Shown here: positions 1 to 64,000 of the stretch, piece after piece
Layout of the letters: every line of letters begins with the position of its first letter
How positions within the stretch are numbered: the stretch's first letter is position 1
Source of the DNA: Microbacterium sp.
GTDB taxonomy: Bacteria > Actinomycetota > Actinomycetes > Actinomycetales > Microbacteriaceae
Direction: 5' to 3'
NCBI RefSeq assembly: GCF_031178445.1
Contig: NZ_JAPSIY010000002.1
Coordinates: forward strand, 310,001-374,000
Length of the DNA stretch: 64,000 nt
The notes under the pieces: model-generated
What the model was told of the DNA's origin: nothing
The model's database searches: none
What the model saw: the letters and a program-made list of their open reading frames with translations, nothing else
Program-made: the position numbers and the translations under genes

Positions 1-822
1 CAGTTTTTGAACTCGCTAGTCGGTTTCATCGACGGCAACACCGCGACGATCCTCATCGGGCGCAGCCTCAGCCCAACGGCGTTGGGGGGTTACAACCTCG
101 CGTACAACACCTCGGTGAACGTTCCGGGGAAGATCAATCCAGTGATTACTCGGGTCATGTTTCCGGCGCTCTCGCGGCTCCAGGACGACACAGAGCGATT
201 CTCAGCGGCGGTCCTGAGACTAATTTCGATGACCGGGACGCTCAACGCCCCGCTGATGCTCGCGCTCGCGATCACTGCTCCGGTCTTCGTGCCGACCGTG
301 TTCGGCGCGAAGTGGGGGTGGGCCGTTTCGCTCGTGCAGATTCTCGCCCTCTCCGGCTTCCTGCGAGCGCTCGCGAACCCGATGGGCGTCGTCCTCATGG
401 CAAAGAATCGACAGCGTCTAGGACTCACGGTCAACGCAGCGAAGACCGTTGTCTCCATTGCGTTGATGTTGACAGGAATCCACTTTGGAGGTGTAACTGG
501 GGCGGCGGTTGCACTGGTCGCGTCCGGGATCATGACCTTGGCAGTGAATCAGGTGCTTCTCAGGCATCTATTGGGCGCCGGCTACCTCGCGATCGTGCGC
601 ACTCATTTGCTTCCGGCGCTCGCGGTAACGCCAGCGGCTGCCCTCGGCGCGATAATGATGTACCTGGTCGCGAACGTTTGGATGCCCATTTGGACTCTGC
701 TGGGTGTGGGCACACTGATCCTTCTCGTCACAGCCGTCACCGCATCCGCCCTGAAATTGCCCGCGGCCCGACAGATTGCGGAGCTCGTCAAGCGCGGAAG
801 GTGGACACGTGGGAGAGATTGA
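1..822 (+). CDS. Wzx-type polysaccharide flippase, C-terminal part (5' end outside window)
   Basis: The reading frame is open from base 1, so the listed TTG start at base 7 is only an artefact of the window edge. The 273 visible residues are hydrophobic and contain about six membrane segments. They include the 'ALSRLQDDTERF' type loop and repeated 12-segment exporter helices typical of the oligosaccharide flippase (MATE-like, WzxC) family. Such proteins move lipid-linked sugar repeat units across the plasma membrane. The following glycosyltransferase gene starts before this one ends, so the two are probably co-transcribed. The family call is firm; the substrate is unknown. Confidence 0.85.
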   Translation, partial: QFLNSLVGFIDGNTATILIGRSLSPTALGGYNLAYNTSVNVPGKINPVITRVMFPALSRLQDDTERFSAAVLRLISMTGTLNAPLMLALAITAPVFVPTVFGAKWGWAVSLVQILALSGFLRALANPMGVVLMAKNRQRLGLTVNAAKTVVSIALMLTGIHFGGVTGAAVALVASGIMTLAVNQVLLRHLLGAGYLAIVRTHLLPALAVTPAAALGAIMMYLVANVWMPIWTLLGVGTLILLVTAVTASALKLPAARQIAELVKRGRWTRGRD

Positions 823-1993
823 TCCGGCAGGAGTGCGGCGGTTGTCACCTCTCATCGTGCTCGTGGCTAGGGAAGAGCGCCTCGACGGCACGGGTGGTGC
901 AGTGGCGACTTGGGTACGCGAGGTGCAAGCTCACCACCCGGCAACAGCGAAGTTGCTTGCGCTCGTGAATGGCGAGGGCGCCGCATCGACGAAAGTGCTG
1001 CGAATTGTCAGCATTGCCATCTCCGCCATTGCCGAAGCGCTCTCTCGATTCACCTCCTGGCACAAAGGACGATGGGAACGTGCGCTCTGGCTACGCGGGT
1101 TCTGGTACGTGTTGCTTCTGATGCGTGAGATCCGCGGCGCGGAAGTTCTCTACATCCACAATCGCCCTCGCTACGCGGTGTTTGCGCGTCGACTCGGATA
1201 TCGAGGCCGAATCATCCTCCACATGCACAACGACCCCGTGAGCTATTTTTCGGGGCTGCGGATTCCGCCCGCCGCGGTTGCCGACCGATATGTGTTCTGC
1301 AGCGAGTATGCGCGGAACCGGGCCGTGCAGCAATGTGGGGTGCCAGAGTCGCGGACTTCGGTGATCCTCAATGGGGTAGAGGGGGAAGTCCCACAGGAGC
1401 TGTCCCAAATGGGCCCGAAGTTATTGTTCGTAGGGCGTCTACAGCCTCTCAAAGGACCCGATATTGCGATCGAGGTAGTGTCGCTGCTTCGCGAACGCGG
1501 CGTACCAGCGACTCTCACGGTCGTGGGGGGAACCGAGCCAGGCTTGAGGTCAGAACGCACCTCGTTCTACGAATGCCTCGAGGCTCGAGTGAGCGAACTC
1601 AATTCACGTCACGGCTCGGGGACCGTGAGCCTCGTCGGACCGCTGCCCCTGAGTAAGGTATTTGATGAGATGCGGCGGCACCCGATATTGATTGCTCCGA
1701 GCCGCGTCGAGGAAGCATTTGGGATGGTGCTGGCAGAGGCGATGAGTTGCGGATCTGTGCCGGTCGCGCCTTCCCGGGGCGGTATCCCCGAGGTGTTGGC
1801 AATCGCCGGATACACGGCCGCCAACAGCGAGGCGGACAGTGCGAACCTTGCCGATGCGGTACTCCGTGTGGCGGTTACGTCAGACGATAGACGTCGCGAG
1901 GCAGCGTCCCGCGTCATCAACCGCCTCAGTTGGAAGAGGATACGCGCTGAATATCGTGCATTACTGGAGAGTCTGGAGGGCAGGGGAGGGTGA
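809..1993 (+). CDS. Glycosyltransferase family 4 (GT4)
   Basis: This is a GT-B fold sugar transferase of about 394 residues. It has a Rossmann-like N-half, the hinge motif 'LLFVGRLQPLKGPDIAIE' and the donor-binding 'E-x7-E' region 'RVEEAFGMVLAEAMSCG' near residues 300-320. I chose GTG 809 over the longer ORF start at 776 because GGAAGG lies about 8 bases upstream and the product then begins near the usual family position. It overlaps the flippase by 14 bases and shares its stop with the next gene start (TGATG). The sugar donor cannot be told from sequence. Confidence 0.85.
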   Translation: MGEIDPAGVRRLSPLIVLVAREERLDGTGGAVATWVREVQAHHPATAKLLALVNGEGAASTKVLRIVSIAISAIAEALSRFTSWHKGRWERALWLRGFWYVLLLMREIRGAEVLYIHNRPRYAVFARRLGYRGRIILHMHNDPVSYFSGLRIPPAAVADRYVFCSEYARNRAVQQCGVPESRTSVILNGVEGEVPQELSQMGPKLLFVGRLQPLKGPDIAIEVVSLLRERGVPATLTVVGGTEPGLRSERTSFYECLEARVSELNSRHGSGTVSLVGPLPLSKVFDEMRRHPILIAPSRVEEAFGMVLAEAMSCGSVPVAPSRGGIPEVLAIAGYTAANSEADSANLADAVLRVAVTSDDRRREAASRVINRLSWKRIRAEYRALLESLEGRGG

Positions 1994-3006
1994 TGTCTGA
2001 GCCTGTTGATTTCGTGGTCACCTGGGTGAACGACCAGGATCCCGAGTGGCGGCGCCGGAAGGCGGCGGCGAGCGGAGCAGGCACGGGCGCGTCGAGCTCC
2101 GACGAGTCCGATGCGCGGTATCGGGACTGGGGACTACTGAAGTACTGGTTCCGTAGGGTGGAAGCGTACTGCCCCTGGGTCCGGCGCATACATTTCGTCA
2201 CTGACACGAGATTGCCGGACTGGTTGTCAACCGATCATCCGCGTCTGAACATCGTCGATGGCCGGGCGTTGAAGGGGCACGACGTCGACACTTACAGTTC
2301 ACGGTCGATTGAGTCGCAGCTTCACCGGATCGAAGGCCTGAGCGAGCGATATGTTTATTTCAACGATGACTTCTTCATCGGTCGGCCTCTCGAGCCAGAG
2401 TTCTTCTTCCGGCACGGCCTCCCCTATGGTGTGAATGCGCCGACGATTCTTGCGGACGGTGACTACCGCGCCCATGCCATGCTCCATGCATCCGGACTGA
2501 TCAACCGACAGTTCAGTCGCAAGGACTACCTGCGGACTGTGTTCCGTCGGTCGGTGCGTCTGTCGTCCGGCGCCATGCTCTTCAGGCTCCCGTTGTTTCT
2601 AGCTTGCGGAAACATCCCGCCAGTGACGGATACTCACGTCGGGATTCCGTTGATCAAGTCTGTCGTGGCCGAAGCGTACGCGGCTGAACCGACTGCGATC
2701 GAGCAGGCGCGGAGAGCAGTGTTCCGCTCGCGAAATGAGACGGCGCCGATTTACTACGCCACGATGTGGCATCTTGCGACAGGCAACTACTTCGCGCGAT
2801 CTAAGAAGGCGGTCGGTCGGTACTATTCGCTGGCCACATCGTCGCTCGATGACGTCATCCACGCGATCGAATCAGAGCGGATCGCTCAATTCTGTCTCAA
2901 CGATGGGGCGGTACGTGACCCTGAGGCGATCCAGACCGAGGTCGTGGCGGCGTTCCAGCGTCGGCACCCGAATCCGTCCTCGTTTGAGCGGGCGACCCCT
3001 CGATGA
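1993..3006 (+). CDS. Stealth family sugar-phosphate transferase
   Basis: The protein has 337 residues and shows the conserved regions of Stealth proteins in order: CR1 'PVDFVVTWVNDQDPEW' at the very N-terminus, CR2 'IHFVTDTRLPDWL' near residue 60, then 'RYVYFNDDFFIGRPL' and a histidine-rich end region. Stealth proteins are known as hexose-1-phosphoryl or sugar-phosphate transferases that make phosphodiester-linked capsular polymers, and they use acidic residues in the D-D motif. The ATG at 1993 follows GGGAGGG and overlaps the preceding stop. Its presence implies phosphodiester linkages in the polymer, which is inference. Confidence 0.88.
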   Translation: MSEPVDFVVTWVNDQDPEWRRRKAAASGAGTGASSSDESDARYRDWGLLKYWFRRVEAYCPWVRRIHFVTDTRLPDWLSTDHPRLNIVDGRALKGHDVDTYSSRSIESQLHRIEGLSERYVYFNDDFFIGRPLEPEFFFRHGLPYGVNAPTILADGDYRAHAMLHASGLINRQFSRKDYLRTVFRRSVRLSSGAMLFRLPLFLACGNIPPVTDTHVGIPLIKSVVAEAYAAEPTAIEQARRAVFRSRNETAPIYYATMWHLATGNYFARSKKAVGRYYSLATSSLDDVIHAIESERIAQFCLNDGAVRDPEAIQTEVVAAFQRRHPNPSSFERATPR

Positions 3007-4166
3007 CGAGAACCGGAGATGGCGTTGTTGGGCGGGTACTCGTCTGGCGCTGGGGCTGGCTGGCGCCATCGGAGACGTTCATCAGAAACCAGTTCGATTC
3101 GTACCGCCTCTGGGAAGGGGTTGCAGTCGGCGCGGAGCGAGTCGAATCAGTGAACTCCCGCCCCGAAGATCGGGTCTTATTCGGAGACGCTCTGGCTGAT
3201 TCTGCCCGCCGCGAGCTACTCAAGATCTTCGACTGGAGCCCTCGCTTGGCGAAGCTGGTGCACACCGTAGATCCAGATGTGATGCATGCTCATTTCGGGG
3301 GGGATGCATCGCGTGTCCGCCGCGTTGCCAAAAGACTTGGAGTTCCGCTCGTCGTCACCGTCCACGGCGCGGACGTGACCGCTCAGCCTCGCCGCTCGGG
3401 ACTCCGCGGGGTGCGTAATCGTCGGCGCCTACGCAAGGTATTCCGTGACGCTGCGCTGGTCATTGCGGTCTCTGGCTTCATACGTGAACAAGCGATCCTC
3501 TGGGGCGCTGATCCGGAACGGACTATCGTCCATCACATCGGAGTTCCAGTTGAAACGCTGACTGCGGTGGAGCAGAAGGTATGGGATGTCGTCTTCGTGG
3601 GCAGGTTGGTCGCGAAGAAGGGCGTCATGGATCTTCTAGCGGCGGTCGACACCTCGGCTGATGCGCTCGGACGAGAAGTGCGCGTGGCAATCGTCGGTGA
3701 TGGTCCGTTGCGTGAGGAGCTAGAGGTGCGGTCACGATCGAATCGTGCGTCGATCGAGTTTTTGGGGCGGCGTAGCCCCGCGGACATCCGAGACATCCTG
3801 AGCCGCTCCCGAGTATTCATGGGCCCCTCCCGCCAAGCGGCCAACGGCGACTCAGAAGGATTCGGTATGGTCTTCCTCGAAGCAGCCGCGGCGGGTCTGC
3901 CCGTGATCGCTTACCGCCATGGCGGAGTTGCAGAAGCGGTCGAGGATGGCGTCACGGGCCTGCTGGCTGACGAGGGGCACATCGATGAGCTGACCCACCA
4001 CCTCGTGACCGTATTGCAAGACCGATCCCTAGGAGAGAGGCTGGGTGCTGCCGGGCGTGCTCGCGTTGAGGCTCAGTTCGACGTGCGCGAGCAGACTAGA
4101 GTGCTTGAGTCGATTTACGCGCAGGTCCACTCAGGCCTCCGTGCGGCTCGGAAAGGCAGGGACTGA
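3003..4166 (+). CDS. Glycosyltransferase family 4
   Basis: This is a 387-residue GT-B enzyme. The visible marks are 'HAHFGGDASRVRRVAKRLG', 'VVTVHGADVT' (typical of EpsD/AmsK-like colanic acid or succinoglycan glycosyltransferases), 'VVFVGRLVAKKGVMDLL' and 'EGFGMVFLEAAAAGLPVIAY'. It overlaps the Stealth gene by ATGA and is the last gene of the first forward block. It runs into a convergent operon only 28 bases away. Sugar specificity is unknown. Confidence 0.87.
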   Translation: MTRTGDGVVGRVLVWRWGWLAPSETFIRNQFDSYRLWEGVAVGAERVESVNSRPEDRVLFGDALADSARRELLKIFDWSPRLAKLVHTVDPDVMHAHFGGDASRVRRVAKRLGVPLVVTVHGADVTAQPRRSGLRGVRNRRRLRKVFRDAALVIAVSGFIREQAILWGADPERTIVHHIGVPVETLTAVEQKVWDVVFVGRLVAKKGVMDLLAAVDTSADALGREVRVAIVGDGPLREELEVRSRSNRASIEFLGRRSPADIRDILSRSRVFMGPSRQAANGDSEGFGMVFLEAAAAGLPVIAYRHGGVAEAVEDGVTGLLADEGHIDELTHHLVTVLQDRSLGERLGAAGRARVEAQFDVREQTRVLESIYAQVHSGLRAARKGRD

Positions 4167-4194
4167 ACTGTCACGCAAGTCGACGCCAATCCCG

Positions 4195-5370
4195 TCAGCA
4201 TTGCCCTAAAGCCGTCGAACCGTCCCCTAACCGGTAGACAGCTCGTATCCCCTCGACATACGTGTCGAAACGAAACGCTCCCGGGTCGCGAAGTCGGTTG
4301 GGAACGGCAGTCGCGAGCGCGTCGCGCACAGCACGAGCAGCAGATGCCGGAACCGCCGGGTCATAGAAGTGGTGCTGCTCGGCGAGCTCAGCCATCTCCC
4401 TCGCTCCGCCCTGATGCGGCACAACCAGCGACAGACCTAAAGCGGCGGCTTCTACGACAGCGAGGGGAGCGTTCTCGATCCACGTCGATGGGTAGACAAG
4501 CGCGGTGTGGCGGCCCAGGACATCGGCAATGCCGTCATGCCGCACATGCCCGTGCAGGGCAAGATCCACATAGCTGCTCCGGCCTGCAAAATCAACTAGC
4601 TCGTTCCGCTGAGGACCGTCGCCGTACACATCGATACGGCAGCTGACACCTTCCCGTTCGAGCATCTCCGCAAATGTCAGCAGACCCTTTGCCGGCGTGA
4701 GACGACCAAGAAACGCGAGACCGCTCCGTGGACCTGTGGCCTTGTCCGGGCCCACCGAGATGGGGTTGCGGAGTACATGAACGGGAATGGTGACACCGGC
4801 ATTGCGCAAGGCCGAGGCGATCAGTTCGCTCGGCGAGATGATGGCGTCGATCACGCGTTCCAGGTGGCGTACTCGGTATGCGTACACATGTTGTGCGAGC
4901 TTCAGCGTAGAGTGCGCCCACGATCGCCGATCGAACTTGTGAAACCAGCGGAATCTCGGCCTGCTCACGTCGTAGGAGACGGGGCGAGAGTGCACGAAAT
5001 GCTGAAACCCGCTGTTGGGACAGATCAAATGGAAGTCGTGCGCTGTGAACACGACCCGTGTTGAGGGATGAGCTCGCTTGTACTCGCGAATCGCGGCGAG
5101 GACACTAGGCGAGAGGAAATGGTAGTAGTTCTGCAGATGGACGAGATCGGGTCTGCTTCGCTCGAGTATGGCGAGCACGCTGCGATAGTGCCGGCGGGAG
5201 TACACGTACGACAGCGGCGTTCGGATCGGATCGGCGGTCATCACGGTGACATCGTGACCCAAGTCCCGGGCAGCGCGCACAGTGGCGTCGAAGATGATCT
5301 CGGCACCGCCGCCGTTCAGAGACGAACCGTCGGTGTCGGCTAGATGCAGGCTCCGAAACTGGCGAGTCAT
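4195..5370 (-). CDS. Glycosyltransferase family 4
   Basis: This 391-residue GT-B protein is the last gene of a reverse operon led by the UDP-glucose dehydrogenase. Its N-half holds 'VVFTAHDFHLICPNSG', a pattern seen in many GT4 enzymes of polysaccharide loci. The C-half holds 'LAFLGRLTPAKGLLTFAEML' and 'IENAPLAVVEAAALGLSLV', the donor-binding region. It overlaps the upstream gene by 4 bases (ATGA), so translation is probably coupled. It probably acts at the cytoplasmic membrane face on a lipid-linked acceptor. Confidence 0.87.
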   Translation of the reverse strand: MTRQFRSLHLADTDGSSLNGGGAEIIFDATVRAARDLGHDVTVMTADPIRTPLSYVYSRRHYRSVLAILERSRPDLVHLQNYYHFLSPSVLAAIREYKRAHPSTRVVFTAHDFHLICPNSGFQHFVHSRPVSYDVSRPRFRWFHKFDRRSWAHSTLKLAQHVYAYRVRHLERVIDAIISPSELIASALRNAGVTIPVHVLRNPISVGPDKATGPRSGLAFLGRLTPAKGLLTFAEMLEREGVSCRIDVYGDGPQRNELVDFAGRSSYVDLALHGHVRHDGIADVLGRHTALVYPSTWIENAPLAVVEAAALGLSLVVPHQGGAREMAELAEQHHFYDPAVPASAARAVRDALATAVPNRLRDPGAFRFDTYVEGIRAVYRLGDGSTALGQC

Positions 5371-6416
5371 GCCGCGACGACTGCCGCTCTGCGTTCAAGC
5401 AGCATGCGCACGACGTCGGCGTACCAGCGCCCCGCTCGGTGTTCGATCAGTCGAACACCCTCAAGGCATTCGAGTGAGAATCGATCTGCATCCATCTCCA
5501 GCGCTTCCCGGGCCGCCCGAACTGCACCTGCGGTGTCCTCACACGGAAATGTGCGCATTCCGAGATTGTCTGGCGTGAGGTAGGGCATCAGGCCGACGCG
5601 GCTCGCCACACCGAATGCGCCACGCGATAGCACCTCCTGTGCCAGGAGGCAGGCAGCCTCGCTCCTGGACGGAACAATGAAGATATCGCCCGGTTCGATC
5701 CAGGATGAGTCGCGACGACCATCGACGAGCCACGGTGCGAGATCCCGTCGCAGGCGTCTCGCGTATCGGTCGTCTTCACTGAACCCACTCCCGAGCGCGA
5801 CCCGGCATTCATACCCGAGCTGCTCCAACGGCCCGAAGATCGCGGGGAGCAGATCGAGCCCCTTCTCGTGATCCGGACGCCCATAAGATTTCACTTTCCC
5901 AGTACGCGTGATCCCGCCGGCAGGATAGTCAGCGGCGCGCGTGAGCGGTTCCTCGAGGCTCAACCAGCTGGGAGTTCGAGCATCAGCGCGCAAGGAGGTT
6001 AGTCCAGGCTCCACGACTACGGCCTCATCGAACTCACCTAACAGTCGCTTCGTGGCGAACGCTCGAAGAGGGTCTGACGGATAGTTGTGCACTATCGCGA
6101 TCGTGTGAACGCGCGCGCCGCGTGACCGCAGCCGGCGCGCAGCTCGCAACACTGCGGGCATTCCCGAGTTTGCGTTAGAGACCATGACGACGGCGTTACC
6201 CGGCGACAGCGCGTGGCTGAACGCGTCAAGGTCGGTATGGCGGGTCACGCCGTCGGGAATGCTGATCTTTCCCTGCCCGGTTGCTGGCATCACTAGGTGA
6301 ACGGCGGGCTGCGTCTCAAGATGACGGAGAAGGTGTTCCAACACGACCTGGCCGCCGCCGCGCTCGAGCTTCGGGTCGAAGATCATAAGCACTGCGGCGG
6401 CGTCCGATCGGCTCAT
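5367..6416 (-). CDS. Glycosyltransferase (GT-B fold, GT4-like)
   Basis: This is a shorter, more divergent GT-B protein of 349 residues. The N-terminus 'LERGGGQVVLEHLLRHL' is the acceptor-side glycine loop, 'KSYGRPDHEKGLDLLP' is the interdomain segment, and 'IVPSRSEAACLLAQEVLSRG' stands where the E-x7-E donor motif lies. It overlaps both operon neighbours by 4 bases. The divergence makes the assignment to GT4 proper less certain than the general glycosyltransferase call. Confidence 0.78.
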   Translation of the reverse strand: MSRSDAAAVLMIFDPKLERGGGQVVLEHLLRHLETQPAVHLVMPATGQGKISIPDGVTRHTDLDAFSHALSPGNAVVMVSNANSGMPAVLRAARRLRSRGARVHTIAIVHNYPSDPLRAFATKRLLGEFDEAVVVEPGLTSLRADARTPSWLSLEEPLTRAADYPAGGITRTGKVKSYGRPDHEKGLDLLPAIFGPLEQLGYECRVALGSGFSEDDRYARRLRRDLAPWLVDGRRDSSWIEPGDIFIVPSRSEAACLLAQEVLSRGAFGVASRVGLMPYLTPDNLGMRTFPCEDTAGAVRAAREALEMDADRFSLECLEGVRLIEHRAGRWYADVVRMLLERRAAVVAA

Positions 6417-7531
6417 CGCTGCTCCTTGGGTGAGGCGAACATGAAGTCGCGCAATCGTCGTGCGAACTGCTCCTCGCTGAACCGTCGAGCGCTGGATCGG
6501 TCCGGAGCCGGAAGAGAGGCTGCGCGTTCGATGGCTCGAGCCAGATCGACGTCAGCCGTCGAGTCTGCGATGACTCCGCTGATACCGTTCTCGAACGTCT
6601 CTAGCTGACCGCCGATCGGCCCAGTGACCACGGGTGTTCCAGCGGCCTGAGCCTCGACGGGCGCGATTCCGAAATCCTCGACGGCGGGGAACACGAACAC
6701 CGTCGCTTGCTGCATCAGGGCGTAGAGCAGCTGGTCGGACGGCGACAGCAGGATCGTCACCGGCACGCCGGCGTCGGCCGCGATCGCACGCAGGCGCTGT
6801 TCCTCCGGCCCCCGCCCGGCCAGCACCACAGGCAGTCCGACCCGCTCGCCCGCGGCGATGACGAGGTCGAGGCGCTTGTACGGGATGAACCGCGAGGCTC
6901 CGAGGATGAATTTCAACGGCAGCTCTTCGAGCAGCCGGCGCTCCGACTCCTCCTGCACCTCGGCTCGCCAGTCATCGTGCGAGAGGATCCGTTCCACGGC
7001 GACAGGCGGGTGGATGACGGTCGCCTCGCGCTCCCAGGCTTGCGCGATTCGGTCCCGCACGAAGGCGCTGTTCGCTGCGACCGCGGTTGCCTCTTGCGCG
7101 CGCTTTCGATCAATGCGACGGAACAACGGTGACACTGCCCGAACAGCGGCGCTGTTGCCGCGCTCATCGAGTTCAGGATTCCAGATGTATCGGGCTGGTG
7201 TGTGGGCGTACACGTACTTCGGAATATCTCGACCCGCGAGCGTTGCGTGATGAGCGAAGAGGTGCGAACTGACCAGCATCCAGTCGTAGTCCCGCGGTGA
7301 AGGAAGCTGTCGCCAAGCGCTGACCGTGAAAGGGAGCGCGAGCGCCTTGTGCCTGCGTAGCGGTGTGCGAGCAAGCCAGGTCTCGCGTACCGAACGGTCG
7401 GCGAAGCGGTCGGGAGCATCATCCCACAAGCACTGGATGTCGGCATCCGGGAACGTTCGCGCCATTGCTTCGAGGACGTTCTCGGCACCGCCTGACGACT
7501 CGATCCATTCGTGGACGAGCAGGCCGGGCAT
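6413..7531 (-). CDS. Glycosyltransferase family 4 (WbaZ-like)
   Basis: The true protein starts at 'MPGLLVHEW' (ATG 7531), which overlaps the ugd stop by ATGA. The longer ORF start at 7675 only reads ugd out of frame. The 372 residues resemble WbaZ-type mannosyl/rhamnosyl transferases: 'VHEWIESSGGAENVLEAM' at the start, then 'YVYAHTPARYIWNPELDERG', 'IHPPV', 'FILGASRFIPYKRLDLVI' and 'EDFGIAPVEAQAAGTPVV'. It follows UDP-glucose dehydrogenase in one operon. Donor specificity is inferred from resemblance only. Confidence 0.87.
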   Translation of the reverse strand: MPGLLVHEWIESSGGAENVLEAMARTFPDADIQCLWDDAPDRFADRSVRETWLARTPLRRHKALALPFTVSAWRQLPSPRDYDWMLVSSHLFAHHATLAGRDIPKYVYAHTPARYIWNPELDERGNSAAVRAVSPLFRRIDRKRAQEATAVAANSAFVRDRIAQAWEREATVIHPPVAVERILSHDDWRAEVQEESERRLLEELPLKFILGASRFIPYKRLDLVIAAGERVGLPVVLAGRGPEEQRLRAIAADAGVPVTILLSPSDQLLYALMQQATVFVFPAVEDFGIAPVEAQAAGTPVVTGPIGGQLETFENGISGVIADSTADVDLARAIERAASLPAPDRSSARRFSEEQFARRLRDFMFASPKEQR

Positions 7532-8841
7532 CAGGGGCGCCCCATCCCGTAGTACTGCCAACCAGCTGCACGCCACGCGGACGCCTCCAACCCGTTCCGA
7601 CCGTCGACGACAACGCGGCCGTCGGTGAGCGTCGACGCGTGGTCGGGGGTGAGCTCGCGGCGGTACTCGTCCCACTCGGTGACGAGCACGACAGCATCGG
7701 CGTCGCGGATGGTCTCGTCGCGGTCCGCTTCGTAGGTCAGCTGCGGATGGAGGCGTCGCGCGTTTTCGATTGCTTGCGGGTCTGTGACGACCACGTTCGC
7801 GCCCAAGCCGTTGAGTCGCACGGCGACGTCAAGCGCGGGGGAGTCGCGAACGTCGTCGCTGTGCGGCTTGAAGGCGGCACCGAGCACCGCGACCTTCTTG
7901 CCGTAGACACTGCCGCCAAGGCCCTCGACCACCAGTTCGACAGCCCGGTCGCGACGTCGCAGGTTGATCGCATCGACTTCGCGGAGGAAGTTCACCGATT
8001 CACCACGGCCCAGCTCTTCGGCACGTGCAGCGAAAGCGCGGATGTCTTTGGGCAGGCAACCGCCGCCGAAACCGATGCCGGCGCCCAGGAAGCGCCGGCC
8101 GATCCGGACGTCGTGCCCGATCGCGTCGGCGAGCTGAGTGACATCCGCACCTGTGACCTCGGCGATCTCGGCCATCGCATTGATGAACGAGATCTTGGTG
8201 GCGAGGAAAGCATTCGCGGCAACCTTCACCAACTCGGCGGTGGCATAGTCCGTGACGATGAACGGCGTACCTTTGTCGACCGCGGGGCGGTACACGTCCT
8301 TCAGCAGCTCGGCGGCGCGCTCGCCGTCTCGGCCGGAGGGCACACCCGCGACGAGACGATCGGGATCGATCGTGTCCTGCACCGCCCAGCCCTCACGGAG
8401 GAACTCCGGGTTCCAGACGAGAGTGGCACCGGCCGCGGAGACGCGTGGCGCGAGTTCAGCAGCTGTACCAACAGGAACGGTGGACTTGCCCGCCACCACG
8501 TCGCCTTCCGACAGATGAGGAAGGAGCGAGTCGACCGCGGCGTTCACAAACGTCAGATCGGCTGCGTCGCCGCCTGGCTGCTGCGGAGTGCCAACGCCGA
8601 TGAAATGGACGGCGGCGCCAGCGGCATTAGCGACGTCCGTGCTGAACCTCAGCCGGCCGTACTGGAGCCCCTCGGTGAGCAGGTCTTGTAAGCCCGGTTC
8701 GAAGAAGGGAGCCTCACCCCGTGTGAGTGACTCGATTCTGCGTGGGTCGACATCGATGCCGATGACGTCGTGACCGATCGACGCCATGGCTGCGGCGTGC
8801 ACAGCACCCAAATAGCCGCAGCCGATGACTGACAGACGCAT
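7531..8841 (-). CDS. ugd: UDP-glucose 6-dehydrogenase
   Basis: This enzyme oxidises UDP-glucose to UDP-glucuronate with two NAD+, supplying an acidic sugar to the polysaccharide. The 436 residues have the NAD-binding 'VIGCGYLGAVHAAAMA' at the start, the middle dimer domain with 'VAANAFLATKISFINAMAEI' and the catalytic cysteine in 'GGGCLPKD' near residue 260, and the C-terminal UDP-binding domain with 'VLGAAFKPHSDDVRDSPA'. Length is normal for the family. It leads a four-gene reverse operon. The leader contains TTCGGGGAGGGGAAGCG just before ATG. Confidence 0.95.
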   Translation of the reverse strand: MRLSVIGCGYLGAVHAAAMASIGHDVIGIDVDPRRIESLTRGEAPFFEPGLQDLLTEGLQYGRLRFSTDVANAAGAAVHFIGVGTPQQPGGDAADLTFVNAAVDSLLPHLSEGDVVAGKSTVPVGTAAELAPRVSAAGATLVWNPEFLREGWAVQDTIDPDRLVAGVPSGRDGERAAELLKDVYRPAVDKGTPFIVTDYATAELVKVAANAFLATKISFINAMAEIAEVTGADVTQLADAIGHDVRIGRRFLGAGIGFGGGCLPKDIRAFAARAEELGRGESVNFLREVDAINLRRRDRAVELVVEGLGGSVYGKKVAVLGAAFKPHSDDVRDSPALDVAVRLNGLGANVVVTDPQAIENARRLHPQLTYEADRDETIRDADAVVLVTEWDEYRRELTPDHASTLTDGRVVVDGRNGLEASAWRAAGWQYYGMGRP

Positions 8842-9039
8842 CGCTTCCCCTCCCCGAACGGCACTGCCTCTATCATTCCCTATGCAATCGGCATCGCGTC
8901 GTGCCGTTGCTCAAGTAGGCGCTCCCAAGCCATGCGCTCAGCCAGGTGAACGAGATGTGGATCCTCGTGAATAGGCAGCGGCGTACGGCATGGATGGCCC
9001 GATCGCCCGCTCGATTGCGCGCAAGTTCCAACTCGCAAA

Positions 9040-9073
9040 AAGGGCGCGCCCCCAAGAATGGAGACGCGCCCTT
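9040..9073 (-). terminator. Rho-independent terminator of the Tat-protein gene
   Basis: The arms AAGGGCGCG and CGCGCCCTT are separated by 16 bases. Read on the reverse strand they are followed by a T run (CCCTTTTTGCG). It lies just 3' of the reverse gene ending at 9087. The rest of the 245-base gap (8842-9086) shows no gene; its left side is the ugd promoter region. Confidence 0.8.
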
Positions 9074-9086
9074 GCTGTATTGCGGA

Positions 9087-9623
9087 TCAGAGAATCGAGA
9101 TCCCGATCTCCGACGAGGTGTTGTTGTTGCTGGTGACGCCGTCTCCCGCCAGTGCGACCTCCAGAAGTTCGGGGTCCCCGCCCAGCAGGCTCTGAAGGAG
9201 CGACAGGTCAAGCAGGCTGTCGAGCGTCGTCCCGAGGTTGATCACGAGGGATTCGCCCGGTGCAATAGCGGGGAGCGTCAGGGTGTCCGAGCCGTCGCCG
9301 GGGAGGACATCAACTCCGACGCCGCTAATGTTGAGCGTCAGCAGCGCCGAGTTGTACGTGACGGTAGCCGTCGCACCAGCAGGAGACGCTACGGTTCCGT
9401 TGTTCGTGATCGTCAGCGTGTTCACGACGTTGATGGACGCGAGCGTTACTGGGCCGAGCGAGAGGTTAAGCGTGACGGGACCGCTCAGCACCGGCACCAG
9501 GTCAGAGGTAGCGGCCGACGCAGCAGCCAACGGGGTCGCAGCCGCGACGGCGATGACGGGCAGCGACCAGGCCGCGCCCTTGACGAGCGTGCGGCGCGAA
9601 ACTTCAGTCTTCTCGATGGTCAT
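9087..9623 (-). CDS. Small Tat-exported cell-surface protein with Ig-like/CARDB-like repeat
   Basis: The ATG at 9623 has a good ribosome site (AGGAG, 6-7 bases upstream), giving 178 residues. Residues 9-37 form a twin-arginine signal, 'SRRTLVKGAAWSLPVIA', ending in an Ala-rich cleavage region. The mature part is Ser/Thr/Asn-rich beta-strand sequence ('TLTITNNGTVASPAGATATVTY') as in DUF11/CARDB-like surface domains. No lipobox, sortase motif or catalytic residues are seen. It is divergent from the O-antigen ligase-like gene and has its own terminator. Two proteins with the same type of signal occur at 17343 and 31493. Function unknown. Confidence 0.72.
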   Translation of the reverse strand: MTIEKTEVSRRTLVKGAAWSLPVIAVAAATPLAAASAATSDLVPVLSGPVTLNLSLGPVTLASINVVNTLTITNNGTVASPAGATATVTYNSALLTLNISGVGVDVLPGDGSDTLTLPAIAPGESLVINLGTTLDSLLDLSLLQSLLGGDPELLEVALAGDGVTSNNNTSSEIGISIL

Positions 9624-9808
9624 GGTTCTCCTGGGGAGTTCGTGGCTTTCGCCTGGCGAAGAAGAGGGGCGCCACTCGGGGAGCGGCGGATGTCGGATGA
9701 CATCTCCGAGAGTGTCGGAGAAGTCGCGAATCGCATGCTCGCTTGTCGCCAGATGATCGAAGAGCGGCGGAAAACGATCGAATCGGGCCTTCGAGAAGCG
9801 CCTCGCAT

Positions 9809-9835
9809 CGGGGGATACTGGGGCGATGGGGATGG
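9809..9835 (+). promoter_or_regulatory. G-tract leader at the start of the ligase gene
   Basis: The tracts GGGGG, GGGG and GGGG are spaced by 5 and 4 bases directly over the translation start. The pattern matches the other leader elements in the window (11273, 16140, 17302, 23225, 30447 and 62885). No clear -10 box was found upstream within the 200-base gap 9624-9825. Function is inferred. Confidence 0.4.
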
Positions 9836-11259
9836 ATGCTTCGCGCATCCGGGGGCGGCAGGGGAAGCGCTCGCGGGTCGGCGACCTCTGGGCGGATGTC
9901 TGGAGGTGGTGTCTTTTCGCGTGCGGCGTCGTCTTCGCGGTGTATCTGCTGCTCGACCGCGGCGTCCCGAACGGCGCCGTCACGGCATCCGTCATCGCTT
10001 GCCTGGCGATCGGAGTCGTGCTCACCACCGCCGAACCGCTGGCGATCGTCCTGATGGCGACACCTGCCCTACTGGTCACCGAGCGGCTCGGGGTCGGCAG
10101 CGTCGATCTCACCGTCTCGGATGCGGCGCTCGCAGCCGCGTTGGGGGCGGCGGTGCTGCTGGGGCGTCACGACTACAGCCCGCCGATGAGAACCCTGCTG
10201 TGGGCCAATCTGGGCTACCAGTTCTCGACGGTCTTCACGGTCATCGTGAATCCCTACTTGCAGAACACGATCGAATGGGTGCATGCCTGGCTGCTGGTCT
10301 CCGGCGCGCTGGTCGCCGGCTGGGTGGTAGGCCGAGCCGGGCGCGCCCGCCTGGTGTTCACCCTGTTCCTGGCGGCGACTGCTCTGATCGCGATCGGCAC
10401 GTTCGGCACGGCGATTGCGCAGACTGTGGCGGGGGAGCCCTTCCAAGCCGTCTACCCGGCCTGGCCCTGGCCGATGCACAAGAACTTCGCGGGCGGCATG
10501 CTGGCGTTCGGGGCCCTCGTCGCCTACGTCAACCCGCCTTGGGCGCGCATCGACTCGCGATGGGCGAGGGCGGCGTTCGTGATCTTCCTGATCGGGCTCG
10601 TGCTCACCCAATCGCGGCAGGCAGCCATCGGCCTCGCGATCGCACTGCTCGTGCACACCCTCCGTCGCGGGGCGGCCGACCACATCGTGCTCGTGCTCGT
10701 ACTGGCGATTCCCGGGGCGATCCTGGTGGTGCAGAGCGTGATCGAGCAGATCGACTCGCAGAACAAGTTCAACTCCTTTTACCAGCGGGTCGACTGGCTT
10801 CGCGAGGTGTACGCCCTCTGGAAGCACTCGCCGCTCTTCGGGCACGGGCTGCGCTACTGGTACGTGCACCCGACGGCCGATTTCCAGCCTCCACAGGCAG
10901 AGGTCGAGGTCGTGGCATCAGCCGGGATCTTCGGCCTGGTCGGGTTCGTCGCGATGTGGGCGGTCATGCTCGTCGTGCTGTGGCGTGTGAATCCCCAGTT
11001 CGGCATGCTCGCCTTCGGTCTGGTGCTCTCGCGCATCGTGCAGGCGCAGTTCGACCTGTTCTGGGTGGCGGCGCAGGTGTCGGTGCCATTCTTCCTGGCC
11101 GGGTTGTGCCTCGGCGCGCAGGCCCATGCCAGGGAGCAGCAGCCGGACACCGATCTGTGGGTGTCGCGGCGAAAGCGGAGTCGCCGCGCGATGGCGCGCG
11201 GCACGCTCGATCGGAGGCTGGCGAGAGCCGGGGTGCGGCCGGAGGAGCTGAGCGTATGA
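9826..11259 (+). CDS. O-antigen ligase/polymerase-like membrane protein (Wzy/WaaL type)
   Basis: The protein has 477 residues with about ten to twelve hydrophobic helices. Near residue 265 it has 'LTQSRQAAIGL', and near 340 'GHGLRYW' in a large loop, both placed as in the Wzy_C/O-antigen ligase family. Such proteins join repeat units on the outer membrane face or transfer finished glycans. The Arg/Lys-rich C-terminal tail is cytoplasmic. ATG 9832 is an alternative start with better ribosome-site spacing. It leads a block with the co-polymerase kinase, a GT4 and a pyruvyl transferase. Polymerase versus ligase cannot be decided here. Confidence 0.8.
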   Translation: MGMDASRIRGRQGKRSRVGDLWADVWRWCLFACGVVFAVYLLLDRGVPNGAVTASVIACLAIGVVLTTAEPLAIVLMATPALLVTERLGVGSVDLTVSDAALAAALGAAVLLGRHDYSPPMRTLLWANLGYQFSTVFTVIVNPYLQNTIEWVHAWLLVSGALVAGWVVGRAGRARLVFTLFLAATALIAIGTFGTAIAQTVAGEPFQAVYPAWPWPMHKNFAGGMLAFGALVAYVNPPWARIDSRWARAAFVIFLIGLVLTQSRQAAIGLAIALLVHTLRRGAADHIVLVLVLAIPGAILVVQSVIEQIDSQNKFNSFYQRVDWLREVYALWKHSPLFGHGLRYWYVHPTADFQPPQAEVEVVASAGIFGLVGFVAMWAVMLVVLWRVNPQFGMLAFGLVLSRIVQAQFDLFWVAAQVSVPFFLAGLCLGAQAHAREQQPDTDLWVSRRKRSRRAMARGTLDRRLARAGVRPEELSV

Positions 11260-11284
11260 TCAAGCACAACGAGGGGGCTTGGGG
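11255..11284 (+). promoter_or_regulatory. Internal promoter and G-rich leader for the co-polymerase gene
   Basis: A near-perfect -10 box TATGAT (11255-11260) overlaps the 3' end of the ligase gene. It is followed by a short leader GAGGGGGCTTGGGG immediately before ATG 11285. The co-polymerase can therefore be transcribed apart from the ligase. No clear -35 was recognised. Confidence 0.5.
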
Positions 11285-12913
11285 ATGAGGCTTCGTGATT
11301 ACGCCGGCGCGTTCCGACGGTATTGGCTCGCGATCATTCTGATGATGGCGGTGGGCGTTGGCATGGGCTACGGCTGGGCGAAGCTGCAGACCCCAGTGTA
11401 TGAAGCCGACGCCAGCGGTTACATCACCATCAGCGACCAGACTGACGAGTCGCTGTTCTCACCGGGGCAGGCGGACAGCCTCGCCAAGAGCAAAGTGCCC
11501 ACCTATCTCGACATGGCGACCTGGCGCTCCGTCGCACAGCACGCCGCCGATGAACTCGGACTATCGGCGTCGCCCGAAGCGCTGGTGCAGCGAATCGTGG
11601 TCGAGAACCCTGAGGGCACGGCGATTCTGAAGATCACGGCCAGTTCCGAATCGCCGACGTCTGCACGTGATCTCGCCTCAGCCTGGGTGACCGCGCTCGC
11701 GTCGGAGATCGATCGTGTTGAGGGCAGCGGCGAGCCCGGCAGCGCCGACATGACGATTCAGCTGGGGGAGTCGGCGTCGTTGCCCGGCGCGCCCATCTTC
11801 CCCGACACCGTGATGGCGATGATCGTCGGTCTGCTGCTCGGTCTGGGCGGTGGCGTCGCCTTCGCACTCGTCCGCGCAATCGCCGATCGTCGGCTACGAA
11901 GCGCCGACGACGTCGAGCAGCGGCTCAGCGTTCCGGTGGCGGGGACCCTGCCGGACGTCGGGACGCTGTCGGGCGGCAAGCGTCTGTATCGGCTGGACGA
12001 AGAGGTCACCGGCGTGAAGGCGCAGCGCGCCGATTTCGCGGTGCGGGAATCACTGCGGATGCTGCGCACCAACCTGCAGTTCATGAACGTCGACCATCCG
12101 CCGCGCACCATCATCGTTACGAGCGCGATGCCCGGTGAAGGCAAATCCACCGTGGCGGCGAACCTGGCTGGAACACTGGCCGCGAACGGGGCGCACGTGA
12201 TCCTCGTCGACGGGGATCTGCGCCGCCCGACCGTGGCCGACACGACCGGGGTCAACGGCGACATCGGGTTGACGGACGTGCTCGCGGGACGGATCGACAT
12301 CACGCAGGCGCTTCGACGCGTGAACGGCATCCCCAACCTCCTGGTGCTCCCAGCCGGGACGCTGCCGCCGAACCCGAGCGAACTGCTCGGCTCCGAGCGC
12401 ATGCACTCCCTGCTCAAGGATCTCGCCAAGCACGCGATGGTGATCGTCGATGCCCCTCCTCTGCTCGCCGTGACCGACGGCGCCGTATTGACCAGGCACG
12501 CGGACGGGGCACTCGTCGTCGTGTCGGCAGGACGCACCGGGTACGACGTCGTGGACAAGGCGATCGACGTGCTCGAGAAGATCCACGGACACGTGCTCGG
12601 CGTCGTGCTCAACCGTGTCCCGGTCACCGGCGGCACCTATGGCGGCGTGTACGCCTACGAGGCCGCCGGGGCCGAAGCCGACGACCGCCATGAGCGGCCG
12701 CAGGCCGAGGCGCATCCGCGTAAGAAGAAGACCGCCTCGACGAGGGGAGTGCCGGTGACGGCGGACTCCGCGTCGACTGCGCGTGCCGGATCGCGCGGGC
12801 GACGCCAGGCGTCCGCACCGCGACCGGCAGACAGTGATCTTCTCGACGAACTGTTCGACGATTCCCCGCCGGACACGGCGGTGGTGGGCCGCATCCCTGA
12901 TGGCGGGAAGTGA
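11285..12913 (+). CDS. Polysaccharide co-polymerase/BY-kinase fusion (Wzz-Wzc type), copy 1
   Basis: This single chain of 542 residues joins a chain-length (Wzz) region between two membrane helices (about 14-35 and 175-200) to a cytoplasmic tyrosine-kinase ATPase. The kinase shows Walker A 'SAMPGEGKSTVAANLAG', A' 'VILVDGDLRRPT' and B 'MVIVDAPPLLAVTD'. The kinase tail has few tyrosines ('YGGVYAYEA') and then a Lys/Arg/Ala-rich extension with no Tyr cluster. BY-kinases control chain length by reversible Tyr phosphorylation. ATG 11285 follows GAGGGGG at good spacing. A second copy with a proper Tyr cluster lies at 32250. Confidence 0.9.
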   Translation: MRLRDYAGAFRRYWLAIILMMAVGVGMGYGWAKLQTPVYEADASGYITISDQTDESLFSPGQADSLAKSKVPTYLDMATWRSVAQHAADELGLSASPEALVQRIVVENPEGTAILKITASSESPTSARDLASAWVTALASEIDRVEGSGEPGSADMTIQLGESASLPGAPIFPDTVMAMIVGLLLGLGGGVAFALVRAIADRRLRSADDVEQRLSVPVAGTLPDVGTLSGGKRLYRLDEEVTGVKAQRADFAVRESLRMLRTNLQFMNVDHPPRTIIVTSAMPGEGKSTVAANLAGTLAANGAHVILVDGDLRRPTVADTTGVNGDIGLTDVLAGRIDITQALRRVNGIPNLLVLPAGTLPPNPSELLGSERMHSLLKDLAKHAMVIVDAPPLLAVTDGAVLTRHADGALVVVSAGRTGYDVVDKAIDVLEKIHGHVLGVVLNRVPVTGGTYGGVYAYEAAGAEADDRHERPQAEAHPRKKKTASTRGVPVTADSASTARAGSRGRRQASAPRPADSDLLDELFDDSPPDTAVVGRIPDGGK

Positions 12914-14057
12914 TGCGGGGCGGCGCCACCGCATCGCGCTGATCTCGTCGTCGTACGCACCGCACGTCGGCGGGGTGGAGGAGCACGTCGCGCAGATCGC
13001 GGACGCCCTGCACGTCCGAGGTCACCAGGTCGAGGTGTGGACCGTCGACCGCGGGGCGCGTGCCGCGCCGACCGATACCGGAAAAGTGCCAGTGCGATAT
13101 CTGCCCACGCCCCTACCCGCCCGCCGACTCGGTGCACTGCTGAAGTATGCGTACACCGCTCCGGCGGCTCGACGAAGATGGAAGGCCGCCGCTGGCGCGC
13201 TGCAACCAGACGTGCTGGTCGTGCAGTGCTTCGGCCCGAACGGCGTGTACGCGCTGCGGCTGCATCGTCGGACAGGCATTCCGCTCGTGGTCGTGTCGCA
13301 CGGCGAGACCCTCGGAGACGACAACGCCGTTTTCGCTCGATCCAGGCTCTTGCGTTCCACGTTGCGGGATGCGCTCACGGCATCGGCCGCTCACGCCGCC
13401 CCCAGCCGCTACGTGCTGGACGATCTGACAGCAAGATTCGGCGCGCGTGTGGGCACGGTCATCCCGAACGGCGTCGCGGCGCTGCCGTCGATCGGGGATG
13501 TCGCCCGGCAGGATGATCTGCTCGTCGCCGTGGGCAGGCTCGGAAGAATGAAGGGATTCGACCTTCTCATCGATGCGGTCTCGCGCATCGACGACGTGAG
13601 ACTCGAGATCGTCGGCGACGGCCCTGAGCGAGACGCCCTGCAGCAGCGGATCGAATCCGCCGGTCTCAACTCGCGCGTGCGCCTGCTCGGCGAGCGGGAT
13701 GCTTCAGGCGTGGCCGAGCGCATCGCCGCGGCGACCGCGGTGGTGGTGCCCAGTCGTTCGGAGTCGTTCGGCATCGTCGCTCTGGAGGCGTGGCGCGGCG
13801 GCGCCCCGCTGCTGATGACCACTCGAGGGGGCGCGGCCGAGTTCGTGCGCGACGGCGAAGACGGCCTGCTGGTCGACCCGCTCGACATCGAAGCGCTCGC
13901 CACGACCATCCGGAGGCTGATCGCCGATGCCGGATTGCGCAGCAGGCTGGCCACCGCTGGAGCCGAGCGCGTACGTGCGTTCAGCTGGCCGCGCGTCGCC
14001 CTGCTGTACGAGATGATGCTCGACGCGATCCTCCGTCGCCCTCGGAACGGCGCGTGA
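12900..14057 (+). CDS. Glycosyltransferase family 4
   Basis: This is a 385-residue GT-B protein. The start region reads 'IALISSSYAPHVGGVEEHV', the hinge 'LLVAVGRLGRMKGFDLLIDA', and the donor site 'SRSESFGIVALEAWRGGAPLL'. I placed the start at ATG 12900, inside the end of the kinase gene, because the upstream part of the listed ORF is only the kinase gene in another frame. Ribosome-site evidence is weak, so translation is probably coupled to the kinase gene. It resembles PimB/Pel-like GT4 enzymes. Substrate unknown. Confidence 0.85.
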   Translation: MAGSDAGRRHRIALISSSYAPHVGGVEEHVAQIADALHVRGHQVEVWTVDRGARAAPTDTGKVPVRYLPTPLPARRLGALLKYAYTAPAARRRWKAAAGALQPDVLVVQCFGPNGVYALRLHRRTGIPLVVVSHGETLGDDNAVFARSRLLRSTLRDALTASAAHAAPSRYVLDDLTARFGARVGTVIPNGVAALPSIGDVARQDDLLVAVGRLGRMKGFDLLIDAVSRIDDVRLEIVGDGPERDALQQRIESAGLNSRVRLLGERDASGVAERIAAATAVVVPSRSESFGIVALEAWRGGAPLLMTTRGGAAEFVRDGEDGLLVDPLDIEALATTIRRLIADAGLRSRLATAGAERVRAFSWPRVALLYEMMLDAILRRPRNGA

Positions 14058-14058
14058 C

Positions 14059-14967
14059 GTGGCCGTTCTGAGGTACGAGGGCACGCTGCGCCGCCGCGCA
14101 CGCCAGCTGCGACGCTTCGCCACTGCGTTCACGGAGACTCGGTCGCGCACGTCGGGCGCTGTCGTCCCCACGTTCTGGTGGGACGGTCACCCCAACTTCG
14201 GCGATGACCTGACACCCATGCTGCTGCCGCGCTACGGACTGGTGCCCCTGTACCGCGAGCCCCGGGCGGCGCGCCTGGTCGGCGTCGGCAGTCTGCTCGA
14301 GTTCTTGCCGCGCGACTACTCGGGCGCGGTCTGGGGGACGGGGCTGATGAACGACGCGCCGCATCCGCTGGCCGACGCTGCCGTGCTCGCCGTGCGCGGA
14401 CCCCTCACCGCTGAACGCATCGGTGTCGAGGAGGAGCCCGCATATGGTGACCCCGGGCTGCTGGTCTCGCGCCACATCGCGCGACCAGCGGAGGACGGGC
14501 GGATCGTGGTCGTGCCACACGGCCACCATCGCGCCCACGAAGCGCTCGCGGCGCTCACCCGTCGGGCGGGAGATTTCGCGCGGACGGTCAACGTGCACCG
14601 GCGTGCGGCATCCGCCGTGCGTGAGATAGCCACCGGACGCGCGGTGGTCACCACCTCGCTGCACGGGCTCGTCACAGCCGACGCCTACGGCATCCCGGCG
14701 GTCTGGACGACCCTGGATCCGCCGCTGGGCGGCGGCGACTTCAAGTTCCGCGATTACGAGGCTGCGGTCACGCCCGGGCGCACCAGGTTCCGTCCCTTCG
14801 AGCAGGCCGCTTCGCTGGCAGAGCTCGTCGATGACGCGTGGGCGGCCGATACGGTCGTCGTCGACCGGCTCCGTGACGGTCTCGAAGCCGCGATCCGCGC
14901 GGCAGCCGATCTGGATCTCGGCCAGCATCCGTTTCCGCGAGGGGTGTGGAAGGGCCTGCGCGGGTGA
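14059..14967 (+). CDS. Polysaccharide pyruvyl transferase family protein
   Basis: The protein has 302 residues. Recognisable features are 'WWDGHPNFGDDLTPMLL' at the start, 'AVWGTGLMND', 'AVRGPLTAERIG' and 'YGDPGLLVSRHI' in the middle, and 'VTTSLHGLVTADAYGIP' near residue 200, all characteristic of the CsaB/pyruvyl-transferase fold. The family adds pyruvate ketals from phosphoenolpyruvate to sugars, giving acidic polymers. GTG 14059 begins one base after the previous stop, so it is the last gene of this block. It is convergent with the next GT4 gene, 15 bases away. Confidence 0.85.
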   Translation: MAVLRYEGTLRRRARQLRRFATAFTETRSRTSGAVVPTFWWDGHPNFGDDLTPMLLPRYGLVPLYREPRAARLVGVGSLLEFLPRDYSGAVWGTGLMNDAPHPLADAAVLAVRGPLTAERIGVEEEPAYGDPGLLVSRHIARPAEDGRIVVVPHGHHRAHEALAALTRRAGDFARTVNVHRRAASAVREIATGRAVVTTSLHGLVTADAYGIPAVWTTLDPPLGGGDFKFRDYEAAVTPGRTRFRPFEQAASLAELVDDAWAADTVVVDRLRDGLEAAIRAAADLDLGQHPFPRGVWKGLRG

Positions 14968-14982
14968 ACGGCGCGGACGACT

Positions 14983-16044
14983 TCAGAATTGGTCCGCGAC
15001 CGCTCGCCACACAGCCGCGTGCCCCGCGGCGCTGCGTTCCCAGGTGAACTCCGCCGCGTGCATGCGACCTCCCCGCACCAGAGACGAGAGGGCGGGGTCG
15101 CCGGAGGTCGCGTCGGTGAGCCCCTGAGCGATCGAGGCGGCATCGGGTTCGACGAGGATCGCGTGACCGGCGGCGACCTCGGGCAGGCTGCTGGTGTTCG
15201 CGGCGACCACAGGCACGTTCGCCGCCATCGCCTCGAGCACGGGAAGGCCGAAGCCCTCGTACAGCGAGGGGACCACCACGGCTGCCGCCCCGGCGACGAG
15301 CTGAGGCATATCACCGTCGGGCAGGCGGCCCAGCAGTCGTACACCCGCCATGTTGTGGAAGAGTGCGGAGCGACGCGGATGCGGCGGGCCCGCGAGCAGC
15401 AGCGTCAGGTCGGGGCGGGCGCGCCGGACCGCGGGCCAGGCCTCTGCCAGGGCGGCGAGGTTCTTCCGTTCGGCCGCACCACCCGCGTGCAGCACGTACG
15501 GACCGTCTGCGCCCCACGCACGCCGCTGCACCGCAGTCGGAAGGGGCGCGTCGAAATAGCGCGGGTCGACGCCGTTGGGCACCACGTGCGGATCACTGAT
15601 GCCGAGGAAGTGGACGGCTTCGGCGGCGGTGAACGCCGAAACGCAGACCACCGCGGCGGAGCGACGCAGCTCATCTATGGCAGAAGGCACCGGAGCGGAC
15701 TCGTCCGCGAAACGCCAGGCCACGACGTCGTGCAACGTCACGACGTCGGCGTGCGGTGACGGGGGCAGCTCGAGCGCCATGCGGTGCGACACCGTGTCGC
15801 CGGCGTGCAGCATCCGGCCGACGGCACGTCGAACGGTCGGCGAGGCGCGCGCGATGCGGCCGAGCGGCAGGCGGCGGTTCCCCGGCAGTGCCGAGCGCAT
15901 CGAGCGCACCTCCAGCGTGCGCACGCGCCACGGCACTGGTGAGTCGAGCAGTGCCTCCGGTGCGCGGGCGATCACCTGTGCCTGATAGGCCTGCGCCCCC
16001 ATCGGCGTGCTCGTCACGATCGTGCTGATGGATAGCTGAGGCAT
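14983..16044 (-). CDS. Glycosyltransferase family 4
   Basis: This 353-residue GT-B protein carries 'VVTLHDVVAWRFADE', 'YVLHAGGAAERKNLAALAEAW' and 'PSLYEGFGLPVLEAMAANVPVV', a strong GT4 signature of the mannosyltransferase B type. I start it at ATG 16044 ('MPQLSISTIV', GAGAG upstream); a GTG at 16098 would add 18 residues. It stands alone on the reverse strand between two forward blocks. Divergent promoters with TATAGT/TATAGC-like boxes lie around 16113-16120. Confidence 0.86.
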   Translation of the reverse strand: MPQLSISTIVTSTPMGAQAYQAQVIARAPEALLDSPVPWRVRTLEVRSMRSALPGNRRLPLGRIARASPTVRRAVGRMLHAGDTVSHRMALELPPSPHADVVTLHDVVAWRFADESAPVPSAIDELRRSAAVVCVSAFTAAEAVHFLGISDPHVVPNGVDPRYFDAPLPTAVQRRAWGADGPYVLHAGGAAERKNLAALAEAWPAVRRARPDLTLLLAGPPHPRRSALFHNMAGVRLLGRLPDGDMPQLVAGAAAVVVPSLYEGFGLPVLEAMAANVPVVAANTSSLPEVAAGHAILVEPDAASIAQGLTDATSGDPALSSLVRGGRMHAAEFTWERSAAGHAAVWRAVADQF

Positions 16045-16114
16045 ACGCGTCTCTCGTTGCGGGACCGGTGCCCCGAATCTAGCGCCCCGACGAATCACTC
16101 GGCCACCGCGTCGC

Positions 16115-16158
16115 TATAGTCGAGTCAACGTCGGTTCCGTGGGGGGATCGCCTGGGGA
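16115..16158 (+). promoter_or_regulatory. -10 box TATAGT with two-copy GGGGA leader
   Basis: TATAGT (16115-16120) precedes a leader with TGGGGGGA at 16140 and CTGGGGAG at 16151. The last G-tract is at ribosome-site distance from GTG 16171. It belongs to the set of G-tract leaders in this locus. Confidence 0.5.
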
Positions 16159-16170
16159 GTGGAGCACGAG

Positions 16171-17136
16171 GTGCGTGACGCCGTGGTGGTCGTGGCAACG
16201 TTCCGCAGGCCGGAACACGTGCGCGCATGCCTGCAGCATCTGGCGGCGCAGACCGTGCCTGCGAAGCGCATCGTCGTGGTGGATGCTTCGCCCGACACGC
16301 TCACAGCCGACGTGGTGGCGGATTTCCCCGGCGTGGAATACCGGCGCAACGACCTCGGGGCGGGAACGCTCGCGGCCTCGCGCGCGATAGGAGCGGTGGA
16401 CGCGACCGAGGAGGTCGTGGCGTTCATCGACGACGACGCGTATGCCGAACCCCAGTGGCTCGAGCGGCTGCTCGCCGCCTACGAGCCCTCCGACGTGGGC
16501 GCGGTGGGTGGACGTGCCCGCAACGGCAGGGAGGGCGAGGAGCACGACGGAGTGGATCGCATCGGGCGCTTCCTGCCCGATGGGAGGCTGACCGGCAACT
16601 TCGCGGCCGATCCCGGACGCACGGTCGATGTCGACCATATGCTCGGCGCCAACATGTCGGTGCGCACGCGGGCGCTGCACGAGATCGGCGGCATCCACGA
16701 CTACTACCCCGGCACCTGCCTGCGCGAGGACAGCGACCTCGCATTGCGCGTGCGTAGAGCCGGATACCGCATCGTGTACGCGCCGGATGCCGTGGTGCTG
16801 CACGTGGCCGGGGACTACGCCAAGGGCCGACGGTTCGATCTGCGCTACCGCTTCTATGGGGCACGCAATCATGTCATGCTGCTGCGCACCACGCTGGGTT
16901 GGACCGACCCCCACCTCTCGCGCTACCTGCTCTCGAACGGCGCCCGTATCGCCGCCGAAGCGGTCTCCGGCGTCACCGGCTGGCGATCCAAGCAAGGCGT
17001 CCGTGCCCGCCTGCGCGGCGTCGCCGGCGGCCTCACACGCGCGGCGACCGACCTCGTCGGCACCGCGTCGGGCCTGCTCGCGGCCCTCCGCCCGAACGAC
17101 CGGGCCCGTGCCGTCTACACGGGCGATCATCCGTGA
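16171..17136 (+). CDS. Glycosyltransferase family 2 (GT2)
   Basis: This is an inverting GT-A enzyme of 321 residues. It starts 'VRDAVVVVATFRRPEHV', carries the nucleotide-sugar and metal site 'EEVVAFIDDDAYAEPQWL' near residue 90, and 'GANMSVRTRALHEIGGI' plus 'CLREDSDLALRVRRAGY' with the catalytic E-D. The listed start GTG 16159 would abut the GGGGA ribosome site, so GTG 16171, 6 bases after GGAG, is preferred. It is a single-gene unit with its own promoter. Substrate unknown. Confidence 0.87.
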   Translation: MRDAVVVVATFRRPEHVRACLQHLAAQTVPAKRIVVVDASPDTLTADVVADFPGVEYRRNDLGAGTLAASRAIGAVDATEEVVAFIDDDAYAEPQWLERLLAAYEPSDVGAVGGRARNGREGEEHDGVDRIGRFLPDGRLTGNFAADPGRTVDVDHMLGANMSVRTRALHEIGGIHDYYPGTCLREDSDLALRVRRAGYRIVYAPDAVVLHVAGDYAKGRRFDLRYRFYGARNHVMLLRTTLGWTDPHLSRYLLSNGARIAAEAVSGVTGWRSKQGVRARLRGVAGGLTRAATDLVGTASGLLAALRPNDRARAVYTGDHP

Positions 17137-17262
17137 TCTGAGGGGATTGCCCTCGCTTCGAGTCGCGTACGCTCTGCCCGCGCAACGCGCGAGCCCAGAG
17201 GCGCGCACACGCGCACGCTGAACCGATATTCCCGATACCTGTTGCATACGCTGGCGATGCGC

Positions 17263-17342
17263 TACTCTGGCCCTGGAGTGCCTGCGGTGTTCTCGACTCT
17301 ATGGGGGAGTCGTGCCGAGGCAGACAATTGGGGAATACGCTC
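17263..17342 (+). promoter_or_regulatory. Putative -10 box and G-tract leader of the second Tat-protein gene
   Basis: TACTCT at 17263-17268 is the best -10 candidate. The roughly 65-base leader contains ATGGGGGAG (17301) and TTGGGGAA (17328); the second is 8-9 bases before ATG 17343. A second sequence preceding it, TTGCAT, is a weak -35 with short spacing. Confidence 0.4.
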
Positions 17343-17873
17343 ATGGGCGAGAACTTGCAGAGCTCGAGCGACGGCATCAGCCGCCGCACCGTTACCAAGG
17401 CGATGGCGTGGGCTGTTCCCGCGATCGCGGTGGCAGCTCCGATACCGGCGTTCGCCAGTTCCGGAACTGTCACCATTCAGAGCGCTGGCGCGTGTAAGTC
17501 GCCCGGCCAGGGCAACAACTGTGCCGCTTGGAACAAGGGTTACGTCCTTGGCTTCGACGTCACCAACACCCACACGCACGCGATTCGTGTGACGTTCTCC
17601 GGCTTGGAGATCACCTCGGGCATCGGCAGCGAAGGCTGGTACCTGTTCAACAACGTGGTCATCGTCGATGCCTCCGGCACGGAAACCGTCGGCATCGGCC
17701 TCGACAACAACGGCACCAGCGAGCAGACGTCGGGCAGCGGCACGGTCGACGCCTACTGGGAGAACGTCGACGACCCGAGCGAGAACGGCACGATCTTCGA
17801 CATCCCGTTCTCGTTCAACAGCACCGCTCCCTGCGTGCAGACGTTCGGCACCAACTGCCCGCCGAACGGCTGA
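17343..17873 (+). CDS. Small Tat-exported protein, unknown function
   Basis: The protein has 176 residues from ATG 17343, placed 8 bases after TTGGGGA. Residues 12-38 are a twin-arginine signal 'SRRTVTKAMAWAVPAIA' with 'AFAS' as the probable cleavage site. The mature part is beta-rich and contains four Cys residues ('GACKSPGQGNNC', 'APCVQTFGTNC') that could form two disulfides. The signal is very like those at 9623 and 31493, but the mature parts differ. It is convergent with a glycosyltransferase operon. No enzymatic motif was found. Confidence 0.72.
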   Translation: MGENLQSSSDGISRRTVTKAMAWAVPAIAVAAPIPAFASSGTVTIQSAGACKSPGQGNNCAAWNKGYVLGFDVTNTHTHAIRVTFSGLEITSGIGSEGWYLFNNVVIVDASGTETVGIGLDNNGTSEQTSGSGTVDAYWENVDDPSENGTIFDIPFSFNSTAPCVQTFGTNCPPNG

Positions 17874-17895
17874 GCCCCGCTCGACGCCGGAACCG

Positions 17896-17927
17896 GCGGT
17901 CGTCCGGCGGTTCTACCGGACGACCGC
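17896..17927. terminator. Hairpin between convergent genes
   Basis: Perfect 12-base arms GCGGTCGTCCGG and CCGGACGACCGC with an 8-base loop lie between the Tat-protein gene and the end of the reverse glycosyltransferase operon. It lacks a T run but probably serves both directions. Confidence 0.65.
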
Positions 17928-17949
17928 GTCCTCGGTGCGGGCGCGCGCC

Positions 17950-19047
17950 TCAGGGCCGCGGGAGGACCGCGCGGAACTCCTGCACGCGCGTCGACCAGTC
18001 CACGGCGTGGGCGTCCGCGCCCTCCGGGAACGAGGTCGTGCTGGGCACCTGGGATGCGACAGCATCCGCGAACGCCGCGCTCGGCGCGACCAGCACGCCC
18101 TGAGCGTCACGGAAGCCGGCCACCGGGGTCGACACGACGGGGCGCCCCACCGCCTGATACTCGTACAGCTTGAGCGGATCGAGGCTGTCGGTGAACGACG
18201 TCACGACGTGCGGCACCACGAGCACGTCTGCATGCTGCAGGTACCCGGGCACCTCGTCGCGCGCCCGCGGCCCCAGCACCACGGCGCCGGCCTGGCGCAC
18301 GCGCGCGGAATCCCGCGCTGTCCAGGCCTCGGGTCCGACGAACACCAGCGTGCCCCGGCCGCGTAGCGCCTGCGCCGTCGCCACGCACAACTGGACATCG
18401 ATGCGATCGCGATGCAGTGTGCCCAGGTACAGCGCATACGGCTCTGCGGGAGCATCCGCCGGTCGAGGGGCCGGCCGCAGATAGCGTGCAGTGTCGACCC
18501 CGTTGCGCACCAGCGTGATCCCGGGGCGCTGCTCCGTCTTGCGACGCACCAGCTCGGGAGAGCAGGCGACCACCGCGGCCGCCTCCCGCAGCAGCCACGC
18601 CTCGCCCTCGGCGATGCGTTGCCGCTCGCCTTCAGGACGGTCGGCGGACAGCCAGTCGTCGGTCATGTCGTAGAGCACCGGCCATCCCGAGCGCCGTGCG
18701 AGGTGAACGGATGCGGGGTCGTTGATCCACAGCACCGGGTGCCGCATGCCGAGTCGCAGCGCCGCCCGCTCGGTCACGCGAGCCAGGCGGTCGTCCGCGG
18801 TGCGATCCACCCTCCGCGGCAGCCACTTCACCGGGCGCAGCCCCCAGAGCCGCTCGTCGATGCGGCGCAGGCCGCTGCCCATCGCCGGTCGCCTGCCGTT
18901 GCGGACGTCGTGCAGCGGGTCGTCGGGCGGCTCCACGAACAGCACGCGGAGTTCGGGGTCGGCGGCCAGAAGCCCCGCCACCAGGTACTGATTGCGGCGC
19001 CACACGCCATCCCACGGCTCGAGTGAGAGCACAACCAGGTCGCTCAT
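17950..19047 (-). CDS. Glycosyltransferase, GT4/TuaH-like
   Basis: The real protein is 365 residues beginning 'MSDLVVLSLEPWDGVWRRNQY'; the longer ORF to 20097 is the next gene read out of frame. ATG 19047 overlaps the upstream stop (ATGA). Features are 'LWINDPASVHLARRSGWPVLYDMTDDW', 'YALYLGTLHRDRIDVQL' and 'DPLKLYEYQAVGRPVVSTPV', typical of TuaH/WcfI-like GT-B enzymes. It is the last gene of a four-gene reverse operon. Substrate unknown. Confidence 0.84.
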   Translation of the reverse strand: MSDLVVLSLEPWDGVWRRNQYLVAGLLAADPELRVLFVEPPDDPLHDVRNGRRPAMGSGLRRIDERLWGLRPVKWLPRRVDRTADDRLARVTERAALRLGMRHPVLWINDPASVHLARRSGWPVLYDMTDDWLSADRPEGERQRIAEGEAWLLREAAAVVACSPELVRRKTEQRPGITLVRNGVDTARYLRPAPRPADAPAEPYALYLGTLHRDRIDVQLCVATAQALRGRGTLVFVGPEAWTARDSARVRQAGAVVLGPRARDEVPGYLQHADVLVVPHVVTSFTDSLDPLKLYEYQAVGRPVVSTPVAGFRDAQGVLVAPSAAFADAVASQVPSTTSFPEGADAHAVDWSTRVQEFRAVLPRP

Positions 19048-20084
19048 GCGCGCCACCCGCGTTCCGTGGCCAGCTCGATCGCCCGCTCGTAGACCTTCTC
19101 GGTGCGCGCGACCTGCCCGGCGAGCGAGAACTCGGCGCGCGCGCGCTCGCGTGCCTCTGCGGCGAGGCGGGAACGTCGTGCGCCATCGGTCGCCAGCGTC
19201 CGCAGCGCATCGGCCGCGTCCTCGATGTCGCCGGGACGGAAGCCGCTGCGTTCGTCGAGTCCTGCCAGCACATCGAGATGTCCCGCCGATGCCGCCGCGA
19301 CCGGAGCGACGCCCGCCGCCATCGCCTCGAGCACCGCGAGTCCGAGTCCTTCGACATCGCACGGCGCCAGGAACAGCGATGCGCCGTCGAGCAGTGCCGG
19401 CAGATCTGCCCGGAACCCGAGCAGCCGTACGGAGGAGCCGACGCCGAGATCGTCCACCAGTCGCTGCAGCGCATCGCGCTGGGTCCCGTCGCCGGCGATG
19501 TCCAATCGCCAGCCGTCGTGCGCGAGGCCGGATGCCACGAAAGCACGGATGCCGACTTCGGTGCGTTTCTCGGGCTGCAGGCGCTGCGCCATCAGCACGA
19601 TCTTCCCGGGATGTGCCGCGGCCTCGGCGTGCGGTACCCCGGAGTGCACGACCGTAGAGGGAAGGCCCGTTGCGGCGGCCACGGCCGAACTGATTGCGAT
19701 CTCGGCGTCCACCGTGCGCCGCAGCAGCAGATCGACGGGGATGCCGATGACCCGGCCGCGACGCAGAGCGAAATGGCGCGTCGAGACCAGCGCCGCACCG
19801 CGGCGACCGCGCACGAGAGCGGCCGCCGCGTCGGCATCGGTCATGTGCGAGTTGATCACGTCGAGTCGGTGGCGACGGCGGCGCAGGGCGGCGACCCCGG
19901 CGCGCACGCCCTCGGCAGGCTCCCACGTCGCTCCGGCGGCGCGGAGCTGCTCCGGCATCCGTGTCGCCGCTCCGCCGGCGACGTGCACCACATGACCGCC
20001 GGCGGCCTGTGCGACGGCGAGACGCAGCACGAACTGCTCGACCCCTGCGAATCGGTCGGAGCAGACCAGGTGCATGATCTTCAT
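19044..20084 (-). CDS. Glycosyltransferase family 4
   Basis: This is a 346-residue GT-B enzyme: 'MHLVCSDRFAGVEQFVLRLAVA' start, 'INSHMTDADAAAALV', 'IVLMAQRLQPEKRTEVGIRAF' and 'CDVEGLGLAVLEAMAAGVAPV' donor site. It overlaps both operon neighbours by ATGA, which suggests tightly coupled expression. The sugar and acceptor are unknown. Confidence 0.86.
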   Translation of the reverse strand: MKIMHLVCSDRFAGVEQFVLRLAVAQAAGGHVVHVAGGAATRMPEQLRAAGATWEPAEGVRAGVAALRRRRHRLDVINSHMTDADAAAALVRGRRGAALVSTRHFALRRGRVIGIPVDLLLRRTVDAEIAISSAVAAATGLPSTVVHSGVPHAEAAAHPGKIVLMAQRLQPEKRTEVGIRAFVASGLAHDGWRLDIAGDGTQRDALQRLVDDLGVGSSVRLLGFRADLPALLDGASLFLAPCDVEGLGLAVLEAMAAGVAPVAAASAGHLDVLAGLDERSGFRPGDIEDAADALRTLATDGARRSRLAAEARERARAEFSLAGQVARTEKVYERAIELATERGWRA

Positions 20085-21208
20085 GATCGCGCCCCACCGC
20101 GCTGCGTCGCGAGTTCCCCCAGCAGCTGCAGGTATCGCTCAGCCGTGGCGCGCCAGGTGAGGTGGATGACCGAATCCCGGCACGCCTGCCGCCACTGCGC
20201 CACCTCGGTGGCGGCGACCGACTCGAGGCGATCGGCTATCTGGCGCGGCTCAGGATCGACCAGGTAGCCGTTGTGGCCGTCGACGATCACCTCTGGCGCA
20301 ACCCCCACCCGAGTCGCGATCACCGGTATGCCGGAGGCCAACGCCTCGGTGATGACGAGACCGTACGACTCATAGGCGCTGGGGAAGGCGAACATGTCGG
20401 CGGCTGCGAACCAGGGCGCCAGGTCGACCTGCGGACCCGCGAACAGCACCCGCTCTGCCACGCCGCGGTCGATTGCGCGCGCCGTCATGCGATTGACGGC
20501 GGAGCGATAGCCGCCGACGACCAGCAGCATCACGGTGGGGGCGTCGACGAGGGCGTCGATCAGCAGCGCCACTCCCTTGCGATCGAGCTCGTGACCGATG
20601 AACAACGCGACCCGATGCTCCTCGTCCAAGGCGAGCCTGGCGCGAGCGGCCTCCCGCTCCACCGGAGTGGGCGGACGGTGCTCCTCGAGGTCCACCCCGT
20701 GCCCGATCACGTGCACGGGCGGGCGCACCCGGCCGTAGGTACGGCGCAGTACTTCGACTTCGCTGTCACACAACGCGACCACAGCGCGGTGCGTGCGGCC
20801 GCGATAGCGGTACCGGTCACGAAGATACGTGAAGACGTGCAGCGGGTTGCGCAGCATCCGCCACAGCATGTGACCGCGCGCCCGCATGGTCTCTGAGACG
20901 ACGCCATGGTTCACGTACACGTCGCCGGCTAGCGCGGCGTTGTGGCAGATCGACACGGCAGACGGATGCTGCGCGAGATGGCGGCGCGCGCGCATCCCGC
21001 CCCGCAGGCTGAAGGAGACCGCAGTGACCAGCCGTCTGAGACGCTGGGCCGTCAGCGAGCGCGGCACCGGATGGCGGCGCCCCAGATCGCCCTCGGTGAG
21101 CGTCTCGGCGGTGTGGCCCATCTCGACGAACTGTCGGTGCAGGTGCCAGGCCACCCCCGAGATACCGCCCCCGCGCCCCATCGTCGGCACGATCTGCACG
21201 ATGTGCAT
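20081..21208 (-). CDS. Glycosyltransferase family 4
   Basis: The protein has 375 residues from 'MHIVQIVPTMGRGGGISG' (ATG 21208 in an ATGA overlap with the fusion gene upstream). The rest of the listed ORF is the fusion gene in another frame. It has 'VYVNHGVVSETMRARGH' in the acceptor half, 'VALFIGHELDRKGVALLIDAL' at the hinge and 'SAYESYGLVITEALASGIPVIA' at the donor site. It is the second gene of the reverse operon. Confidence 0.86.
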   Translation of the reverse strand: MHIVQIVPTMGRGGGISGVAWHLHRQFVEMGHTAETLTEGDLGRRHPVPRSLTAQRLRRLVTAVSFSLRGGMRARRHLAQHPSAVSICHNAALAGDVYVNHGVVSETMRARGHMLWRMLRNPLHVFTYLRDRYRYRGRTHRAVVALCDSEVEVLRRTYGRVRPPVHVIGHGVDLEEHRPPTPVEREAARARLALDEEHRVALFIGHELDRKGVALLIDALVDAPTVMLLVVGGYRSAVNRMTARAIDRGVAERVLFAGPQVDLAPWFAAADMFAFPSAYESYGLVITEALASGIPVIATRVGVAPEVIVDGHNGYLVDPEPRQIADRLESVAATEVAQWRQACRDSVIHLTWRATAERYLQLLGELATQRGGARS

Positions 21209-23169
21209 CAGCCGGCCCCTCGGAAGCGCTTCTCCACTCGCACCGGGCCCAGCCGGTAGAGAGCAGCGCGGCGACGGGCCGCCGTGCCCCGTTCGCCGGG
21301 CAGCATCAGGGAGCGCGCCGTCGCGCCGAGCGCTGCCGCCAGCCGGGCGCTCTGCCAACCCACCGCACCGAAGTGCTTGCGCATGTAACGCTCCTGCGAC
21401 GCGTGGAAATGCGCCTCGCGCCGGCGCGGATCGGTGCTCGTGCCGCCCGCCAGATGCACGGCGTGCACCTCGGGAACGGCCCGATGCCGCCAGCCCAGCA
21501 GGTGCGCGCGGTATGCCCAGTCGGTCTCCTCCGCGTACAGGAAGAAGCGCTCGTCGAATCCGCCCACCTGCTCAAGGGCCTCGGCACGCAGCAGCAGCAC
21601 CGACCCGATCACGAACTGCGGACCGCCGGTCAGCCGTCCCAGACCGACCGCCTCCAGCCAGCTGCGGTGCGGCGCCGGGAACGGCCAGGAGACCCGCGCC
21701 GCATGGCCGGTGTCGTCGACCTGGGCGGGGCCGACGCTCGCGAGATCCGGTTCGGCCCGCAGCGCACTGTGCAGGTGATCGATGCCCGCAGGAGAGATCT
21801 CGGCGTCGGGGTTCAGCAGCAGCACGTCGCCGCCCGGTACCAGGCGGTCGCTGAGCGCCAGGTTCACCGCGGCGCCGAAACCGAGGTTCGCGCCGGCGTC
21901 GCGGTAGCGCACTCCGAGCTCCGCGCACAGGGCTGCGATCTCGGGCAGGGAGGAGTTGTCTATGACTGTGACGGGCAGGTCTGCAACCGGCGCCAGGGCG
22001 CGTCGCAGCATCCCGACCGCTCCGTACGCCACGACGATGACCTCGATCCCTGTGCGGGGCGATCCGGGCGCACGCGCGACCGAGGCGTAGAGCGAGCGGT
22101 AGGCGTCGGCGACCGCCTCCCAGGAACACTGCCGCGCCCGAGCCAGGCCGGCGGCCACCAGCTCCGCTCGGCGGGGTCCGGCGGCCTGCTGCACCGCATC
22201 CGCGAGCGCCTGAGCGTCGCCGGCGGGCACGACGATGCCCGCACCCCCGACCACGTCGGGGAGGGCCCCGGCATCGCTCGAGACCACAGGAATGCCGGCC
22301 GCCATGGCCTCGACCGCCACGCGGCCGAACTGCTCTGTCCATCGGTTCGTGGGGATCGAGGGCACGGCGAGCACATCGATCGTCCGGTAGTAGCCGGCGA
22401 CGTCGTCGGGCGGGATCGCCCCGAGCAGGTCGACTCGCCCCGTGAGCCCGCGCGATCCGATCAGGGTCGGCAGCTCGGCGGCCAGTGGGCCAGCACCTGC
22501 GATCCGGGCACGCAGGTGCGGGCTCGCCCGCAGGGCGTCGAGCAGCGTGAGCACGCCCTTCTCCGGAACGAGCCGTCCGAGCAGCCCCACGACGGCGGCA
22601 TCCGCGCGGGATCCGTCCTCTACGGGCGGCGAGGTCGCGGCGCCGGCATGGGAGATCGGATCGACGCCGAGCGGGATCACCCGCGCCTTCCCCGGGAAGC
22701 CCTTCTCGGTCGCGATGCGCGCGGCCTCGCTGTTGCACGCAGAGATCCCCGCCGCGCTGCGCAGCGCCCAGCGCTCCAGCCAGCGGAACGGCACGGGGTA
22801 GCGCTTGTCGAGGTTCTGCGCGGTGTACAGCACGACGGGTGCGGGGTTGCGCCGCAGCGCGCGCATCAGCAGCACCTGCGCAGTGCTCAGCGCGAACGGC
22901 TCCTCATGCACGTCGATGACGTCCCATCGCTCGCCGAGCGCCCTCCACAGTGGCCGAGGTGCGTAGACGAACAGGGCCGGATGCCGCCCGAAGGCGCGGG
23001 CCGGTCGAACCTGCTCCTCGGGAGCGGCGTCGAGCTCCGCCCAGGCACCGCCTGCGTGCCAGCGCGGCGCCGTGATCAGCGTGACGTCATCGCCCGCGGC
23101 GCGCAGCGCGCGTTCGCGGCCGCGCCACGCGGCGATCGCGGCGCTGTGCGAGATACGCAGCACGCGCAC
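21208..23169 (-). CDS. Two-domain glycosyltransferase fusion (GT4 followed by GT2)
   Basis: One 653-residue chain carries two catalytic units. Residues 1-365 are a GT-B/GT4 domain ('VVGLLGRLVPEKGVLTLLDAL', 'EQFGRVAVEAMAAGIPVV'). Residues about 375-640 are a GT-A/GT2 domain with 'IEVIVVAYGAVGMLRRAL', 'VTVIDNSS', 'VLLLNPDAEISPAG' and 'FDERFFLYAEETDWAYRAHLLG', the rhamnosyltransferase-like pattern. It therefore probably adds two successive sugars. GTG 23169 is preceded by CCTGGGGAGG and heads the operon. Each domain call is firm; coupling of the two reactions is inference. Confidence 0.87.
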   Translation of the reverse strand: MRVLRISHSAAIAAWRGRERALRAAGDDVTLITAPRWHAGGAWAELDAAPEEQVRPARAFGRHPALFVYAPRPLWRALGERWDVIDVHEEPFALSTAQVLLMRALRRNPAPVVLYTAQNLDKRYPVPFRWLERWALRSAAGISACNSEAARIATEKGFPGKARVIPLGVDPISHAGAATSPPVEDGSRADAAVVGLLGRLVPEKGVLTLLDALRASPHLRARIAGAGPLAAELPTLIGSRGLTGRVDLLGAIPPDDVAGYYRTIDVLAVPSIPTNRWTEQFGRVAVEAMAAGIPVVSSDAGALPDVVGGAGIVVPAGDAQALADAVQQAAGPRRAELVAAGLARARQCSWEAVADAYRSLYASVARAPGSPRTGIEVIVVAYGAVGMLRRALAPVADLPVTVIDNSSLPEIAALCAELGVRYRDAGANLGFGAAVNLALSDRLVPGGDVLLLNPDAEISPAGIDHLHSALRAEPDLASVGPAQVDDTGHAARVSWPFPAPHRSWLEAVGLGRLTGGPQFVIGSVLLLRAEALEQVGGFDERFFLYAEETDWAYRAHLLGWRHRAVPEVHAVHLAGGTSTDPRRREAHFHASQERYMRKHFGAVGWQSARLAAALGATARSLMLPGERGTAARRRAALYRLGPVRVEKRFRGAG

Positions 23170-23185
23170 AAGGCCTCCCCAGGGT

Positions 23186-23267
23186 TATGCTGTCTGCAGC
23201 AACCATATCCGCCGCGGAAGTCACTGGGGAGTGCTCCGCGGGGAACGATTCTGGGGATCGATGGGGG
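23186..23267 (+). promoter_or_regulatory. -10 box TATGCT with four-copy GGGGA leader
   Basis: TATGCT (23186-23191) precedes a leader of about 70 bases with G-tracts at 23226, 23240, 23253 and 23263, separated by 10, 9 and 6 bases. This is the densest example of the leader element. The last tracts overlap the ribosome-binding region of ATG 23268. The array could form a G-quadruplex or bind a regulator. Confidence 0.5.
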
Positions 23268-24455
23268 ATGGGAAGCGTATTCACTGGGGACCCACGGCCG
23301 CGCATCGTGCACCTCGACCACACGACGGTCAGGGGCGGCGCGGAACTGGCACTCGTGCGCCTGCTTTCAGCGCGCACCGACTGGCGTGCGGAGGTGCTGC
23401 TGCCCGCATCCGATCCGGACGACGTCTTCGCACTGCTGCCCGCAGACGTCCCCCGGCTCTTCGCCGGCGTGCGCCAGCTGGCCGGTGGGAGCGGAACGTC
23501 GCCCGTGCGGCTCCTCGGCCTCGGTGCGAGACTGACCGCGCAGGCCGCCGCCACCCGGTGGCACCGTGCTGTGCTCCGCAGCGACCTCGTCGTGGCGAAC
23601 AGCACCCGTGCAGCCGCATACGGAGCCCTCGCCGTGCGGGCGTCGGCCCGCCCGTTCGTCGTGCACATCCGCGACATGGTCGACCTTCAGAGCCTCGGCG
23701 CCTTCGGGTACCGGCTGATGACCAGGCTCATCCTGCCCAGAGCCGATGGTGTCGTGGCCAACTCGCGCATCACGCTCGAGAGCGCCCGCCCGTTCGTTCG
23801 CGAGGATGCGGTCGCGGTCAGCATCCCCAGTGCCGCCGGCATCCGCACCGGCGTCGCAGCGAAGCGAGTCGACGGTCCGCTTCGCATCGGGATGCTCGCC
23901 CGCATCGACCCCTGGAAGGGTCAGCGCGAGCTCCTCGAAGCCTTCGCGCTCGCCTTCCCCGATGGTGACGCGCAGCTCGAGCTCGTCGGCGGTGCTCCGT
24001 TCGAGCATGAGGACTTCGCAGGCGCACTGCGACGCCGTGCGACGGAACTGGGCGTCGCCGCGCGCGTGCACCTGCCCGGCCACGTCGACGACACCGCCGC
24101 GCGCATCGCGACGTGGGACATCGCCGTGCAGTACTCCACGCGGCCGGAGCCGCTCGGGCAGAACGTGCTGCAGTATCTCGCGGGTGGCGCGGCGACGGTG
24201 GTCGCGGACGAGGGCGGGCCGACCGAATGGGTCGACGACGGACGGAACGGCCTGCGGGTGCCCCCACGCAGCATCCCGCAGCTCGCCGAGGCACTGCGGC
24301 GGCTGGACGCCGACCCTGACCTGCGCTCACGGCTGTCGGCTCTAGCCCTGCGTACGCCGGGACTGATGGACGACGACGCCGTCGCACGAGCGCACGGCGA
24401 GGCATACGGAGAGGTGCTCACCCGCCGGAGACAGAGCGCGAAAGCCCTAAGCTGA
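23268..24455 (+). CDS. Glycosyltransferase family 4
   Basis: This is a 395-residue GT-B protein from ATG 23268. It has 'IVHLDHTTVRGGAELALVRLL' at the start, 'VVHIRDMVDLQSLGAFGY', 'IGMLARIDPWKGQRELLEAF' and the donor site 'TRPEPLGQNVLQYLAGGAATVV'. The ORF track start at 23187 would lie inside the G-rich leader and is not used. It heads a forward block with a nucleotidyltransferase, a PqqD-like protein and a MauE fusion, although the nucleotidyltransferase also has its own promoter. Confidence 0.86.
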   Translation: MGSVFTGDPRPRIVHLDHTTVRGGAELALVRLLSARTDWRAEVLLPASDPDDVFALLPADVPRLFAGVRQLAGGSGTSPVRLLGLGARLTAQAAATRWHRAVLRSDLVVANSTRAAAYGALAVRASARPFVVHIRDMVDLQSLGAFGYRLMTRLILPRADGVVANSRITLESARPFVREDAVAVSIPSAAGIRTGVAAKRVDGPLRIGMLARIDPWKGQRELLEAFALAFPDGDAQLELVGGAPFEHEDFAGALRRRATELGVAARVHLPGHVDDTAARIATWDIAVQYSTRPEPLGQNVLQYLAGGAATVVADEGGPTEWVDDGRNGLRVPPRSIPQLAEALRRLDADPDLRSRLSALALRTPGLMDDDAVARAHGEAYGEVLTRRRQSAKALS

Positions 24456-24460
24456 CGCCG
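24448..24460 (+). promoter_or_regulatory. Leaderless promoter TAAGCT-N6-GTG
   Basis: TAAGCT ends six bases before the GTG of the nucleotidyltransferase gene, so transcription should begin at the start codon itself. It overlaps the last codons of the preceding glycosyltransferase. Confidence 0.55.
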
Positions 24461-25320
24461 TGGGAGCCATCAAGGAGACGCCGATCCCGCTGGCGGTGCG
24501 GATCGAGCTGTGCCGCGCGGGCGTGCAGGTGATCGCCGACCGGCTCGGCATCCGGATGCTGCACATCAAGGGCACCACCGTCGACCGATCGATCCGCCCC
24601 AAGACACGCAACGGCAGCGACGTCGACATCATCGTGGATCCGGCAGCGGTGGGCATTCTGCACGAAGCACTGCTGGCGCACGACTGGCAGGTGTACAGCT
24701 CCTTCGAAGACGGCTCGCCGTTCGGCCACGCCCAGACGTACTGGAACAGCGACTGGGGCTACATCGACCTGCACCGCCGGTTCCCCGGCATCGGGCTCGC
24801 CGACGACAGCGCCTTCGAATTGCTGTGGGATCAGCACTCGACCGTGGTCGCGGCAGGGCGCGAGATCGCCGTGCCCTCCGTCACCGCACAAGCGGCGCTG
24901 TACGTGCTCAACGCGGCACGCGGCAGCACGAACGACCGGGCAGAGGCGCATCGTTTCCATCGCGCGCTGGCCGTCGATGAGCGCCTCAGACTGGACCTGC
25001 TGATCGACCGTCTGGACGCAGTGGTGGCCGCTGCCGTCGTCTCAGGGGAGTTGCAGCGGCACCGGCGGCGCGCTGAGTATCTGCTCTGGAAGACGGTCTC
25101 CGAGGGAGGGACCCGCACCCAGGAATGGTGGGGGAGGGTGCGCGCCGCGCGCTCGTGGCGTGAGGCGCTGCACATCATGATGCGGGCTCCGCGGGTGAAC
25201 CGCAGCAGGCTCGCGCACCAGCTCGGACATGCTCCTACTCGCCTCGACGTGTTCCGCGCCGCGATGACGCGGGCGCGCGTCGCGGTCGGGGAACTGCTGC
25301 CGCGAAGGAGCAGGGGATGA
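24460..25320 (+). CDS. NTP_transf_5-type nucleotidyltransferase family protein, copy 1
   Basis: The 286 residues contain the nucleotidyltransferase signature 'MLHIKGTTVDRS' and 'RNGSDVDIIVDP' near residues 27-60, followed by 'WGYIDLHRRFPGI' as the third acidic strand. This matches the uncharacterised NTP_transf_5 (PF14907) type, whose members often stand beside HprK-like kinases and PqqD-like proteins and are known as tailoring genes in some lasso-peptide clusters. The C-terminal third is helical and Arg-rich. It is leaderless and overlaps the next gene by ATGA. A second copy lies at 36167. Substrate unknown. Confidence 0.72.
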   Translation: MGAIKETPIPLAVRIELCRAGVQVIADRLGIRMLHIKGTTVDRSIRPKTRNGSDVDIIVDPAAVGILHEALLAHDWQVYSSFEDGSPFGHAQTYWNSDWGYIDLHRRFPGIGLADDSAFELLWDQHSTVVAAGREIAVPSVTAQAALYVLNAARGSTNDRAEAHRFHRALAVDERLRLDLLIDRLDAVVAAAVVSGELQRHRRRAEYLLWKTVSEGGTRTQEWWGRVRAARSWREALHIMMRAPRVNRSRLAHQLGHAPTRLDVFRAAMTRARVAVGELLPRRSRG

Positions 25321-25535
25321 GCCGCCTCGTGCGGGCGGCGGACGTCGGCGCCGTCGACGACGGGTCCCGCATATACGCCGCTGTCCTGCCGGACGGGCCG
25401 ATCTTCGTGCTGGCCGACGATGCGGCCGAGGTCTGGCGGGCCGTCGAGCGGCGCGACGGCGACATCCCGGCAGCCGACGAGAACGTCGCGGCCCTCGTGC
25501 AGGCCGGGCTGCTCACACTCGAGGAGGACACCTGA
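25317..25535 (+). CDS. PqqD-like (RiPP recognition element) small protein, copy 1
   Basis: This 72-residue protein has the PqqD pattern: two N-terminal beta strands ('RIYAAVLPDGPIFVLADDAAEVWRAV') and a short winged-helix part ending 'VAALVQAGLLTLEEDT'. PqqD proteins bind leader peptides of ribosomally made, modified peptides. It overlaps the nucleotidyltransferase by ATGA and shares a base with the next gene (TGATG), so it is co-translated with both. The sequence is short and divergent; the call rests on pattern plus context. Confidence 0.6.
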   Translation: MSRLVRAADVGAVDDGSRIYAAVLPDGPIFVLADDAAEVWRAVERRDGDIPAADENVAALVQAGLLTLEEDT

Positions 25536-26530
25536 TGCCCATGGCACTGACCATCACCCCCGCACTGATCGTCGCGGCCGTCCTGCTCGTCAGCGGAGTG
25601 GCCAAGCTGCGCACACCCGACGACGAGGCGGGGTGGACCGAACTGGGAGTTCCGGCAGCGCTGAGGCGTGGCTGGCTGATGCGGCTGCATCCGTTCGCCG
25701 AGATCGCGCTCGCCCTGGCGCTTGCACTGCTCGGCGGCGTCCTCGGCGTCCTCGCCGCCGTCGCCGCAACCCTGCTCTTCGCGGTGTACCTCGTGATGAT
25801 CTGGCGCGCCAGGAAGCAAACACCCGATGCCTCCTGCGCATGCTTCGGCGAGCGCAAGCCCATCACGGTGCGCACGCTGCTGCGCAACGGATGGCTGGTG
25901 CTGCTGTCGGGTCTGGCAGCGGCCACGATCGGCGTGAGCCCGCTCTTGGGCGGTGTTGTCGCTCTCGCCCTGCCGAATTGGAGCTGGCTGCTCGCGCTCG
26001 CCGCCGTCGCAGTGACGTTCGTGCTGGTGCATCAGCCCGCTCCGTCGGCATCCTCGCCGGACGACACGTCAGTGCCCGCACCGACGGCCGCGGATGATCT
26101 CGACGACTACATCCGCACTCGCACGCCGGCCGTGCCGGTTCAGCTCGGCGACGGCACCACCGTCAACCTGCGCACCCTCTCTGCGCGTGCGCCGATCCTG
26201 ATCCTCGCGGTCTCGGAGACGTGCGGTTCGTGCACGCCCGTGATCGAGAGTGCCGAGCATTGGCGGACCCTGCTTCCGGAGGTCTCCGTGCGGCTCCTGC
26301 TGCGTGCGACGCCTGAGCAGAGCACACTGACGAGCAGCGTGGAGCCGCAGACCCTGCATGATCCGCAAGGGTACGTGCGTGACTCGATCGCCGAGTGGCC
26401 CACACCCACAGCCGTGCTGCTGGGTGCCGACGGGCTTCTTGCCGGGGGGCCCGTCAGCGGCCACCCTGACATCCAGGAGTTCGTCGCCGACATCTACGAG
26501 TCCTTGCACGGCGTCCGGCCGCCCGTCTGA
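25535..26530 (+). CDS. MauE/DoxX-type membrane protein fused to a thioredoxin-like domain
   Basis: The protein has 331 residues. The first 170 hold four to five membrane helices with the MauE motif 'ASCACFGERKPIT', in which two Cys face a redox site. After a Pro/Ser linker, residues about 205-320 form a thioredoxin-like domain with 'SETCGSCTPVIESAEHW' as the CxxC site and a cis-Pro region 'EWPTPTAVLLG'. Such pairs pass electrons across the membrane for disulfide formation or reduction outside the cell. It is the last gene of the block. A redox partner could be the Cys-containing Tat protein at 17343, which is inference. Confidence 0.78.
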   Translation: MPMALTITPALIVAAVLLVSGVAKLRTPDDEAGWTELGVPAALRRGWLMRLHPFAEIALALALALLGGVLGVLAAVAATLLFAVYLVMIWRARKQTPDASCACFGERKPITVRTLLRNGWLVLLSGLAAATIGVSPLLGGVVALALPNWSWLLALAAVAVTFVLVHQPAPSASSPDDTSVPAPTAADDLDDYIRTRTPAVPVQLGDGTTVNLRTLSARAPILILAVSETCGSCTPVIESAEHWRTLLPEVSVRLLLRATPEQSTLTSSVEPQTLHDPQGYVRDSIAEWPTPTAVLLGADGLLAGGPVSGHPDIQEFVADIYESLHGVRPPV

Positions 26531-26566
26531 CCGCCACCGGATCGAGGGCGGGTCGCGACCGTCGTA

Positions 26567-26640
26567 CCACCATCGAACCGGCGCGCCACCATCGAACCGA
26601 CGTCGGTTGCTTGGTGGGGTGCGGGTTGCTTGGTGGCGCG
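26567..26640. repeat. 74-bp nested-hairpin repeat, left copy
   Basis: The element holds two direct copies of CCACCATCGAACC, followed by two direct copies of GGTTGCTTGGTGG. The second unit is the reverse complement of the first except for a central 3-base mismatch, so the whole element folds into nested stems with 3x3 internal loops. The right copy at 27788 matches at 70 of 74 positions by my count. The rest of the gap 26641-26734 holds TCCACAG/CTGTGGA inverted boxes and the start region of the next gene. Confidence 0.85.
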
Positions 26641-26734
26641 CGTTCCCTTCCACAGGCTTAGGGATTCGCGGCGGGATCCATCCGAGACTGTGGACAACGC
26701 GTCATGGGCGCTCCGGTAGGGGCAACGTGGACGG

Positions 26735-27769
26735 ATGGGGTCGAATCCACAGCCGCCGAAGCGCGCGATCACGCTGGCGGACGCCGAACGGATGCTGCGC
26801 TCGGCGGGCGATCTGCTTGCAGCAGGGGCGACGGAGCGCCGCATCCGTCAACGCGTGGCTGAAGGCGTTCTGGTGCGGATACGTCGCGGGCACTATGCGA
26901 CGGCCGAGGACTGGCGGCGCCTCTGGCCGGAGGGACGCCACCTGATGCGGGTACTCGCGGTCTGCCGAGACGCGGCGACTGCGCCAGTGCTCTCTCACGT
27001 CTCCGCCGCCGTGGTGCATGGGTTTCCGCTGTATCGGCTGGCTCCGACTCGCGTTCATGTGACCGTCCCGTCACCGTCGCATGCGGCGAGCGTCCCGGAT
27101 GTTCTGCGTCACGAACTTCCTCTCGACGACACCGATGTCGTGGAGATCGGCCCGTTTCGTCTGACCGGCTTGAACCGCACCGCGATCGACGTGGCGCGTA
27201 CCCTGCGGCTGGAGGCTGCGCAATCGATCGCGGATGCGGCGCTTCGGCGGGTGGCGGTCACGGGGCACCGACAGGATGCCGACGCCGCCGGCGTGTGGCG
27301 TGAAGATCTGCACTATCGCCTTGAGCGTCTGCGTGGACGTCCGGGCGTACGCCGGGCGCGCGATGTCGTGGATTTCGCCGACGGCCGGGCGCAGCTGCCC
27401 GGCGAGAGCGTGAGCCGATTGCGGCTGAGGAGGCTGGGGTTCCGCGAAGTGCAGCTGCAAGTCCCGGTGACGGGCCCGGGCGGGAACGAGTTCTTCATCG
27501 ACTTCGGACTCGACGAGATCGACGCCTACGGTGAGTTCGATGGAATGGGGAAGTATGTCGATCCCGTGCTCCGCGGCGACAAGCACATCGAGGAGACGGT
27601 GCTGAGCGAAAAGCGCCGGGCAGACTGGGTGCACGGCACGACCGGAAGACGGATGCTGCGCTGGGAGAGCGAGCACATCGCGACGGTCCATTCGTTCGCC
27701 GCGCGGCTCGCCGCGTTCGGCGTGCCTCTCACGTCGGACCTGCAGCTCGACCGTCGTCGGCTGCGCTGA
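26735..27769 (+). CDS. AbiEi-like antitoxin-domain protein with C-terminal nuclease-like domain (DUF559 type)
   Basis: The 344 residues begin with a winged-helix region like the AbiEi N-domain ('GATERRIRQRVAEGVLVRIRRGHYA'). They continue with the middle domain 'VLSHVSAAVVHGFPLYRL' and end with a restriction-like fold, 'FFIDFGLDEIDAYGEFDGMGKY' with acidic residues and 'RMLRWESEHI'. Solitary genes of this type are common in actinobacteria, and no partner AbiEii toxin is adjacent. The gene is flanked by 74-bp repeats and interrupts the polysaccharide locus, so it looks like a separate cassette. Activity is not established. Confidence 0.72.
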   Translation: MGSNPQPPKRAITLADAERMLRSAGDLLAAGATERRIRQRVAEGVLVRIRRGHYATAEDWRRLWPEGRHLMRVLAVCRDAATAPVLSHVSAAVVHGFPLYRLAPTRVHVTVPSPSHAASVPDVLRHELPLDDTDVVEIGPFRLTGLNRTAIDVARTLRLEAAQSIADAALRRVAVTGHRQDADAAGVWREDLHYRLERLRGRPGVRRARDVVDFADGRAQLPGESVSRLRLRRLGFREVQLQVPVTGPGGNEFFIDFGLDEIDAYGEFDGMGKYVDPVLRGDKHIEETVLSEKRRADWVHGTTGRRMLRWESEHIATVHSFAARLAAFGVPLTSDLQLDRRRLR

Positions 27770-27787
27770 GCGAAGAAAGCGCGCGTG

Positions 27788-27861
27788 CCACCATCGAACC
27801 GGCGCGCCACCATCGAAACCACGCCGGTTGCTTGGTGGGGCGCGGGTTGCTTGGTGGCGCG
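27788..27861. repeat. 74-bp nested-hairpin repeat, right copy
   Basis: Direct repeat of the element at 26567 with four differences, three of them in the central loop. It begins 18 bases after the AbiEi-like stop codon and could also act as a terminator between two convergent genes. The remaining bases 27862-27899 show nothing else. Confidence 0.85.
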
Positions 27862-27899
27862 GGAACTGCAGTCGTCGTCGAGGACCGAGCGGCGGGACG

Positions 27900-29420
27900 T
27901 CAGTACGCGCCGCGGCCGCAGACCAGAGTGCGGAGGGTGCGCCAGAGGATGACCAGGTCACCGGTGAGCGACCAGTTCTCGACGTAGTAGAGGTCGAGTC
28001 GCACGCTGTCCTCCCAGGAGAGGTCGGAGCGGCCGCTGACCTGCCAGAGACCGGTTATTCCGGGCTTGACCAGCAGGCGACGCTGATCCCAGTCCTCGTA
28101 GTTCTCGACCTCGCTGAGCAACGGCGGGCGCGGGCCCACCAGCGACATATCGCCTCGCAGCACGTTCCACAGCTGAGGCAGTTCGTCCAGGCTGTGGCGG
28201 CGCAGGAAAGCGCCGATGCGTGTGACCCGCGGGTCACGACGCATCTTGAACAGCATCCCGTTGCCGTCGGAGAACTCGAGCAGGCCTTCGAGCATGTGCT
28301 CGGCGCCAGGCACCATCGACCGGAACTTCACCAGCCGGAACCGCCGTCCGTCCAATCCGATGCGTTCCTGGACGAAGAGCGCGGGACCGCCATCGGTACG
28401 CACGAGCACCGCGATCAGTGCCATCAGCGGCAGGAGAAGTAGGAGAGCGATCGCGGATGCTGAGATGTCGAAGGCGCGCTTGGTCGCGTACCGGATGCCG
28501 GTGAACTCGGTATAGTCCACATGGATGAGCGACAGACCCGCGACGGGCCGCGCGTGGATGCGCGGCCCGGCGATGTCGGTGAGCGCCGCGGCGACGATGA
28601 GGTCGATGCTTCGCGACTGCAGCTCCCAGCCGAACTGCCTCAGTCGAGGGGGAGAGATCAGATCGGAGCCGCTGTACACGACGGCGTCGGCACGGGCCGA
28701 CTCGATGGCCGGAAGCAGGGCGTCGAGGTCCCCGAGCACGGGAACGCCGGGAAGCAGCGTGCCCGAACCACGCTCGGTCACCGCACCGACGATCTGGTAG
28801 CCGACGGTGAGATCGCGCTGCACCTCACGGGCGATGTGCTGAGATTTCCCGTGCTCGCCCACCAGCACGACGCGGGTGAGGAAGCGGCCCTGAGCGCGTT
28901 GCGCCCTGAGCCAGCCGCGCCACAGCCACCGGCCGGCGATGAGAAGGACCACCCCCGCGGGCAGCGCGAGCAGCAGGTATGCCCGTGCGACTTCGATGTG
29001 CAGGAGGAATGCGGCGATCGTGAGGACCCCGAATACGCGGATGCTGGCATCGGCGATCCGACGGTACTCCTGCGTACCCGTTCCCACCGTCTTGGCGTCG
29101 CGTGTGCCGTAGCCGTGCAGCGCCAGAAGCCACGCGATCGCGAAGATCACCGAGACGAAGGTGTATCCGAGCGTGAAGCTGTCGCCGCTGAATCCCGGGA
29201 TGAACAGGCTCGCCCTGTCCTGCCCGAAGCGAAGCAGCTGCGCGCCGAATACGGCGGCGACGACGATCGCCACATCCGTGAAGAAGAGTCGTCGGCGGTA
29301 GGACGCGTGCCAGTCGTGCTCGATCGGAGCCGCGGTTGGCGCGGGCAACGCACGAAGTCGTCCATGACGGTTCAGTCGAGCGTTCCCCAGCGGCACGCCC
29401 AACGGTTCGGATACAACCAC
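27900..29420 (-). CDS. Polyprenyl-phosphate sugar-phosphotransferase initiating polysaccharide synthesis
   Basis: This enzyme moves a sugar-1-phosphate onto undecaprenyl phosphate, the first committed step. The 506 residues contain four N-terminal membrane helices, a nucleotide-binding-like middle domain ('LVGEHGKSQHIAREV'), a fifth helix ('AIALLLLLPLMALIAVLV') and the catalytic WbaP/PglC domain. That domain shows 'FVQERIGLDGRRFRLVKFRSM', 'RHSLDELPQLWNVLRGDMSLVGPRPPL' and 'KPGITGLWQVSGRSDLSW'. The start is uncertain: GTG 29420 follows GGGGAGGGG, while GTG 29483 would add 21 residues. Promoter TACAAT lies at 29538. Confidence 0.9.
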   Translation of the reverse strand: MVVSEPLGVPLGNARLNRHGRLRALPAPTAAPIEHDWHASYRRRLFFTDVAIVVAAVFGAQLLRFGQDRASLFIPGFSGDSFTLGYTFVSVIFAIAWLLALHGYGTRDAKTVGTGTQEYRRIADASIRVFGVLTIAAFLLHIEVARAYLLLALPAGVVLLIAGRWLWRGWLRAQRAQGRFLTRVVLVGEHGKSQHIAREVQRDLTVGYQIVGAVTERGSGTLLPGVPVLGDLDALLPAIESARADAVVYSGSDLISPPRLRQFGWELQSRSIDLIVAAALTDIAGPRIHARPVAGLSLIHVDYTEFTGIRYATKRAFDISASAIALLLLLPLMALIAVLVRTDGGPALFVQERIGLDGRRFRLVKFRSMVPGAEHMLEGLLEFSDGNGMLFKMRRDPRVTRIGAFLRRHSLDELPQLWNVLRGDMSLVGPRPPLLSEVENYEDWDQRRLLVKPGITGLWQVSGRSDLSWEDSVRLDLYYVENWSLTGDLVILWRTLRTLVCGRGAY

Positions 29421-29543
29421 AACCCCTCCCCAGAGGATTGGTTCGAGACCTGTGTCGTGGTTGCGACCACGTTCACAGATCACTCGCCACTGCCCCAGCA
29501 GCGGCGACCTCCCCTCCCACAGGGGAGCCCCACCCGAATTGTA
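29421..29543 (-). promoter_or_regulatory. Promoter TACAAT and long G-rich leader of the initiating transferase
   Basis: On the reverse strand TACAAT (29538-29543) is followed by about 110 bases with repeated G-tracts, including GTGGGAGGGGAGG, CTGGGGCAG and CTCTGGGGAGGGG just before GTG 29420. A GTGGGGC/CTCCCC pairing could sequester part of it. The segment 29544-29605 holds nothing recognisable. Confidence 0.5.
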
Positions 29544-29605
29544 GGCCGATCAGCTCGAGATGGATAGTCCTCGATCAGGATGGGCCGCTTCGCGTTCGTA
29601 TGGAG

Positions 29606-30331
29606 TCAGAGTCCGCTCCAGCGGCTGACAGGCCAGAGAATCACCGCGGCCTTGCCCACGATCTGGTCGCTCCGGGCCCAACGCCAGCATCCATCCGCAT
29701 CCGCACCCTGAGAGCGGCAGGCCACGGCACCGTCCGCGGAAGCCGAGCGGTGGTCTCCCAGCACCAGGTAGGAGTCGTCCGGCACGGTGACCTCTGGCAG
29801 GCACCGTGACGATGCCGGGGTGGTCGTGCAGTCGAGTTCACCCTCGGTGAACGGCAGGTCCTCGAAGACGTACGGCTCATCGAGCGGTTCGCCGTCGACG
29901 ATCAGCCGCCCGTCTGCCGTGCAGCACGACACCGTCTGGCCGGGACCCGCGATCACCCTTTTGATCAGAGTGTGCGGACCCGAGGGGCCGAAGCCGGTGA
30001 CCTCTCCGGCCCAGCGCAGGACGGACTTCAGGGGTCCGTCGTCTGCCGAACCATCGGGTCCCCATGTCTCGTCGGCGTCGAACACGATGACGTCTCCGGT
30101 GCTGGGTGCGGAACCGACGAACGCCAGCCGATTCACGAGCACACGATCGCCCGGATGCAGGGTCTGCTCCATCGAGCCGGATGGCACGTAGTACGGCTTG
30201 GCGACGAAAGACAGGATCAGGCCGACCAGCACGAACGCGGCGACGAGGTGGAACAGGGTGCTCCCGGTGATGCGCCGCCACAGCGGACGGGGGGCGGCGG
30301 GGTCGGAGGTCACAGCCCAATCCTGCCCCAT
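29606..30331 (-). CDS. lepB: Signal peptidase I
   Basis: This serine-lysine protease cleaves signal peptides of exported proteins at the outer face of the plasma membrane. The 241 residues have one N-terminal membrane anchor (about 25-47), the catalytic serine in 'YYVPSGSMEQTL' near residue 54, the catalytic lysine in 'HTLIKRVIAGPG' near 122, and box E 'YLVLGDHRSASADG'. A pair of Cys before the lysine box ('VSCCTADG') is notable. It stands alone inside the polysaccharide locus and could process the Tat-exported proteins nearby, which is inference. Confidence 0.92.
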   Translation of the reverse strand: MGQDWAVTSDPAAPRPLWRRITGSTLFHLVAAFVLVGLILSFVAKPYYVPSGSMEQTLHPGDRVLVNRLAFVGSAPSTGDVIVFDADETWGPDGSADDGPLKSVLRWAGEVTGFGPSGPHTLIKRVIAGPGQTVSCCTADGRLIVDGEPLDEPYVFEDLPFTEGELDCTTTPASSRCLPEVTVPDDSYLVLGDHRSASADGAVACRSQGADADGCWRWARSDQIVGKAAVILWPVSRWSGL

Positions 30332-30403
30332 CGCCCGCCGGATCGCCTCAGCAAGGATGCCGCATGCGCGCCGACCGAAGTCGTAGAAGCCTTCGGCGAA
30401 GAT

Positions 30404-30468
30404 ATGATCGTCTTCGAAGCGCTGACGGTCGGGGCCGCGCGCTCACTGGGGATCTGGGGAGGTCCGTC
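30404..30468 (+). promoter_or_regulatory. -10 box TATGAT with three-copy TGGGGA leader
   Basis: TATGAT (30404-30409) is followed by TGGGGA at 30447, 30455 and 30470. The segment GGGGAGG at 30456-30462 is an ideal ribosome site for TTG 30469. The third tract is inside the first codons. Confidence 0.5.
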
Positions 30469-31344
30469 TTGGGGAACGTGATCGATGTCAGCGCTGTGCT
30501 GCGCCTGATCGGCGGCGATGGGGGCAGGCCCACGGCTGCGCGACGTCACCGCAGCATCCTCGTGACCAGCCACACCTTCGACGGCCGAGCCGATTGGATG
30601 TGGAATGCGCAGCCGGAAGGGGGTGACGCGATCGCAGGGCTGGCCTTCGCGGATGCTCCGCTGAGAGTGCGCCGGGGCGCGGACGTCGTGGAGATCGCCG
30701 TCGGGGAAGCGTCATTCCTGCATCCGCACCGTGCCGCGACCATTGAGACCGTCGCGCCGGGGACGGGTATGTCCGTCTGGCTGCCGTGGGATTCCCTTCA
30801 GGAGGTCGAGAACGGCGTGCAGACGCCCGGCCATGTCATGTCACCGACGCCACTGACCGCAGGGCTGAAAGCCTTTCTCACCTCCCTGCTCACTCAGCAG
30901 GAGACACCCACGCTGTACACCGACTATCTCGTCGAGCGCGTCGTCGTCGAGATGGCGTTCGGCGTGCTGCTCGAATCCGTGCCGAAGAACGTCAGCGGCG
31001 CCCGCGACTCTCGCTCCATCGACCGCGCACGTTCGCTGATGCTGCTGAGGCGATCCGACCCGGACTTCGGCGTGGCCGAGCTGGCCGGTGAGCTGCACAT
31101 CTCGACGCGGCATGTGCAGCGGCTCTTCGCCGCGGAGAACAGCTCGCCCGCCGATGAGCTGCGCGGCATGCGCATCGAGTTGGCGAACGAGCTGCTGGGT
31201 GATCCGGCCTACGATCCGCTGACTGTCGCAGAGCTTGCACTGCACGCCGGATTCAAGACGCCGGCAGCGCTGAGAAGAGCGTTCGCGAGCCGCGACCTGT
31301 CATTGCCCGATCGTGCGCGCCGGAACCGGGTGTCGACCAGCTGA
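30469..31344 (+). CDS. AraC-family transcriptional regulator, copy 1
   Basis: The protein has 291 residues if TTG 30469 is used (GGGGAGG six bases upstream); GTG 30478 is the alternative. Residues about 185-280 are the AraC double helix-turn-helix ('FGVAELAGELHISTRHVQRLF', 'YDPLTVAELALHAGFKTPAALRRAF'). The N-half is a cupin-like AraC-binding-like domain resembling the AraC_binding_2 group. It is clearly paralogous to the reverse gene at 34835. It lies directly upstream of a Tat-exported protein gene, a likely target. Confidence 0.85.
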   Translation: MGNVIDVSAVLRLIGGDGGRPTAARRHRSILVTSHTFDGRADWMWNAQPEGGDAIAGLAFADAPLRVRRGADVVEIAVGEASFLHPHRAATIETVAPGTGMSVWLPWDSLQEVENGVQTPGHVMSPTPLTAGLKAFLTSLLTQQETPTLYTDYLVERVVVEMAFGVLLESVPKNVSGARDSRSIDRARSLMLLRRSDPDFGVAELAGELHISTRHVQRLFAAENSSPADELRGMRIELANELLGDPAYDPLTVAELALHAGFKTPAALRRAFASRDLSLPDRARRNRVSTS

Positions 31345-31492
31345 AGGCTGTTTCGCGACAGGTTCGGTGAAAAACGCGACATCTGCGTTGAGCGGTTCGT
31401 GAGCGTCCCCGGAGTATCGGACCGGTGCGGCGGCGACGCTGCACAGCACATTGAGTGCGACACCACTGGGAACGCAGCCGAGGGGCATGAAC

Positions 31493-32098
31493 ATGAACGA
31501 GAACGAGAACGCGCGAGCACCGCGACACATCGACCGCCGCACCGTCGTCAAGGGAGCCGCATGGTCGGTGCCGGCGATCGCCGCCGCCGTGGCCATGCCC
31601 ATGGCGACCGCGTCGCAGAGCACCGCTCAGATCCGCATCTACGCCGACTGCCTGCTGAGCGTGGCGGGCGTCAACATCGGCCGCGGCTTCTTCGTAGAAA
31701 ATCAGGGCACCGTCGCCTATGACGGGAACATCACCGTCACCGAGACGATACGGCTTTCGGGCCTCGCGGCGGTGGCGGCCGTCGCGCTGTGGCCGATCCT
31801 CGCGGTGCAGGGCATCCTCGGCGGGTCGACCAGCGGCGTGACCAGGGGATCCTGGAGTGGCAACATCCTCTCCACGACCCGCTCGCGCACGGTGACCATC
31901 GCCGGACCCCTGGCCGCCGGCGGTCAGCGCAGCTGGGGAATCGCACTCGACGCGATCAGCGGCGTGCTCGGCGTCCTGGACCTGGTCGGCCTCGCGGGAA
32001 TCACCCACACCGCGGTCATCACGAGCCCGACCGGTAACCCGCCGGTGGTCAAGGACTCCGACGCGATCAACTGGGAGCTCATCTCCACCAGCTGCTGA
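31493..32098 (+). CDS. Small Tat-exported protein, unknown function
   Basis: The protein has 201 residues from ATG 31493, seven bases after GAGGGG; ATG 31487 would add two residues. The signal 'DRRTVVKGAAWSVPAIA' is nearly the same as that of the proteins at 9623 and 17343. The mature region starts after 'ATASQS' and is Gly/Ser/Thr-rich with a hydrophobic stretch 'LAAVAAVALWPILAVQGILGG' that might be membrane-associated. It contains Cys near the start and at the very C-terminus. No known domain. A strong terminator follows. The 148-base gap upstream shows no clear promoter. Confidence 0.7.
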   Translation: MNENENARAPRHIDRRTVVKGAAWSVPAIAAAVAMPMATASQSTAQIRIYADCLLSVAGVNIGRGFFVENQGTVAYDGNITVTETIRLSGLAAVAAVALWPILAVQGILGGSTSGVTRGSWSGNILSTTRSRTVTIAGPLAAGGQRSWGIALDAISGVLGVLDLVGLAGITHTAVITSPTGNPPVVKDSDAINWELISTSC

Positions 32099-32115
32099 GT
32101 TCGGCGCGAGCCGAA

Positions 32116-32147
32116 GACAGGGCCCCTTCCTCGGAGGGGGCCCTGTC
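32116..32147 (+). terminator. Strong hairpin terminator after the Tat-protein gene
   Basis: Arms GACAGGGCCCC and GGGGCCCTGTC with a 10-base loop, 18 bases after the stop codon. No T run follows, as is usual in high-GC actinobacteria. Confidence 0.75.
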
Positions 32148-32211
32148 GCACGTTCAGCACCGGCATCGCGTCTGCGCGCGGCCGAGCAGCGTCCGACTGC
32201 TAGATTCAGAG

Positions 32212-32249
32212 GCACTGTTGCGTTGTCAAGACGAGGGGTACACACGCAC
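32212..32249 (+). promoter_or_regulatory. -10 box TAGATT for the second co-polymerase gene
   Basis: TAGATT (32212-32217) is followed by a short leader containing GACGAGGGGTAC. The GAGGGG lies about 11 bases before ATG 32250. Only one G-tract is present here. Confidence 0.4.
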
Positions 32250-33776
32250 ATGGAGTTGAGGGATTACCTGCGCATCTTCCGTGCGCACTGGCTGGGCATG
32301 GCGCTCATCATCGTGGGCGCCGTGGTCGCAGCCTTCGGATGGACCCTCATCCAGCCCAAGGTGTACACCGCCGACGCCACCGCGATCGTCCGTGCGGCGG
32401 GCACCGAGGACCTCGGCATGGTCTCCCTCGGCAACAACATCGCGAACCAGCGGGTGAAGACTTACGTCGAACTCGGCTCGTCACGAGCCGTCGCCAACCG
32501 CGTGATCGAAGAACTGGCACTGAAGCAGTCTCCCGAGGCGCTCGTCGGGCAGGTGTCGGTCACCAACCCGCTCGACACCACCTCGCTTCAGGTCACCGCT
32601 GACGCATCGAGCCCCGAGCAGGCACGAGACATCGCGGAAGCATGGGTGCGCGCCATGTCGGCCGAGGTCAACGTCATCGAGACCGACGATGCTGCGACGC
32701 AGGGGGCCGTCTTCCTGCGCCCTGTCGACTCCGCGAGGCTGCCTAGCAGCCCGTCGTCCCCGAACACGCGGCTCGCGCTCGCGATCGGTGCTCTGGCCGG
32801 CCTCGCGCTCGCCGTCGGGTACGGTCTGCTGCGCTACACGCTCGATCGCCGCATCCGCTCGGTCGAATCGGTCGAGCGTGAAACCGGCGTCGCCGTGGTC
32901 GGTACCGTCCCCGAAGAGAAGACCTTCACACCGGACAACCGGCTCATCCCGTTCGACGGCGGCAACTCATCCGGCAGCGCCAACGCGCATCTCTTCCCGA
33001 TCGCGGAGGCGATGCGGGAGCTGCGCACGAACATACAGTTCATGGACGTCGACAACCCGCCGCGTGTGATGGTGGTCACCAGCCCGCTCCCCGGCGACGG
33101 CAAGTCGACGACCGCGTCCAACCTGGCGATCACGCTCGCGTCCAGCGGCCAGAAGGTGGCGCTGATCGACGGCGACCTGCGTCGCCCGATGGTCGACACG
33201 ATCTTCGGTCTGCCGAAGGGCGCCGGACTCTCCGACGTGCTCGCCGGCCGCGCCGAGCTCGCGGATGTGGCTCACCGCGTGGGCGGCAACGGCAGGCTGC
33301 TGGTGATCGGTGCGGGGAAGATTCCGCCGAACCCCAGTGAGGTGCTCGGATCTGCCCGCATGAAGGAGCTGCTTGAGGCGATCTCTCGCGAGGCGATCGT
33401 CATCATCGACGCGCCGCCGCTGGTGCCGGTGACAGATGCCGCCGTGCTCACGAACAGCGCCGACGGAGCGATCATCGTCGCGACCGTGGGTAAGACCACC
33501 TATGAGGTGCTGGGCAAGGCTCTCGGCAATCTCGAGCGCGCCGGCGCCCGCGCCCTCGGGATCGTGCTGAACAGGGTACCGCGCCGGGGCAGCGGAGCCG
33601 CGTATTACGGCTACCAGTACCACGGTGACTACTACCGGGCTGAGGAGCCCGAGACGCAGACTCCGCTCGCCGGCGCGGCCGACTTCGTCGCACGACTCGG
33701 CAACAGCGACCCGTCAGACGTCGAGGCCGTCGACGCGAACGGGCCGCGCCGCCGTAGCACGCACCGGTCGTCGTGA
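32250..33776 (+). CDS. Polysaccharide co-polymerase/BY-kinase fusion (Wzz-Wzc type), copy 2
   Basis: The protein has 508 residues with the same layout as the gene at 11285: Wzz region between membrane helices near 16-35 and 175-195, then the kinase with Walker A 'SPLPGDGKSTTASNLAI', A' 'VALIDGDLRRPM' and B 'AIVIIDAPPLVPVTD'. Unlike copy 1 it has a real C-terminal tyrosine cluster, 'AAYYGYQYHGDYYRAEE', the expected autophosphorylation site. Its phosphatase is probably the enzyme at 37113. ATG 32250 is preferred over the ORF start 32223. It overlaps the next gene by 4 bases. Confidence 0.92.
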   Translation: MELRDYLRIFRAHWLGMALIIVGAVVAAFGWTLIQPKVYTADATAIVRAAGTEDLGMVSLGNNIANQRVKTYVELGSSRAVANRVIEELALKQSPEALVGQVSVTNPLDTTSLQVTADASSPEQARDIAEAWVRAMSAEVNVIETDDAATQGAVFLRPVDSARLPSSPSSPNTRLALAIGALAGLALAVGYGLLRYTLDRRIRSVESVERETGVAVVGTVPEEKTFTPDNRLIPFDGGNSSGSANAHLFPIAEAMRELRTNIQFMDVDNPPRVMVVTSPLPGDGKSTTASNLAITLASSGQKVALIDGDLRRPMVDTIFGLPKGAGLSDVLAGRAELADVAHRVGGNGRLLVIGAGKIPPNPSEVLGSARMKELLEAISREAIVIIDAPPLVPVTDAAVLTNSADGAIIVATVGKTTYEVLGKALGNLERAGARALGIVLNRVPRRGSGAAYYGYQYHGDYYRAEEPETQTPLAGAADFVARLGNSDPSDVEAVDANGPRRRSTHRSS

Positions 33777-34816
33777 ACGACTTCGTCGACATCGACGTGC
33801 TCGGTGTTCGGATTCGAGTCGAGTACGCAGACGATCTTGACTCGTCGCAGCGCCGCACGGCATCGGACGCATGGTCCGGAGCCAGGAGCGAAGGCGTCGG
33901 CGAGGCGGATCTCAGCAGGACGTTCTCTGCAGGCGCGGACTTCGAACGGGCGATGGAACGGCTCACCGTCGACGTGACCCTGTCGGCGTTGGACGCGCTC
34001 CGCGGCCGAGCGCTGATGTTCCACGCTGCCGGCGTCGCCGACGAATCGGGGCGGGTGGCCGCCTTCGTCGGACCCTCCGGGCGCGGCAAGACCACACTCA
34101 GTCGCGAGCTGGGGCGCCACTGCGGATACGTCTCGGACGAGACCATCGCCGTCGACGCCGAGCTGAACGTCTTCCCCTATCGCAAGCCGCTGTCCGTGGT
34201 GCGCGCCGCGAAGCCGAAGCAGCAGGTCTCACCGGACGAGGCGGGGCTGCGAGGGCTGCCCCAGGCGCCGTTGCGGCTCGCGTCTCTGGTGCTGATCGAG
34301 CGGGACGCCGCGCTGTCGGCACCCGAGATCGCGCCGCTGCCGCTCGTCGACGCGCTGCCCGAACTCGTGCCGCAGATGAGCTACCTGCGTGACCAGGAGC
34401 GTCCCCTGCGCGCGATCGCGGTGCTCTGCGACGCCATAGGCGGCGTGCGCAGGCTGCGATACCCGGAAGCTGCCACGGTGCCCCCTCTGCTGCCGGAGCT
34501 GTTCGCGACGCCTCCGACGGTCCATGAGTGGCAACCGGCACCCACCCCCGCCGAGTCAGGACCCTACGACGCCTCCGGAGTCGACGACGCCATCCTCACC
34601 GACGGGCACGTGATCGTGATGGCGCACTCGATGTTGCACGTGCTCGACGGCATCGCACCTGTCGTATGGACCGAAGCGGCGGCGGGGCGGGATCTCGACG
34701 GCATCGTCGACGTCGTCGTCGAGCAGCACGGAGCTCCGCCGCAGGGCAGCGCTCACGAACTGGTCGCCGCGGCCGTCGACGAGCTCATCGACGCCGGAGT
34801 GCTGAGCCGCCGCTGA
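33773..34816 (+). CDS. HprK-like kinase
   Basis: The 347 residues contain the P-loop 'AFVGPSGRGKTTLSREL' near residue 105, and 'YVSDETIAVDAELNVFPYRKPL', which matches the HPr kinase/phosphorylase core (Walker A then S-D-[DE]). The N-terminal HPr-binding half of true HprK and a PTS system are not seen. Similar truncated kinases occur with PqqD-like and nucleotidyltransferase proteins and can phosphorylate peptides in some lasso-peptide clusters. It overlaps the co-polymerase stop by GTGA, so it is translated with it. Target unknown. Confidence 0.75.
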   Translation: MNDFVDIDVLGVRIRVEYADDLDSSQRRTASDAWSGARSEGVGEADLSRTFSAGADFERAMERLTVDVTLSALDALRGRALMFHAAGVADESGRVAAFVGPSGRGKTTLSRELGRHCGYVSDETIAVDAELNVFPYRKPLSVVRAAKPKQQVSPDEAGLRGLPQAPLRLASLVLIERDAALSAPEIAPLPLVDALPELVPQMSYLRDQERPLRAIAVLCDAIGGVRRLRYPEAATVPPLLPELFATPPTVHEWQPAPTPAESGPYDASGVDDAILTDGHVIVMAHSMLHVLDGIAPVVWTEAAAGRDLDGIVDVVVEQHGAPPQGSAHELVAAAVDELIDAGVLSRR

Positions 34817-34834
34817 CGCCCGACGCGCCAACGG

Positions 34835-35731
34835 TCACCCAGCAGCCCCGGACTCCGCCCTCCTCAGCTCGGTCGGCGAGGGGGAGCCCTCCGCCTGAAG
34901 CGCCCGTCGAAGCTGGAGCGCCGAGGTGAACCCCGCGTACCGGGAGACCTCATCGACGGTCAACCCGGAGTACAGCGGATTGCGGAGCATGGATTCGGCC
35001 AGCTCCACCCGCATCCGCCTCAGCAGATCACCGGGGGTGACACCGGCGCGGGCGAACGCGCGCTGCAGCTGGCGAGGCGAGATGTGCAGCTCGGCGGCGA
35101 GCTGCGGGGTCGAGAACGCAGGATCCTCTCTGCGCATCAGCATCACCGATCGCGCTCGCTCGATCAGCGAGCTGGGACGCTGTGCGGTCTCGACGGACTG
35201 CTGTTCCACAAGCGAGCCGAACGTCATCTCCGCGAGCAGCCGTTCGATGGCGTACCTCGACATCGATGAGCCGTCGTCAGCGTGCCGCACGACCGCCTGC
35301 GCGAACGTGCGGAAGCCGATGGTCAGGGGAGAGGCGTAGAGCACGGTGGCATCCGGCATCCCACCCTCCGTGAACTCCTGAAGCAGCGGTGCGGGCACCC
35401 ATATCGCAAGCACCTCGGAACCGTCCTCCCAGTCGAGGACCTGCTCGGCATGCGGTGGGAGGAACAGGCCGAGCGGTGCGGGATGTCCCGGCCGCGCGGT
35501 GGCGGTGGGGACCGGCCGACCTTCCGCGGAGAAGAGCACGCCCGCGTGCGGCGCCGCCGAGGCCGAGGTCGAAGAGTACGGGCCCTGCGGGCGCCAGCCC
35601 CACGCGGCGTCACGGACGCGGTGATAGGTGACGGTGATCGACCTGAAGGTGCGCGCGGCGACGAGCCCTGCGGCATGGGTGGGAACACCCAGGTGCGCAG
35701 AGAGCAGGGAGGCGACGCTCGTACGTGACAT
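34835..35731 (-). CDS. AraC-family transcriptional regulator, copy 2
   Basis: The protein has 298 residues. The C-terminal domain 'FSTPQLAAELHISPRQLQRAF' and 'YSGLTVDEVSRYAGFTSALQLRRAL' is the AraC helix-turn-helix pair. It shares the block 'IERARSVMLMRREDPAF' with the regulator at 30469. The N-half contains a cupin-like sensor with 'GLFLPPHAEQVLDWEDG'. It is divergent from the PqqD-like gene, with two GGGGGA motifs in the 72-base gap. No good ribosome site precedes ATG 35731. Confidence 0.84.
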   Translation of the reverse strand: MSRTSVASLLSAHLGVPTHAAGLVAARTFRSITVTYHRVRDAAWGWRPQGPYSSTSASAAPHAGVLFSAEGRPVPTATARPGHPAPLGLFLPPHAEQVLDWEDGSEVLAIWVPAPLLQEFTEGGMPDATVLYASPLTIGFRTFAQAVVRHADDGSSMSRYAIERLLAEMTFGSLVEQQSVETAQRPSSLIERARSVMLMRREDPAFSTPQLAAELHISPRQLQRAFARAGVTPGDLLRRMRVELAESMLRNPLYSGLTVDEVSRYAGFTSALQLRRALQAEGSPSPTELRRAESGAAG

Positions 35732-35790
35732 AGTGGGGGACGACGTTGGGGGACAGCGGCGATCGCCGCTGGCAAGCCGCGAATACTCGC

Positions 35791-35804
35791 TAGGCTACCA
35801 ATCG
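35791..35804 (+). promoter_or_regulatory. Leaderless promoter TAGGCT-N7-GTG
   Basis: TAGGCT (35791-35796) lies seven bases before GTG 35804, predicting a leaderless mRNA for the second PqqD-like gene. Just upstream, 35731-35755 has two TGGGGGA motifs. Confidence 0.55.
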
Positions 35805-36091
35805 TGACTGGGTGGGGGAACACGGCGGTGCGCGTATCGGATGCTGTCGCGTGGACATCGGGCGAATCCCGCGTCGTCGCGATGGACATGACGACGCCGG
35901 GGGCGGCGCCGCTCATCCTCGAGGCCAGTGCCGCTGTGATCTGGGAGGAGATCGCGGCAGCGGGGCCGATCCCCACGGACGAGCTGCTCGATCGGCTGGC
36001 TGCGCTGTTCGACGTCGCCGAAGACGACATCCGCGGTGATGTCGAGAAGCTGATCGCCGACCTGGTCGCACGCAATCTGCTCGCGGCGTGA
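35804..36091 (+). CDS. PqqD family protein, copy 2
   Basis: The protein has 95 residues with a clear PqqD layout: 'VRVSDAVAWTSGESRVVAMDM' beta strands, 'LILEASAAVIWEEIAAAG' helix, then 'ELLDRLAALFDVAEDDIRGDVEKLIADLVARNLLAA'. It is a better match to the family than the copy at 25317. GTG 35804 fits the leaderless promoter; GTG 35828 with GGGGGAA upstream is an alternative. Such proteins bind leader peptides or act as peptide chaperones. It is followed by a nucleotidyltransferase, repeating the pairing seen at 24460-25535. Confidence 0.75.
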   Translation: MTGWGNTAVRVSDAVAWTSGESRVVAMDMTTPGAAPLILEASAAVIWEEIAAAGPIPTDELLDRLAALFDVAEDDIRGDVEKLIADLVARNLLAA

Positions 36092-36166
36092 ATCGACCGT
36101 GAGACGGGCGGCGTGCGCCGCAGCTGCACCGGCAGCAGTATGTTCGACACGACGGGAGGGGATGCT

Positions 36167-37069
36167 GTGGAGACACGATCGATGAGCTTCTCGCTCAGCG
36201 AGGCCAATGAGCTCGCGCACGCCCTGCTCGCGCAGATCGGCCGCGAGACCGGCATCCGCACGCTCTCCATCAAAGGGCTGGTCGCCGATCGCTACGAGCT
36301 GCGAAAGCCCAGAGTCGCCGCAGACGCCGACGTCATCGTCGACCCCGAGCGCTTCGACGAGTTCTGTGCGGCGCTGGACGACCACGGCTGGCACCTGCGC
36401 GTCGAGCGCGAGGTGCCCTCTCTCCTCGGGCCGCACTCTGTGACCTTCATCAGAGACGACTGGCCGAACGACATCGACGCGCACGTTCGCTTTCCCGGCT
36501 TCTTCGCCGATGACCAGACTGTTTTCGAGCGACTCTGGCGTACGCGCGGCGACATGGAGGTCGCACACGCGCGCGTGACGGTTCCCTCGCGCGGAGCCAG
36601 CGCGGTGATCGCCGCGCTGCACGCCGTGCGCTACTCGAAGTCGCTGCGCCATGCCGGCGAGCTCGAGCAGGTCGCGCACCTGCTCACCGACGACTTCTCA
36701 GTCTCTGAGCGCGAGGAGTTCATCGACGTTGCACGCGTCGGACACGCGCAGTGGGTGCTGCGTGAGCTGTTCGACCTCATCGGCGAGCCCTGGGATGTCG
36801 ACGTCGATCCGCGCAGTCAGCAGCTGTGGAACATCAACCGCGCCACCGTCGAGGACGGTGCGGCCGTGTCCTGGCTGAGCTCTCTTCGCAACGCTCCGTG
36901 GCATCGCAAGCCAGGGGTGCTCGTTCGCGCGCTCTGGATCTCGCGCCGAGACATCCCGCGCAACGACCCCGGCCGCATGCCGACAACGCGAGAGGCGTGG
37001 GCGCACCGGTTGCTGCGCTGGCGGCGCGGAACCGCAGCGCTGATGCATTACGCCCGTTCCCGGCGCTGA
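36167..37069 (+). CDS. NTP_transf_5-type nucleotidyltransferase family protein, copy 2
   Basis: The protein has 300 residues from GTG 36167, which has GGGAGGGG five bases upstream. It carries 'TLSIKGLVADRYELRKPRVAADADVIVDPERF' spread over the catalytic site and 'WPNDIDAHVRFPGFF' as the third acidic element, matching copy 1 at 24460. The helical C-terminal half differs from copy 1. With the PqqD-like gene upstream it repeats the same two-gene module in reversed order. No substrate can be named. Confidence 0.72.
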   Translation: METRSMSFSLSEANELAHALLAQIGRETGIRTLSIKGLVADRYELRKPRVAADADVIVDPERFDEFCAALDDHGWHLRVEREVPSLLGPHSVTFIRDDWPNDIDAHVRFPGFFADDQTVFERLWRTRGDMEVAHARVTVPSRGASAVIAALHAVRYSKSLRHAGELEQVAHLLTDDFSVSEREEFIDVARVGHAQWVLRELFDLIGEPWDVDVDPRSQQLWNINRATVEDGAAVSWLSSLRNAPWHRKPGVLVRALWISRRDIPRNDPGRMPTTREAWAHRLLRWRRGTAALMHYARSRR

Positions 37070-37112
37070 GGGCTCTCAGCTCTGGCTGCGACGCACGCGA
37101 CCCGGGACGGGA

Positions 37113-37934
37113 TCAGTGCTGCATCGCCAGTCTGACCACACGCTCCACCTGTGCGAGTGCCGGGATCAGCTGCGCCTCAGACTGCGCATACACCTCGGCG
37201 GCTTGTCGGTAAGGGTCGATGACATCCTCGTCACCCTCGGCGCGGGCGGCGACACCGCGCTGATCCGACACCGCCTGTACCAGGGAGTTGAAGCGCGAAC
37301 GGACGTTGCCGGATGCACGGGCCACACTGCGCAGGACGCCGTCGTCGAGAGTCGCTGCGAGTCGTGCGAACTCTCGAACGGTGAACGTACGGTGCAGGCG
37401 CCGTGGCGCCAGCTGCACGGCAGCCGTGGTGTGCTGCGCCGTCATGGTCAGCACGAGGTCAGCGTCATACATGAGGGACTCCGTCAGCAACCGCGCCCTG
37501 TGCGCGGCCGCGCGCACGGGGGTGACGCCGTTTCGCTCCGCCAGTGCACGCGCCTCGGACGGCATGCCGTGCCCCACGAGCGCCTGAGTCCCGGCACTGT
37601 GTACGCGCAGGTCGAGGTCCGCCAGCCGGGCGGCGAGGACCGCCTCGGCGAGCGGCGAACGGCAGATGTTGCCCGTGCACACCGTGAGGATGTTCGGCTG
37701 CAGATCGGGTAGGTCCTCGTGGGTGCCGGCGAACAGCGCGGCGATCGAGAACTCCGAGTCGGCGGCCATCGTTGTCTCCAGGTGGGTCGGCGGCCGGCCG
37801 TCGGATACGAGTGCGGGCTGCGGTGGTTCGGGGTCGGCACTCAGCAGTCGACGCTCACGGCGCGTGCGCGCCATGGGTGCGTCGATCTCGCTGCCTGGCC
37901 TCCCCAGAAGGCCGCGATCCTCGGATCGATGCAT
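37113..37934 (-). CDS. Low-molecular-weight protein-tyrosine phosphatase
   Basis: This is a Wzb-type phosphatase expected to dephosphorylate the BY-kinases. The P-loop 'VCTGNICRSPLAEAVL' is near residue 85 and the aspartate loop 'DVIDPYRQAAEVY' near 240. The 273 residues are longer than the usual 150-180 because of a 55-residue Arg/Pro-rich N-terminal extension. The ATG at 37934 fits a leaderless promoter (TAGGCT-N6-ATG), while ATG 37769 has a good ribosome site (CTGGAGA) and would give a normal-length N-terminus. Both may be used. Confidence 0.85.
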   Translation of the reverse strand: MHRSEDRGLLGRPGSEIDAPMARTRRERRLLSADPEPPQPALVSDGRPPTHLETTMAADSEFSIAALFAGTHEDLPDLQPNILTVCTGNICRSPLAEAVLAARLADLDLRVHSAGTQALVGHGMPSEARALAERNGVTPVRAAAHRARLLTESLMYDADLVLTMTAQHTTAAVQLAPRRLHRTFTVREFARLAATLDDGVLRSVARASGNVRSRFNSLVQAVSDQRGVAARAEGDEDVIDPYRQAAEVYAQSEAQLIPALAQVERVVRLAMQH

Positions 37935-38003
37935 GGTGACAGCCTAGACCCGCCCGGCATCCGCAGCGCGAGGTGGGTGCTGCGGGGCATCCGAGCTCGA
38001 TTG

Positions 38004-39026
38004 TCAGGCGCCTGCGAACCCGTTCGGGTTCTGCGACTGCCAGGTCCACGAGTCGCGGCAGGCTTCGGCGAGCGAGCGTGTGGTGCGCCAGTCGAGTCGC
38101 TCGTTCGCCTTCGCGGGATCGGCGATGAGCGTCGCCAGATCGCCTGCGCGCGCAGCGACGATCTCGTACGGGATCTCCCTGCCGCTGGCTTCGGAGTACG
38201 CCCTCACCACGTCGAGGACGCTGTGGCCCTCGCCGGATCCGAGGTTGAAGGCTTCGACGCCGGGCTCCAGGTGACGAAGCGCCGCTACATGACCCTCGGC
38301 GAGGTCCATCACGTGGATGTAGTCGCGCACTCCGGTGCCGTCGGGAGTGTCGTACTGGTCGCCGAACACGGCCACCTTCTCGCGGCGGCCGACGGCGACC
38401 TGAGAGACGAACGGCATGAGGTTGTTGGGGACGCCGGAGGGGTCCTCGCCGATCTGGCCGGACGGATGCGCGCCCACCGGGTTAAAGTAGCGCAGCAGCA
38501 CCGCCTCGAGCTCGGGCCACGACCGCTGCACATCGGTGACGATCTGCTCGATCATCGCCTTCGTCCAGCCGTAAGGGTTGGTGACGCCCCTGCCGATGGG
38601 CTGCGACTCGTCGAGCCGCGCCACGCCCGGCGCCGGAGTGCCGTAGACGGTGGCTGAAGAGCTGAACACGAACTTACGCACATCCTTCTCGCGCATGATG
38701 TCGAGCAGGTTCAACGTCGACATGAGGTTGTTGCGGTAGTACCGAGACGGCTGAGCGACCGACTCGCCCACGGCCTTGAGACCGGCGAAGTGGATCACCG
38801 AGTCGAACTCGAGGTCGGTGAGCGCGGCGTCCGCGGCGGCCCGATCGGCGAGGTCGACCTCTACGACCTGCACGGTCTTGCCGGTGAGCTGCTCGACCCG
38901 GCGCAGCGCCTCGGCGCTGCTGTTCGAGAAGTCGTCGACCACGATGACGTCGTCGCCGCGCTCCAGCAGCACGAGAGCGACATGGGACCCTATGTACCCG
39001 GCACCGCCGGTGAGAAGTACGCGCAC
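38004..39026 (-). CDS. galE: UDP-glucose 4-epimerase
   Basis: The enzyme interconverts UDP-glucose and UDP-galactose, feeding both central metabolism and the polysaccharide. It has 340 residues from GTG 39026, which fits a leaderless promoter (TAACCT-N7-GTG). The long ORF start at 39479 is the ppx gene in another frame. Features are 'LLTGGAGYIGSHVALVLLE' (NAD binding), 'FSSSATVYGTP' with catalytic Ser, and 'NPYGWTKAMIEQI' with the Y-x3-K pair. Length is normal. Confidence 0.94.
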   Translation of the reverse strand: MRVLLTGGAGYIGSHVALVLLERGDDVIVVDDFSNSSAEALRRVEQLTGKTVQVVEVDLADRAAADAALTDLEFDSVIHFAGLKAVGESVAQPSRYYRNNLMSTLNLLDIMREKDVRKFVFSSSATVYGTPAPGVARLDESQPIGRGVTNPYGWTKAMIEQIVTDVQRSWPELEAVLLRYFNPVGAHPSGQIGEDPSGVPNNLMPFVSQVAVGRREKVAVFGDQYDTPDGTGVRDYIHVMDLAEGHVAALRHLEPGVEAFNLGSGEGHSVLDVVRAYSEASGREIPYEIVAARAGDLATLIADPAKANERLDWRTTRSLAEACRDSWTWQSQNPNGFAGA

Positions 39027-39036
39027 GGTACCGAGG

Positions 39037-40002
39037 TTAGCGGGGGATGTCTGAGAACTCCCGGTCATCCCCTTGCGCGCCGGACTGCTCGATGTAGCGC
39101 AGCAGCACACCCTCTCGCAGCGCCCACGGGCACACCTCCAGCTCGGGCACGTCGAGCATCCGCATGGCGGTGTGCAGGCACACCGCGGCGGCGACGATCT
39201 GGAACGTTCGGTCGGCGGTGATGCCGGGCAGCTCCTGCCGGGCGGATGCCGGAATGCGCGCGAGACGAGGGATCCACGAGCCGAGGGCCTCACGGGGCAG
39301 CAGCATCCGCTCGGTGCCCGACCATCCCGGTGCCGGGTACCCGACCAGCCGGGCGAGAGAACGGATCGCCTTCGACGTGCCCACCACATGATCGGGTGAG
39401 GGGAGGGTTCCGAAGCGCTCGGCGATCGGAGCGAGCGCGGCCTCGGCGTGAGCTCGCAGCAGCGCGACACGCTCGTCACCGGGCGGGTCGTGCCGCAGGA
39501 AATCGACCGTCATGCGGCCTGCGCCCAGAGGAGCGGATGCCGCGACCTCGGGCAGCTCATCGGCGCCCGCGGCGAACTCGAAGGACCCGCCGCCGATATC
39601 CAGCAGCAGCAGGCGACCGGCCGACCAGCCGAACCAGCGGCGCACGGCGAGGAACGTCAGCTCCGCCTCCATCTCGCCGGTGAGCACCTGCAGCGGCTGC
39701 CCGAGTCGCTCCTCTATCCGCGTGATCGCCTCGTCGCCGTTCGCCGCCTCCCGCACGGCACTGGTGGCGGTGGCGAGCAGGGTGTGCAGGTTCTCGGCAT
39801 CCGCCACCCGCTTCGCGCGATCGACGGCGTCGGCGAGTGCCTGCAGCCCCTCGGAGCTGATCGCCCCCTCCGGCGTGAGGTAGCGCATCAGCCGCAGCAC
39901 CGTACGGTCGCTGGTCGTCGCCAGGGGCCGGCCACCGGGACGGAGGTCGGCCGCGAGCATGTGCACGGTGTTGGATCCGATGTCGAGGACTCCGAGGCGC
40001 AC
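39037..40002 (-). CDS. Ppx/GppA family phosphatase (exopolyphosphatase or pppGpp phosphatase)
   Basis: The 321 residues show the ASKHA-type phosphatase pattern: 'LGVLDIGSNTVHMLAADL' at the start, 'LLLDIGGGSFEFAAG' near 135, and a short C-terminal helix region without the HD domain of long Ppx enzymes. Length matches actinobacterial Ppx1/Ppx2. GTG 40002 fits a leaderless promoter (TAGTCT-N6-GTG). galE follows 10 bases downstream with its own promoter. The substrate is polyphosphate or pppGpp; sequence does not decide. Confidence 0.88.
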   Translation of the reverse strand: MRLGVLDIGSNTVHMLAADLRPGGRPLATTSDRTVLRLMRYLTPEGAISSEGLQALADAVDRAKRVADAENLHTLLATATSAVREAANGDEAITRIEERLGQPLQVLTGEMEAELTFLAVRRWFGWSAGRLLLLDIGGGSFEFAAGADELPEVAASAPLGAGRMTVDFLRHDPPGDERVALLRAHAEAALAPIAERFGTLPSPDHVVGTSKAIRSLARLVGYPAPGWSGTERMLLPREALGSWIPRLARIPASARQELPGITADRTFQIVAAAVCLHTAMRMLDVPELEVCPWALREGVLLRYIEQSGAQGDDREFSDIPR

Positions 40003-40045
40003 GGGATGAGACTACCCGCGCGCCGGGCGTTCGCGACACGGCCGA

Positions 40046-40059
40046 TACCATGTAGACCG
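40046..40059 (+). promoter_or_regulatory. Leaderless promoter TACCAT-N7-GTG of coaA
   Basis: TACCAT (40046-40051) ends seven bases before GTG 40059. It is divergent from the leaderless ppx promoter (TAGTCT on the reverse strand, 40009-40014), within 57 bases. Confidence 0.5.
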
Positions 40060-41000
40060 TGAGCGCCGCCCCGAACCTGCCGCTGTCTCCCTACCGCGCG
40101 ATCGACCGTGCGGACTGGGCGCGACTCGCGGCCGGACTCGACCAGCCGCTCAGCGAGACCGAGATCGTGGAGGTGCGCGGCATCGGCGACAGGCTGGACA
40201 TCGCCGAGGTCCGCGAGGTGTACCTGCCCCTGAGCCGGCTGCTCAGCCTGTACGCGTCGTCGGCCAAGCGCCTCGGCGCGGCGACCAGCGAGTTCCTTCA
40301 GGAGGACGACACCACGACGCCGTTCGTCGTCGGCGTCGCCGGATCCGTCGCCGTGGGCAAGTCGACCATCGCCCGGCTGCTTCGCGAGCTGATGAGCCGA
40401 TGGCCCGGCACGCCCAGAGTCGAGCTCGTCACCACGGACGGATTCCTCTACCCCAACGCCGAACTCGAGCGGCGCGGACTGATGGATCGCAAGGGGTTCC
40501 CCGAGTCGTACGATCGCCGTGCCCTGCTCGAGTTCCTCACCGAGGTCAAGAGCGGCGCGGCCGAGGTGCGCGCACCGTTCTACTCGCACATGCGCTACGA
40601 CATCGTGCCCGACGCCACGGTCGTGGTGCGCAGGCCCGATGTCGTCATCGTCGAGGGCCTGAACGTGCTGCAGCCCCCGCCCGTGCCGAACGACGTCGCG
40701 GTGAGCGACCTCTTCGACTTCTCCATCTACGTCGACGCCGATGTCGAGCACATCACCCGCTGGTACATCGACCGCTTCCTCGCACTGCGCAAGGGCGCGT
40801 TCAGCAACCCTTCTTCGTACTTCAACGTCTTCGCGCACCTCACCGACGAAGAGGCCGAGACAACGGCGCTCGGGTATTGGAACGACATCAACATGCCGAA
40901 CCTGCTCGAGAACGTGCTGCCGACGAAGCACCGCGCGACGCTCGTTCTGCGCAAGGGAGCCGAGCACGCGGTCGAGAGCGTGCTGCTGCGCAAGGTGTGA
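40059..41000 (+). CDS. coaA: Type I pantothenate kinase
   Basis: The enzyme phosphorylates pantothenate with ATP, the first step of coenzyme A synthesis. The 313 residues carry the P-loop '[17 protein letters not shown]' near residue 93, '[17 protein letters not shown]' and '[14 protein letters not shown]' for substrate binding, and end with the typical '[23 protein letters not shown]'. Length is that of bacterial CoaA. It is transcribed alone just before glmS. Confidence 0.95.
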
Positions 41001-41064
41001 GGGGCACTGCGGCATCCAGCATCCTGCTCATAATTCGTGCGGCGTCCTCGCAAAATGCGCCGCT

Positions 41065-41077
41065 TATCCTTGAACGC

Positions 41078-41078
<1 letters not shown>
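41065..41078 (+). promoter_or_regulatory. Leaderless promoter TATCCT-N7-ATG of glmS
   Basis: TATCCT (41065-41070) is seven bases before ATG 41078. The 77-base gap after coaA holds no glmS ribozyme-like sequence that I can recognise. Confidence 0.5.
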
Positions 41079-42922
<1,844 letters not shown>

Positions 42923-43036
42923 ACTGACTTCGAGCCACCCGAACGACCCTGGGACGACACGACCTCTGGCGTGTCGGCCCCCATTTCGGTCCGGGCGCAG
43001 TGCATCGAAGTCGCGGGCGCCCCGAGTCGCCGGGCG

Positions 43037-43058
43037 CCCCGGGGTCGCGGCCCCGGGG
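43037..43058 (+). terminator. GC-only hairpin after glmS
   Basis: CCCCGGGG is repeated with a 6-base loop (TCGCGG) in the 170-base gap between glmS and acpS. A GGGCGCCCC pair just upstream adds to the structure. No T run follows, so terminator function is a guess. Confidence 0.4.
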
Positions 43059-43080
43059 AGAGCACCGGATGCTGCGCGAG

Positions 43081-43093
43081 TAGTCTTGTCGGG
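43081..43093 (+). promoter_or_regulatory. Leaderless promoter TAGTCT-N6-GTG of acpS
   Basis: TAGTCT (43081-43086) is six bases before GTG 43093, the first codon of acpS. Confidence 0.55.
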
Positions 43094-43458
43094 TGATCAT
43101 CGGAACCGGCATCGACCTCGTGGACGTCGCGCGGTTCGAGCGGTCGGTGACCCGCACGCCTCGGCTGCTCGAACGGCTGTTCACGCCCGCCGAGCAGAAC
43201 CTGCGGCTGCGATCCCTCGCCGCGCGCTACGCGGCCAAGGAGGCGCTCATCAAGGCGCTCGGCGGCAGCGACGGGGTCTACTGGACCGAGATCGAGATCG
43301 CCTCAGAGGCCTCGGGGCGGCCGCACTTCGTGCTGAGCGGGTCGACTGCGCAGGTCGTCGCCGATCGCGGCATCACGGGCCTGCACCTGTCTCTGACGCA
43401 CGACGCCGGTCTGGCCGCCGCGTACGTCATCGCCGAACGGGAGGACTACCGCTCGTGA
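43093..43458 (+). CDS. acpS: Holo-[acyl-carrier-protein] synthase
   Basis: The enzyme moves phosphopantetheine from CoA to acyl carrier protein. The 121 residues show 'IIGTGIDLVDVARFERSV' (metal-binding Asp) at the start and 'AARYAAKEALIKALG' with the catalytic Glu-Lys pair near residue 50, then 'HLSLTHDAGLAAAYVIAE'. Length is typical. alr follows after 58 bases. Confidence 0.94.
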   Translation: MIIGTGIDLVDVARFERSVTRTPRLLERLFTPAEQNLRLRSLAARYAAKEALIKALGGSDGVYWTEIEIASEASGRPHFVLSGSTAQVVADRGITGLHLSLTHDAGLAAAYVIAEREDYRS

Positions 43459-43516
43459 CCGCCTCCTTCTGCGCCGACACCCCCACTTCCCGGCGGCTGG
43501 CGGGGGAGGATGCGGC

Positions 43517-44617
43517 ATGAACCCGTTCCGCGAGGCGACGATCGATCTCGGCGCGATCTCCGACAACGTGCAGCACCTGCGCCGGCTCACCGGCACAGAC
43601 GTGATCGCGGTGGTGAAGGCCAACGGCTACGGGCACGGCGCGGCCGAGGTCGCCATCGCGGCGCTGGCGGGCGGCGCGAGCCGGCTCGGCACCGCGACAC
43701 TGGAGGAATCCTTCGCGCTGCGCCGCGCCGGCATCACCGCCCCGCTCATGGCCTGGCTGCACGAACCCGGTCGCCGCTTCGACGACGCCGTCGAGGCCGG
43801 CATCGAGATCGGCGTGTCATCGATGCAGCAGCTCGTCGCGGCATCCGAGGCGTCGCCGGCACCGGCATCCGTGCACCTCAAGGTCGACACCGGCCTCTCC
43901 CGCAACGGCATCGCCGCCGAGGACCTCGACCGCTTGCTCGCCGAGGCGGCGCGGCTCGAGCGCATCGGCCGCATCCGCATCGCCGGGATCTTCAGCCACC
44001 TCTCCGGCGCGAGCGCCGAAGACGACAGGGCGCAGCTGAGGCGCTACGAGCAGATCCTGGAGCAGGCGGAGGCGCACGCCGTCCATCCCGACCTGCGTCA
44101 CCTCGCCGCCACGGCCGGTGCCATCTCACTTCCCGAGGCGCGACTGGATGCGGTGCGCATCGGCATCGGCCTGTACGGCCTCTCGCCGTTCGCCGACCGC
44201 ACCTCGGCCGACCTCGGTCTGCGCCCCGCCATGACGCTTCGCGCCGCCGTCGCGGCCGTCCGCCGCGTTCCTGCGGGAACGGGCGTCTCGTACGACTACG
44301 TGCACCGCACCGATCGCGAGACCACGCTCGCACTGGTGCCGCTCGGCTATGCCGACGGCATCCCGCGGCAGGCCTCGGGCCGCGGACCGGTGCTGATCAA
44401 CGGTCGTCCGCACCGGGTGTGCGGCCGCATCGCGATGGACCAGTTCGTCGTCGAGGTGGGGGATGAGCCGGTCGCGGTCGGCGACGAGGTGATCGTGTTC
44501 GGCGACCCGACGCTGGGCCAGCCGTCCGCGACGGACTGGGCGGATGCCGCAGGCACCATCAACTACGAGATCGTCACCCGCATCGGGGCGCGCGTACCGC
44601 GACGGACGGTGTCATGA
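43517..44617 (+). CDS. alr: Alanine racemase
   Basis: This PLP enzyme makes D-alanine for peptidoglycan. The 366 residues have the cofactor lysine in 'VIAVVKANGYGHGAAEVA' near residue 35, the catalytic tyrosine in 'VPAGTGVSYDYVHRTDRET' near 258, and 'RVCGRIAMDQFVVEVGD' in the C-terminal domain. Its stop overlaps tsaE by 4 bases (ATGA). The alr-tsaE-tsaB-rimI-tsaD order is widely conserved in actinobacteria. Confidence 0.95.
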   Translation: MNPFREATIDLGAISDNVQHLRRLTGTDVIAVVKANGYGHGAAEVAIAALAGGASRLGTATLEESFALRRAGITAPLMAWLHEPGRRFDDAVEAGIEIGVSSMQQLVAASEASPAPASVHLKVDTGLSRNGIAAEDLDRLLAEAARLERIGRIRIAGIFSHLSGASAEDDRAQLRRYEQILEQAEAHAVHPDLRHLAATAGAISLPEARLDAVRIGIGLYGLSPFADRTSADLGLRPAMTLRAAVAAVRRVPAGTGVSYDYVHRTDRETTLALVPLGYADGIPRQASGRGPVLINGRPHRVCGRIAMDQFVVEVGDEPVAVGDEVIVFGDPTLGQPSATDWADAAGTINYEIVTRIGARVPRRTVS

Positions 44618-45093
44618 ACCTGCTCGACGATCTGGCGGGGCGGCACGAGATCGCCACGGCGGACGCTATGGAGCAGCTCGGCCATCGCATCGGCGAGCGG
44701 CTCGGAGCGGGCGATCTGCTCGTGCTCACCGGTCCGCTCGGGGCCGGCAAGACGACGTTCACGCGCGGACTCGCCGAGGGTCTCGGCGTGCGGGGACCGG
44801 TGCAGAGCCCGACGTTCGTGATCGCGCGTACCCACCCGTCGCTCGTGGGCGGCGCGCCGCTGGTGCACGTCGACGCGTACCGGCTCGGCTCGGCGGCCGA
44901 GCTCGACGACCTCGACATCGACTTCGCCCGCTCGGTCGTCGTGATCGAGTGGGGCAGGCCGATGGCGGATGCCGTGGCCGACAGCTGGTGGGACATCGAG
45001 CTGGAACGCCCGGTGGGCGGGGCAGACGTGGCCGACGAGGATCTCGATGCCGACGCCCCGCGGTTCGTGACCATCGCGCGCGCCGGCGGCTGA
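44614..45093 (+). CDS. tsaE: tRNA t6A biosynthesis ATPase TsaE
   Basis: TsaE is the small ATPase that recycles the TsaB-TsaD complex during threonylcarbamoylation of tRNA A37. The 159 residues hold the P-loop 'LTGPLGAGKTTFTRGLAEGL' near residue 33, 'VQSPTFVIARTH' and 'LVHVDAYRLG'. Length is typical. It overlaps alr and precedes tsaB by 35 bases, where a separate leaderless promoter lies. Confidence 0.94.
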   Translation: MNLLDDLAGRHEIATADAMEQLGHRIGERLGAGDLLVLTGPLGAGKTTFTRGLAEGLGVRGPVQSPTFVIARTHPSLVGGAPLVHVDAYRLGSAAELDDLDIDFARSVVVIEWGRPMADAVADSWWDIELERPVGGADVADEDLDADAPRFVTIARAGG

Positions 45094-45116
45094 GTCCGAC
45101 GCGCACGCTCGGAGAC

Positions 45117-45129
45117 TAATCTGGAAGCG
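45117..45129 (+). promoter_or_regulatory. Leaderless promoter TAATCT-N6-GTG of tsaB
   Basis: TAATCT (45117-45122) ends six bases before GTG 45129, giving the tsaB-rimI-tsaD group its own transcription start. Confidence 0.55.
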
Positions 45130-45716
45130 TGATTCTCGCCGTCGACACCTCACTGGGAACGGCCGTCGCCGTCATCGACGCCGACGGACGGACAATCGGC
45201 GAGGCGTCGACTCCCGACCCGCTCGGCCATGCCGAGGTGATCGGCGATCTGCTCTCCCGCGTCGCCACGCCGGGCATCAGCCATGTCGTCGCGGGTATTG
45301 GACCAGGGCCGTTCACCGGGCTCCGGATCGGAATCGCCGCCGCGCGGGCGTTCGCCCTGGGGCGCGGCATCCCCGTGGTGCCGGTGCCGAGCCACTTCGC
45401 CGTCGCCCTCGATCATGCTGACGCGGGGCGGGTCGCAGTGGTCACCGACGCACGTCGACGCGAGATCGCGGTGAGCGTCTTCGACGGGCTGGACGCCGGC
45501 GGCATCCCGAACCTGGTCGCACCCACGCGCCTCGAGAGGCAGGGTACCGACCTCGCCGATCCGGTGATCGAGGCGACGGAGCTGTCGGCCGTGACCCTCG
45601 CCCGGGTGGGGGCGCGCGCGATCGCCGCGGGCCGTGTGCTGGCCGACGCCGAGCCCCTCTACCTGCGCTCGCCGGACGTCGTGCAGCCGGGCGCGCCGAA
45701 GCGGGTGAGCGCATGA
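45129..45716 (+). CDS. tsaB: tRNA t6A biosynthesis protein TsaB
   Basis: TsaB is the non-catalytic partner of TsaD, with an ASKHA fold. The 195 residues show 'ILAVDTSLGTAVAVIDADG' and 'VAGIGPGPFTGLRIGIAAARAFALG' near residue 55, both diagnostic. It overlaps rimI by 4 bases. Length is slightly short but normal for actinobacteria. Confidence 0.94.
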   Translation: MILAVDTSLGTAVAVIDADGRTIGEASTPDPLGHAEVIGDLLSRVATPGISHVVAGIGPGPFTGLRIGIAAARAFALGRGIPVVPVPSHFAVALDHADAGRVAVVTDARRREIAVSVFDGLDAGGIPNLVAPTRLERQGTDLADPVIEATELSAVTLARVGARAIAAGRVLADAEPLYLRSPDVVQPGAPKRVSA

Positions 45717-46282
45717 CCCTGCGCACCGCCACTGTCGACGACCTGCCCGCGATCATGGATCTCGAGCGTCGGAGCTTTCCGACCGATGCCTGGAGCGACG
45801 AGACCATGGGCACCGAGGTCACCAGCGCCCACAATCTGTACCTCGTCGACGAGGTGGATGGCCGGATCGTCGGCTACGGCGGGCTGCGTGCGCTGCAGGG
45901 CGGTGCGGATGCCGACATCCAGACCATCGCGCTGGACGAGGCGTTCCGTGGCCGGGGCAGAGGACGGATGCTGCTTCGAGCCCTCATCTCCGAAGCCGTC
46001 GCCCGCGGCGCGAAGGAGCTGTTCCTGGAGGTGCGGGCCGACAATCCCGTGGCCGAGGGGCTGTACGTCTCGGAGGGCTTCGCTGAGTTGGGCCGCCGCC
46101 CGCGCTACTACCAGCCCGACGACGTCGATGCCGTCGTGATGCGTCTCGACCTGCGGGCGTGGAGTGCCGAGACCTCGCACGACTCGCCGGAGAACGCGCG
46201 GAATGCAGGAGAGGATCCGCAGATCGATCCGGCAGAACGTGCGATCTCCGTCGAATCGAGCGACCGGGAGGCGAGCGCATGA
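45713..46282 (+). CDS. rimI: Ribosomal-protein-alanine N-acetyltransferase (GNAT family)
   Basis: The first 150 of 189 residues are a GNAT domain: '[21 protein letters not shown]', the acetyl-CoA loop '[18 protein letters not shown]', and '[27 protein letters not shown]'. The remaining 35 residues are a polar tail not usual for RimI. Its place between tsaB and tsaD supports RimI, although the protein acetylated is not certain. It overlaps tsaD by 4 bases. Confidence 0.88.
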
Positions 46283-47337
46283 CCGGACCCCTGGTGCTCG
46301 GCATCGAGACGAGCTGCGACGAGACCGGCATCGGCATCGTGCGCGGCCGCACACTGCTGTCGAACACGATCGCCTCGAGCATGGACGAGCACGCGCGCTA
46401 CGGCGGGGTCGTTCCCGAAGTCGCGGCGCGCGCACACCTCGAGGCGCTGCAGCCGTCGATCGAGCGGGCGCTCGCAGAGGCGCAGGTGACACTCGACGAG
46501 CTCGATGCCGTCGCGGTGACCAGCGGTCCAGGGCTCGCCGGCGCGCTCATGGTGGGGATCGGTGCAGCGAAAGGCCTGGCGGTCTCGCTGGGCAAGCCGT
46601 TGTACGCGGTGAACCACCTGGTGGGGCATATCGCGGCAGACATCCTCGACGCGGATGCGGAACCGCTCGAGCTGCCGACGATCGCGCTGCTGGTCAGCGG
46701 CGGGCATACCTCGCTGCTGCATGTGCGCGATCTCACCACCGACGTGGAGCTGCTCGGCGAGACGGTCGATGACGCGGCGGGTGAGGCGTTCGACAAGGTC
46801 GCCCGCATCCTCGGCCTGCCGTATCCGGGCGGACCGCAGATCGACAGGGCCGCGGTGGACGGAGATCCGAAGGCGATCCGGTTCCCGCGCGGACTGTCGA
46901 GGGCGTCCGACATGGAGAAGCACCGTTACGATTTCTCATTCTCGGGTCTGAAGACGGCGGTCGCCCGCTGGCTCGAGAGAGCCGAGGCGAACGGCGAGGA
47001 GATCCCGGTGGCCGATGTGGCCGCGAGCTTCCGTGAGGCCGTCGTCGACGTGCTGGTCACCAAGGCGCTCGCGGCGTGCGCCGACCGCGGTGTGCCCCGC
47101 CTGCTGCTCGGCGGAGGTGTGATCGCCAACCGCCGGCTGCGCGAGGTGACGATCGAGCGCGCGGCCGCCGCAGGGGTGACGGTGCGCATCCCTCCGTTGG
47201 CGCTGTGCACCGACAACGGGGCGATGATCGCGGGCCTCGCTGCGGAGCTCATCGCGAGCGGCCGCGAGCCGTCGACGCTGGCGTTCGGCGCTGATTCGAC
47301 GCTGCCCGTTACCGAGATACAGGTGAGCCCGGCATGA
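46279..47337 (+). CDS. tsaD: tRNA N6-adenosine threonylcarbamoyltransferase TsaD
   Basis: This is the catalytic subunit for t6A37 formation. The 352 residues start '[17 protein letters not shown]' and carry the iron-binding '[11 protein letters not shown]' histidine pair near residue 112, '[14 protein letters not shown]' and '[16 protein letters not shown]'. ATG 46279 lies in the rimI stop overlap; the ORF start 46159 is inside rimI. It overlaps the next gene by 4 bases. Confidence 0.96.
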
Positions 47338-47777
47338 CCGATCCGCGCATCGAGGGCCCCACCCCCGAGGTCGAGCGACCTCAGGGGCCGCCTCCGATGC
47401 CCGGCGCGCCGAAGGGGTACGGCAGGTTCCCGACCGGGCCTGTGAGCGTGGAGCCGGTGACGATCGGACCGGATGCCGACGCCGAGGCGTTCGCCGACAG
47501 CGTGTGGGAGCCCGCCTCGACCGCTGAGCCCGTCGACGACGCCAGGCTCGCTCCATGGGCGCTGTTCGCCGCGATCGTCGCGCTGGCGACCTCGATGTTC
47601 GTCGGCTGGGGCATCCCGGTCGCCATCGTGGCGGTGATCGCGGCGATCATGTCGTTGCGACGTCCAGTCGAGAGCCGAGCCATGGCCATCTGGGCGCTGG
47701 TACTGGGGCTCGCCGCCACCCTGTTCAGCGCGGGCTGGCTGATCTGGGCCGCGATGCAGTTCGAGATCATGGGGTGA
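47334..47777 (+). CDS. DUF4190-like small membrane protein
   Basis: The protein has 147 residues. The first 75 are Pro/Glu-rich and probably cytoplasmic; the rest holds two helices ('[32 protein letters not shown]' and '[24 protein letters not shown]') separated by a basic loop 'RRPVESRA'. This is the DUF4190 arrangement. Function is unknown. It overlaps tsaD by ATGA. Confidence 0.72.
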
Positions 47778-47779
47778 AC

Positions 47780-48901
47780 ATGCTTGACGCCGCGGATGCC
47801 GCACGACGACGTGAGCTGCAACGGCGTGCCTTCGCGCCGGGCGGCGCTCTCACCCCGGCCGAGGCGCAGGAGCTGCGCGAGCTGGATGCCCGTGGCACGT
47901 CGACACCGCCGGAGCTCGTGGCCGCCGCGCCGTCCCCTGAGCCGGCGGATCGGCCCGTCATCTCACCGGTGCCAGGGCACGCGCCGGATGGCGACGCAGC
48001 CGATCAGCAGCGCAGCGTCGACGTCAACGACGCCGACGCGGCGCACGGCGCGGGGGATCCGACGCCGACCGCCGATGCAGACGGTGTGGCAGCGGCTCCT
48101 TCGCAGCCCTCGTCGAGCGAGGTCAGCGGGCGAGGCGCACGTCGCCGCTGGCTGCTGCCGGTCGTGGCGGGCCTGGCGGTGCTGCTCGGCTTCGGTGGCG
48201 GGTGGCTGGCGTTCGCGCGCGGCGATGGCGCTCCGGCGATGAGCGAAAAGCAGCAGGAGGTGTGGACCCGGATCGAGGCGTCGGGCACCTACGATCCCGG
48301 CTCGGTGCAGCTGGTCGGCGACAAGTACGGCGTGAGCGTGTGGGAGGCGACCAAGAACGGCTCGACCACGGACTGCCTCATCCTCACGCGTGGCGACGAC
48401 GAGAAGACCGGGTGCGTGCTGCCCGAACAGGCCGACAGTGCCTACTACTACGGACCGCAGACCGGCCTGGAGTACCGAGACGGCGACGACGCCTACATGC
48501 TCTGGGCGACCTTCGTCGAAGACGTCAGCGGCGAACGAAGGGTGGTCGTGCAACGGCAGAGCACCTCGGAGACGTGGGACTGGCGATCGCAGTACGACGA
48601 AGCGGAGCTCACGACCGCCGAGATGCTCGTGGCCGCCGGCTTCGACGGAGAGTTCCTGCAGATCATCGGCTACGACGGAGAGGTGCCGGTCTGGCTGTAC
48701 GAGAGCGAGCGCACCTGCCTGCTCGTCGAGCGGGCGGAGGGAGGGATCGCTGAGCAGTGCGGCACGCTGATGTACGACTCCGAGCCGACGCTCGAACTCG
48801 AGGTGCCTGGCGCCACCTACAGTGTGCACGCCTCCTCGACCCGCGGATACGATCTGACGATCGTGCGTCACGCCGAGGGCGGCACGACAGCCTTGCAGTG
48901 A
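47780..48901 (+). CDS. Membrane-anchored protein with large extracellular domain, paralogue 1
   Basis: The protein has 373 residues from ATG 47780. The N-terminal 'MLDAADAARRRELQRRAF' and the Pro/Ala-rich region are cytoplasmic, one membrane helix is near residues 128-150 ('WLLPVVAGLAVLLGFGGGWLAF'), and the remainder is extracellular. That part begins 'MSEKQQEVWTRIEASGTYDPGSVQLVG' and has paired cysteines ('TTDCLILTRGDDEKTGCVL'). It is tandemly duplicated at 48939. No known domain recognised. Confidence 0.72.
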   Translation: MLDAADAARRRELQRRAFAPGGALTPAEAQELRELDARGTSTPPELVAAAPSPEPADRPVISPVPGHAPDGDAADQQRSVDVNDADAAHGAGDPTPTADADGVAAAPSQPSSSEVSGRGARRRWLLPVVAGLAVLLGFGGGWLAFARGDGAPAMSEKQQEVWTRIEASGTYDPGSVQLVGDKYGVSVWEATKNGSTTDCLILTRGDDEKTGCVLPEQADSAYYYGPQTGLEYRDGDDAYMLWATFVEDVSGERRVVVQRQSTSETWDWRSQYDEAELTTAEMLVAAGFDGEFLQIIGYDGEVPVWLYESERTCLLVERAEGGIAEQCGTLMYDSEPTLELEVPGATYSVHASSTRGYDLTIVRHAEGGTTALQ

Positions 48902-48938
48902 CGGGCGCGACGGAGTGCGGTTCACGAGGGAGTGACGG

Positions 48939-50066
48939 ATGCTGGATGAAGCGGATGCCGCACGGCGGCGCGAGCTGCAGCGCCGCGCCTTCTCCCGCGG
49001 TGATGCGCTGAATGCGGCGGAGACGGCCGAACTGCGCGATCTCGACCTCCGCAGTCGGGGCGATCTCCCCCCGGGGGACGACCACGGGGTCCGAAGTGCG
49101 CCGCCGGCTCGCGCCGAGCGGCAGGCCGAGCCGCGCCCTTCGGGCCCCGATGCGGAACCTCCTTCGATCGGGCAGGTGTCGGCGCCCGAGGAGGCAGCCG
49201 GCACTCGAGTCGCCGGCAGCCGGGCAGCCGAAGACCACGCGGACACCGGCGTCGAGACCGTCGCACCCCGCCGCCGGATGCTGCTGATGCTCGCGCTGCT
49301 CGCCGCCGTCGTCCTGGGTTTCGCCGGCGGCATGCTGCTGCCGGGCCGCACCGCCGGCTCCGCGGTGGCGATGACAGCCGAGCAGCGCGAGCAGTTCACG
49401 CAGATCGAGACCTCCGGCGACTACGATCCCGGTTCAGTGCGGTTCGCCGGCGCGAAGCACGGCGCGGCCGTCTGGTCGGCGACTCGTGAGGAAGGCGCCA
49501 GCCAGTGCATCGTGCTGAGCTACGGCGACAAGTCGTCCGGCGACTGCTTCACGCAGGGGCAGCTCGAGAGCTGGGGCGGCGGCGTCTCCGCTCAGCTGCA
49601 GGTGTCGGTCGACGGCGAGCCGATGTTCATCGTCGCGTCGATCCAGGAGGGGGTCACCGGTGAGTCGTTCACTGTGATCCGCCGTCACGCCGCTCAAGGC
49701 AGCTGGCGCGACCGGTTCACCCCGGAGGAGGTCGAGCTGGCCGAGGTGCTCGTCGACGCCGGCCTCGACGTCGATCAGCTCCAGATCGTCGGGTACGACG
49801 ACGAGACCCCGGTCTGGCTGACCGCCGACGGCGACGTCTGCCTGCTCGTCGTCGACCCGGTCACGGATGACATCGCGCGAGGCTGCGGTCAGGCGGGCCT
49901 GGACGACCCTGTGACGCTGAGTCTGCCCGAGGCCACATACAGCCTGAAGTGGCACCCGCGGCGCGGCCCGCTGCTCACCGTCATCCGCGAGTCGCCGTCG
50001 ATCACCTGTGACATCGACTCGGGCTACTGCGGGTCGATCGACGACACGACCGGAGAGATCCGCTGA
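48939..50066 (+). CDS. Membrane-anchored protein with large extracellular domain, paralogue 2
   Basis: The protein has 375 residues with the same plan as the gene just upstream: 'MLDEADAARRRELQRRAF' start, one helix near 108-128 ('MLLMLALLAAVVLGFAGGMLL') and an extracellular domain with 'EQREQFTQIETSGDYDPGSVRFAG' and 'ASQCIVLSYGDKSSGDCF'. The C-terminus adds 'ITCDIDSGYCGSIDD' with another Cys pair. It is convergent, end to end, with the methyltransferase gene. Function unknown; a sensor or envelope role is only a guess. Confidence 0.72.
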   Translation: MLDEADAARRRELQRRAFSRGDALNAAETAELRDLDLRSRGDLPPGDDHGVRSAPPARAERQAEPRPSGPDAEPPSIGQVSAPEEAAGTRVAGSRAAEDHADTGVETVAPRRRMLLMLALLAAVVLGFAGGMLLPGRTAGSAVAMTAEQREQFTQIETSGDYDPGSVRFAGAKHGAAVWSATREEGASQCIVLSYGDKSSGDCFTQGQLESWGGGVSAQLQVSVDGEPMFIVASIQEGVTGESFTVIRRHAAQGSWRDRFTPEEVELAEVLVDAGLDVDQLQIVGYDDETPVWLTADGDVCLLVVDPVTDDIARGCGQAGLDDPVTLSLPEATYSLKWHPRRGPLLTVIRESPSITCDIDSGYCGSIDDTTGEIR

Positions 50067-51263
50067 TCACACGCGGTCGGCGAGGATCGCCACCCGGCCT
50101 GCCGCGGAGCGGGTGAGGACGAGTGTCGCGGCCTGCGATCCGCGCAGGTTGAGCTTCTTGCGGAAGGCGGCCGGGTCGATGTCCATGCCCCGCTTCTTGA
50201 TCTCCAGACGGCCGATGTCGTTCGCGCGCAGCGCGGCGTTGATCGTCTTCACGTGCGCCGGCATGGTCTCACGCACCCGGAACGACTGCACGAACGGGCT
50301 GGTTACCGCGGCGTCACCCGTGAGGTAGGCGATCTGCTCGTCGAGCATCCCCGCGTCGAGCATCCGCGCCGCCTCGCCGATGAGCCTGGCGCGGATGACC
50401 GCGCCGTCCGGCTCGTGCAGGAAGGCGCCGAGCTCGCGCACCGGAGCATCCTCGGCATCCGCCGGTGCGGTGATCTCGTGGCGGACGTCGTCGCGCATCA
50501 CGAGCGCGGCACGGCGCACCCCCTCGCGCGCCAACGCGCCGCTCCACAGCACGAGCTCGACGACGTCGCCGTCTGCGCTGACCCATTGCGCCTCGACGTC
50601 GCCGGGGATCAGGTCGCGATCGAGCCCGGGGCCGAGCTTGATCCCTGTGGGCCGCTGCCCGGCGACCTCAAAGCACCAGTCCAGGGGCGGCGACCAGTCG
50701 GATGCCGCGGTGCGGCGCGTCTCGCTGTGCCCCGCCGTTCGTCGCGCGGGATCGAGCCACACCGCGTGCGAAGCGCGGGGCGGCTCCGGGAGGCAATCCT
50801 CGGCCAGACCCTGCCGCACGGATGCGACCTCGCCGAACGGCGCCAGGTTGTAGGCGGCGACGGCGGCGGTCACCTCGTCGGCGTCGACCGCGTCGACCTC
50901 GATTCCCGCTCCGGCGAAGGCGAGGCTGTCCCCACCGATGCCGCAGCCCAGATCCGAGACGGCGGCCATGCCTGCGCGACGCAGACGCACGGCATGCTGA
51001 GCAGCGACCTTCAGCCGGGTGGCCTGCTCGAGACCGGCGCGGGTGAACAGCATCCGCTGTGCGAACTCGCCGAACTTCACCGCAGCCCGCGCTCGCAGGC
51101 TCGCCTGCCCGACGACGGCCGACACCAGTTCAGATGAATGCCCGTCCGCGCGCAGCCGGGACACAGCGCGGGCGACGTCGTCCCTCGATTCGAGAGCGCC
51201 CGTGTCCTCCAGCAGAGCCAGCCCCTCACGGGTGAGCAGTGCGGCGAGCTCGGACATCTCCAT
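50067..51263 (-). CDS. Class I SAM-dependent methyltransferase with THUMP-like C-terminal domain
   Basis: The 398 residues carry the SAM-binding motif 'VSDLGCGIGGDSLAFAGAGI' near residue 100, 'VDAVDADEVTAAVAAYNLAPFG', and 'AVWLDPARRT' in place of the catalytic D-P-P-[FY] type. The end 'IKKRGMDIDPAAFRKKLNLRG' is a THUMP-like RNA-binding domain. The family probably methylates rRNA or tRNA but the target is unproved. ATG 51263 fits a leaderless promoter (TAGGCT-N6-ATG). Confidence 0.82.
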   Translation of the reverse strand: MEMSELAALLTREGLALLEDTGALESRDDVARAVSRLRADGHSSELVSAVVGQASLRARAAVKFGEFAQRMLFTRAGLEQATRLKVAAQHAVRLRRAGMAAVSDLGCGIGGDSLAFAGAGIEVDAVDADEVTAAVAAYNLAPFGEVASVRQGLAEDCLPEPPRASHAVWLDPARRTAGHSETRRTAASDWSPPLDWCFEVAGQRPTGIKLGPGLDRDLIPGDVEAQWVSADGDVVELVLWSGALAREGVRRAALVMRDDVRHEITAPADAEDAPVRELGAFLHEPDGAVIRARLIGEAARMLDAGMLDEQIAYLTGDAAVTSPFVQSFRVRETMPAHVKTINAALRANDIGRLEIKKRGMDIDPAAFRKKLNLRGSQAATLVLTRSAAGRVAILADRV

Positions 51264-51341
51264 CGCCCCAGCCTATGCGGCGCAGCATCCCGCCCCGCAC
51301 CGCCGGCGGCGCCGTGCGACTACCCTGGGGAGCTGCAGTCG

Positions 51342-51368
51342 TTGGCACTCGCATTGCGTGAGTGCCAA
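51342..51368 (+). promoter_or_regulatory. CIRCE element 1 (HrcA operator)
   Basis: TTGGCACTC-N9-GAGTGCCAA is a perfect inverted repeat and a near-consensus CIRCE operator upstream of groES. Confidence 0.88.
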
Positions 51369-51387
51369 CGCTCGTCATAGACTGGAG

Positions 51388-51414
51388 TTAGCACCCTCAC
51401 CATGAGAGTGCTAA
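51388..51414 (+). promoter_or_regulatory. CIRCE element 2 (HrcA operator)
   Basis: TTAGCACCC-N9-GAGTGCTAA differs from consensus at one position. It lies 19 bases after element 1, flanking a TAGACT -10 box (51378-51383). The double operator indicates HrcA repression and heat induction. Confidence 0.88.
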
Positions 51415-51453
51415 CCAGTCTTCTGATCTCAGTCAAGAAAGAAGAGGTACACC

Positions 51454-51750
51454 GTGTCGGTTTCCATCAAGCCGCTCGAGGACCGCATCGTCATCCAGCA
51501 GGTCGAGGCCGAGCAGACCACCGCCAGCGGTCTGGTCATCCCGGACACCGCTAAGGAGAAGCCCCAGGAGGGCGAGGTCGTGGCCGTGGGCCCTGGCCGC
51601 ATCGACGACAACGGCAACCGCGTTCCGCTCGACGTCGCCGTCGGCGACCGCGTGCTCTACAGCAAGTACGGCGGCACCGAGGTGAAGTTCGGCGCCGACG
51701 AGTACCTCGTGCTGTCGGCTCGCGACGTCCTCGCGGTCGTCGTCCGCTGA
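51454..51750 (+). CDS. groES: Co-chaperonin GroES
   Basis: The protein has 98 residues with the full GroES pattern: '[37 protein letters not shown]' including the mobile loop, and '[25 protein letters not shown]' at the roof. Two CIRCE operators lie upstream. No groEL follows; in many actinobacteria the main groEL is elsewhere. AAGAAAGAAGAGG precedes GTG. Confidence 0.96.
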
Positions 51751-51769
51751 CGCACTGACGCCAGGTTCT

Positions 51770-51805
51770 CGAAGGGCCCGGATGCTTCGGCATCCGGGCC
51801 CTTCG
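51770..51805 (+). terminator. groES terminator
   Basis: Perfect 16-base arms CGAAGGGCCCGGATGC and GCATCCGGGCCCTTCG with a TTCG tetraloop, 20 bases after the stop. The following 149 bases before the IniB-like gene show no clear promoter beyond the ribosome site AGGGGATC. Confidence 0.9.
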
Positions 51806-51954
51806 TCGTTCCCCCTATCGTCTCCCGCATCACCGGGCCGGAATCCCCGTCCGCGCCCGTGAGGGATCGGGATCACCCCCGATGCCGCTGCAGCCGATGA
51901 GTTCCACACTCGTATCAAGCGCCGCACGGCACTCACACGAACAGGGGATCGATC

Positions 51955-53142
51955 ATGGCTTTGGAAGACAACACCAACGTTCTGGGCGCCCAGTGGAATC
52001 TGGGCCTGGCCAACGTCGGAAACACGCACGACGAGAGCACGAACACCAACGTCGAGGACAACAACGTCGGCAACACCAACGTCGAGGACAACGAGGTCGA
52101 GGTCGGCAACACCGACATCGAAGACAGCTTCGTCGCCAACGACTCGTTCAACGACAACTCCGAGAACACCGACAACTCGGACAACATGTCGCACAACGAC
52201 ACCGACGTCGACGACTCGTTCAACGAGGACGACTCCATCAACGACTCGTTCCAGGACAACTCGGTGCACGACTCGGGCAATCAGACGCTGTACGACCACT
52301 CGGTCAACACCGGCATCCGCCAGTACGACGCCGGCATCAACGAGCTCAACATCGGTCTCGACGGCGGCGACATGGCCGGCATGGCCAAGATGTACGGCAT
52401 GGGCGGCGGGGCCGACCTCGACATCGATGTCGACGCCCGTTCGACGGTCAACGACCAGTCGGTGAACCAGAACATCTCCACATCGTCGGGCAGCGGCGGA
52501 GCCGCGATCGCGGTCGGCGGCGACGCCGACGGCGGCTGGGGAGGCCCTGCGTTCTCCGGCGCAGCCGGAGGCGATACCGGTGCCGGTGGCGCTGGCGGCA
52601 GCGGCGGGTCCGGAACCGGCGGCGCCGGCGGGCTGGGCGGCCTCGGTGCCGGTGGCGCCGGCGGGGCGGGTACCGCCGGTGCGGGCGGGGCAGGCGGCGC
52701 ATCGGGCGCGGCCGGCGACGGCGCCTCGGCCGCACAGGGCGGAGATGCTGCCGCGGGCACCGGCGGAGACGCGGGCGCCGTGGGCGGTTCGGCGACCGGC
52801 GGTAACGTCAGCCAGTACTTCGGTCAGAGCAGCAACATCGCATCCGGAGACCACTCGGTGGCGGCCGGCGATGACGTGGACATCCGCAACATCGACACCG
52901 ACATCACCGTCGGCGACGTCTCCATCGGCAACACCTGGAACACCGACTCGTTCAACGACGACTTCTCCGACAACTGGTCGGTGAAGGACTCGTTCCAGGA
53001 CAACTCGATGACGGACAACTCCGACAACTGGTCGGTGAACGACTCCTTCCAGGACAACTCGTCCAACCCGGATGTCGACGTCGACGTGGACAACTCCAAC
53101 GTCGGCAGCCCCTTCGGGGACGCGAACGAGTTCGACTTCTGA
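51955..53142 (+). CDS. IniB-like acidic, Gly-rich repetitive protein
   Basis: The protein has 395 residues and is very acidic. Residues 15-110 and 330-385 are Asp/Asn/Ser repeats of the 'DSFQDNS' kind. The middle (about 180-280) is a Gly-Gly-X tract like PE_PGRS regions. Around the Gly tract it keeps two blocks shared with the IniB-family protein at 57475: 'DARSTVNDQSVNQNI' before and 'IASGDHSVAAGDD' after. No signal peptide or helix is seen. In mycobacteria IniB is the first gene of the cell-wall-stress operon iniBAC; the position before two dynamin genes is the same here. Confidence 0.75.
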   Translation: MALEDNTNVLGAQWNLGLANVGNTHDESTNTNVEDNNVGNTNVEDNEVEVGNTDIEDSFVANDSFNDNSENTDNSDNMSHNDTDVDDSFNEDDSINDSFQDNSVHDSGNQTLYDHSVNTGIRQYDAGINELNIGLDGGDMAGMAKMYGMGGGADLDIDVDARSTVNDQSVNQNISTSSGSGGAAIAVGGDADGGWGGPAFSGAAGGDTGAGGAGGSGGSGTGGAGGLGGLGAGGAGGAGTAGAGGAGGASGAAGDGASAAQGGDAAAGTGGDAGAVGGSATGGNVSQYFGQSSNIASGDHSVAAGDDVDIRNIDTDITVGDVSIGNTWNTDSFNDDFSDNWSVKDSFQDNSMTDNSDNWSVNDSFQDNSSNPDVDVDVDNSNVGSPFGDANEFDF

Positions 53143-53168
53143 CAAGGCGCAGACGAACTCGAAAGGAT

Positions 53169-53203
53169 CGCCCGGTCGTCCACCCCTGGTGGGCGGCCGG
53201 GCG
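53169..53203 (+). terminator. Hairpin after the IniB-like gene
   Basis: Arms CGCCCGG and CCGGGCG extended by GTCCACC/GGTGGGC, 26 bases after the stop. It may attenuate expression of the downstream dynamin genes. Confidence 0.6.
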
Positions 53204-53244
53204 CACCACTACACTCCTGAGACATCAGACGCGGAGCGTGTGAC

Positions 53245-53469
53245 ATGCCCGATGACACAGAGGACCGGCCGGAGCCGCTCGACCGGAGCGGCCTTTCGGC
53301 GTGGGAGGACGAAGCCGTCAGCGACCCGTTCTCAGGCAGTGTCTTCAGTCAGGAGATCGCCGGCATCGACGAGTCCGACTGGGACATCGACAGTGCGCTG
53401 ATCTGGGGGGACGAGTCGTCCGACACGGACGACTCCGGGATGCCGCCGGGCGGCGACTTCATCGTCTGA
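53245..53469 (+). CDS. Small acidic protein of unknown function
   Basis: The protein has 74 residues, about a third of them Asp or Glu, and no cysteine or hydrophobic stretch. It begins 'MPDDTEDRPEPLDRSGLSAW' and ends with a Gly/Pro motif. It lies between the IniB-like gene and the first dynamin gene, 39 bases before the latter, and is likely co-expressed. No family was recognised. Codon use fits a real gene. Confidence 0.55.
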   Translation: MPDDTEDRPEPLDRSGLSAWEDEAVSDPFSGSVFSQEIAGIDESDWDIDSALIWGDESSDTDDSGMPPGGDFIV

Positions 53470-53508
53470 CCGCCCGGTTCGTCCGTTATACGCACGAGAG
53501 GGGATCAC

Positions 53509-55371
53509 GTGCCACAGCAGGATCGCACCGACGACCGACCCGGAATCGTCGACGTCATCCACGACGTCGGCGATCTCGCCATGTCAGCCGGACGCACGGA
53601 TCTCGCATCCCGTCTCGCGCAGACGAAGAGCCGCATGGAGGACCCATCCATCCGCGTGATCGTGGTGGGGGAGTTCAAGCAGGGCAAGAGCAAGCTCATC
53701 AACGCGCTGGTGAACGCACCGGCCTGTCCGGTCGACGACGACGTCGCCACGAGCGTTCCGACCTCGGTCGGCTACGCCGAAGAGCCTTCGGCCTGGGTGT
53801 TCGAGCTGCAGGAGGGCGAGGGTGAACCGCAGCGCCGTGAGGTGCCGCTCGCTGACCTGGCCGACTATGTGTCGGAGCGCGGCAATCCCGGCAACGAGCG
53901 CGGCATCCTCTCGGCCGAGGTGCTGCTGCCCCGGGAGATCCTCAAGGGCGGCCTGAGGCTCGTCGACTCGCCGGGCGTGGGCGGCCTGGAGTCGTCGAAC
54001 TCACTGGCGACGCTGGCCGCGCTGTCGTCAGCGCACGCGGTGCTGCTGGTCTCGGACGCGTCGCAGGAGTACACGGAGCCCGAGGTGCAGTTCCTGCGGC
54101 ATGCCATGCGCATCTCGCCGAACGTCGCGGCCGTGCTGGCCAAGATCGACCTGTATCCGCAGTGGCGGCGCATCGAGGAGATCGACAGAGAGCACCTCGA
54201 GGGCACCGCCGACGTGCCGATCTTCTCGGTGTCCAGCGACCTGCGCCTGCTGGCCGCCGAGCTGCAGGATCGCGCGCTGAACGACGAGTCGGGCTTTCCT
54301 GCGCTGGTCGCACACCTGCGCAGAGAGGTGCTGGGGCGCGCCGAAGTCATCCATGAGCGCAGCGCGGTGCACGACCTGACGTCGGTGGTCGACCAGCTCG
54401 GCATGTCGCTCCGGGCGGAGCTGAGCGCGCTGCTGAACCCGCACGACACCCCGCGCATGATCGCGGAGCTCGAGGAGGCCAAGGCGAAGGCCGATGAGTT
54501 CCGTGGTCGTTCCGCGCGATGGCAGGTGACCCTCACCGACGGCATCGCCGACCTGGTCGCCGATATGGAGCACGACGTGCGCGACCGGCTGCGCAAGGTG
54601 CAGCGGGAGGCAGAGAGGGCGATCGACGAGGGCGATCCAGGCCCGATCTGGGATCAGATCAGGGAATGGCTCGATCAGCGGGTGACCGCCGCCGTCACCG
54701 AGACATTCGTGTGGACCGATGAGCGCTCGCGGTGGCTCTCCGAGGAGGTCGCGGAGCTGTTCAGCCGAGGCGAGGCCGAGATCCCCACCGTCGACGTGTC
54801 AGACATCCGCGGGGTGCTCGACCCGGTCGAGGAGATCGCAGGGCTCGACGCCGGTCAGCTCAGCGCGGGGGAGAAGATCTACATCGGAGTACGCGGCTCG
54901 TATGGCGGCGTCCTGATGGTCGGCCTCGCCACCGGTCTCATCGGCATGGCGCTCATCAACCCGCTCTCGCTGATCGCCGGCGTCCTGGTCGGCCGACGCG
55001 CTTACCGCGAGGACATGAGCAACCGGCTGTCACGGCGTCAGCAGGAGGCGAAGGTGATCGTGCGACGCTACATCGACGAGGTCACCTTCCAGGTGGGCAA
55101 GCAGCTGAAGGACCGGCTGCGGCTGGTGCAGCGCACAGCGCGCGACCATTTCGGGTCGATGGCCGATGAGCTGCACCGTTCGCTGTCGGAGGCGCTGCTG
55201 ACCGCGAAGAAGGCGGCGACGGACTTCACCGCATCGAGAGACCAGCGCGTCGTGGATCTGCAGGACCGGCTGCAGGCGCTCGAACGGCTGCGCAGGGCCA
55301 TCCCCGCGCTGCCGCAGGATGAGACCCCACCCGCCCGTGCGCTGGGAGCTGCACCGGCGGGTCGGTCATGA
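53509..55371 (+). CDS. Dynamin-like GTPase, IniA type
   Basis: The protein has 620 residues. The GTPase domain has G1 'VVGEFKQGKSKLINALVNA' near residue 54, G2 'VATSVPT', G3 'LVDSPGVGG' near 155 and G4-like 'AVLAKIDLYP'. A long helical stalk follows, and a paired hydrophobic segment at about 465-498 ('GGVLMVGLATGLIGMALINP') acts as membrane paddle. Bacterial dynamins, including mycobacterial IniA, bind and remodel the plasma membrane with GTP hydrolysis. GTG 53509 follows AGGGGATC. It overlaps the next dynamin gene by 4 bases, suggesting a heteromeric pair. Confidence 0.88.
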   Translation: MPQQDRTDDRPGIVDVIHDVGDLAMSAGRTDLASRLAQTKSRMEDPSIRVIVVGEFKQGKSKLINALVNAPACPVDDDVATSVPTSVGYAEEPSAWVFELQEGEGEPQRREVPLADLADYVSERGNPGNERGILSAEVLLPREILKGGLRLVDSPGVGGLESSNSLATLAALSSAHAVLLVSDASQEYTEPEVQFLRHAMRISPNVAAVLAKIDLYPQWRRIEEIDREHLEGTADVPIFSVSSDLRLLAAELQDRALNDESGFPALVAHLRREVLGRAEVIHERSAVHDLTSVVDQLGMSLRAELSALLNPHDTPRMIAELEEAKAKADEFRGRSARWQVTLTDGIADLVADMEHDVRDRLRKVQREAERAIDEGDPGPIWDQIREWLDQRVTAAVTETFVWTDERSRWLSEEVAELFSRGEAEIPTVDVSDIRGVLDPVEEIAGLDAGQLSAGEKIYIGVRGSYGGVLMVGLATGLIGMALINPLSLIAGVLVGRRAYREDMSNRLSRRQQEAKVIVRRYIDEVTFQVGKQLKDRLRLVQRTARDHFGSMADELHRSLSEALLTAKKAATDFTASRDQRVVDLQDRLQALERLRRAIPALPQDETPPARALGAAPAGRS

Positions 55372-56999
55372 CGGTCACCGTCACCTCCGCCACCGAGGAG
55401 CTGCTTCGCACGGCGCGCAGTGTCTACGCGGATGACCGCGAGGCGCAGGAGCTGATCGGCCGGCTCGAGGTTCGACTGCACGAACCGCTGCGGCTGGCGC
55501 TGGCCGGAATGGTGAAGGCGGGCAAGTCGACGCTGCTGAACGGCATGCTCGGCGAGCGACTGGCGGCCACCGACACCGCGGAGTGCACGCGGGTGGTGAC
55601 GTGGTACCGCTACTCGGCCACCCCGGTCGTCACGATGCATCTGCGGGACGGACGATCGGAGCGCATGCCCATCCGGCGCACCTCCGGGTTGCTCGTCTTC
55701 GACCTCGGCGGGCGGACGGCCGAGGAGATCGAATGGATAGACGTCGGCTGGCCGCTTGCCGCGCTGAAGAAGCAGATCCTCATCGACACCCCCGGCATCG
55801 CTTCGCTGTCCACCGATACGTCGGCCAGGACCACACGGTTCCTCACGCCGGAGCAGTCGCCGTCGGCGGCGGATGCCGTGGTCTACCTGATGCGCCACCT
55901 GCACGGGTCGGACGTCAAGTTCCTGGAGGCGTTCCGTGACACCTCGGCAGGCGTCGCGGAGAGCGTCTGCGCGGTCGCCGTGCTCTCCCGCTCCGATGAG
56001 GTCGGCTCGGGGCGCATCGATTCGCTGGTGTCCGCACGCAGGGTGGCGCGCCGCTACGAGCGCGACGGCGACCTCGCCTCGCTGGCTCTGGAGGTGATCC
56101 CGGTGGCGGGGCTCCTCGCCGAGGGCGCCCGCACGTTGCGCGAGAGCGAGTACATCGCCTTCCGTGAGCTCGCGGGCCTGGAGCGCGCGGAACGCGAGCG
56201 GCTGCTGATCTCGGCGGATCGATTCACGCGAGAGAGCGCGGCGACCGGACTCAGCGTCGCGGTGCGCGAGGCGCTGCTGTCGCGGTTCGGCATCTTCGGA
56301 GTGCGCCTCGCTGCGGCCCTCATCCGCGGGGGAGCGACGAACTCCAGCGAGCTCTCCGAGGCCATGGTCCAGCAGAGCGGACTCGTGGAGCTGCAGGAGT
56401 TCATCGAGACGCATTTCCACCCGCGAGCCGCGACGCTGAAGGCGCGCGGGGTTGTGCTGCAGCTCGACACCCTCATCCGGCAGCGCCCCCGCTCGGGAAT
56501 CGACGCGATCCGGGCCGGCATCGAGCGATTCGAAGCTTCCGCGCACACACTGCGCGAGCTGTCGCTGCTCGCCCGCGCCCGCGCGGACGGGCTCCCGCTG
56601 CCCGCTGAGGACGCCGCGGAGGCGCAGCGGATCGTCGGCGCGCACGGGGTCACGCCGCAGCGCAGGCTCGGCCTGACCGATGACGCCGAACCCTCGCAGA
56701 TCGCAGAGCGGACGATGGAGGGCATCGACCGCTGGCGGGCGCTCGCCGAATCGCCGCTGCTCACGCGGGATGCCGTCGCAGTCTGCGCCGTGGTGGTGCG
56801 CAGCCTGTCTGCGGTGGTGTCAGAGATCGGAGCCGGACGCGACCTGAGGCCCGCGACGGATGTCGTGCCGGCGGGCCGACCAGGCGATGGCACGGGGCAG
56901 GATGCTGCACAGCAGGGCGAGCAGCACGAGGCCGGCCTGCGCGGCGAGGAGCGGCTGAAGTGGCGCTCCCTGCTTGCCCAGCGCGACCCACTCCGGTGA
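55368..56999 (+). CDS. Dynamin-like GTPase, IniC type
   Basis: The protein has 543 residues. G1 is 'ALAGMVKAGKSTLLNGMLG' near 47, G2 region 'ATDTAECTRVVTWY', G3 'LIDTPGIAS' near 140 and G4-like 'AVLSRSDEVG'. The rest is a helical stalk with no clear membrane paddle, so it may act as the soluble partner of the IniA-type protein. The last about 60 residues are encoded antisense to the membrane-protein gene at 56820 and look low in information. ATG 55368 overlaps the previous stop (ATGA). Confidence 0.87.
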   Translation: MTVTVTSATEELLRTARSVYADDREAQELIGRLEVRLHEPLRLALAGMVKAGKSTLLNGMLGERLAATDTAECTRVVTWYRYSATPVVTMHLRDGRSERMPIRRTSGLLVFDLGGRTAEEIEWIDVGWPLAALKKQILIDTPGIASLSTDTSARTTRFLTPEQSPSAADAVVYLMRHLHGSDVKFLEAFRDTSAGVAESVCAVAVLSRSDEVGSGRIDSLVSARRVARRYERDGDLASLALEVIPVAGLLAEGARTLRESEYIAFRELAGLERAERERLLISADRFTRESAATGLSVAVREALLSRFGIFGVRLAAALIRGGATNSSELSEAMVQQSGLVELQEFIETHFHPRAATLKARGVVLQLDTLIRQRPRSGIDAIRAGIERFEASAHTLRELSLLARARADGLPLPAEDAAEAQRIVGAHGVTPQRRLGLTDDAEPSQIAERTMEGIDRWRALAESPLLTRDAVAVCAVVVRSLSAVVSEIGAGRDLRPATDVVPAGRPGDGTGQDAAQQGEQHEAGLRGEERLKWRSLLAQRDPLR

Positions 57000-57482
57000 G
57001 AGGACCACCAGCATCACCTGGATTCCGAGGGTCAGCAGCTGCCACCAGCGGATCTGCGGCCTCCGGCTCATGAACGACACGAGCAGCGTGATCTGCACGA
57101 GCAGCGTCGCCACGACGATCGCGAACACCACCCAGAACACGATGTCCGCCGTCGAGTCGTACGTCTCCTCCGCTCTGCCGGGTGTGACCGCGCGCGCCAC
57201 GTCGGAGATCAGCGGCAGCAGATCCTTGCGGATCACGAAGTAGTACACGGTCGTGAATCCACCGACCGCGAAGCTGAGGATCCACAGGAACTGGCACATC
57301 CGCACCGAAAACGGAGGGGTGAGCTTCACCAGCACGGGCGGGCCGTTGGGGTTCGTCAGCGGTGGCCGCGCCGGCGCCTCATGCGGCTGCTCGACACCGG
57401 CGGGCAGAGCGATCCCGGCACCCCGGTCCCTGAGGGGAAGAGACTGGGGCGCCGGGTTCGCCGACCCAGTGGTGTCAGTCAT
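56820..57482 (-). CDS. Four-helix membrane protein of unknown function
   Basis: The protein has 220 residues from ATG 57482. After a Pro-rich cytoplasmic start of about 65 residues there are four helices ('FLWILSFAVGGFTTVYYFVI', 'IVFWVVFAIVVATLLVQITLLV', 'QLLTLGIQVMLVVLS', 'AAQAGLVLLALLCSIL') and a basic tail. Its 3' 180 bases overlap the end of the IniC-like gene on the opposite strand. It overlaps the upstream IniB-family gene by 8 bases, so both are co-transcribed. Family not recognised. Confidence 0.72.
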   Translation of the reverse strand: MTDTTGSANPAPQSLPLRDRGAGIALPAGVEQPHEAPARPPLTNPNGPPVLVKLTPPFSVRMCQFLWILSFAVGGFTTVYYFVIRKDLLPLISDVARAVTPGRAEETYDSTADIVFWVVFAIVVATLLVQITLLVSFMSRRPQIRWWQLLTLGIQVMLVVLSPEWVALGKQGAPLQPLLAAQAGLVLLALLCSILPRAIAWSARRHDIRRGPQVASGSDL

Positions 57483-58311
57483 CCTCGAGCGGTGCGTCGA
57501 CCGGGGCATCGTCGTTCACCGCGGCGCTGGCGGCATCCGCGTCGTACGAATCGCCTCCGCCCGCGGTCATGTCCCCCTCGAGCAGATCGGCCGGCTCGGG
57601 AACGGATGCGGGCGCGGCGGCCGGCTCCGGTGCGGGAGTGGGCACCGGCGCAGGTTCTGCGACGACGGCTTCTGTGACATCGGCTGCCGTATCCACGGCG
57701 TTCGCGGTCGCCTCACCGGCGACCGCGGCGGCTGCGCTCACGTCGTCGTCCGACGCGATCGGAGCGTCAGCGGCGTCGTCGTCGACATCCACATCGTCGG
57801 GGCCAGAGCCCGTGTCGTTGAAGCTGTGGTCGTTCGTCGTGTTGCCGGCCGAGATGTCGCCGACGGACACGTCGACATCGGAGTCCACGACCGTGGCGTC
57901 ATCGCCTGCGGCGACCGCATGGTCGCCCGACGCCACCACGGCGTCCTGGTCGAACAGCTGCGTGACGTCTCCGCCCTCGGTCCAGATGTTCTGGTTCACC
58001 GACTGGTCGAGGATCGTCGAGCGGGCATCCACCGTCGTGTACTGCTGGATCATCCGCACGATCTCGTGCACGGGGTCGTTGTGACCCGGCGGCGGGGACG
58101 GGGGCGGGTTCTCGTGGTGGATCACCGTCGGGTGATCGACGATGACGGGCCTGACCTGTGCGACGTCGGCCATGCACACGCCGCTGAGCCCGTTGTCCGC
58201 CAGCGTGGCCTGCGGCTGCGCGATGAACTCCTCCGCCGCGTCCGGATCGTGCAGAAGACTCATGATGAACGCGATGAGCGCGTCCGCGATGGTCTCGACT
58301 GGTGATGTCAT
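57475..58311 (-). CDS. IniB N-terminal-domain protein
   Basis: The protein has 278 residues from ATG 58311, five bases after AAGGGGG. Residues 1-60 are the helical IniB N-domain: 'ETIADALIAFIMSLLHDPDAAEEFIAQPQATLADNGLSG'. Then 'DARSTILDQSVNQNI' and 'VASGDHAVAAGDD' match the protein at 51955, but the Gly-rich block is missing. The C-terminal third is Ala/Pro/Asp-rich and disordered. It is divergent from the dynamin operon and shares the island with the LuxR regulator. Cellular place and role are unknown. Confidence 0.78.
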   Translation of the reverse strand: MTSPVETIADALIAFIMSLLHDPDAAEEFIAQPQATLADNGLSGVCMADVAQVRPVIVDHPTVIHHENPPPSPPPGHNDPVHEIVRMIQQYTTVDARSTILDQSVNQNIWTEGGDVTQLFDQDAVVASGDHAVAAGDDATVVDSDVDVSVGDISAGNTTNDHSFNDTGSGPDDVDVDDDAADAPIASDDDVSAAAAVAGEATANAVDTAADVTEAVVAEPAPVPTPAPEPAAAPASVPEPADLLEGDMTAGGGDSYDADAASAAVNDDAPVDAPLEDD

Positions 58312-58445
58312 CACTGCCCCCTTCAGTGCGGATGATCGCCGGGCTCCCAGTGCCAGGCGGGTCACCGCGCAGGATCATGAACTGGATCGTATTCGCGTCG
58401 CTCCCAACTCGGCATCGGGGATTCCCCCGATACCGGGCGGACCTC

Positions 58446-60992
58446 CTACGGGGGTCCGTCCGCCGGCCCCGACCCCGCGCCGTGATCGCCGAGCAGCAGC
58501 CGCAGCCGCGCCAGCATCTCGGAGCGCGAGGACGCCCCCAGACGGCGCCGGATGTGGGCGATGTGGTGCTCGACCGTGCGCGGAGAGATGAAGATCGTGT
58601 CACCGATCTCGGCGTAGGTGCGTCCCCTCAGCACCAGCTGGGCGACCTCGATCTCGCGATCGCTCAGCACCTCCTCCGGGGCGGTCTCGACCGCAGCGGA
58701 GGCGTCGTCGTCGGATTCCGCGCCCGTCGGTCGTGGGGCGCCCTCACTCGGGTGCAGTTCGCGCGCGCATGCGAGCAGCTGGGCAGCGACCCTGCGATCG
58801 GTGGTGCGCGCCGCGCCGTGCCCCGCCAGCCGCGCGGCGTCCCACAGCAGACCGATCCGCGCCAGCGACTCCGCGGCACCAACGACCGCCTCCTGGTCCA
58901 CCGTCCCGGCGAGCACGGCGGTCCACACCCGGCCGGCTCTCGCCATGCAGGCGGCCACCTGGCTGTGCACTGACGCCGCGACCAGCGCCTTGGCGTGCGG
59001 TGCGAGTCGTTCCGGACTGCTCAGCAGGATCCCCTGCTGCAGCGCCGACCACCTGACGTGAGACGTCCATAGCGGCGGGCTGCCCAACCGCTCGACGATG
59101 TCGAGCGCGCGGGTGAGATGGGGCTGCACCGACTCAGCGTCGCCGACCCTGGTCGCCGCGCTGAAGAACTCCGCGAACGGATGCAGCAGGAAGAGATCGA
59201 CCTCGGCCCGCAGCAGGACGCCGCGGGCGTCGGACCAGCTCGCCTCGAGACCCACCGCGTCGTCGTAGCGTCGGGCCAGCGCCACGCGCACCGCGTGCGC
59301 GAGCAGATCGTCTCGGGCGCAGAGCGGGAGGGCGGCCGACGCGAGTCGAAGCGATTCGCGTGCATCGTGCGCGCGCGCCTGCTGCACCGAGATCCACGCT
59401 CGCCACAGCTGCAATCGCGGACGCGCCCACGGGCCGCCGTGGTCGCCGTTGATCGCGTCGTCGATCACACTGCGCGCGGTTGGAAGCGCTCCGAGGTTCA
59501 GCGCTGTGACAGCCGCGATCACGGCCGGCAGTTCACAGATGGGGTCGACGGCATGCGCGGCCGTGTACGTCTCCGCCGCACGCACGAGGTCGGCGAGTGC
59601 GGATGCCCCGCCGTCCGGCGCGATCGACGCGCGCAGACCGGCGCGAAGCATCTCCATCGAGACGCTGTGCGCGGAAGGCAGCGTGGCGCCGGGGGCGGCG
59701 GCGTCGGGCGGGTCGACGGAGCCGACACCGAATGAGGCGATGGTCGCGTCTGCGATGCGCGCTGCATCCGTCGGGAGGACCAGGCGATGCACGTCGTGTG
59801 CTCTCTGCATCATCGCCCTGGACGCCCACACCGCGGCGGTGATGTCCGACAGCCCGTCGCGGCGTGCGTCCGCGATGCTGTCGTCGAGCGGATGCTCCCT
59901 CAGCGCGTCCTCGGCGAGCGCGGCGGCCGTCTGGAAGTCGCCGGAGGACCACGCCGCTCTGGCCCGCCGTGGCATGAGCTCGGCGGCGGGGGCGCCGCAG
60001 TCGATCGCGCGCCGGTACAGGTCCGCGGCGCGCAGCGGGTCGCTGCGCAGCAGATCGTCGGCGAACGTCGTGAGTGCGACGGAGATGCGCTCGTCCTGCA
60101 GCCCGGTGAGCAGAGCCGATTCCTCTGCGGCCTGCGCCTGCAGCCCGCCGGCGGAGCGGAGGCTCGCCTCGAGCAGCCGGCGGGCGGGGATGCTCGCTCG
60201 TACGGCGCGCCGTACCAGCGGCACGGGCAGGCCGTTGCGCTGCAGTAGGCCCTCGGCATGGCCCCGCTTCAGCCATTCGTCCGGCGAGTCGGCTGGCAGG
60301 GCGGCACCGACCGGTGCGACACAGATCTCCTCGATCCGCTCGCGGAGTTCGCGGTCGACCGTGTCGAGCCGGTGGGCGATGGCCTCGGCGAGCGATCGAT
60401 CGAGTTCGTCATGGCCGCGGCCGCCGGCGCAGTCGCGCTCGTCGTGCCGGCGCAGAGTCTCGTCGACCAACCAGGCCACGCCGCCGGTCATCTCGAGCAC
60501 GTGCTCGACGCATCCGTCTGACATCGCACGCTCGTCACCGAGGTGATCGAGCAGGTCCGAGCGCAGCACATGCCCCAGCACGACGACGGGGCTGTGACCT
60601 TCCAGCATCCGCACGATGTCGCGCGACGCGGCCGTCGCCGGCCATGGACGCCTGGCGACGATGAGAGCGGCGTCGGGATCCTCCGCCCGCTCACGGAGCG
60701 GCGCGAGCAGAGCGTCATCCCACAGGTGCAGGTCGTCGACCATCAGCACGTGCGACCGCGAGATGCGGCTCACATCCGCTTCCGGTCCGCGCAGCAGGGT
60801 CGTCTCCCGCCCTCGGCGCGCGAGCGCATCGCGCAGATGCCGCAGTCCGGTGGATTTGCCCGATCCCGCATTGCCGATCAGCACGGCCCGCGGAACCGGT
60901 GCGGCGATGGTTTCGAGCACCGGCTGCAGCTGCCGCTCCCAGGCGATCGGGCCGCCTGCTGACGTCGAGAGAACTGTCGTCGTGGTCGTCAT
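58446..60992 (-). CDS. Large ATPase-LuxR transcriptional regulator (IniR-like)
   Basis: The protein has 848 residues. Residues about 35-180 are an AAA/STAND ATPase with Walker A 'VLIGNAGSGKSTGLRHL' and B 'VLMVDDLHLWDD'. A long helical repeat region (about 250-760) is likely a ligand- or protein-sensing array. Residues about 775-835 are a LuxR helix-turn-helix ('LSDREIEVAQLVLRGRTYAEIG', 'ISPRTVEHHIAHIRRRLGASS'). In mycobacteria the iniBAC operon has a LuxR-type regulator, IniR, next to it; size and place agree. It is the likely activator of this island. The 134-base gap before the IniB gene shows nothing else. Confidence 0.86.
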   Translation of the reverse strand: MTTTTTVLSTSAGGPIAWERQLQPVLETIAAPVPRAVLIGNAGSGKSTGLRHLRDALARRGRETTLLRGPEADVSRISRSHVLMVDDLHLWDDALLAPLRERAEDPDAALIVARRPWPATAASRDIVRMLEGHSPVVVLGHVLRSDLLDHLGDERAMSDGCVEHVLEMTGGVAWLVDETLRRHDERDCAGGRGHDELDRSLAEAIAHRLDTVDRELRERIEEICVAPVGAALPADSPDEWLKRGHAEGLLQRNGLPVPLVRRAVRASIPARRLLEASLRSAGGLQAQAAEESALLTGLQDERISVALTTFADDLLRSDPLRAADLYRRAIDCGAPAAELMPRRARAAWSSGDFQTAAALAEDALREHPLDDSIADARRDGLSDITAAVWASRAMMQRAHDVHRLVLPTDAARIADATIASFGVGSVDPPDAAAPGATLPSAHSVSMEMLRAGLRASIAPDGGASALADLVRAAETYTAAHAVDPICELPAVIAAVTALNLGALPTARSVIDDAINGDHGGPWARPRLQLWRAWISVQQARAHDARESLRLASAALPLCARDDLLAHAVRVALARRYDDAVGLEASWSDARGVLLRAEVDLFLLHPFAEFFSAATRVGDAESVQPHLTRALDIVERLGSPPLWTSHVRWSALQQGILLSSPERLAPHAKALVAASVHSQVAACMARAGRVWTAVLAGTVDQEAVVGAAESLARIGLLWDAARLAGHGAARTTDRRVAAQLLACARELHPSEGAPRPTGAESDDDASAAVETAPEEVLSDREIEVAQLVLRGRTYAEIGDTIFISPRTVEHHIAHIRRRLGASSRSEMLARLRLLLGDHGAGSGPADGPP

Positions 60993-61007
60993 GACGTCGA
61001 TCGGCGC

Positions 61008-62876
61008 TCAGGCGACCGGCTCCGCGGTCGGTGGGCCCGACGGCTCCGGGGTGGGCTCGGGTTCCGGGGCGGGTTCGGGCGCCGGTTCCGGCGTCGGATC
61101 CGGGGTCGGCTGCGGATCGGCAGGCGTCGACGTATCGTCGGCGGGGGTGACCGGATCGGGTTCAGGCGTCGGCGTCGGCGTCGGGTCGGTGACGGGGGCG
61201 GGATCGGTCGTAGGGTCGGGAGTCGGCGTCGGGTCGGTCGTCGCGGCCGGCTCCGGTGCAGGATCAGTCGCGGGGGTGGGCTCCGCCTCGCCGGGCGCGG
61301 GGGAGGGGCGACCGCCGGATGCGGGAGGCGAGGTCGTCCCGCCCGAGGGCCGGGAGGGCGCCGTGCCAGCATCGTCGGTGGAGTCAGGTGGAGTGATACG
61401 CGGCCCACCACCTGCCTCGGCGCCGTCTGATGCATCCGACTGCTCCGGCGGCGCAGTGCTTTCGCCCGCCTCGGGAGAGGATGACGGTGCGGCGGCGGTC
61501 GTGAAGCCTGACGAGGCCGAGCGGTCCAGCGCCAGCGGGCCATGGGAGCCTGCGAGCACGTGGCCTGCTGCCTCCGCGGCGTCGCCGCCCGCGCCGAGAC
61601 GCGTCGTCGTGCCGAGCACCAGTCCGCCCGCCACCAGTACGGACGCGGCCACGAGCGCGGCGGCCGCGGCGTACGGCACCGAGAGCCGCGCGACTGCCTG
61701 GCGCTTGCCGGCGCCGCGGCGCAGCGACCGGTGAACGGGCGCACGGTCGGTCATCGACACGGGGGTGAGATCGGGTGCGGATGCCGCGGATGCCGCGGCT
61801 GCCAGTTCGCGACGCCGCTCGCCCTCCTGCCAGGACAGGCGGGCGCAGCCCATGGCGACAGCGCTGCGCGGGTCATCCGGCACGGTCAGGGGGCGGTCGA
61901 ACCGCTCGGACAGACGCTGCGCGACCAGCGGCGTGCGCGATGCGCCTCCCACCAGGAGGATCTCGTCGACGTCGCCCTCGTCGACCCCGGTGATCTCCAG
62001 CACCCGCTCCAGCGCGTCGAGGGTGATGCGCAGTGGCTCTGCGGCGAGATCCTCCAGTTCAGCGCGTGTCAGCCGCACCATGCCGGCGTCGGCCCCGCCG
62101 GGCGCGGGCATCACGGCATCCGATTCGAAGGACAGCGTCTCCTTGGCGTGCACGGCGCTGCGGCGCAGCATCTGCGTGTCGTGGTGCAGGGAGCTCTTCT
62201 CCCCGCCTTCGGGCCCGGGCGAGGTGGCCAGCACGTGCCGCAGCAGGGATTCGTCGATGTCGGCACCGCCGACCTCCTGCCGGAACGTGCCGAGCAGCAC
62301 GCCGTCGCGCAGTACGCTCGCCTCGAACCCCGACCCGCCCAGGTCGTAGACGGCGACGATGCCGGCGGCCTCCGGCCCTTCCGGTTCGAGCGCGTGCACG
62401 GCGGCGACGGCGGCAGCGGTGAGCGCGACCTCTCCGACCCCGCACTGGCGAATCGCCTCGCGGAGCGCGTCTGCACGGTGCCCACCCCACCCCGTGGGGT
62501 GGGTGACCGCGACCATCAGCGGCCGGGAGCCCTCACGCTCGGAGACCGCCGCCACGATCGAACGCACCAGACGGGCGACGAGGTGTTCGGCGCGCACCGC
62601 GAAGCCCCCGACCACCAGCGGCACGTCATCGCCGACGTGGTGCAGGAATCCGCGGATCAATCGCTCCGGACGTTCCAGGCCGCTCTTCAGACCCGCCGAC
62701 CCGAAGAGCACGTCGCCATCGTCGGCGATGAACGCGACAGCCTCGATGACGGAACGTTCGCCGTCGGCCGCGAACGGCGCGACATCGACTCCTCCGCTCG
62801 GCGCGATGCGAGCGGTGGCCGCCGTGAAAGAGGTCACCCCAGCATCGATCGCGAGCGAGTACCCGGATGGGCACAT
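61008..62876 (-). CDS. Membrane-anchored Hsp70-family protein without substrate-binding domain
   Basis: The protein has 622 residues from ATG 62876. Residues 1-355 are an Hsp70/actin-fold ATPase: a divergent phosphate loop 'SLAIDAGVTSFTAATA' instead of the usual D-L-G-T-T, 'VAVTHPTGW', 'VYDLGGSGFEASVLRDG' and 'ILLVGGASRTPLVAQRL'. The usual peptide-binding domain is absent. A membrane helix (about 398-422) leads to a 200-residue Pro/Thr/Asp-rich tail, probably extracellular. It follows the LuxR regulator gene by 15 bases on the opposite side of transcription flow (Hsp70 first). The promoter is TATAGT at 62925-62930. Confidence 0.85.
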   Translation of the reverse strand: MCPSGYSLAIDAGVTSFTAATARIAPSGGVDVAPFAADGERSVIEAVAFIADDGDVLFGSAGLKSGLERPERLIRGFLHHVGDDVPLVVGGFAVRAEHLVARLVRSIVAAVSEREGSRPLMVAVTHPTGWGGHRADALREAIRQCGVGEVALTAAAVAAVHALEPEGPEAAGIVAVYDLGGSGFEASVLRDGVLLGTFRQEVGGADIDESLLRHVLATSPGPEGGEKSSLHHDTQMLRRSAVHAKETLSFESDAVMPAPGGADAGMVRLTRAELEDLAAEPLRITLDALERVLEITGVDEGDVDEILLVGGASRTPLVAQRLSERFDRPLTVPDDPRSAVAMGCARLSWQEGERRRELAAAASAASAPDLTPVSMTDRAPVHRSLRRGAGKRQAVARLSVPYAAAAALVAASVLVAGGLVLGTTTRLGAGGDAAEAAGHVLAGSHGPLALDRSASSGFTTAAAPSSSPEAGESTAPPEQSDASDGAEAGGGPRITPPDSTDDAGTAPSRPSGGTTSPPASGGRPSPAPGEAEPTPATDPAPEPAATTDPTPTPDPTTDPAPVTDPTPTPTPEPDPVTPADDTSTPADPQPTPDPTPEPAPEPAPEPEPTPEPSGPPTAEPVA

Positions 62877-62930
62877 CGGCTTTTCCCCAGTCTTATCCAG
62901 CTCCCCCAAGCTTTGGACAGTGTCACTATA
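62877..62930 (-). promoter_or_regulatory. TATAGT promoter and two-copy GGGGA leader of the Hsp70 gene
   Basis: On the reverse strand TATAGT (62925-62930) precedes CTTGGGGGAG and ACTGGGGAAAAG. The second copy is 8 bases before ATG 62876. The arrangement is the same as in the polysaccharide leaders more than 30 kb away. Confidence 0.55.
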
Positions 62931-62984
62931 GGGCGTAAACCGACGCGGCACCAGAGGCCGCATCCTGGTATACCGCGCGGCGCC

Positions 62985-62997
62985 TAAGCTTGACCGG
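62985..62997 (+). promoter_or_regulatory. Leaderless promoter TAAGCT-N6-GTG of rarD
   Basis: TAAGCT (62985-62990) is six bases before GTG 62997. Confidence 0.55.
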
Positions 62998-63923
62998 TGA
63001 GCACCGCCCTCGACACCACGCGCAGCAGCGGAATCGCCTACACGGTCGGCGCCTATCTCATCTGGGGTGTGCTGCCGCTCTACTTCCTCGCGCTCGCCCC
63101 TACGGGGCCGTGGGAGGTGGTCGCCTGGCGGGTGCTGCTGTCGCTCGCATTCTGCATCCTGCTGCTCACCGTGATGCGCGGATGGCCCGCCCTCGTCGCC
63201 ATCGTGCGGCAACCGCGCCTGCTGGGATGGACGGCACTCGCGGGGCTGCTCATCTACATCAACTGGCAGGTGTTCCTGCTCGGCACCCTCGACGGCAAGG
63301 TCATCGAGACCAGCCTCGGCTACTTCATCAACCCGATCTTCACCGTGCTGCTCGGCGTCTTCGTGCTGCGCGAGCGCATCACCCGACTGCAGTGGGCGGC
63401 GATCGCCATCGCCGCGATCGCCGTCGTCGTCATCGTGGTCGCCTATGGCGCCTTCCCCTGGATCGCCCTGTCGCTCACGGCGTCCTTCGGCGTGTACGGA
63501 CTGGTCAAGAAGAGGATCGGCTCATCGGTGGACGCCGTCAGCGGGCTGACCCTCGAATCGTTCTGGCTCATCCCGATCGCCGTCGTCACGCTGGTGGTCG
63601 TCGGGCAGAGCGACGGGATCACCTTCGGACATGTGAGCGCCTGGCACACCGCGCTGGTCGCATTCGCCGGCGTCGCCACCGCTGTGCCGCTGCTGCTGTT
63701 CGCGGCGGGGACACGTCGGGTCGACCTCAGCCTGGTCGGGATGATCCAGTTCATCACCCCCGTAATGCAGTTCCTGGTCGGGTGGGCGCTGCTGGGTGAG
63801 CCGATGCCGCCAGAGCGCTGGGCCGGATTCGTCATCGTCTGGGTCGCGATCGCGGTGTTCATCGTCGATCTCACGATCGCCGCTCGTCGCGGCCGTCGCG
63901 AGAAGCCGGCACCGCTCGTCTGA
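62997..63923 (+). CDS. rarD: EamA/RarD family transporter
   Basis: The protein has 308 residues with ten membrane helices in two EamA halves. It starts 'IAYTVGAYLIWGVLPLYFLAL', typical of RarD, with 'FVLRERITRLQWAAIAIA' ending the first half and 'LGEPMPPERWAGFVIVWVAIAVFI' the second. It is a drug/metabolite-type permease; the substrate (named from chloramphenicol sensitivity in other bacteria) is unknown. It is complete, and a hairpin follows directly. Confidence 0.9.
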   Translation: MSTALDTTRSSGIAYTVGAYLIWGVLPLYFLALAPTGPWEVVAWRVLLSLAFCILLLTVMRGWPALVAIVRQPRLLGWTALAGLLIYINWQVFLLGTLDGKVIETSLGYFINPIFTVLLGVFVLRERITRLQWAAIAIAAIAVVVIVVAYGAFPWIALSLTASFGVYGLVKKRIGSSVDAVSGLTLESFWLIPIAVVTLVVVGQSDGITFGHVSAWHTALVAFAGVATAVPLLLFAAGTRRVDLSLVGMIQFITPVMQFLVGWALLGEPMPPERWAGFVIVWVAIAVFIVDLTIAARRGRREKPAPLV

Positions 63924-63925
63924 GC

Positions 63926-63959
63926 CCTGTGCGTGCAGTCGGCCGGCTGCACGCACAGG
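63926..63959 (+). terminator. rarD terminator
   Basis: Perfect 13-base arms CCTGTGCGTGCAG and CTGCACGCACAGG with an 8-base loop, directly after the rarD stop. Bases 63960-64000 show nothing recognisable. Confidence 0.75.
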
Positions 63960-64000
63960 CACTCGGATCGTTAGGGGACCGAGACAGAAGGCCCGCACCC

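Follow-up and report, generated by a model that had tools for sequence, protein, structure and literature searches.

Why should the genes of a single polysaccharide locus carry several copies of the same G-rich word in their leaders? The question is raised by a 64,000-nucleotide stretch of a Microbacterium genome (hereafter the window), in which (T)GGGG(G)A is repeated in front of genes that Pfam assigns to a Wzy ligase, a ParA-like co-polymerase, GT2 and GT4 glycosyltransferases, an initiating transferase, a PqqD-like protein and an AraC-family regulator, as well as in front of an Hsp70-like gene. Judging from sequence and structure modelling, we consider it likely that the (C)TGGGGA words mark where a trans-acting small RNA (sRNA) family, encoded elsewhere in the genome, binds the mRNA leaders. 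Nearly all of the sites given in the original prediction lie where it had placed them. Two of them held in part: a G-rich site does occur before ugd at 8855-8842 on the minus strand, but it reads GGGGAGGGGA rather than TGGGGA and is the weakest member, and the ligase site at 9810 is present with copies that are degenerate. The PqqD-like gene at 35828 is an additional member. The sites are as follows.

8842-8856, minus strand: ugd, site CGGGGAGGGGA at Shine-Dalgarno distance, degenerate and an uncertain member.
9809-9832, plus strand: Wzy/O-antigen ligase leader, three degenerate copies (GGGGGA, CTGGGG and TGGGGA).
11279-11285, plus strand: co-polymerase gene, a single copy, TTGGGGA (TGGGGA at 11280), abutting the ATG.
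16115-16158, plus strand: GT2 leader, with a -10-like TATAGT at 16115-16120 and copies at 16140 and 16153.
17302-17334, plus strand: leader of a Tat-type secreted protein, with copies at 17302 and 17329 (the Shine-Dalgarno); ATG at 17343.
23176-23181, minus strand: a lone copy, CTGGGGAGG, as Shine-Dalgarno of the glycosyltransferase gene that runs divergently at 21208-23169.
23186-23191, plus strand: -10-like hexamer TATGCT of the GT4 gene, read directly and conserved in genome G254.
23224-23290, plus strand: GT4 leader and first codons, four copies (TGGGGA at 23225, 23252 and 23285; TGGGGGA at 23262).
29384-29389, minus strand: CTGGGGA in the first codons of the initiating sugar-transferase gene; TATCTGGGGA is similarly placed in loci L111 and L112.
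29420-29543, minus strand: initiating sugar-transferase leader, with a TACAAT box at 29543-29538, a hairpin loop CTGGGGC at 29498-29492 and the start GTG at 29420.
29427-29432, minus strand: Shine-Dalgarno copy of the initiating transferase, CTCTGGGGAGGGG.
30403-30408, plus strand: -10-like hexamer TATGAT of the AraC-family regulator, read directly.
30446-30475, plus strand: AraC leader, three copies, at 30447, at 30455 (overlapping the Shine-Dalgarno) and at 30470 (overlapping the likely TTG start at 30469).
35734-35819, plus strand: leader of the PqqD-like gene, three copies, at 35734, at 35747 and, as Shine-Dalgarno, at 35813.
62884-62930, minus strand: Hsp70-like gene leader, with TATAGT at 62930-62925; ATG at 62876.
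62908-62902 and 62889-62884, minus strand: Hsp70-like leader copies, the former in the hairpin AGCT-TGGGGG-AGCT and the latter forming the Shine-Dalgarno.

The likely start of the GT4 gene is the ATG at 23268, with the copy at 23252 as its Shine-Dalgarno. In the PqqD-like leader, the copies at 35734 and 35747 sit upstream of a TAGGCT box and are therefore perhaps outside the transcript. No part of the window matched Rfam. Genes for MauE, PqqD-like, NTP_transf_5 and signal-peptidase proteins were seen beside the sugar genes at 24460-37069, which suggests that the polysaccharide is linked to a module for peptide modification or secretion.

Leader statistics were collected from the window and forty 20-kb stretches, 864 kb in all or 26% of the 3.37-Mb genome, with gene starts taken from a simple home-made codon-score caller. 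A sense TG4-6A word was found between -110 and +20 of the start in 12 of 53 window genes and in 22 of 711 genes elsewhere (Fisher p = 6e-7), bearing out the original view that the motif is common to the polysaccharide genes. Leaders with at least two copies numbered seven among the 53 window genes and none among the 711 others (p = 5e-9), so that the multi-copy motif proved not to be as frequent before random genes, an outcome that would have spoken against a shared regulon. Dinucleotide-shuffled window leaders gave 0.07 +/- 0.26 multi-copy genes, with a maximum of two. The raw total of TGGGGA in the window was only mildly in excess (34 vs 25 +/- 5), and the stretches on either side of it were nearly empty, with copies before none of 32 genes at 270-310 kb of the same contig (C14) and one of 14 at 374-394 kb. 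From the enrichment, the shuffles and the near-empty flanks, it follows that the motif array is a property of the locus and not of the genome; the multi-copy arrays are specifically confined to the polysaccharide locus and the Hsp70-like gene. Genome-wide hexamer enrichment in the sampled leaders put TGGGGA only about two-fold above expectation in leaders generally, and a genome-wide regulon was therefore rejected in favor of a locus-specific one. Moreover, in window leaders and relatives' loci 46-49% of G-runs have a T before them, vs 19% elsewhere, and 27-35% vs 6% are flanked by both T and A, so the word is more than a bare G-run.

A whole-genome pattern search for paired TGGGGA returned the window leaders together with intergenic loci that carry TCCCCA in consecutive hairpin loops. 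One of these is the predicted sRNA-1 (G000:C25:178765-178914). With its predicted paralogue sRNA-2 (C10:418817-418949) it makes at least two conserved members in the genome of the window, both terminator-ended, with hairpin loops reading UCCCCAG, the exact complement of CUGGGGA. The sRNA-1 locus (L012) was matched in 27 of 59 congeners. It has a conserved promoter, CTGACA-17-TACCAT, a long-range closing stem, the hairpins GCCA-TCCCCAG-TGGC and CAGCG-TCCCCAG-CGCT, and a terminator, AGGGCCCTCTCGAGT...CCCCAGTCCCCAATGG...ACTCGAGAGGGCCC, whose own loop holds CCCCAGTCCCCAA. Throughout the family the loops, that of the terminator included, read UCCCCAG or GUCCCCAA, and the terminator hairpin is strong and in places followed by a T-rich tract. 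When congeners were aligned, the stems of sRNA-1 varied between species groups with the loops invariant, and RNAalifold gave 20 consensus pairs, seven of them with compensatory changes. The RNA strand is fixed as that of the UCCCCA loops because of the G-U pairs, as where G-C and G-U occur at 13:7, and because of the promoter. sRNA-2 was recovered independently by a covariance model in the same genome (E = 1.9e-9).

With the covariance model, 17 of 20 chosen congeners gave family members, while G248, G049 and G043 gave no sRNA hit; the terminator loop and stem pattern occurred in 56 of 119 Microbacterium genomes, at about 80 sites vs three for the reversed control. A 150-genome draw across the bacterial family returned this genome and one congener, with no match in other genera under strict filters, and neither sRNA-1 nor sRNA-2 reached the threshold of any family in Rfam 15. 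As in the class of antisense sRNAs with C-rich loops, we found a free-standing gene with a predicted promoter and intrinsic terminator, and invariant, single-stranded C-rich loops on variable stems; the sRNA loops are predicted to be unpaired at 0.65-0.74, vs 0.13-0.23 for other C residues. In one genome, G248, the Hsp70-like leader has motif copies yet the covariance model found no sRNA, so that either a diverged sRNA was missed there or another factor uses the sites.

Predicted pairing of the loop AUCCCCAGU with each of six leaders gave -12.4 to -15.1 kcal/mol; in single-sequence folds, several of the GT2, Tat and AraC copies were not clearly exposed. We suggest that the sRNA loop (A)UCCCCAG(U) would pair over 7-9 bases with CUGGGGA. 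One copy per mRNA usually lies over the Shine-Dalgarno or start codon, where pairing would block ribosome binding, and this overlap makes ribosome occlusion the simplest outcome. The upstream copies, some of them in hairpin loops, would give a multi-loop sRNA further places to dock and raise its avidity. The result would be coordinate post-transcriptional control, most likely repressive, of the polysaccharide locus, the AraC regulator and the Hsp70-like gene. Since the leader words exactly match the complement of the sRNA loops, a few sRNAs probably control the whole sugar-coat gene set together. Expression of the sRNAs, direct contact with the leaders, repression and multivalence are all steps that we infer.

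The extra copies had originally been attributed to an operator, an RNA-binding protein or RNA structure. Structure does enter, in that some copies lie in hairpin loops, but overall the data favor antisense pairing with sRNAs. CsrA/RsmE leaders have several GGA sites, some in loops and one over the Shine-Dalgarno, and CsrB-type sponges exist. The site arrays in the Microbacterium leaders are similarly disposed, and an unknown RNA-binding protein with CsrA-like logic might bind UGGGGA in leader hairpin loops and repress translation. The hexaloop-like display of some copies (AGCT-TGGGGG-AGCT; CTG-CTGGGG-CAG), together with a copy over the Shine-Dalgarno, does resemble CsrA targets. However, strict CsrA control was set aside because the CsrA domain (PF02599) is absent from the genome, while three control genomes gave a match. 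Moreover, the conserved sRNAs, on the strand fixed by their G-U pairs and promoter, bear the complement UCCCCAG and not the motif itself, as a protein sponge would. We therefore regard repression by such a protein as improbable, although a protein could help the sRNAs in addition.

Still less probable is a DNA-binding regulator that uses the repeats as operators near the promoter. Several variably spaced copies do lie close to promoters, and the set includes an AraC-family gene. The copies, however, are consistently in the sense orientation, most of them between the -10-like hexamer and the start or within the first codons, overlapping the Shine-Dalgarno, start or first codons, and their spacing is irregular; the operator offered in the original prediction fits poorly with this fixed orientation and position in the transcript. 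Stem covariation around a leader copy is, in addition, a property of RNA. In the initiating-transferase leader, the hairpin that displays the upstream CTGGGGC in its loop has a different stem sequence in each species, yet the stem still pairs: across five sequences, one of which needs a one-base shift of register to pair, 85.7% of cells were paired and three of seven pairs had changed on both sides, while the best slid control reached 60%.

A similarly small chance attaches to ribosome binding alone, with the word as an unusual Shine-Dalgarno variant duplicated by chance or through a recent common origin of the leaders. The last copy is commonly at Shine-Dalgarno distance, and CTGGGG was enriched between -20 and -1 in the sample (11 vs 3.2 expected). 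However, other genes use AAGGAG or GGAGG as their Shine-Dalgarno, and seven genes have extra copies between -19 and -105, with no multi-copy leader among the 711 other genes, which upholds the earlier contention that Shine-Dalgarno pairing does not explain them. The copies also persist in diverged orthologues: CTGGGG remains in the orthologous leaders of congeners while the flanks drift. G254 keeps three CTGGGGA copies before GT4, and the AraC leader CTGGGGAGGTC...TGGGGA is kept in four genomes, among them G254, G212 and Microbacterium sp. USTB-Y (L104). Several G-rich copies are kept in the Tat-protein leader in G254, G223, G014, G217 and G219, and most genes for Tat-type proteins in relatives are preceded by two or three CTGGGG copies. 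In the Wzy leader of G217 and G219, three CTGGGG words stand at -25, -15 and -6, the same place as the degenerate copies of the window. The Hsp70-like gene belongs to the set, as first proposed, since its orthologues (39-45% identity; L189 and L190) retain a TATAGT box and, after it, copies of CTGGGGA or GGGGGA. The Shine-Dalgarno copy of the initiating transferase, CTCTGGGGAGGGATTGTG, is nearly fixed across relatives, and in the PqqD-like leader only that at 35813 is clearly kept in G254. The motif doubles as a weak Shine-Dalgarno, and part of its conservation may serve ribosomes.

RNA G-quadruplexes, formed from the G-runs and regulating translation, might be imagined for the GT4 leader with its up to four GGGG runs, but are extremely unlikely given that many members have just two runs, that the flanking T and A are selected, that a covarying stem-loop holds at least one copy, and that the conserved complementary loops of the sRNAs would be left unexplained.

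Antisense pairing with C-rich loops, the reading that we prefer, has precedents. The sX13 sRNA of Xanthomonas has three C-rich loops and represses mRNAs that bear up to three GGGG motifs near the start, and mutations proved that loop and GGGG motifs are both needed for repression (PMC3771888). sRNA-1 and sRNA-2 would likewise set C-rich loops against G-rich copies near starts. However, the flanks and positions of the sX13 motif are not conserved, whereas in Microbacterium the CTGGGGA word is fixed and clusters in a single biosynthetic locus; sX13 also belongs to another phylum and has no kinship in sequence or model to either sRNA. Its model (RF02232; gathering 50 bits) did not match sRNA-1 or sRNA-2, and gave a chance-level match of 21.7 bits at L010. 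At that locus (1480-1545), the hairpin GGCCGCCGTGC-TCCCCA-GCACGGCGGCC lies just behind a minus-strand gene and is a possible 3'-UTR source of a UCCCCA loop. C-rich loops aimed at the G-tracts of ribosome sites are also a feature of ar14 and other anti-Shine-Dalgarno sRNAs of alphaproteobacteria. The Microbacterium sRNAs share that design, but ar14 comes from another phylum and its score of 21.5 bits vs 58.8 is sub-threshold and at chance level.

Closer in phylogeny is the actinobacterial 6C/B11 RNA (RF01066), whose C-rich loops, including the terminator loop, pair with G-tracts near ribosome sites. The same pairing logic has been proved there by mutation (PMC10470900, PMC12395582): B11/6C regulates eccB4 in M. 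abscessus (PMC10470900), and 6C/B11 represses surface lipooligosaccharide genes in M. marinum (PMC12395582). 6C differs, however, in having two hairpins whose loops contain at least six C, vs UCCCCA(G) or GUCCCCAA in sRNA-1 and sRNA-2, and its model (gathering 47 bits) matched neither of them at E up to 10. 6C was also rejected by model as the partner of the leaders, with no match in the whole genome at E <= 0.001.

A more detailed model is possible, although we advance it tentatively and at rather less than even chances. The paralogous sRNAs, each with at least three near-identical UCCCCA loops, may engage CUGGGGA arrays two to four sites long, in part loop-to-loop, in almost every transcription unit of a single polysaccharide locus and also in a regulator gene and a chaperone gene. 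How strongly a gene is controlled would depend on how many sites its leader has and how they are displayed, and sRNAs and arrays would be maintained together in about half of the genus, an association across genomes for which the statistics ignore phylogeny. No trans-acting sRNA was found described for Microbacterium in the literature that we searched. The work turns a leader motif into a concrete RNA circuit, with an sRNA family absent from Rfam 15 and a probable Microbacterium regulon. If true, control of surface glycans by C-rich loops would reach beyond the mycobacterial 6C/B11 into another lineage of actinobacteria, where the sRNA is unrelated, and the circuit would be a natural case of multivalent antisense regulation through site arrays.

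Several other loci came up in the course of the analysis. TGGGGA-loop hairpins follow a TAGACT box at L014:590-690 (G000:C27), about 500 bp ahead of the gene for ribosomal protein S10, rpsJ; a sponge, or an sRNA read from the opposite strand, is conceivable, but their role as a leader or UGGGGA-loop sponge was rejected since they are not conserved in 58 congeners. Three UCCCCA-loop hairpins and a strong final stem at L004:1470-1610 (G000:C14:159.3-159.5 kb) had no full-length homologue in 58 congeners and are kept only as a candidate third sRNA of this genome. Pattern matches at L001, L003 and L011 were set aside, being within or beside coding sequence. Directly behind sRNA-2, in tandem with it, lies a diverged 6C-like RNA, its TGACGCACCCTCCGGTCGTC core conserved and a loop reading CCCCCC, at L098:1703-1763 (G000:C10; 25.0 bits) and at L159:1717-1777 (G243:C1; 31.4 bits), both scores being under the Rfam gathering value of 47. 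Between the two RNAs there is a conserved near-perfect palindrome of the type ATTTGTCCCCCAAATGGGGGACAAAT, at about 1650-1677 in L098 and at the same place in L043, L045, L158, L159 and L161, which may serve as a terminator or an operator. The sRNA family has a third paralogue, seen at different loci in G013 (L163) and G025 (L157); that in L163 stands upstream of a gene that reads as glmS in its first codons, which we take to encode glucosamine-6-phosphate synthase, an enzyme feeding sugar precursors.
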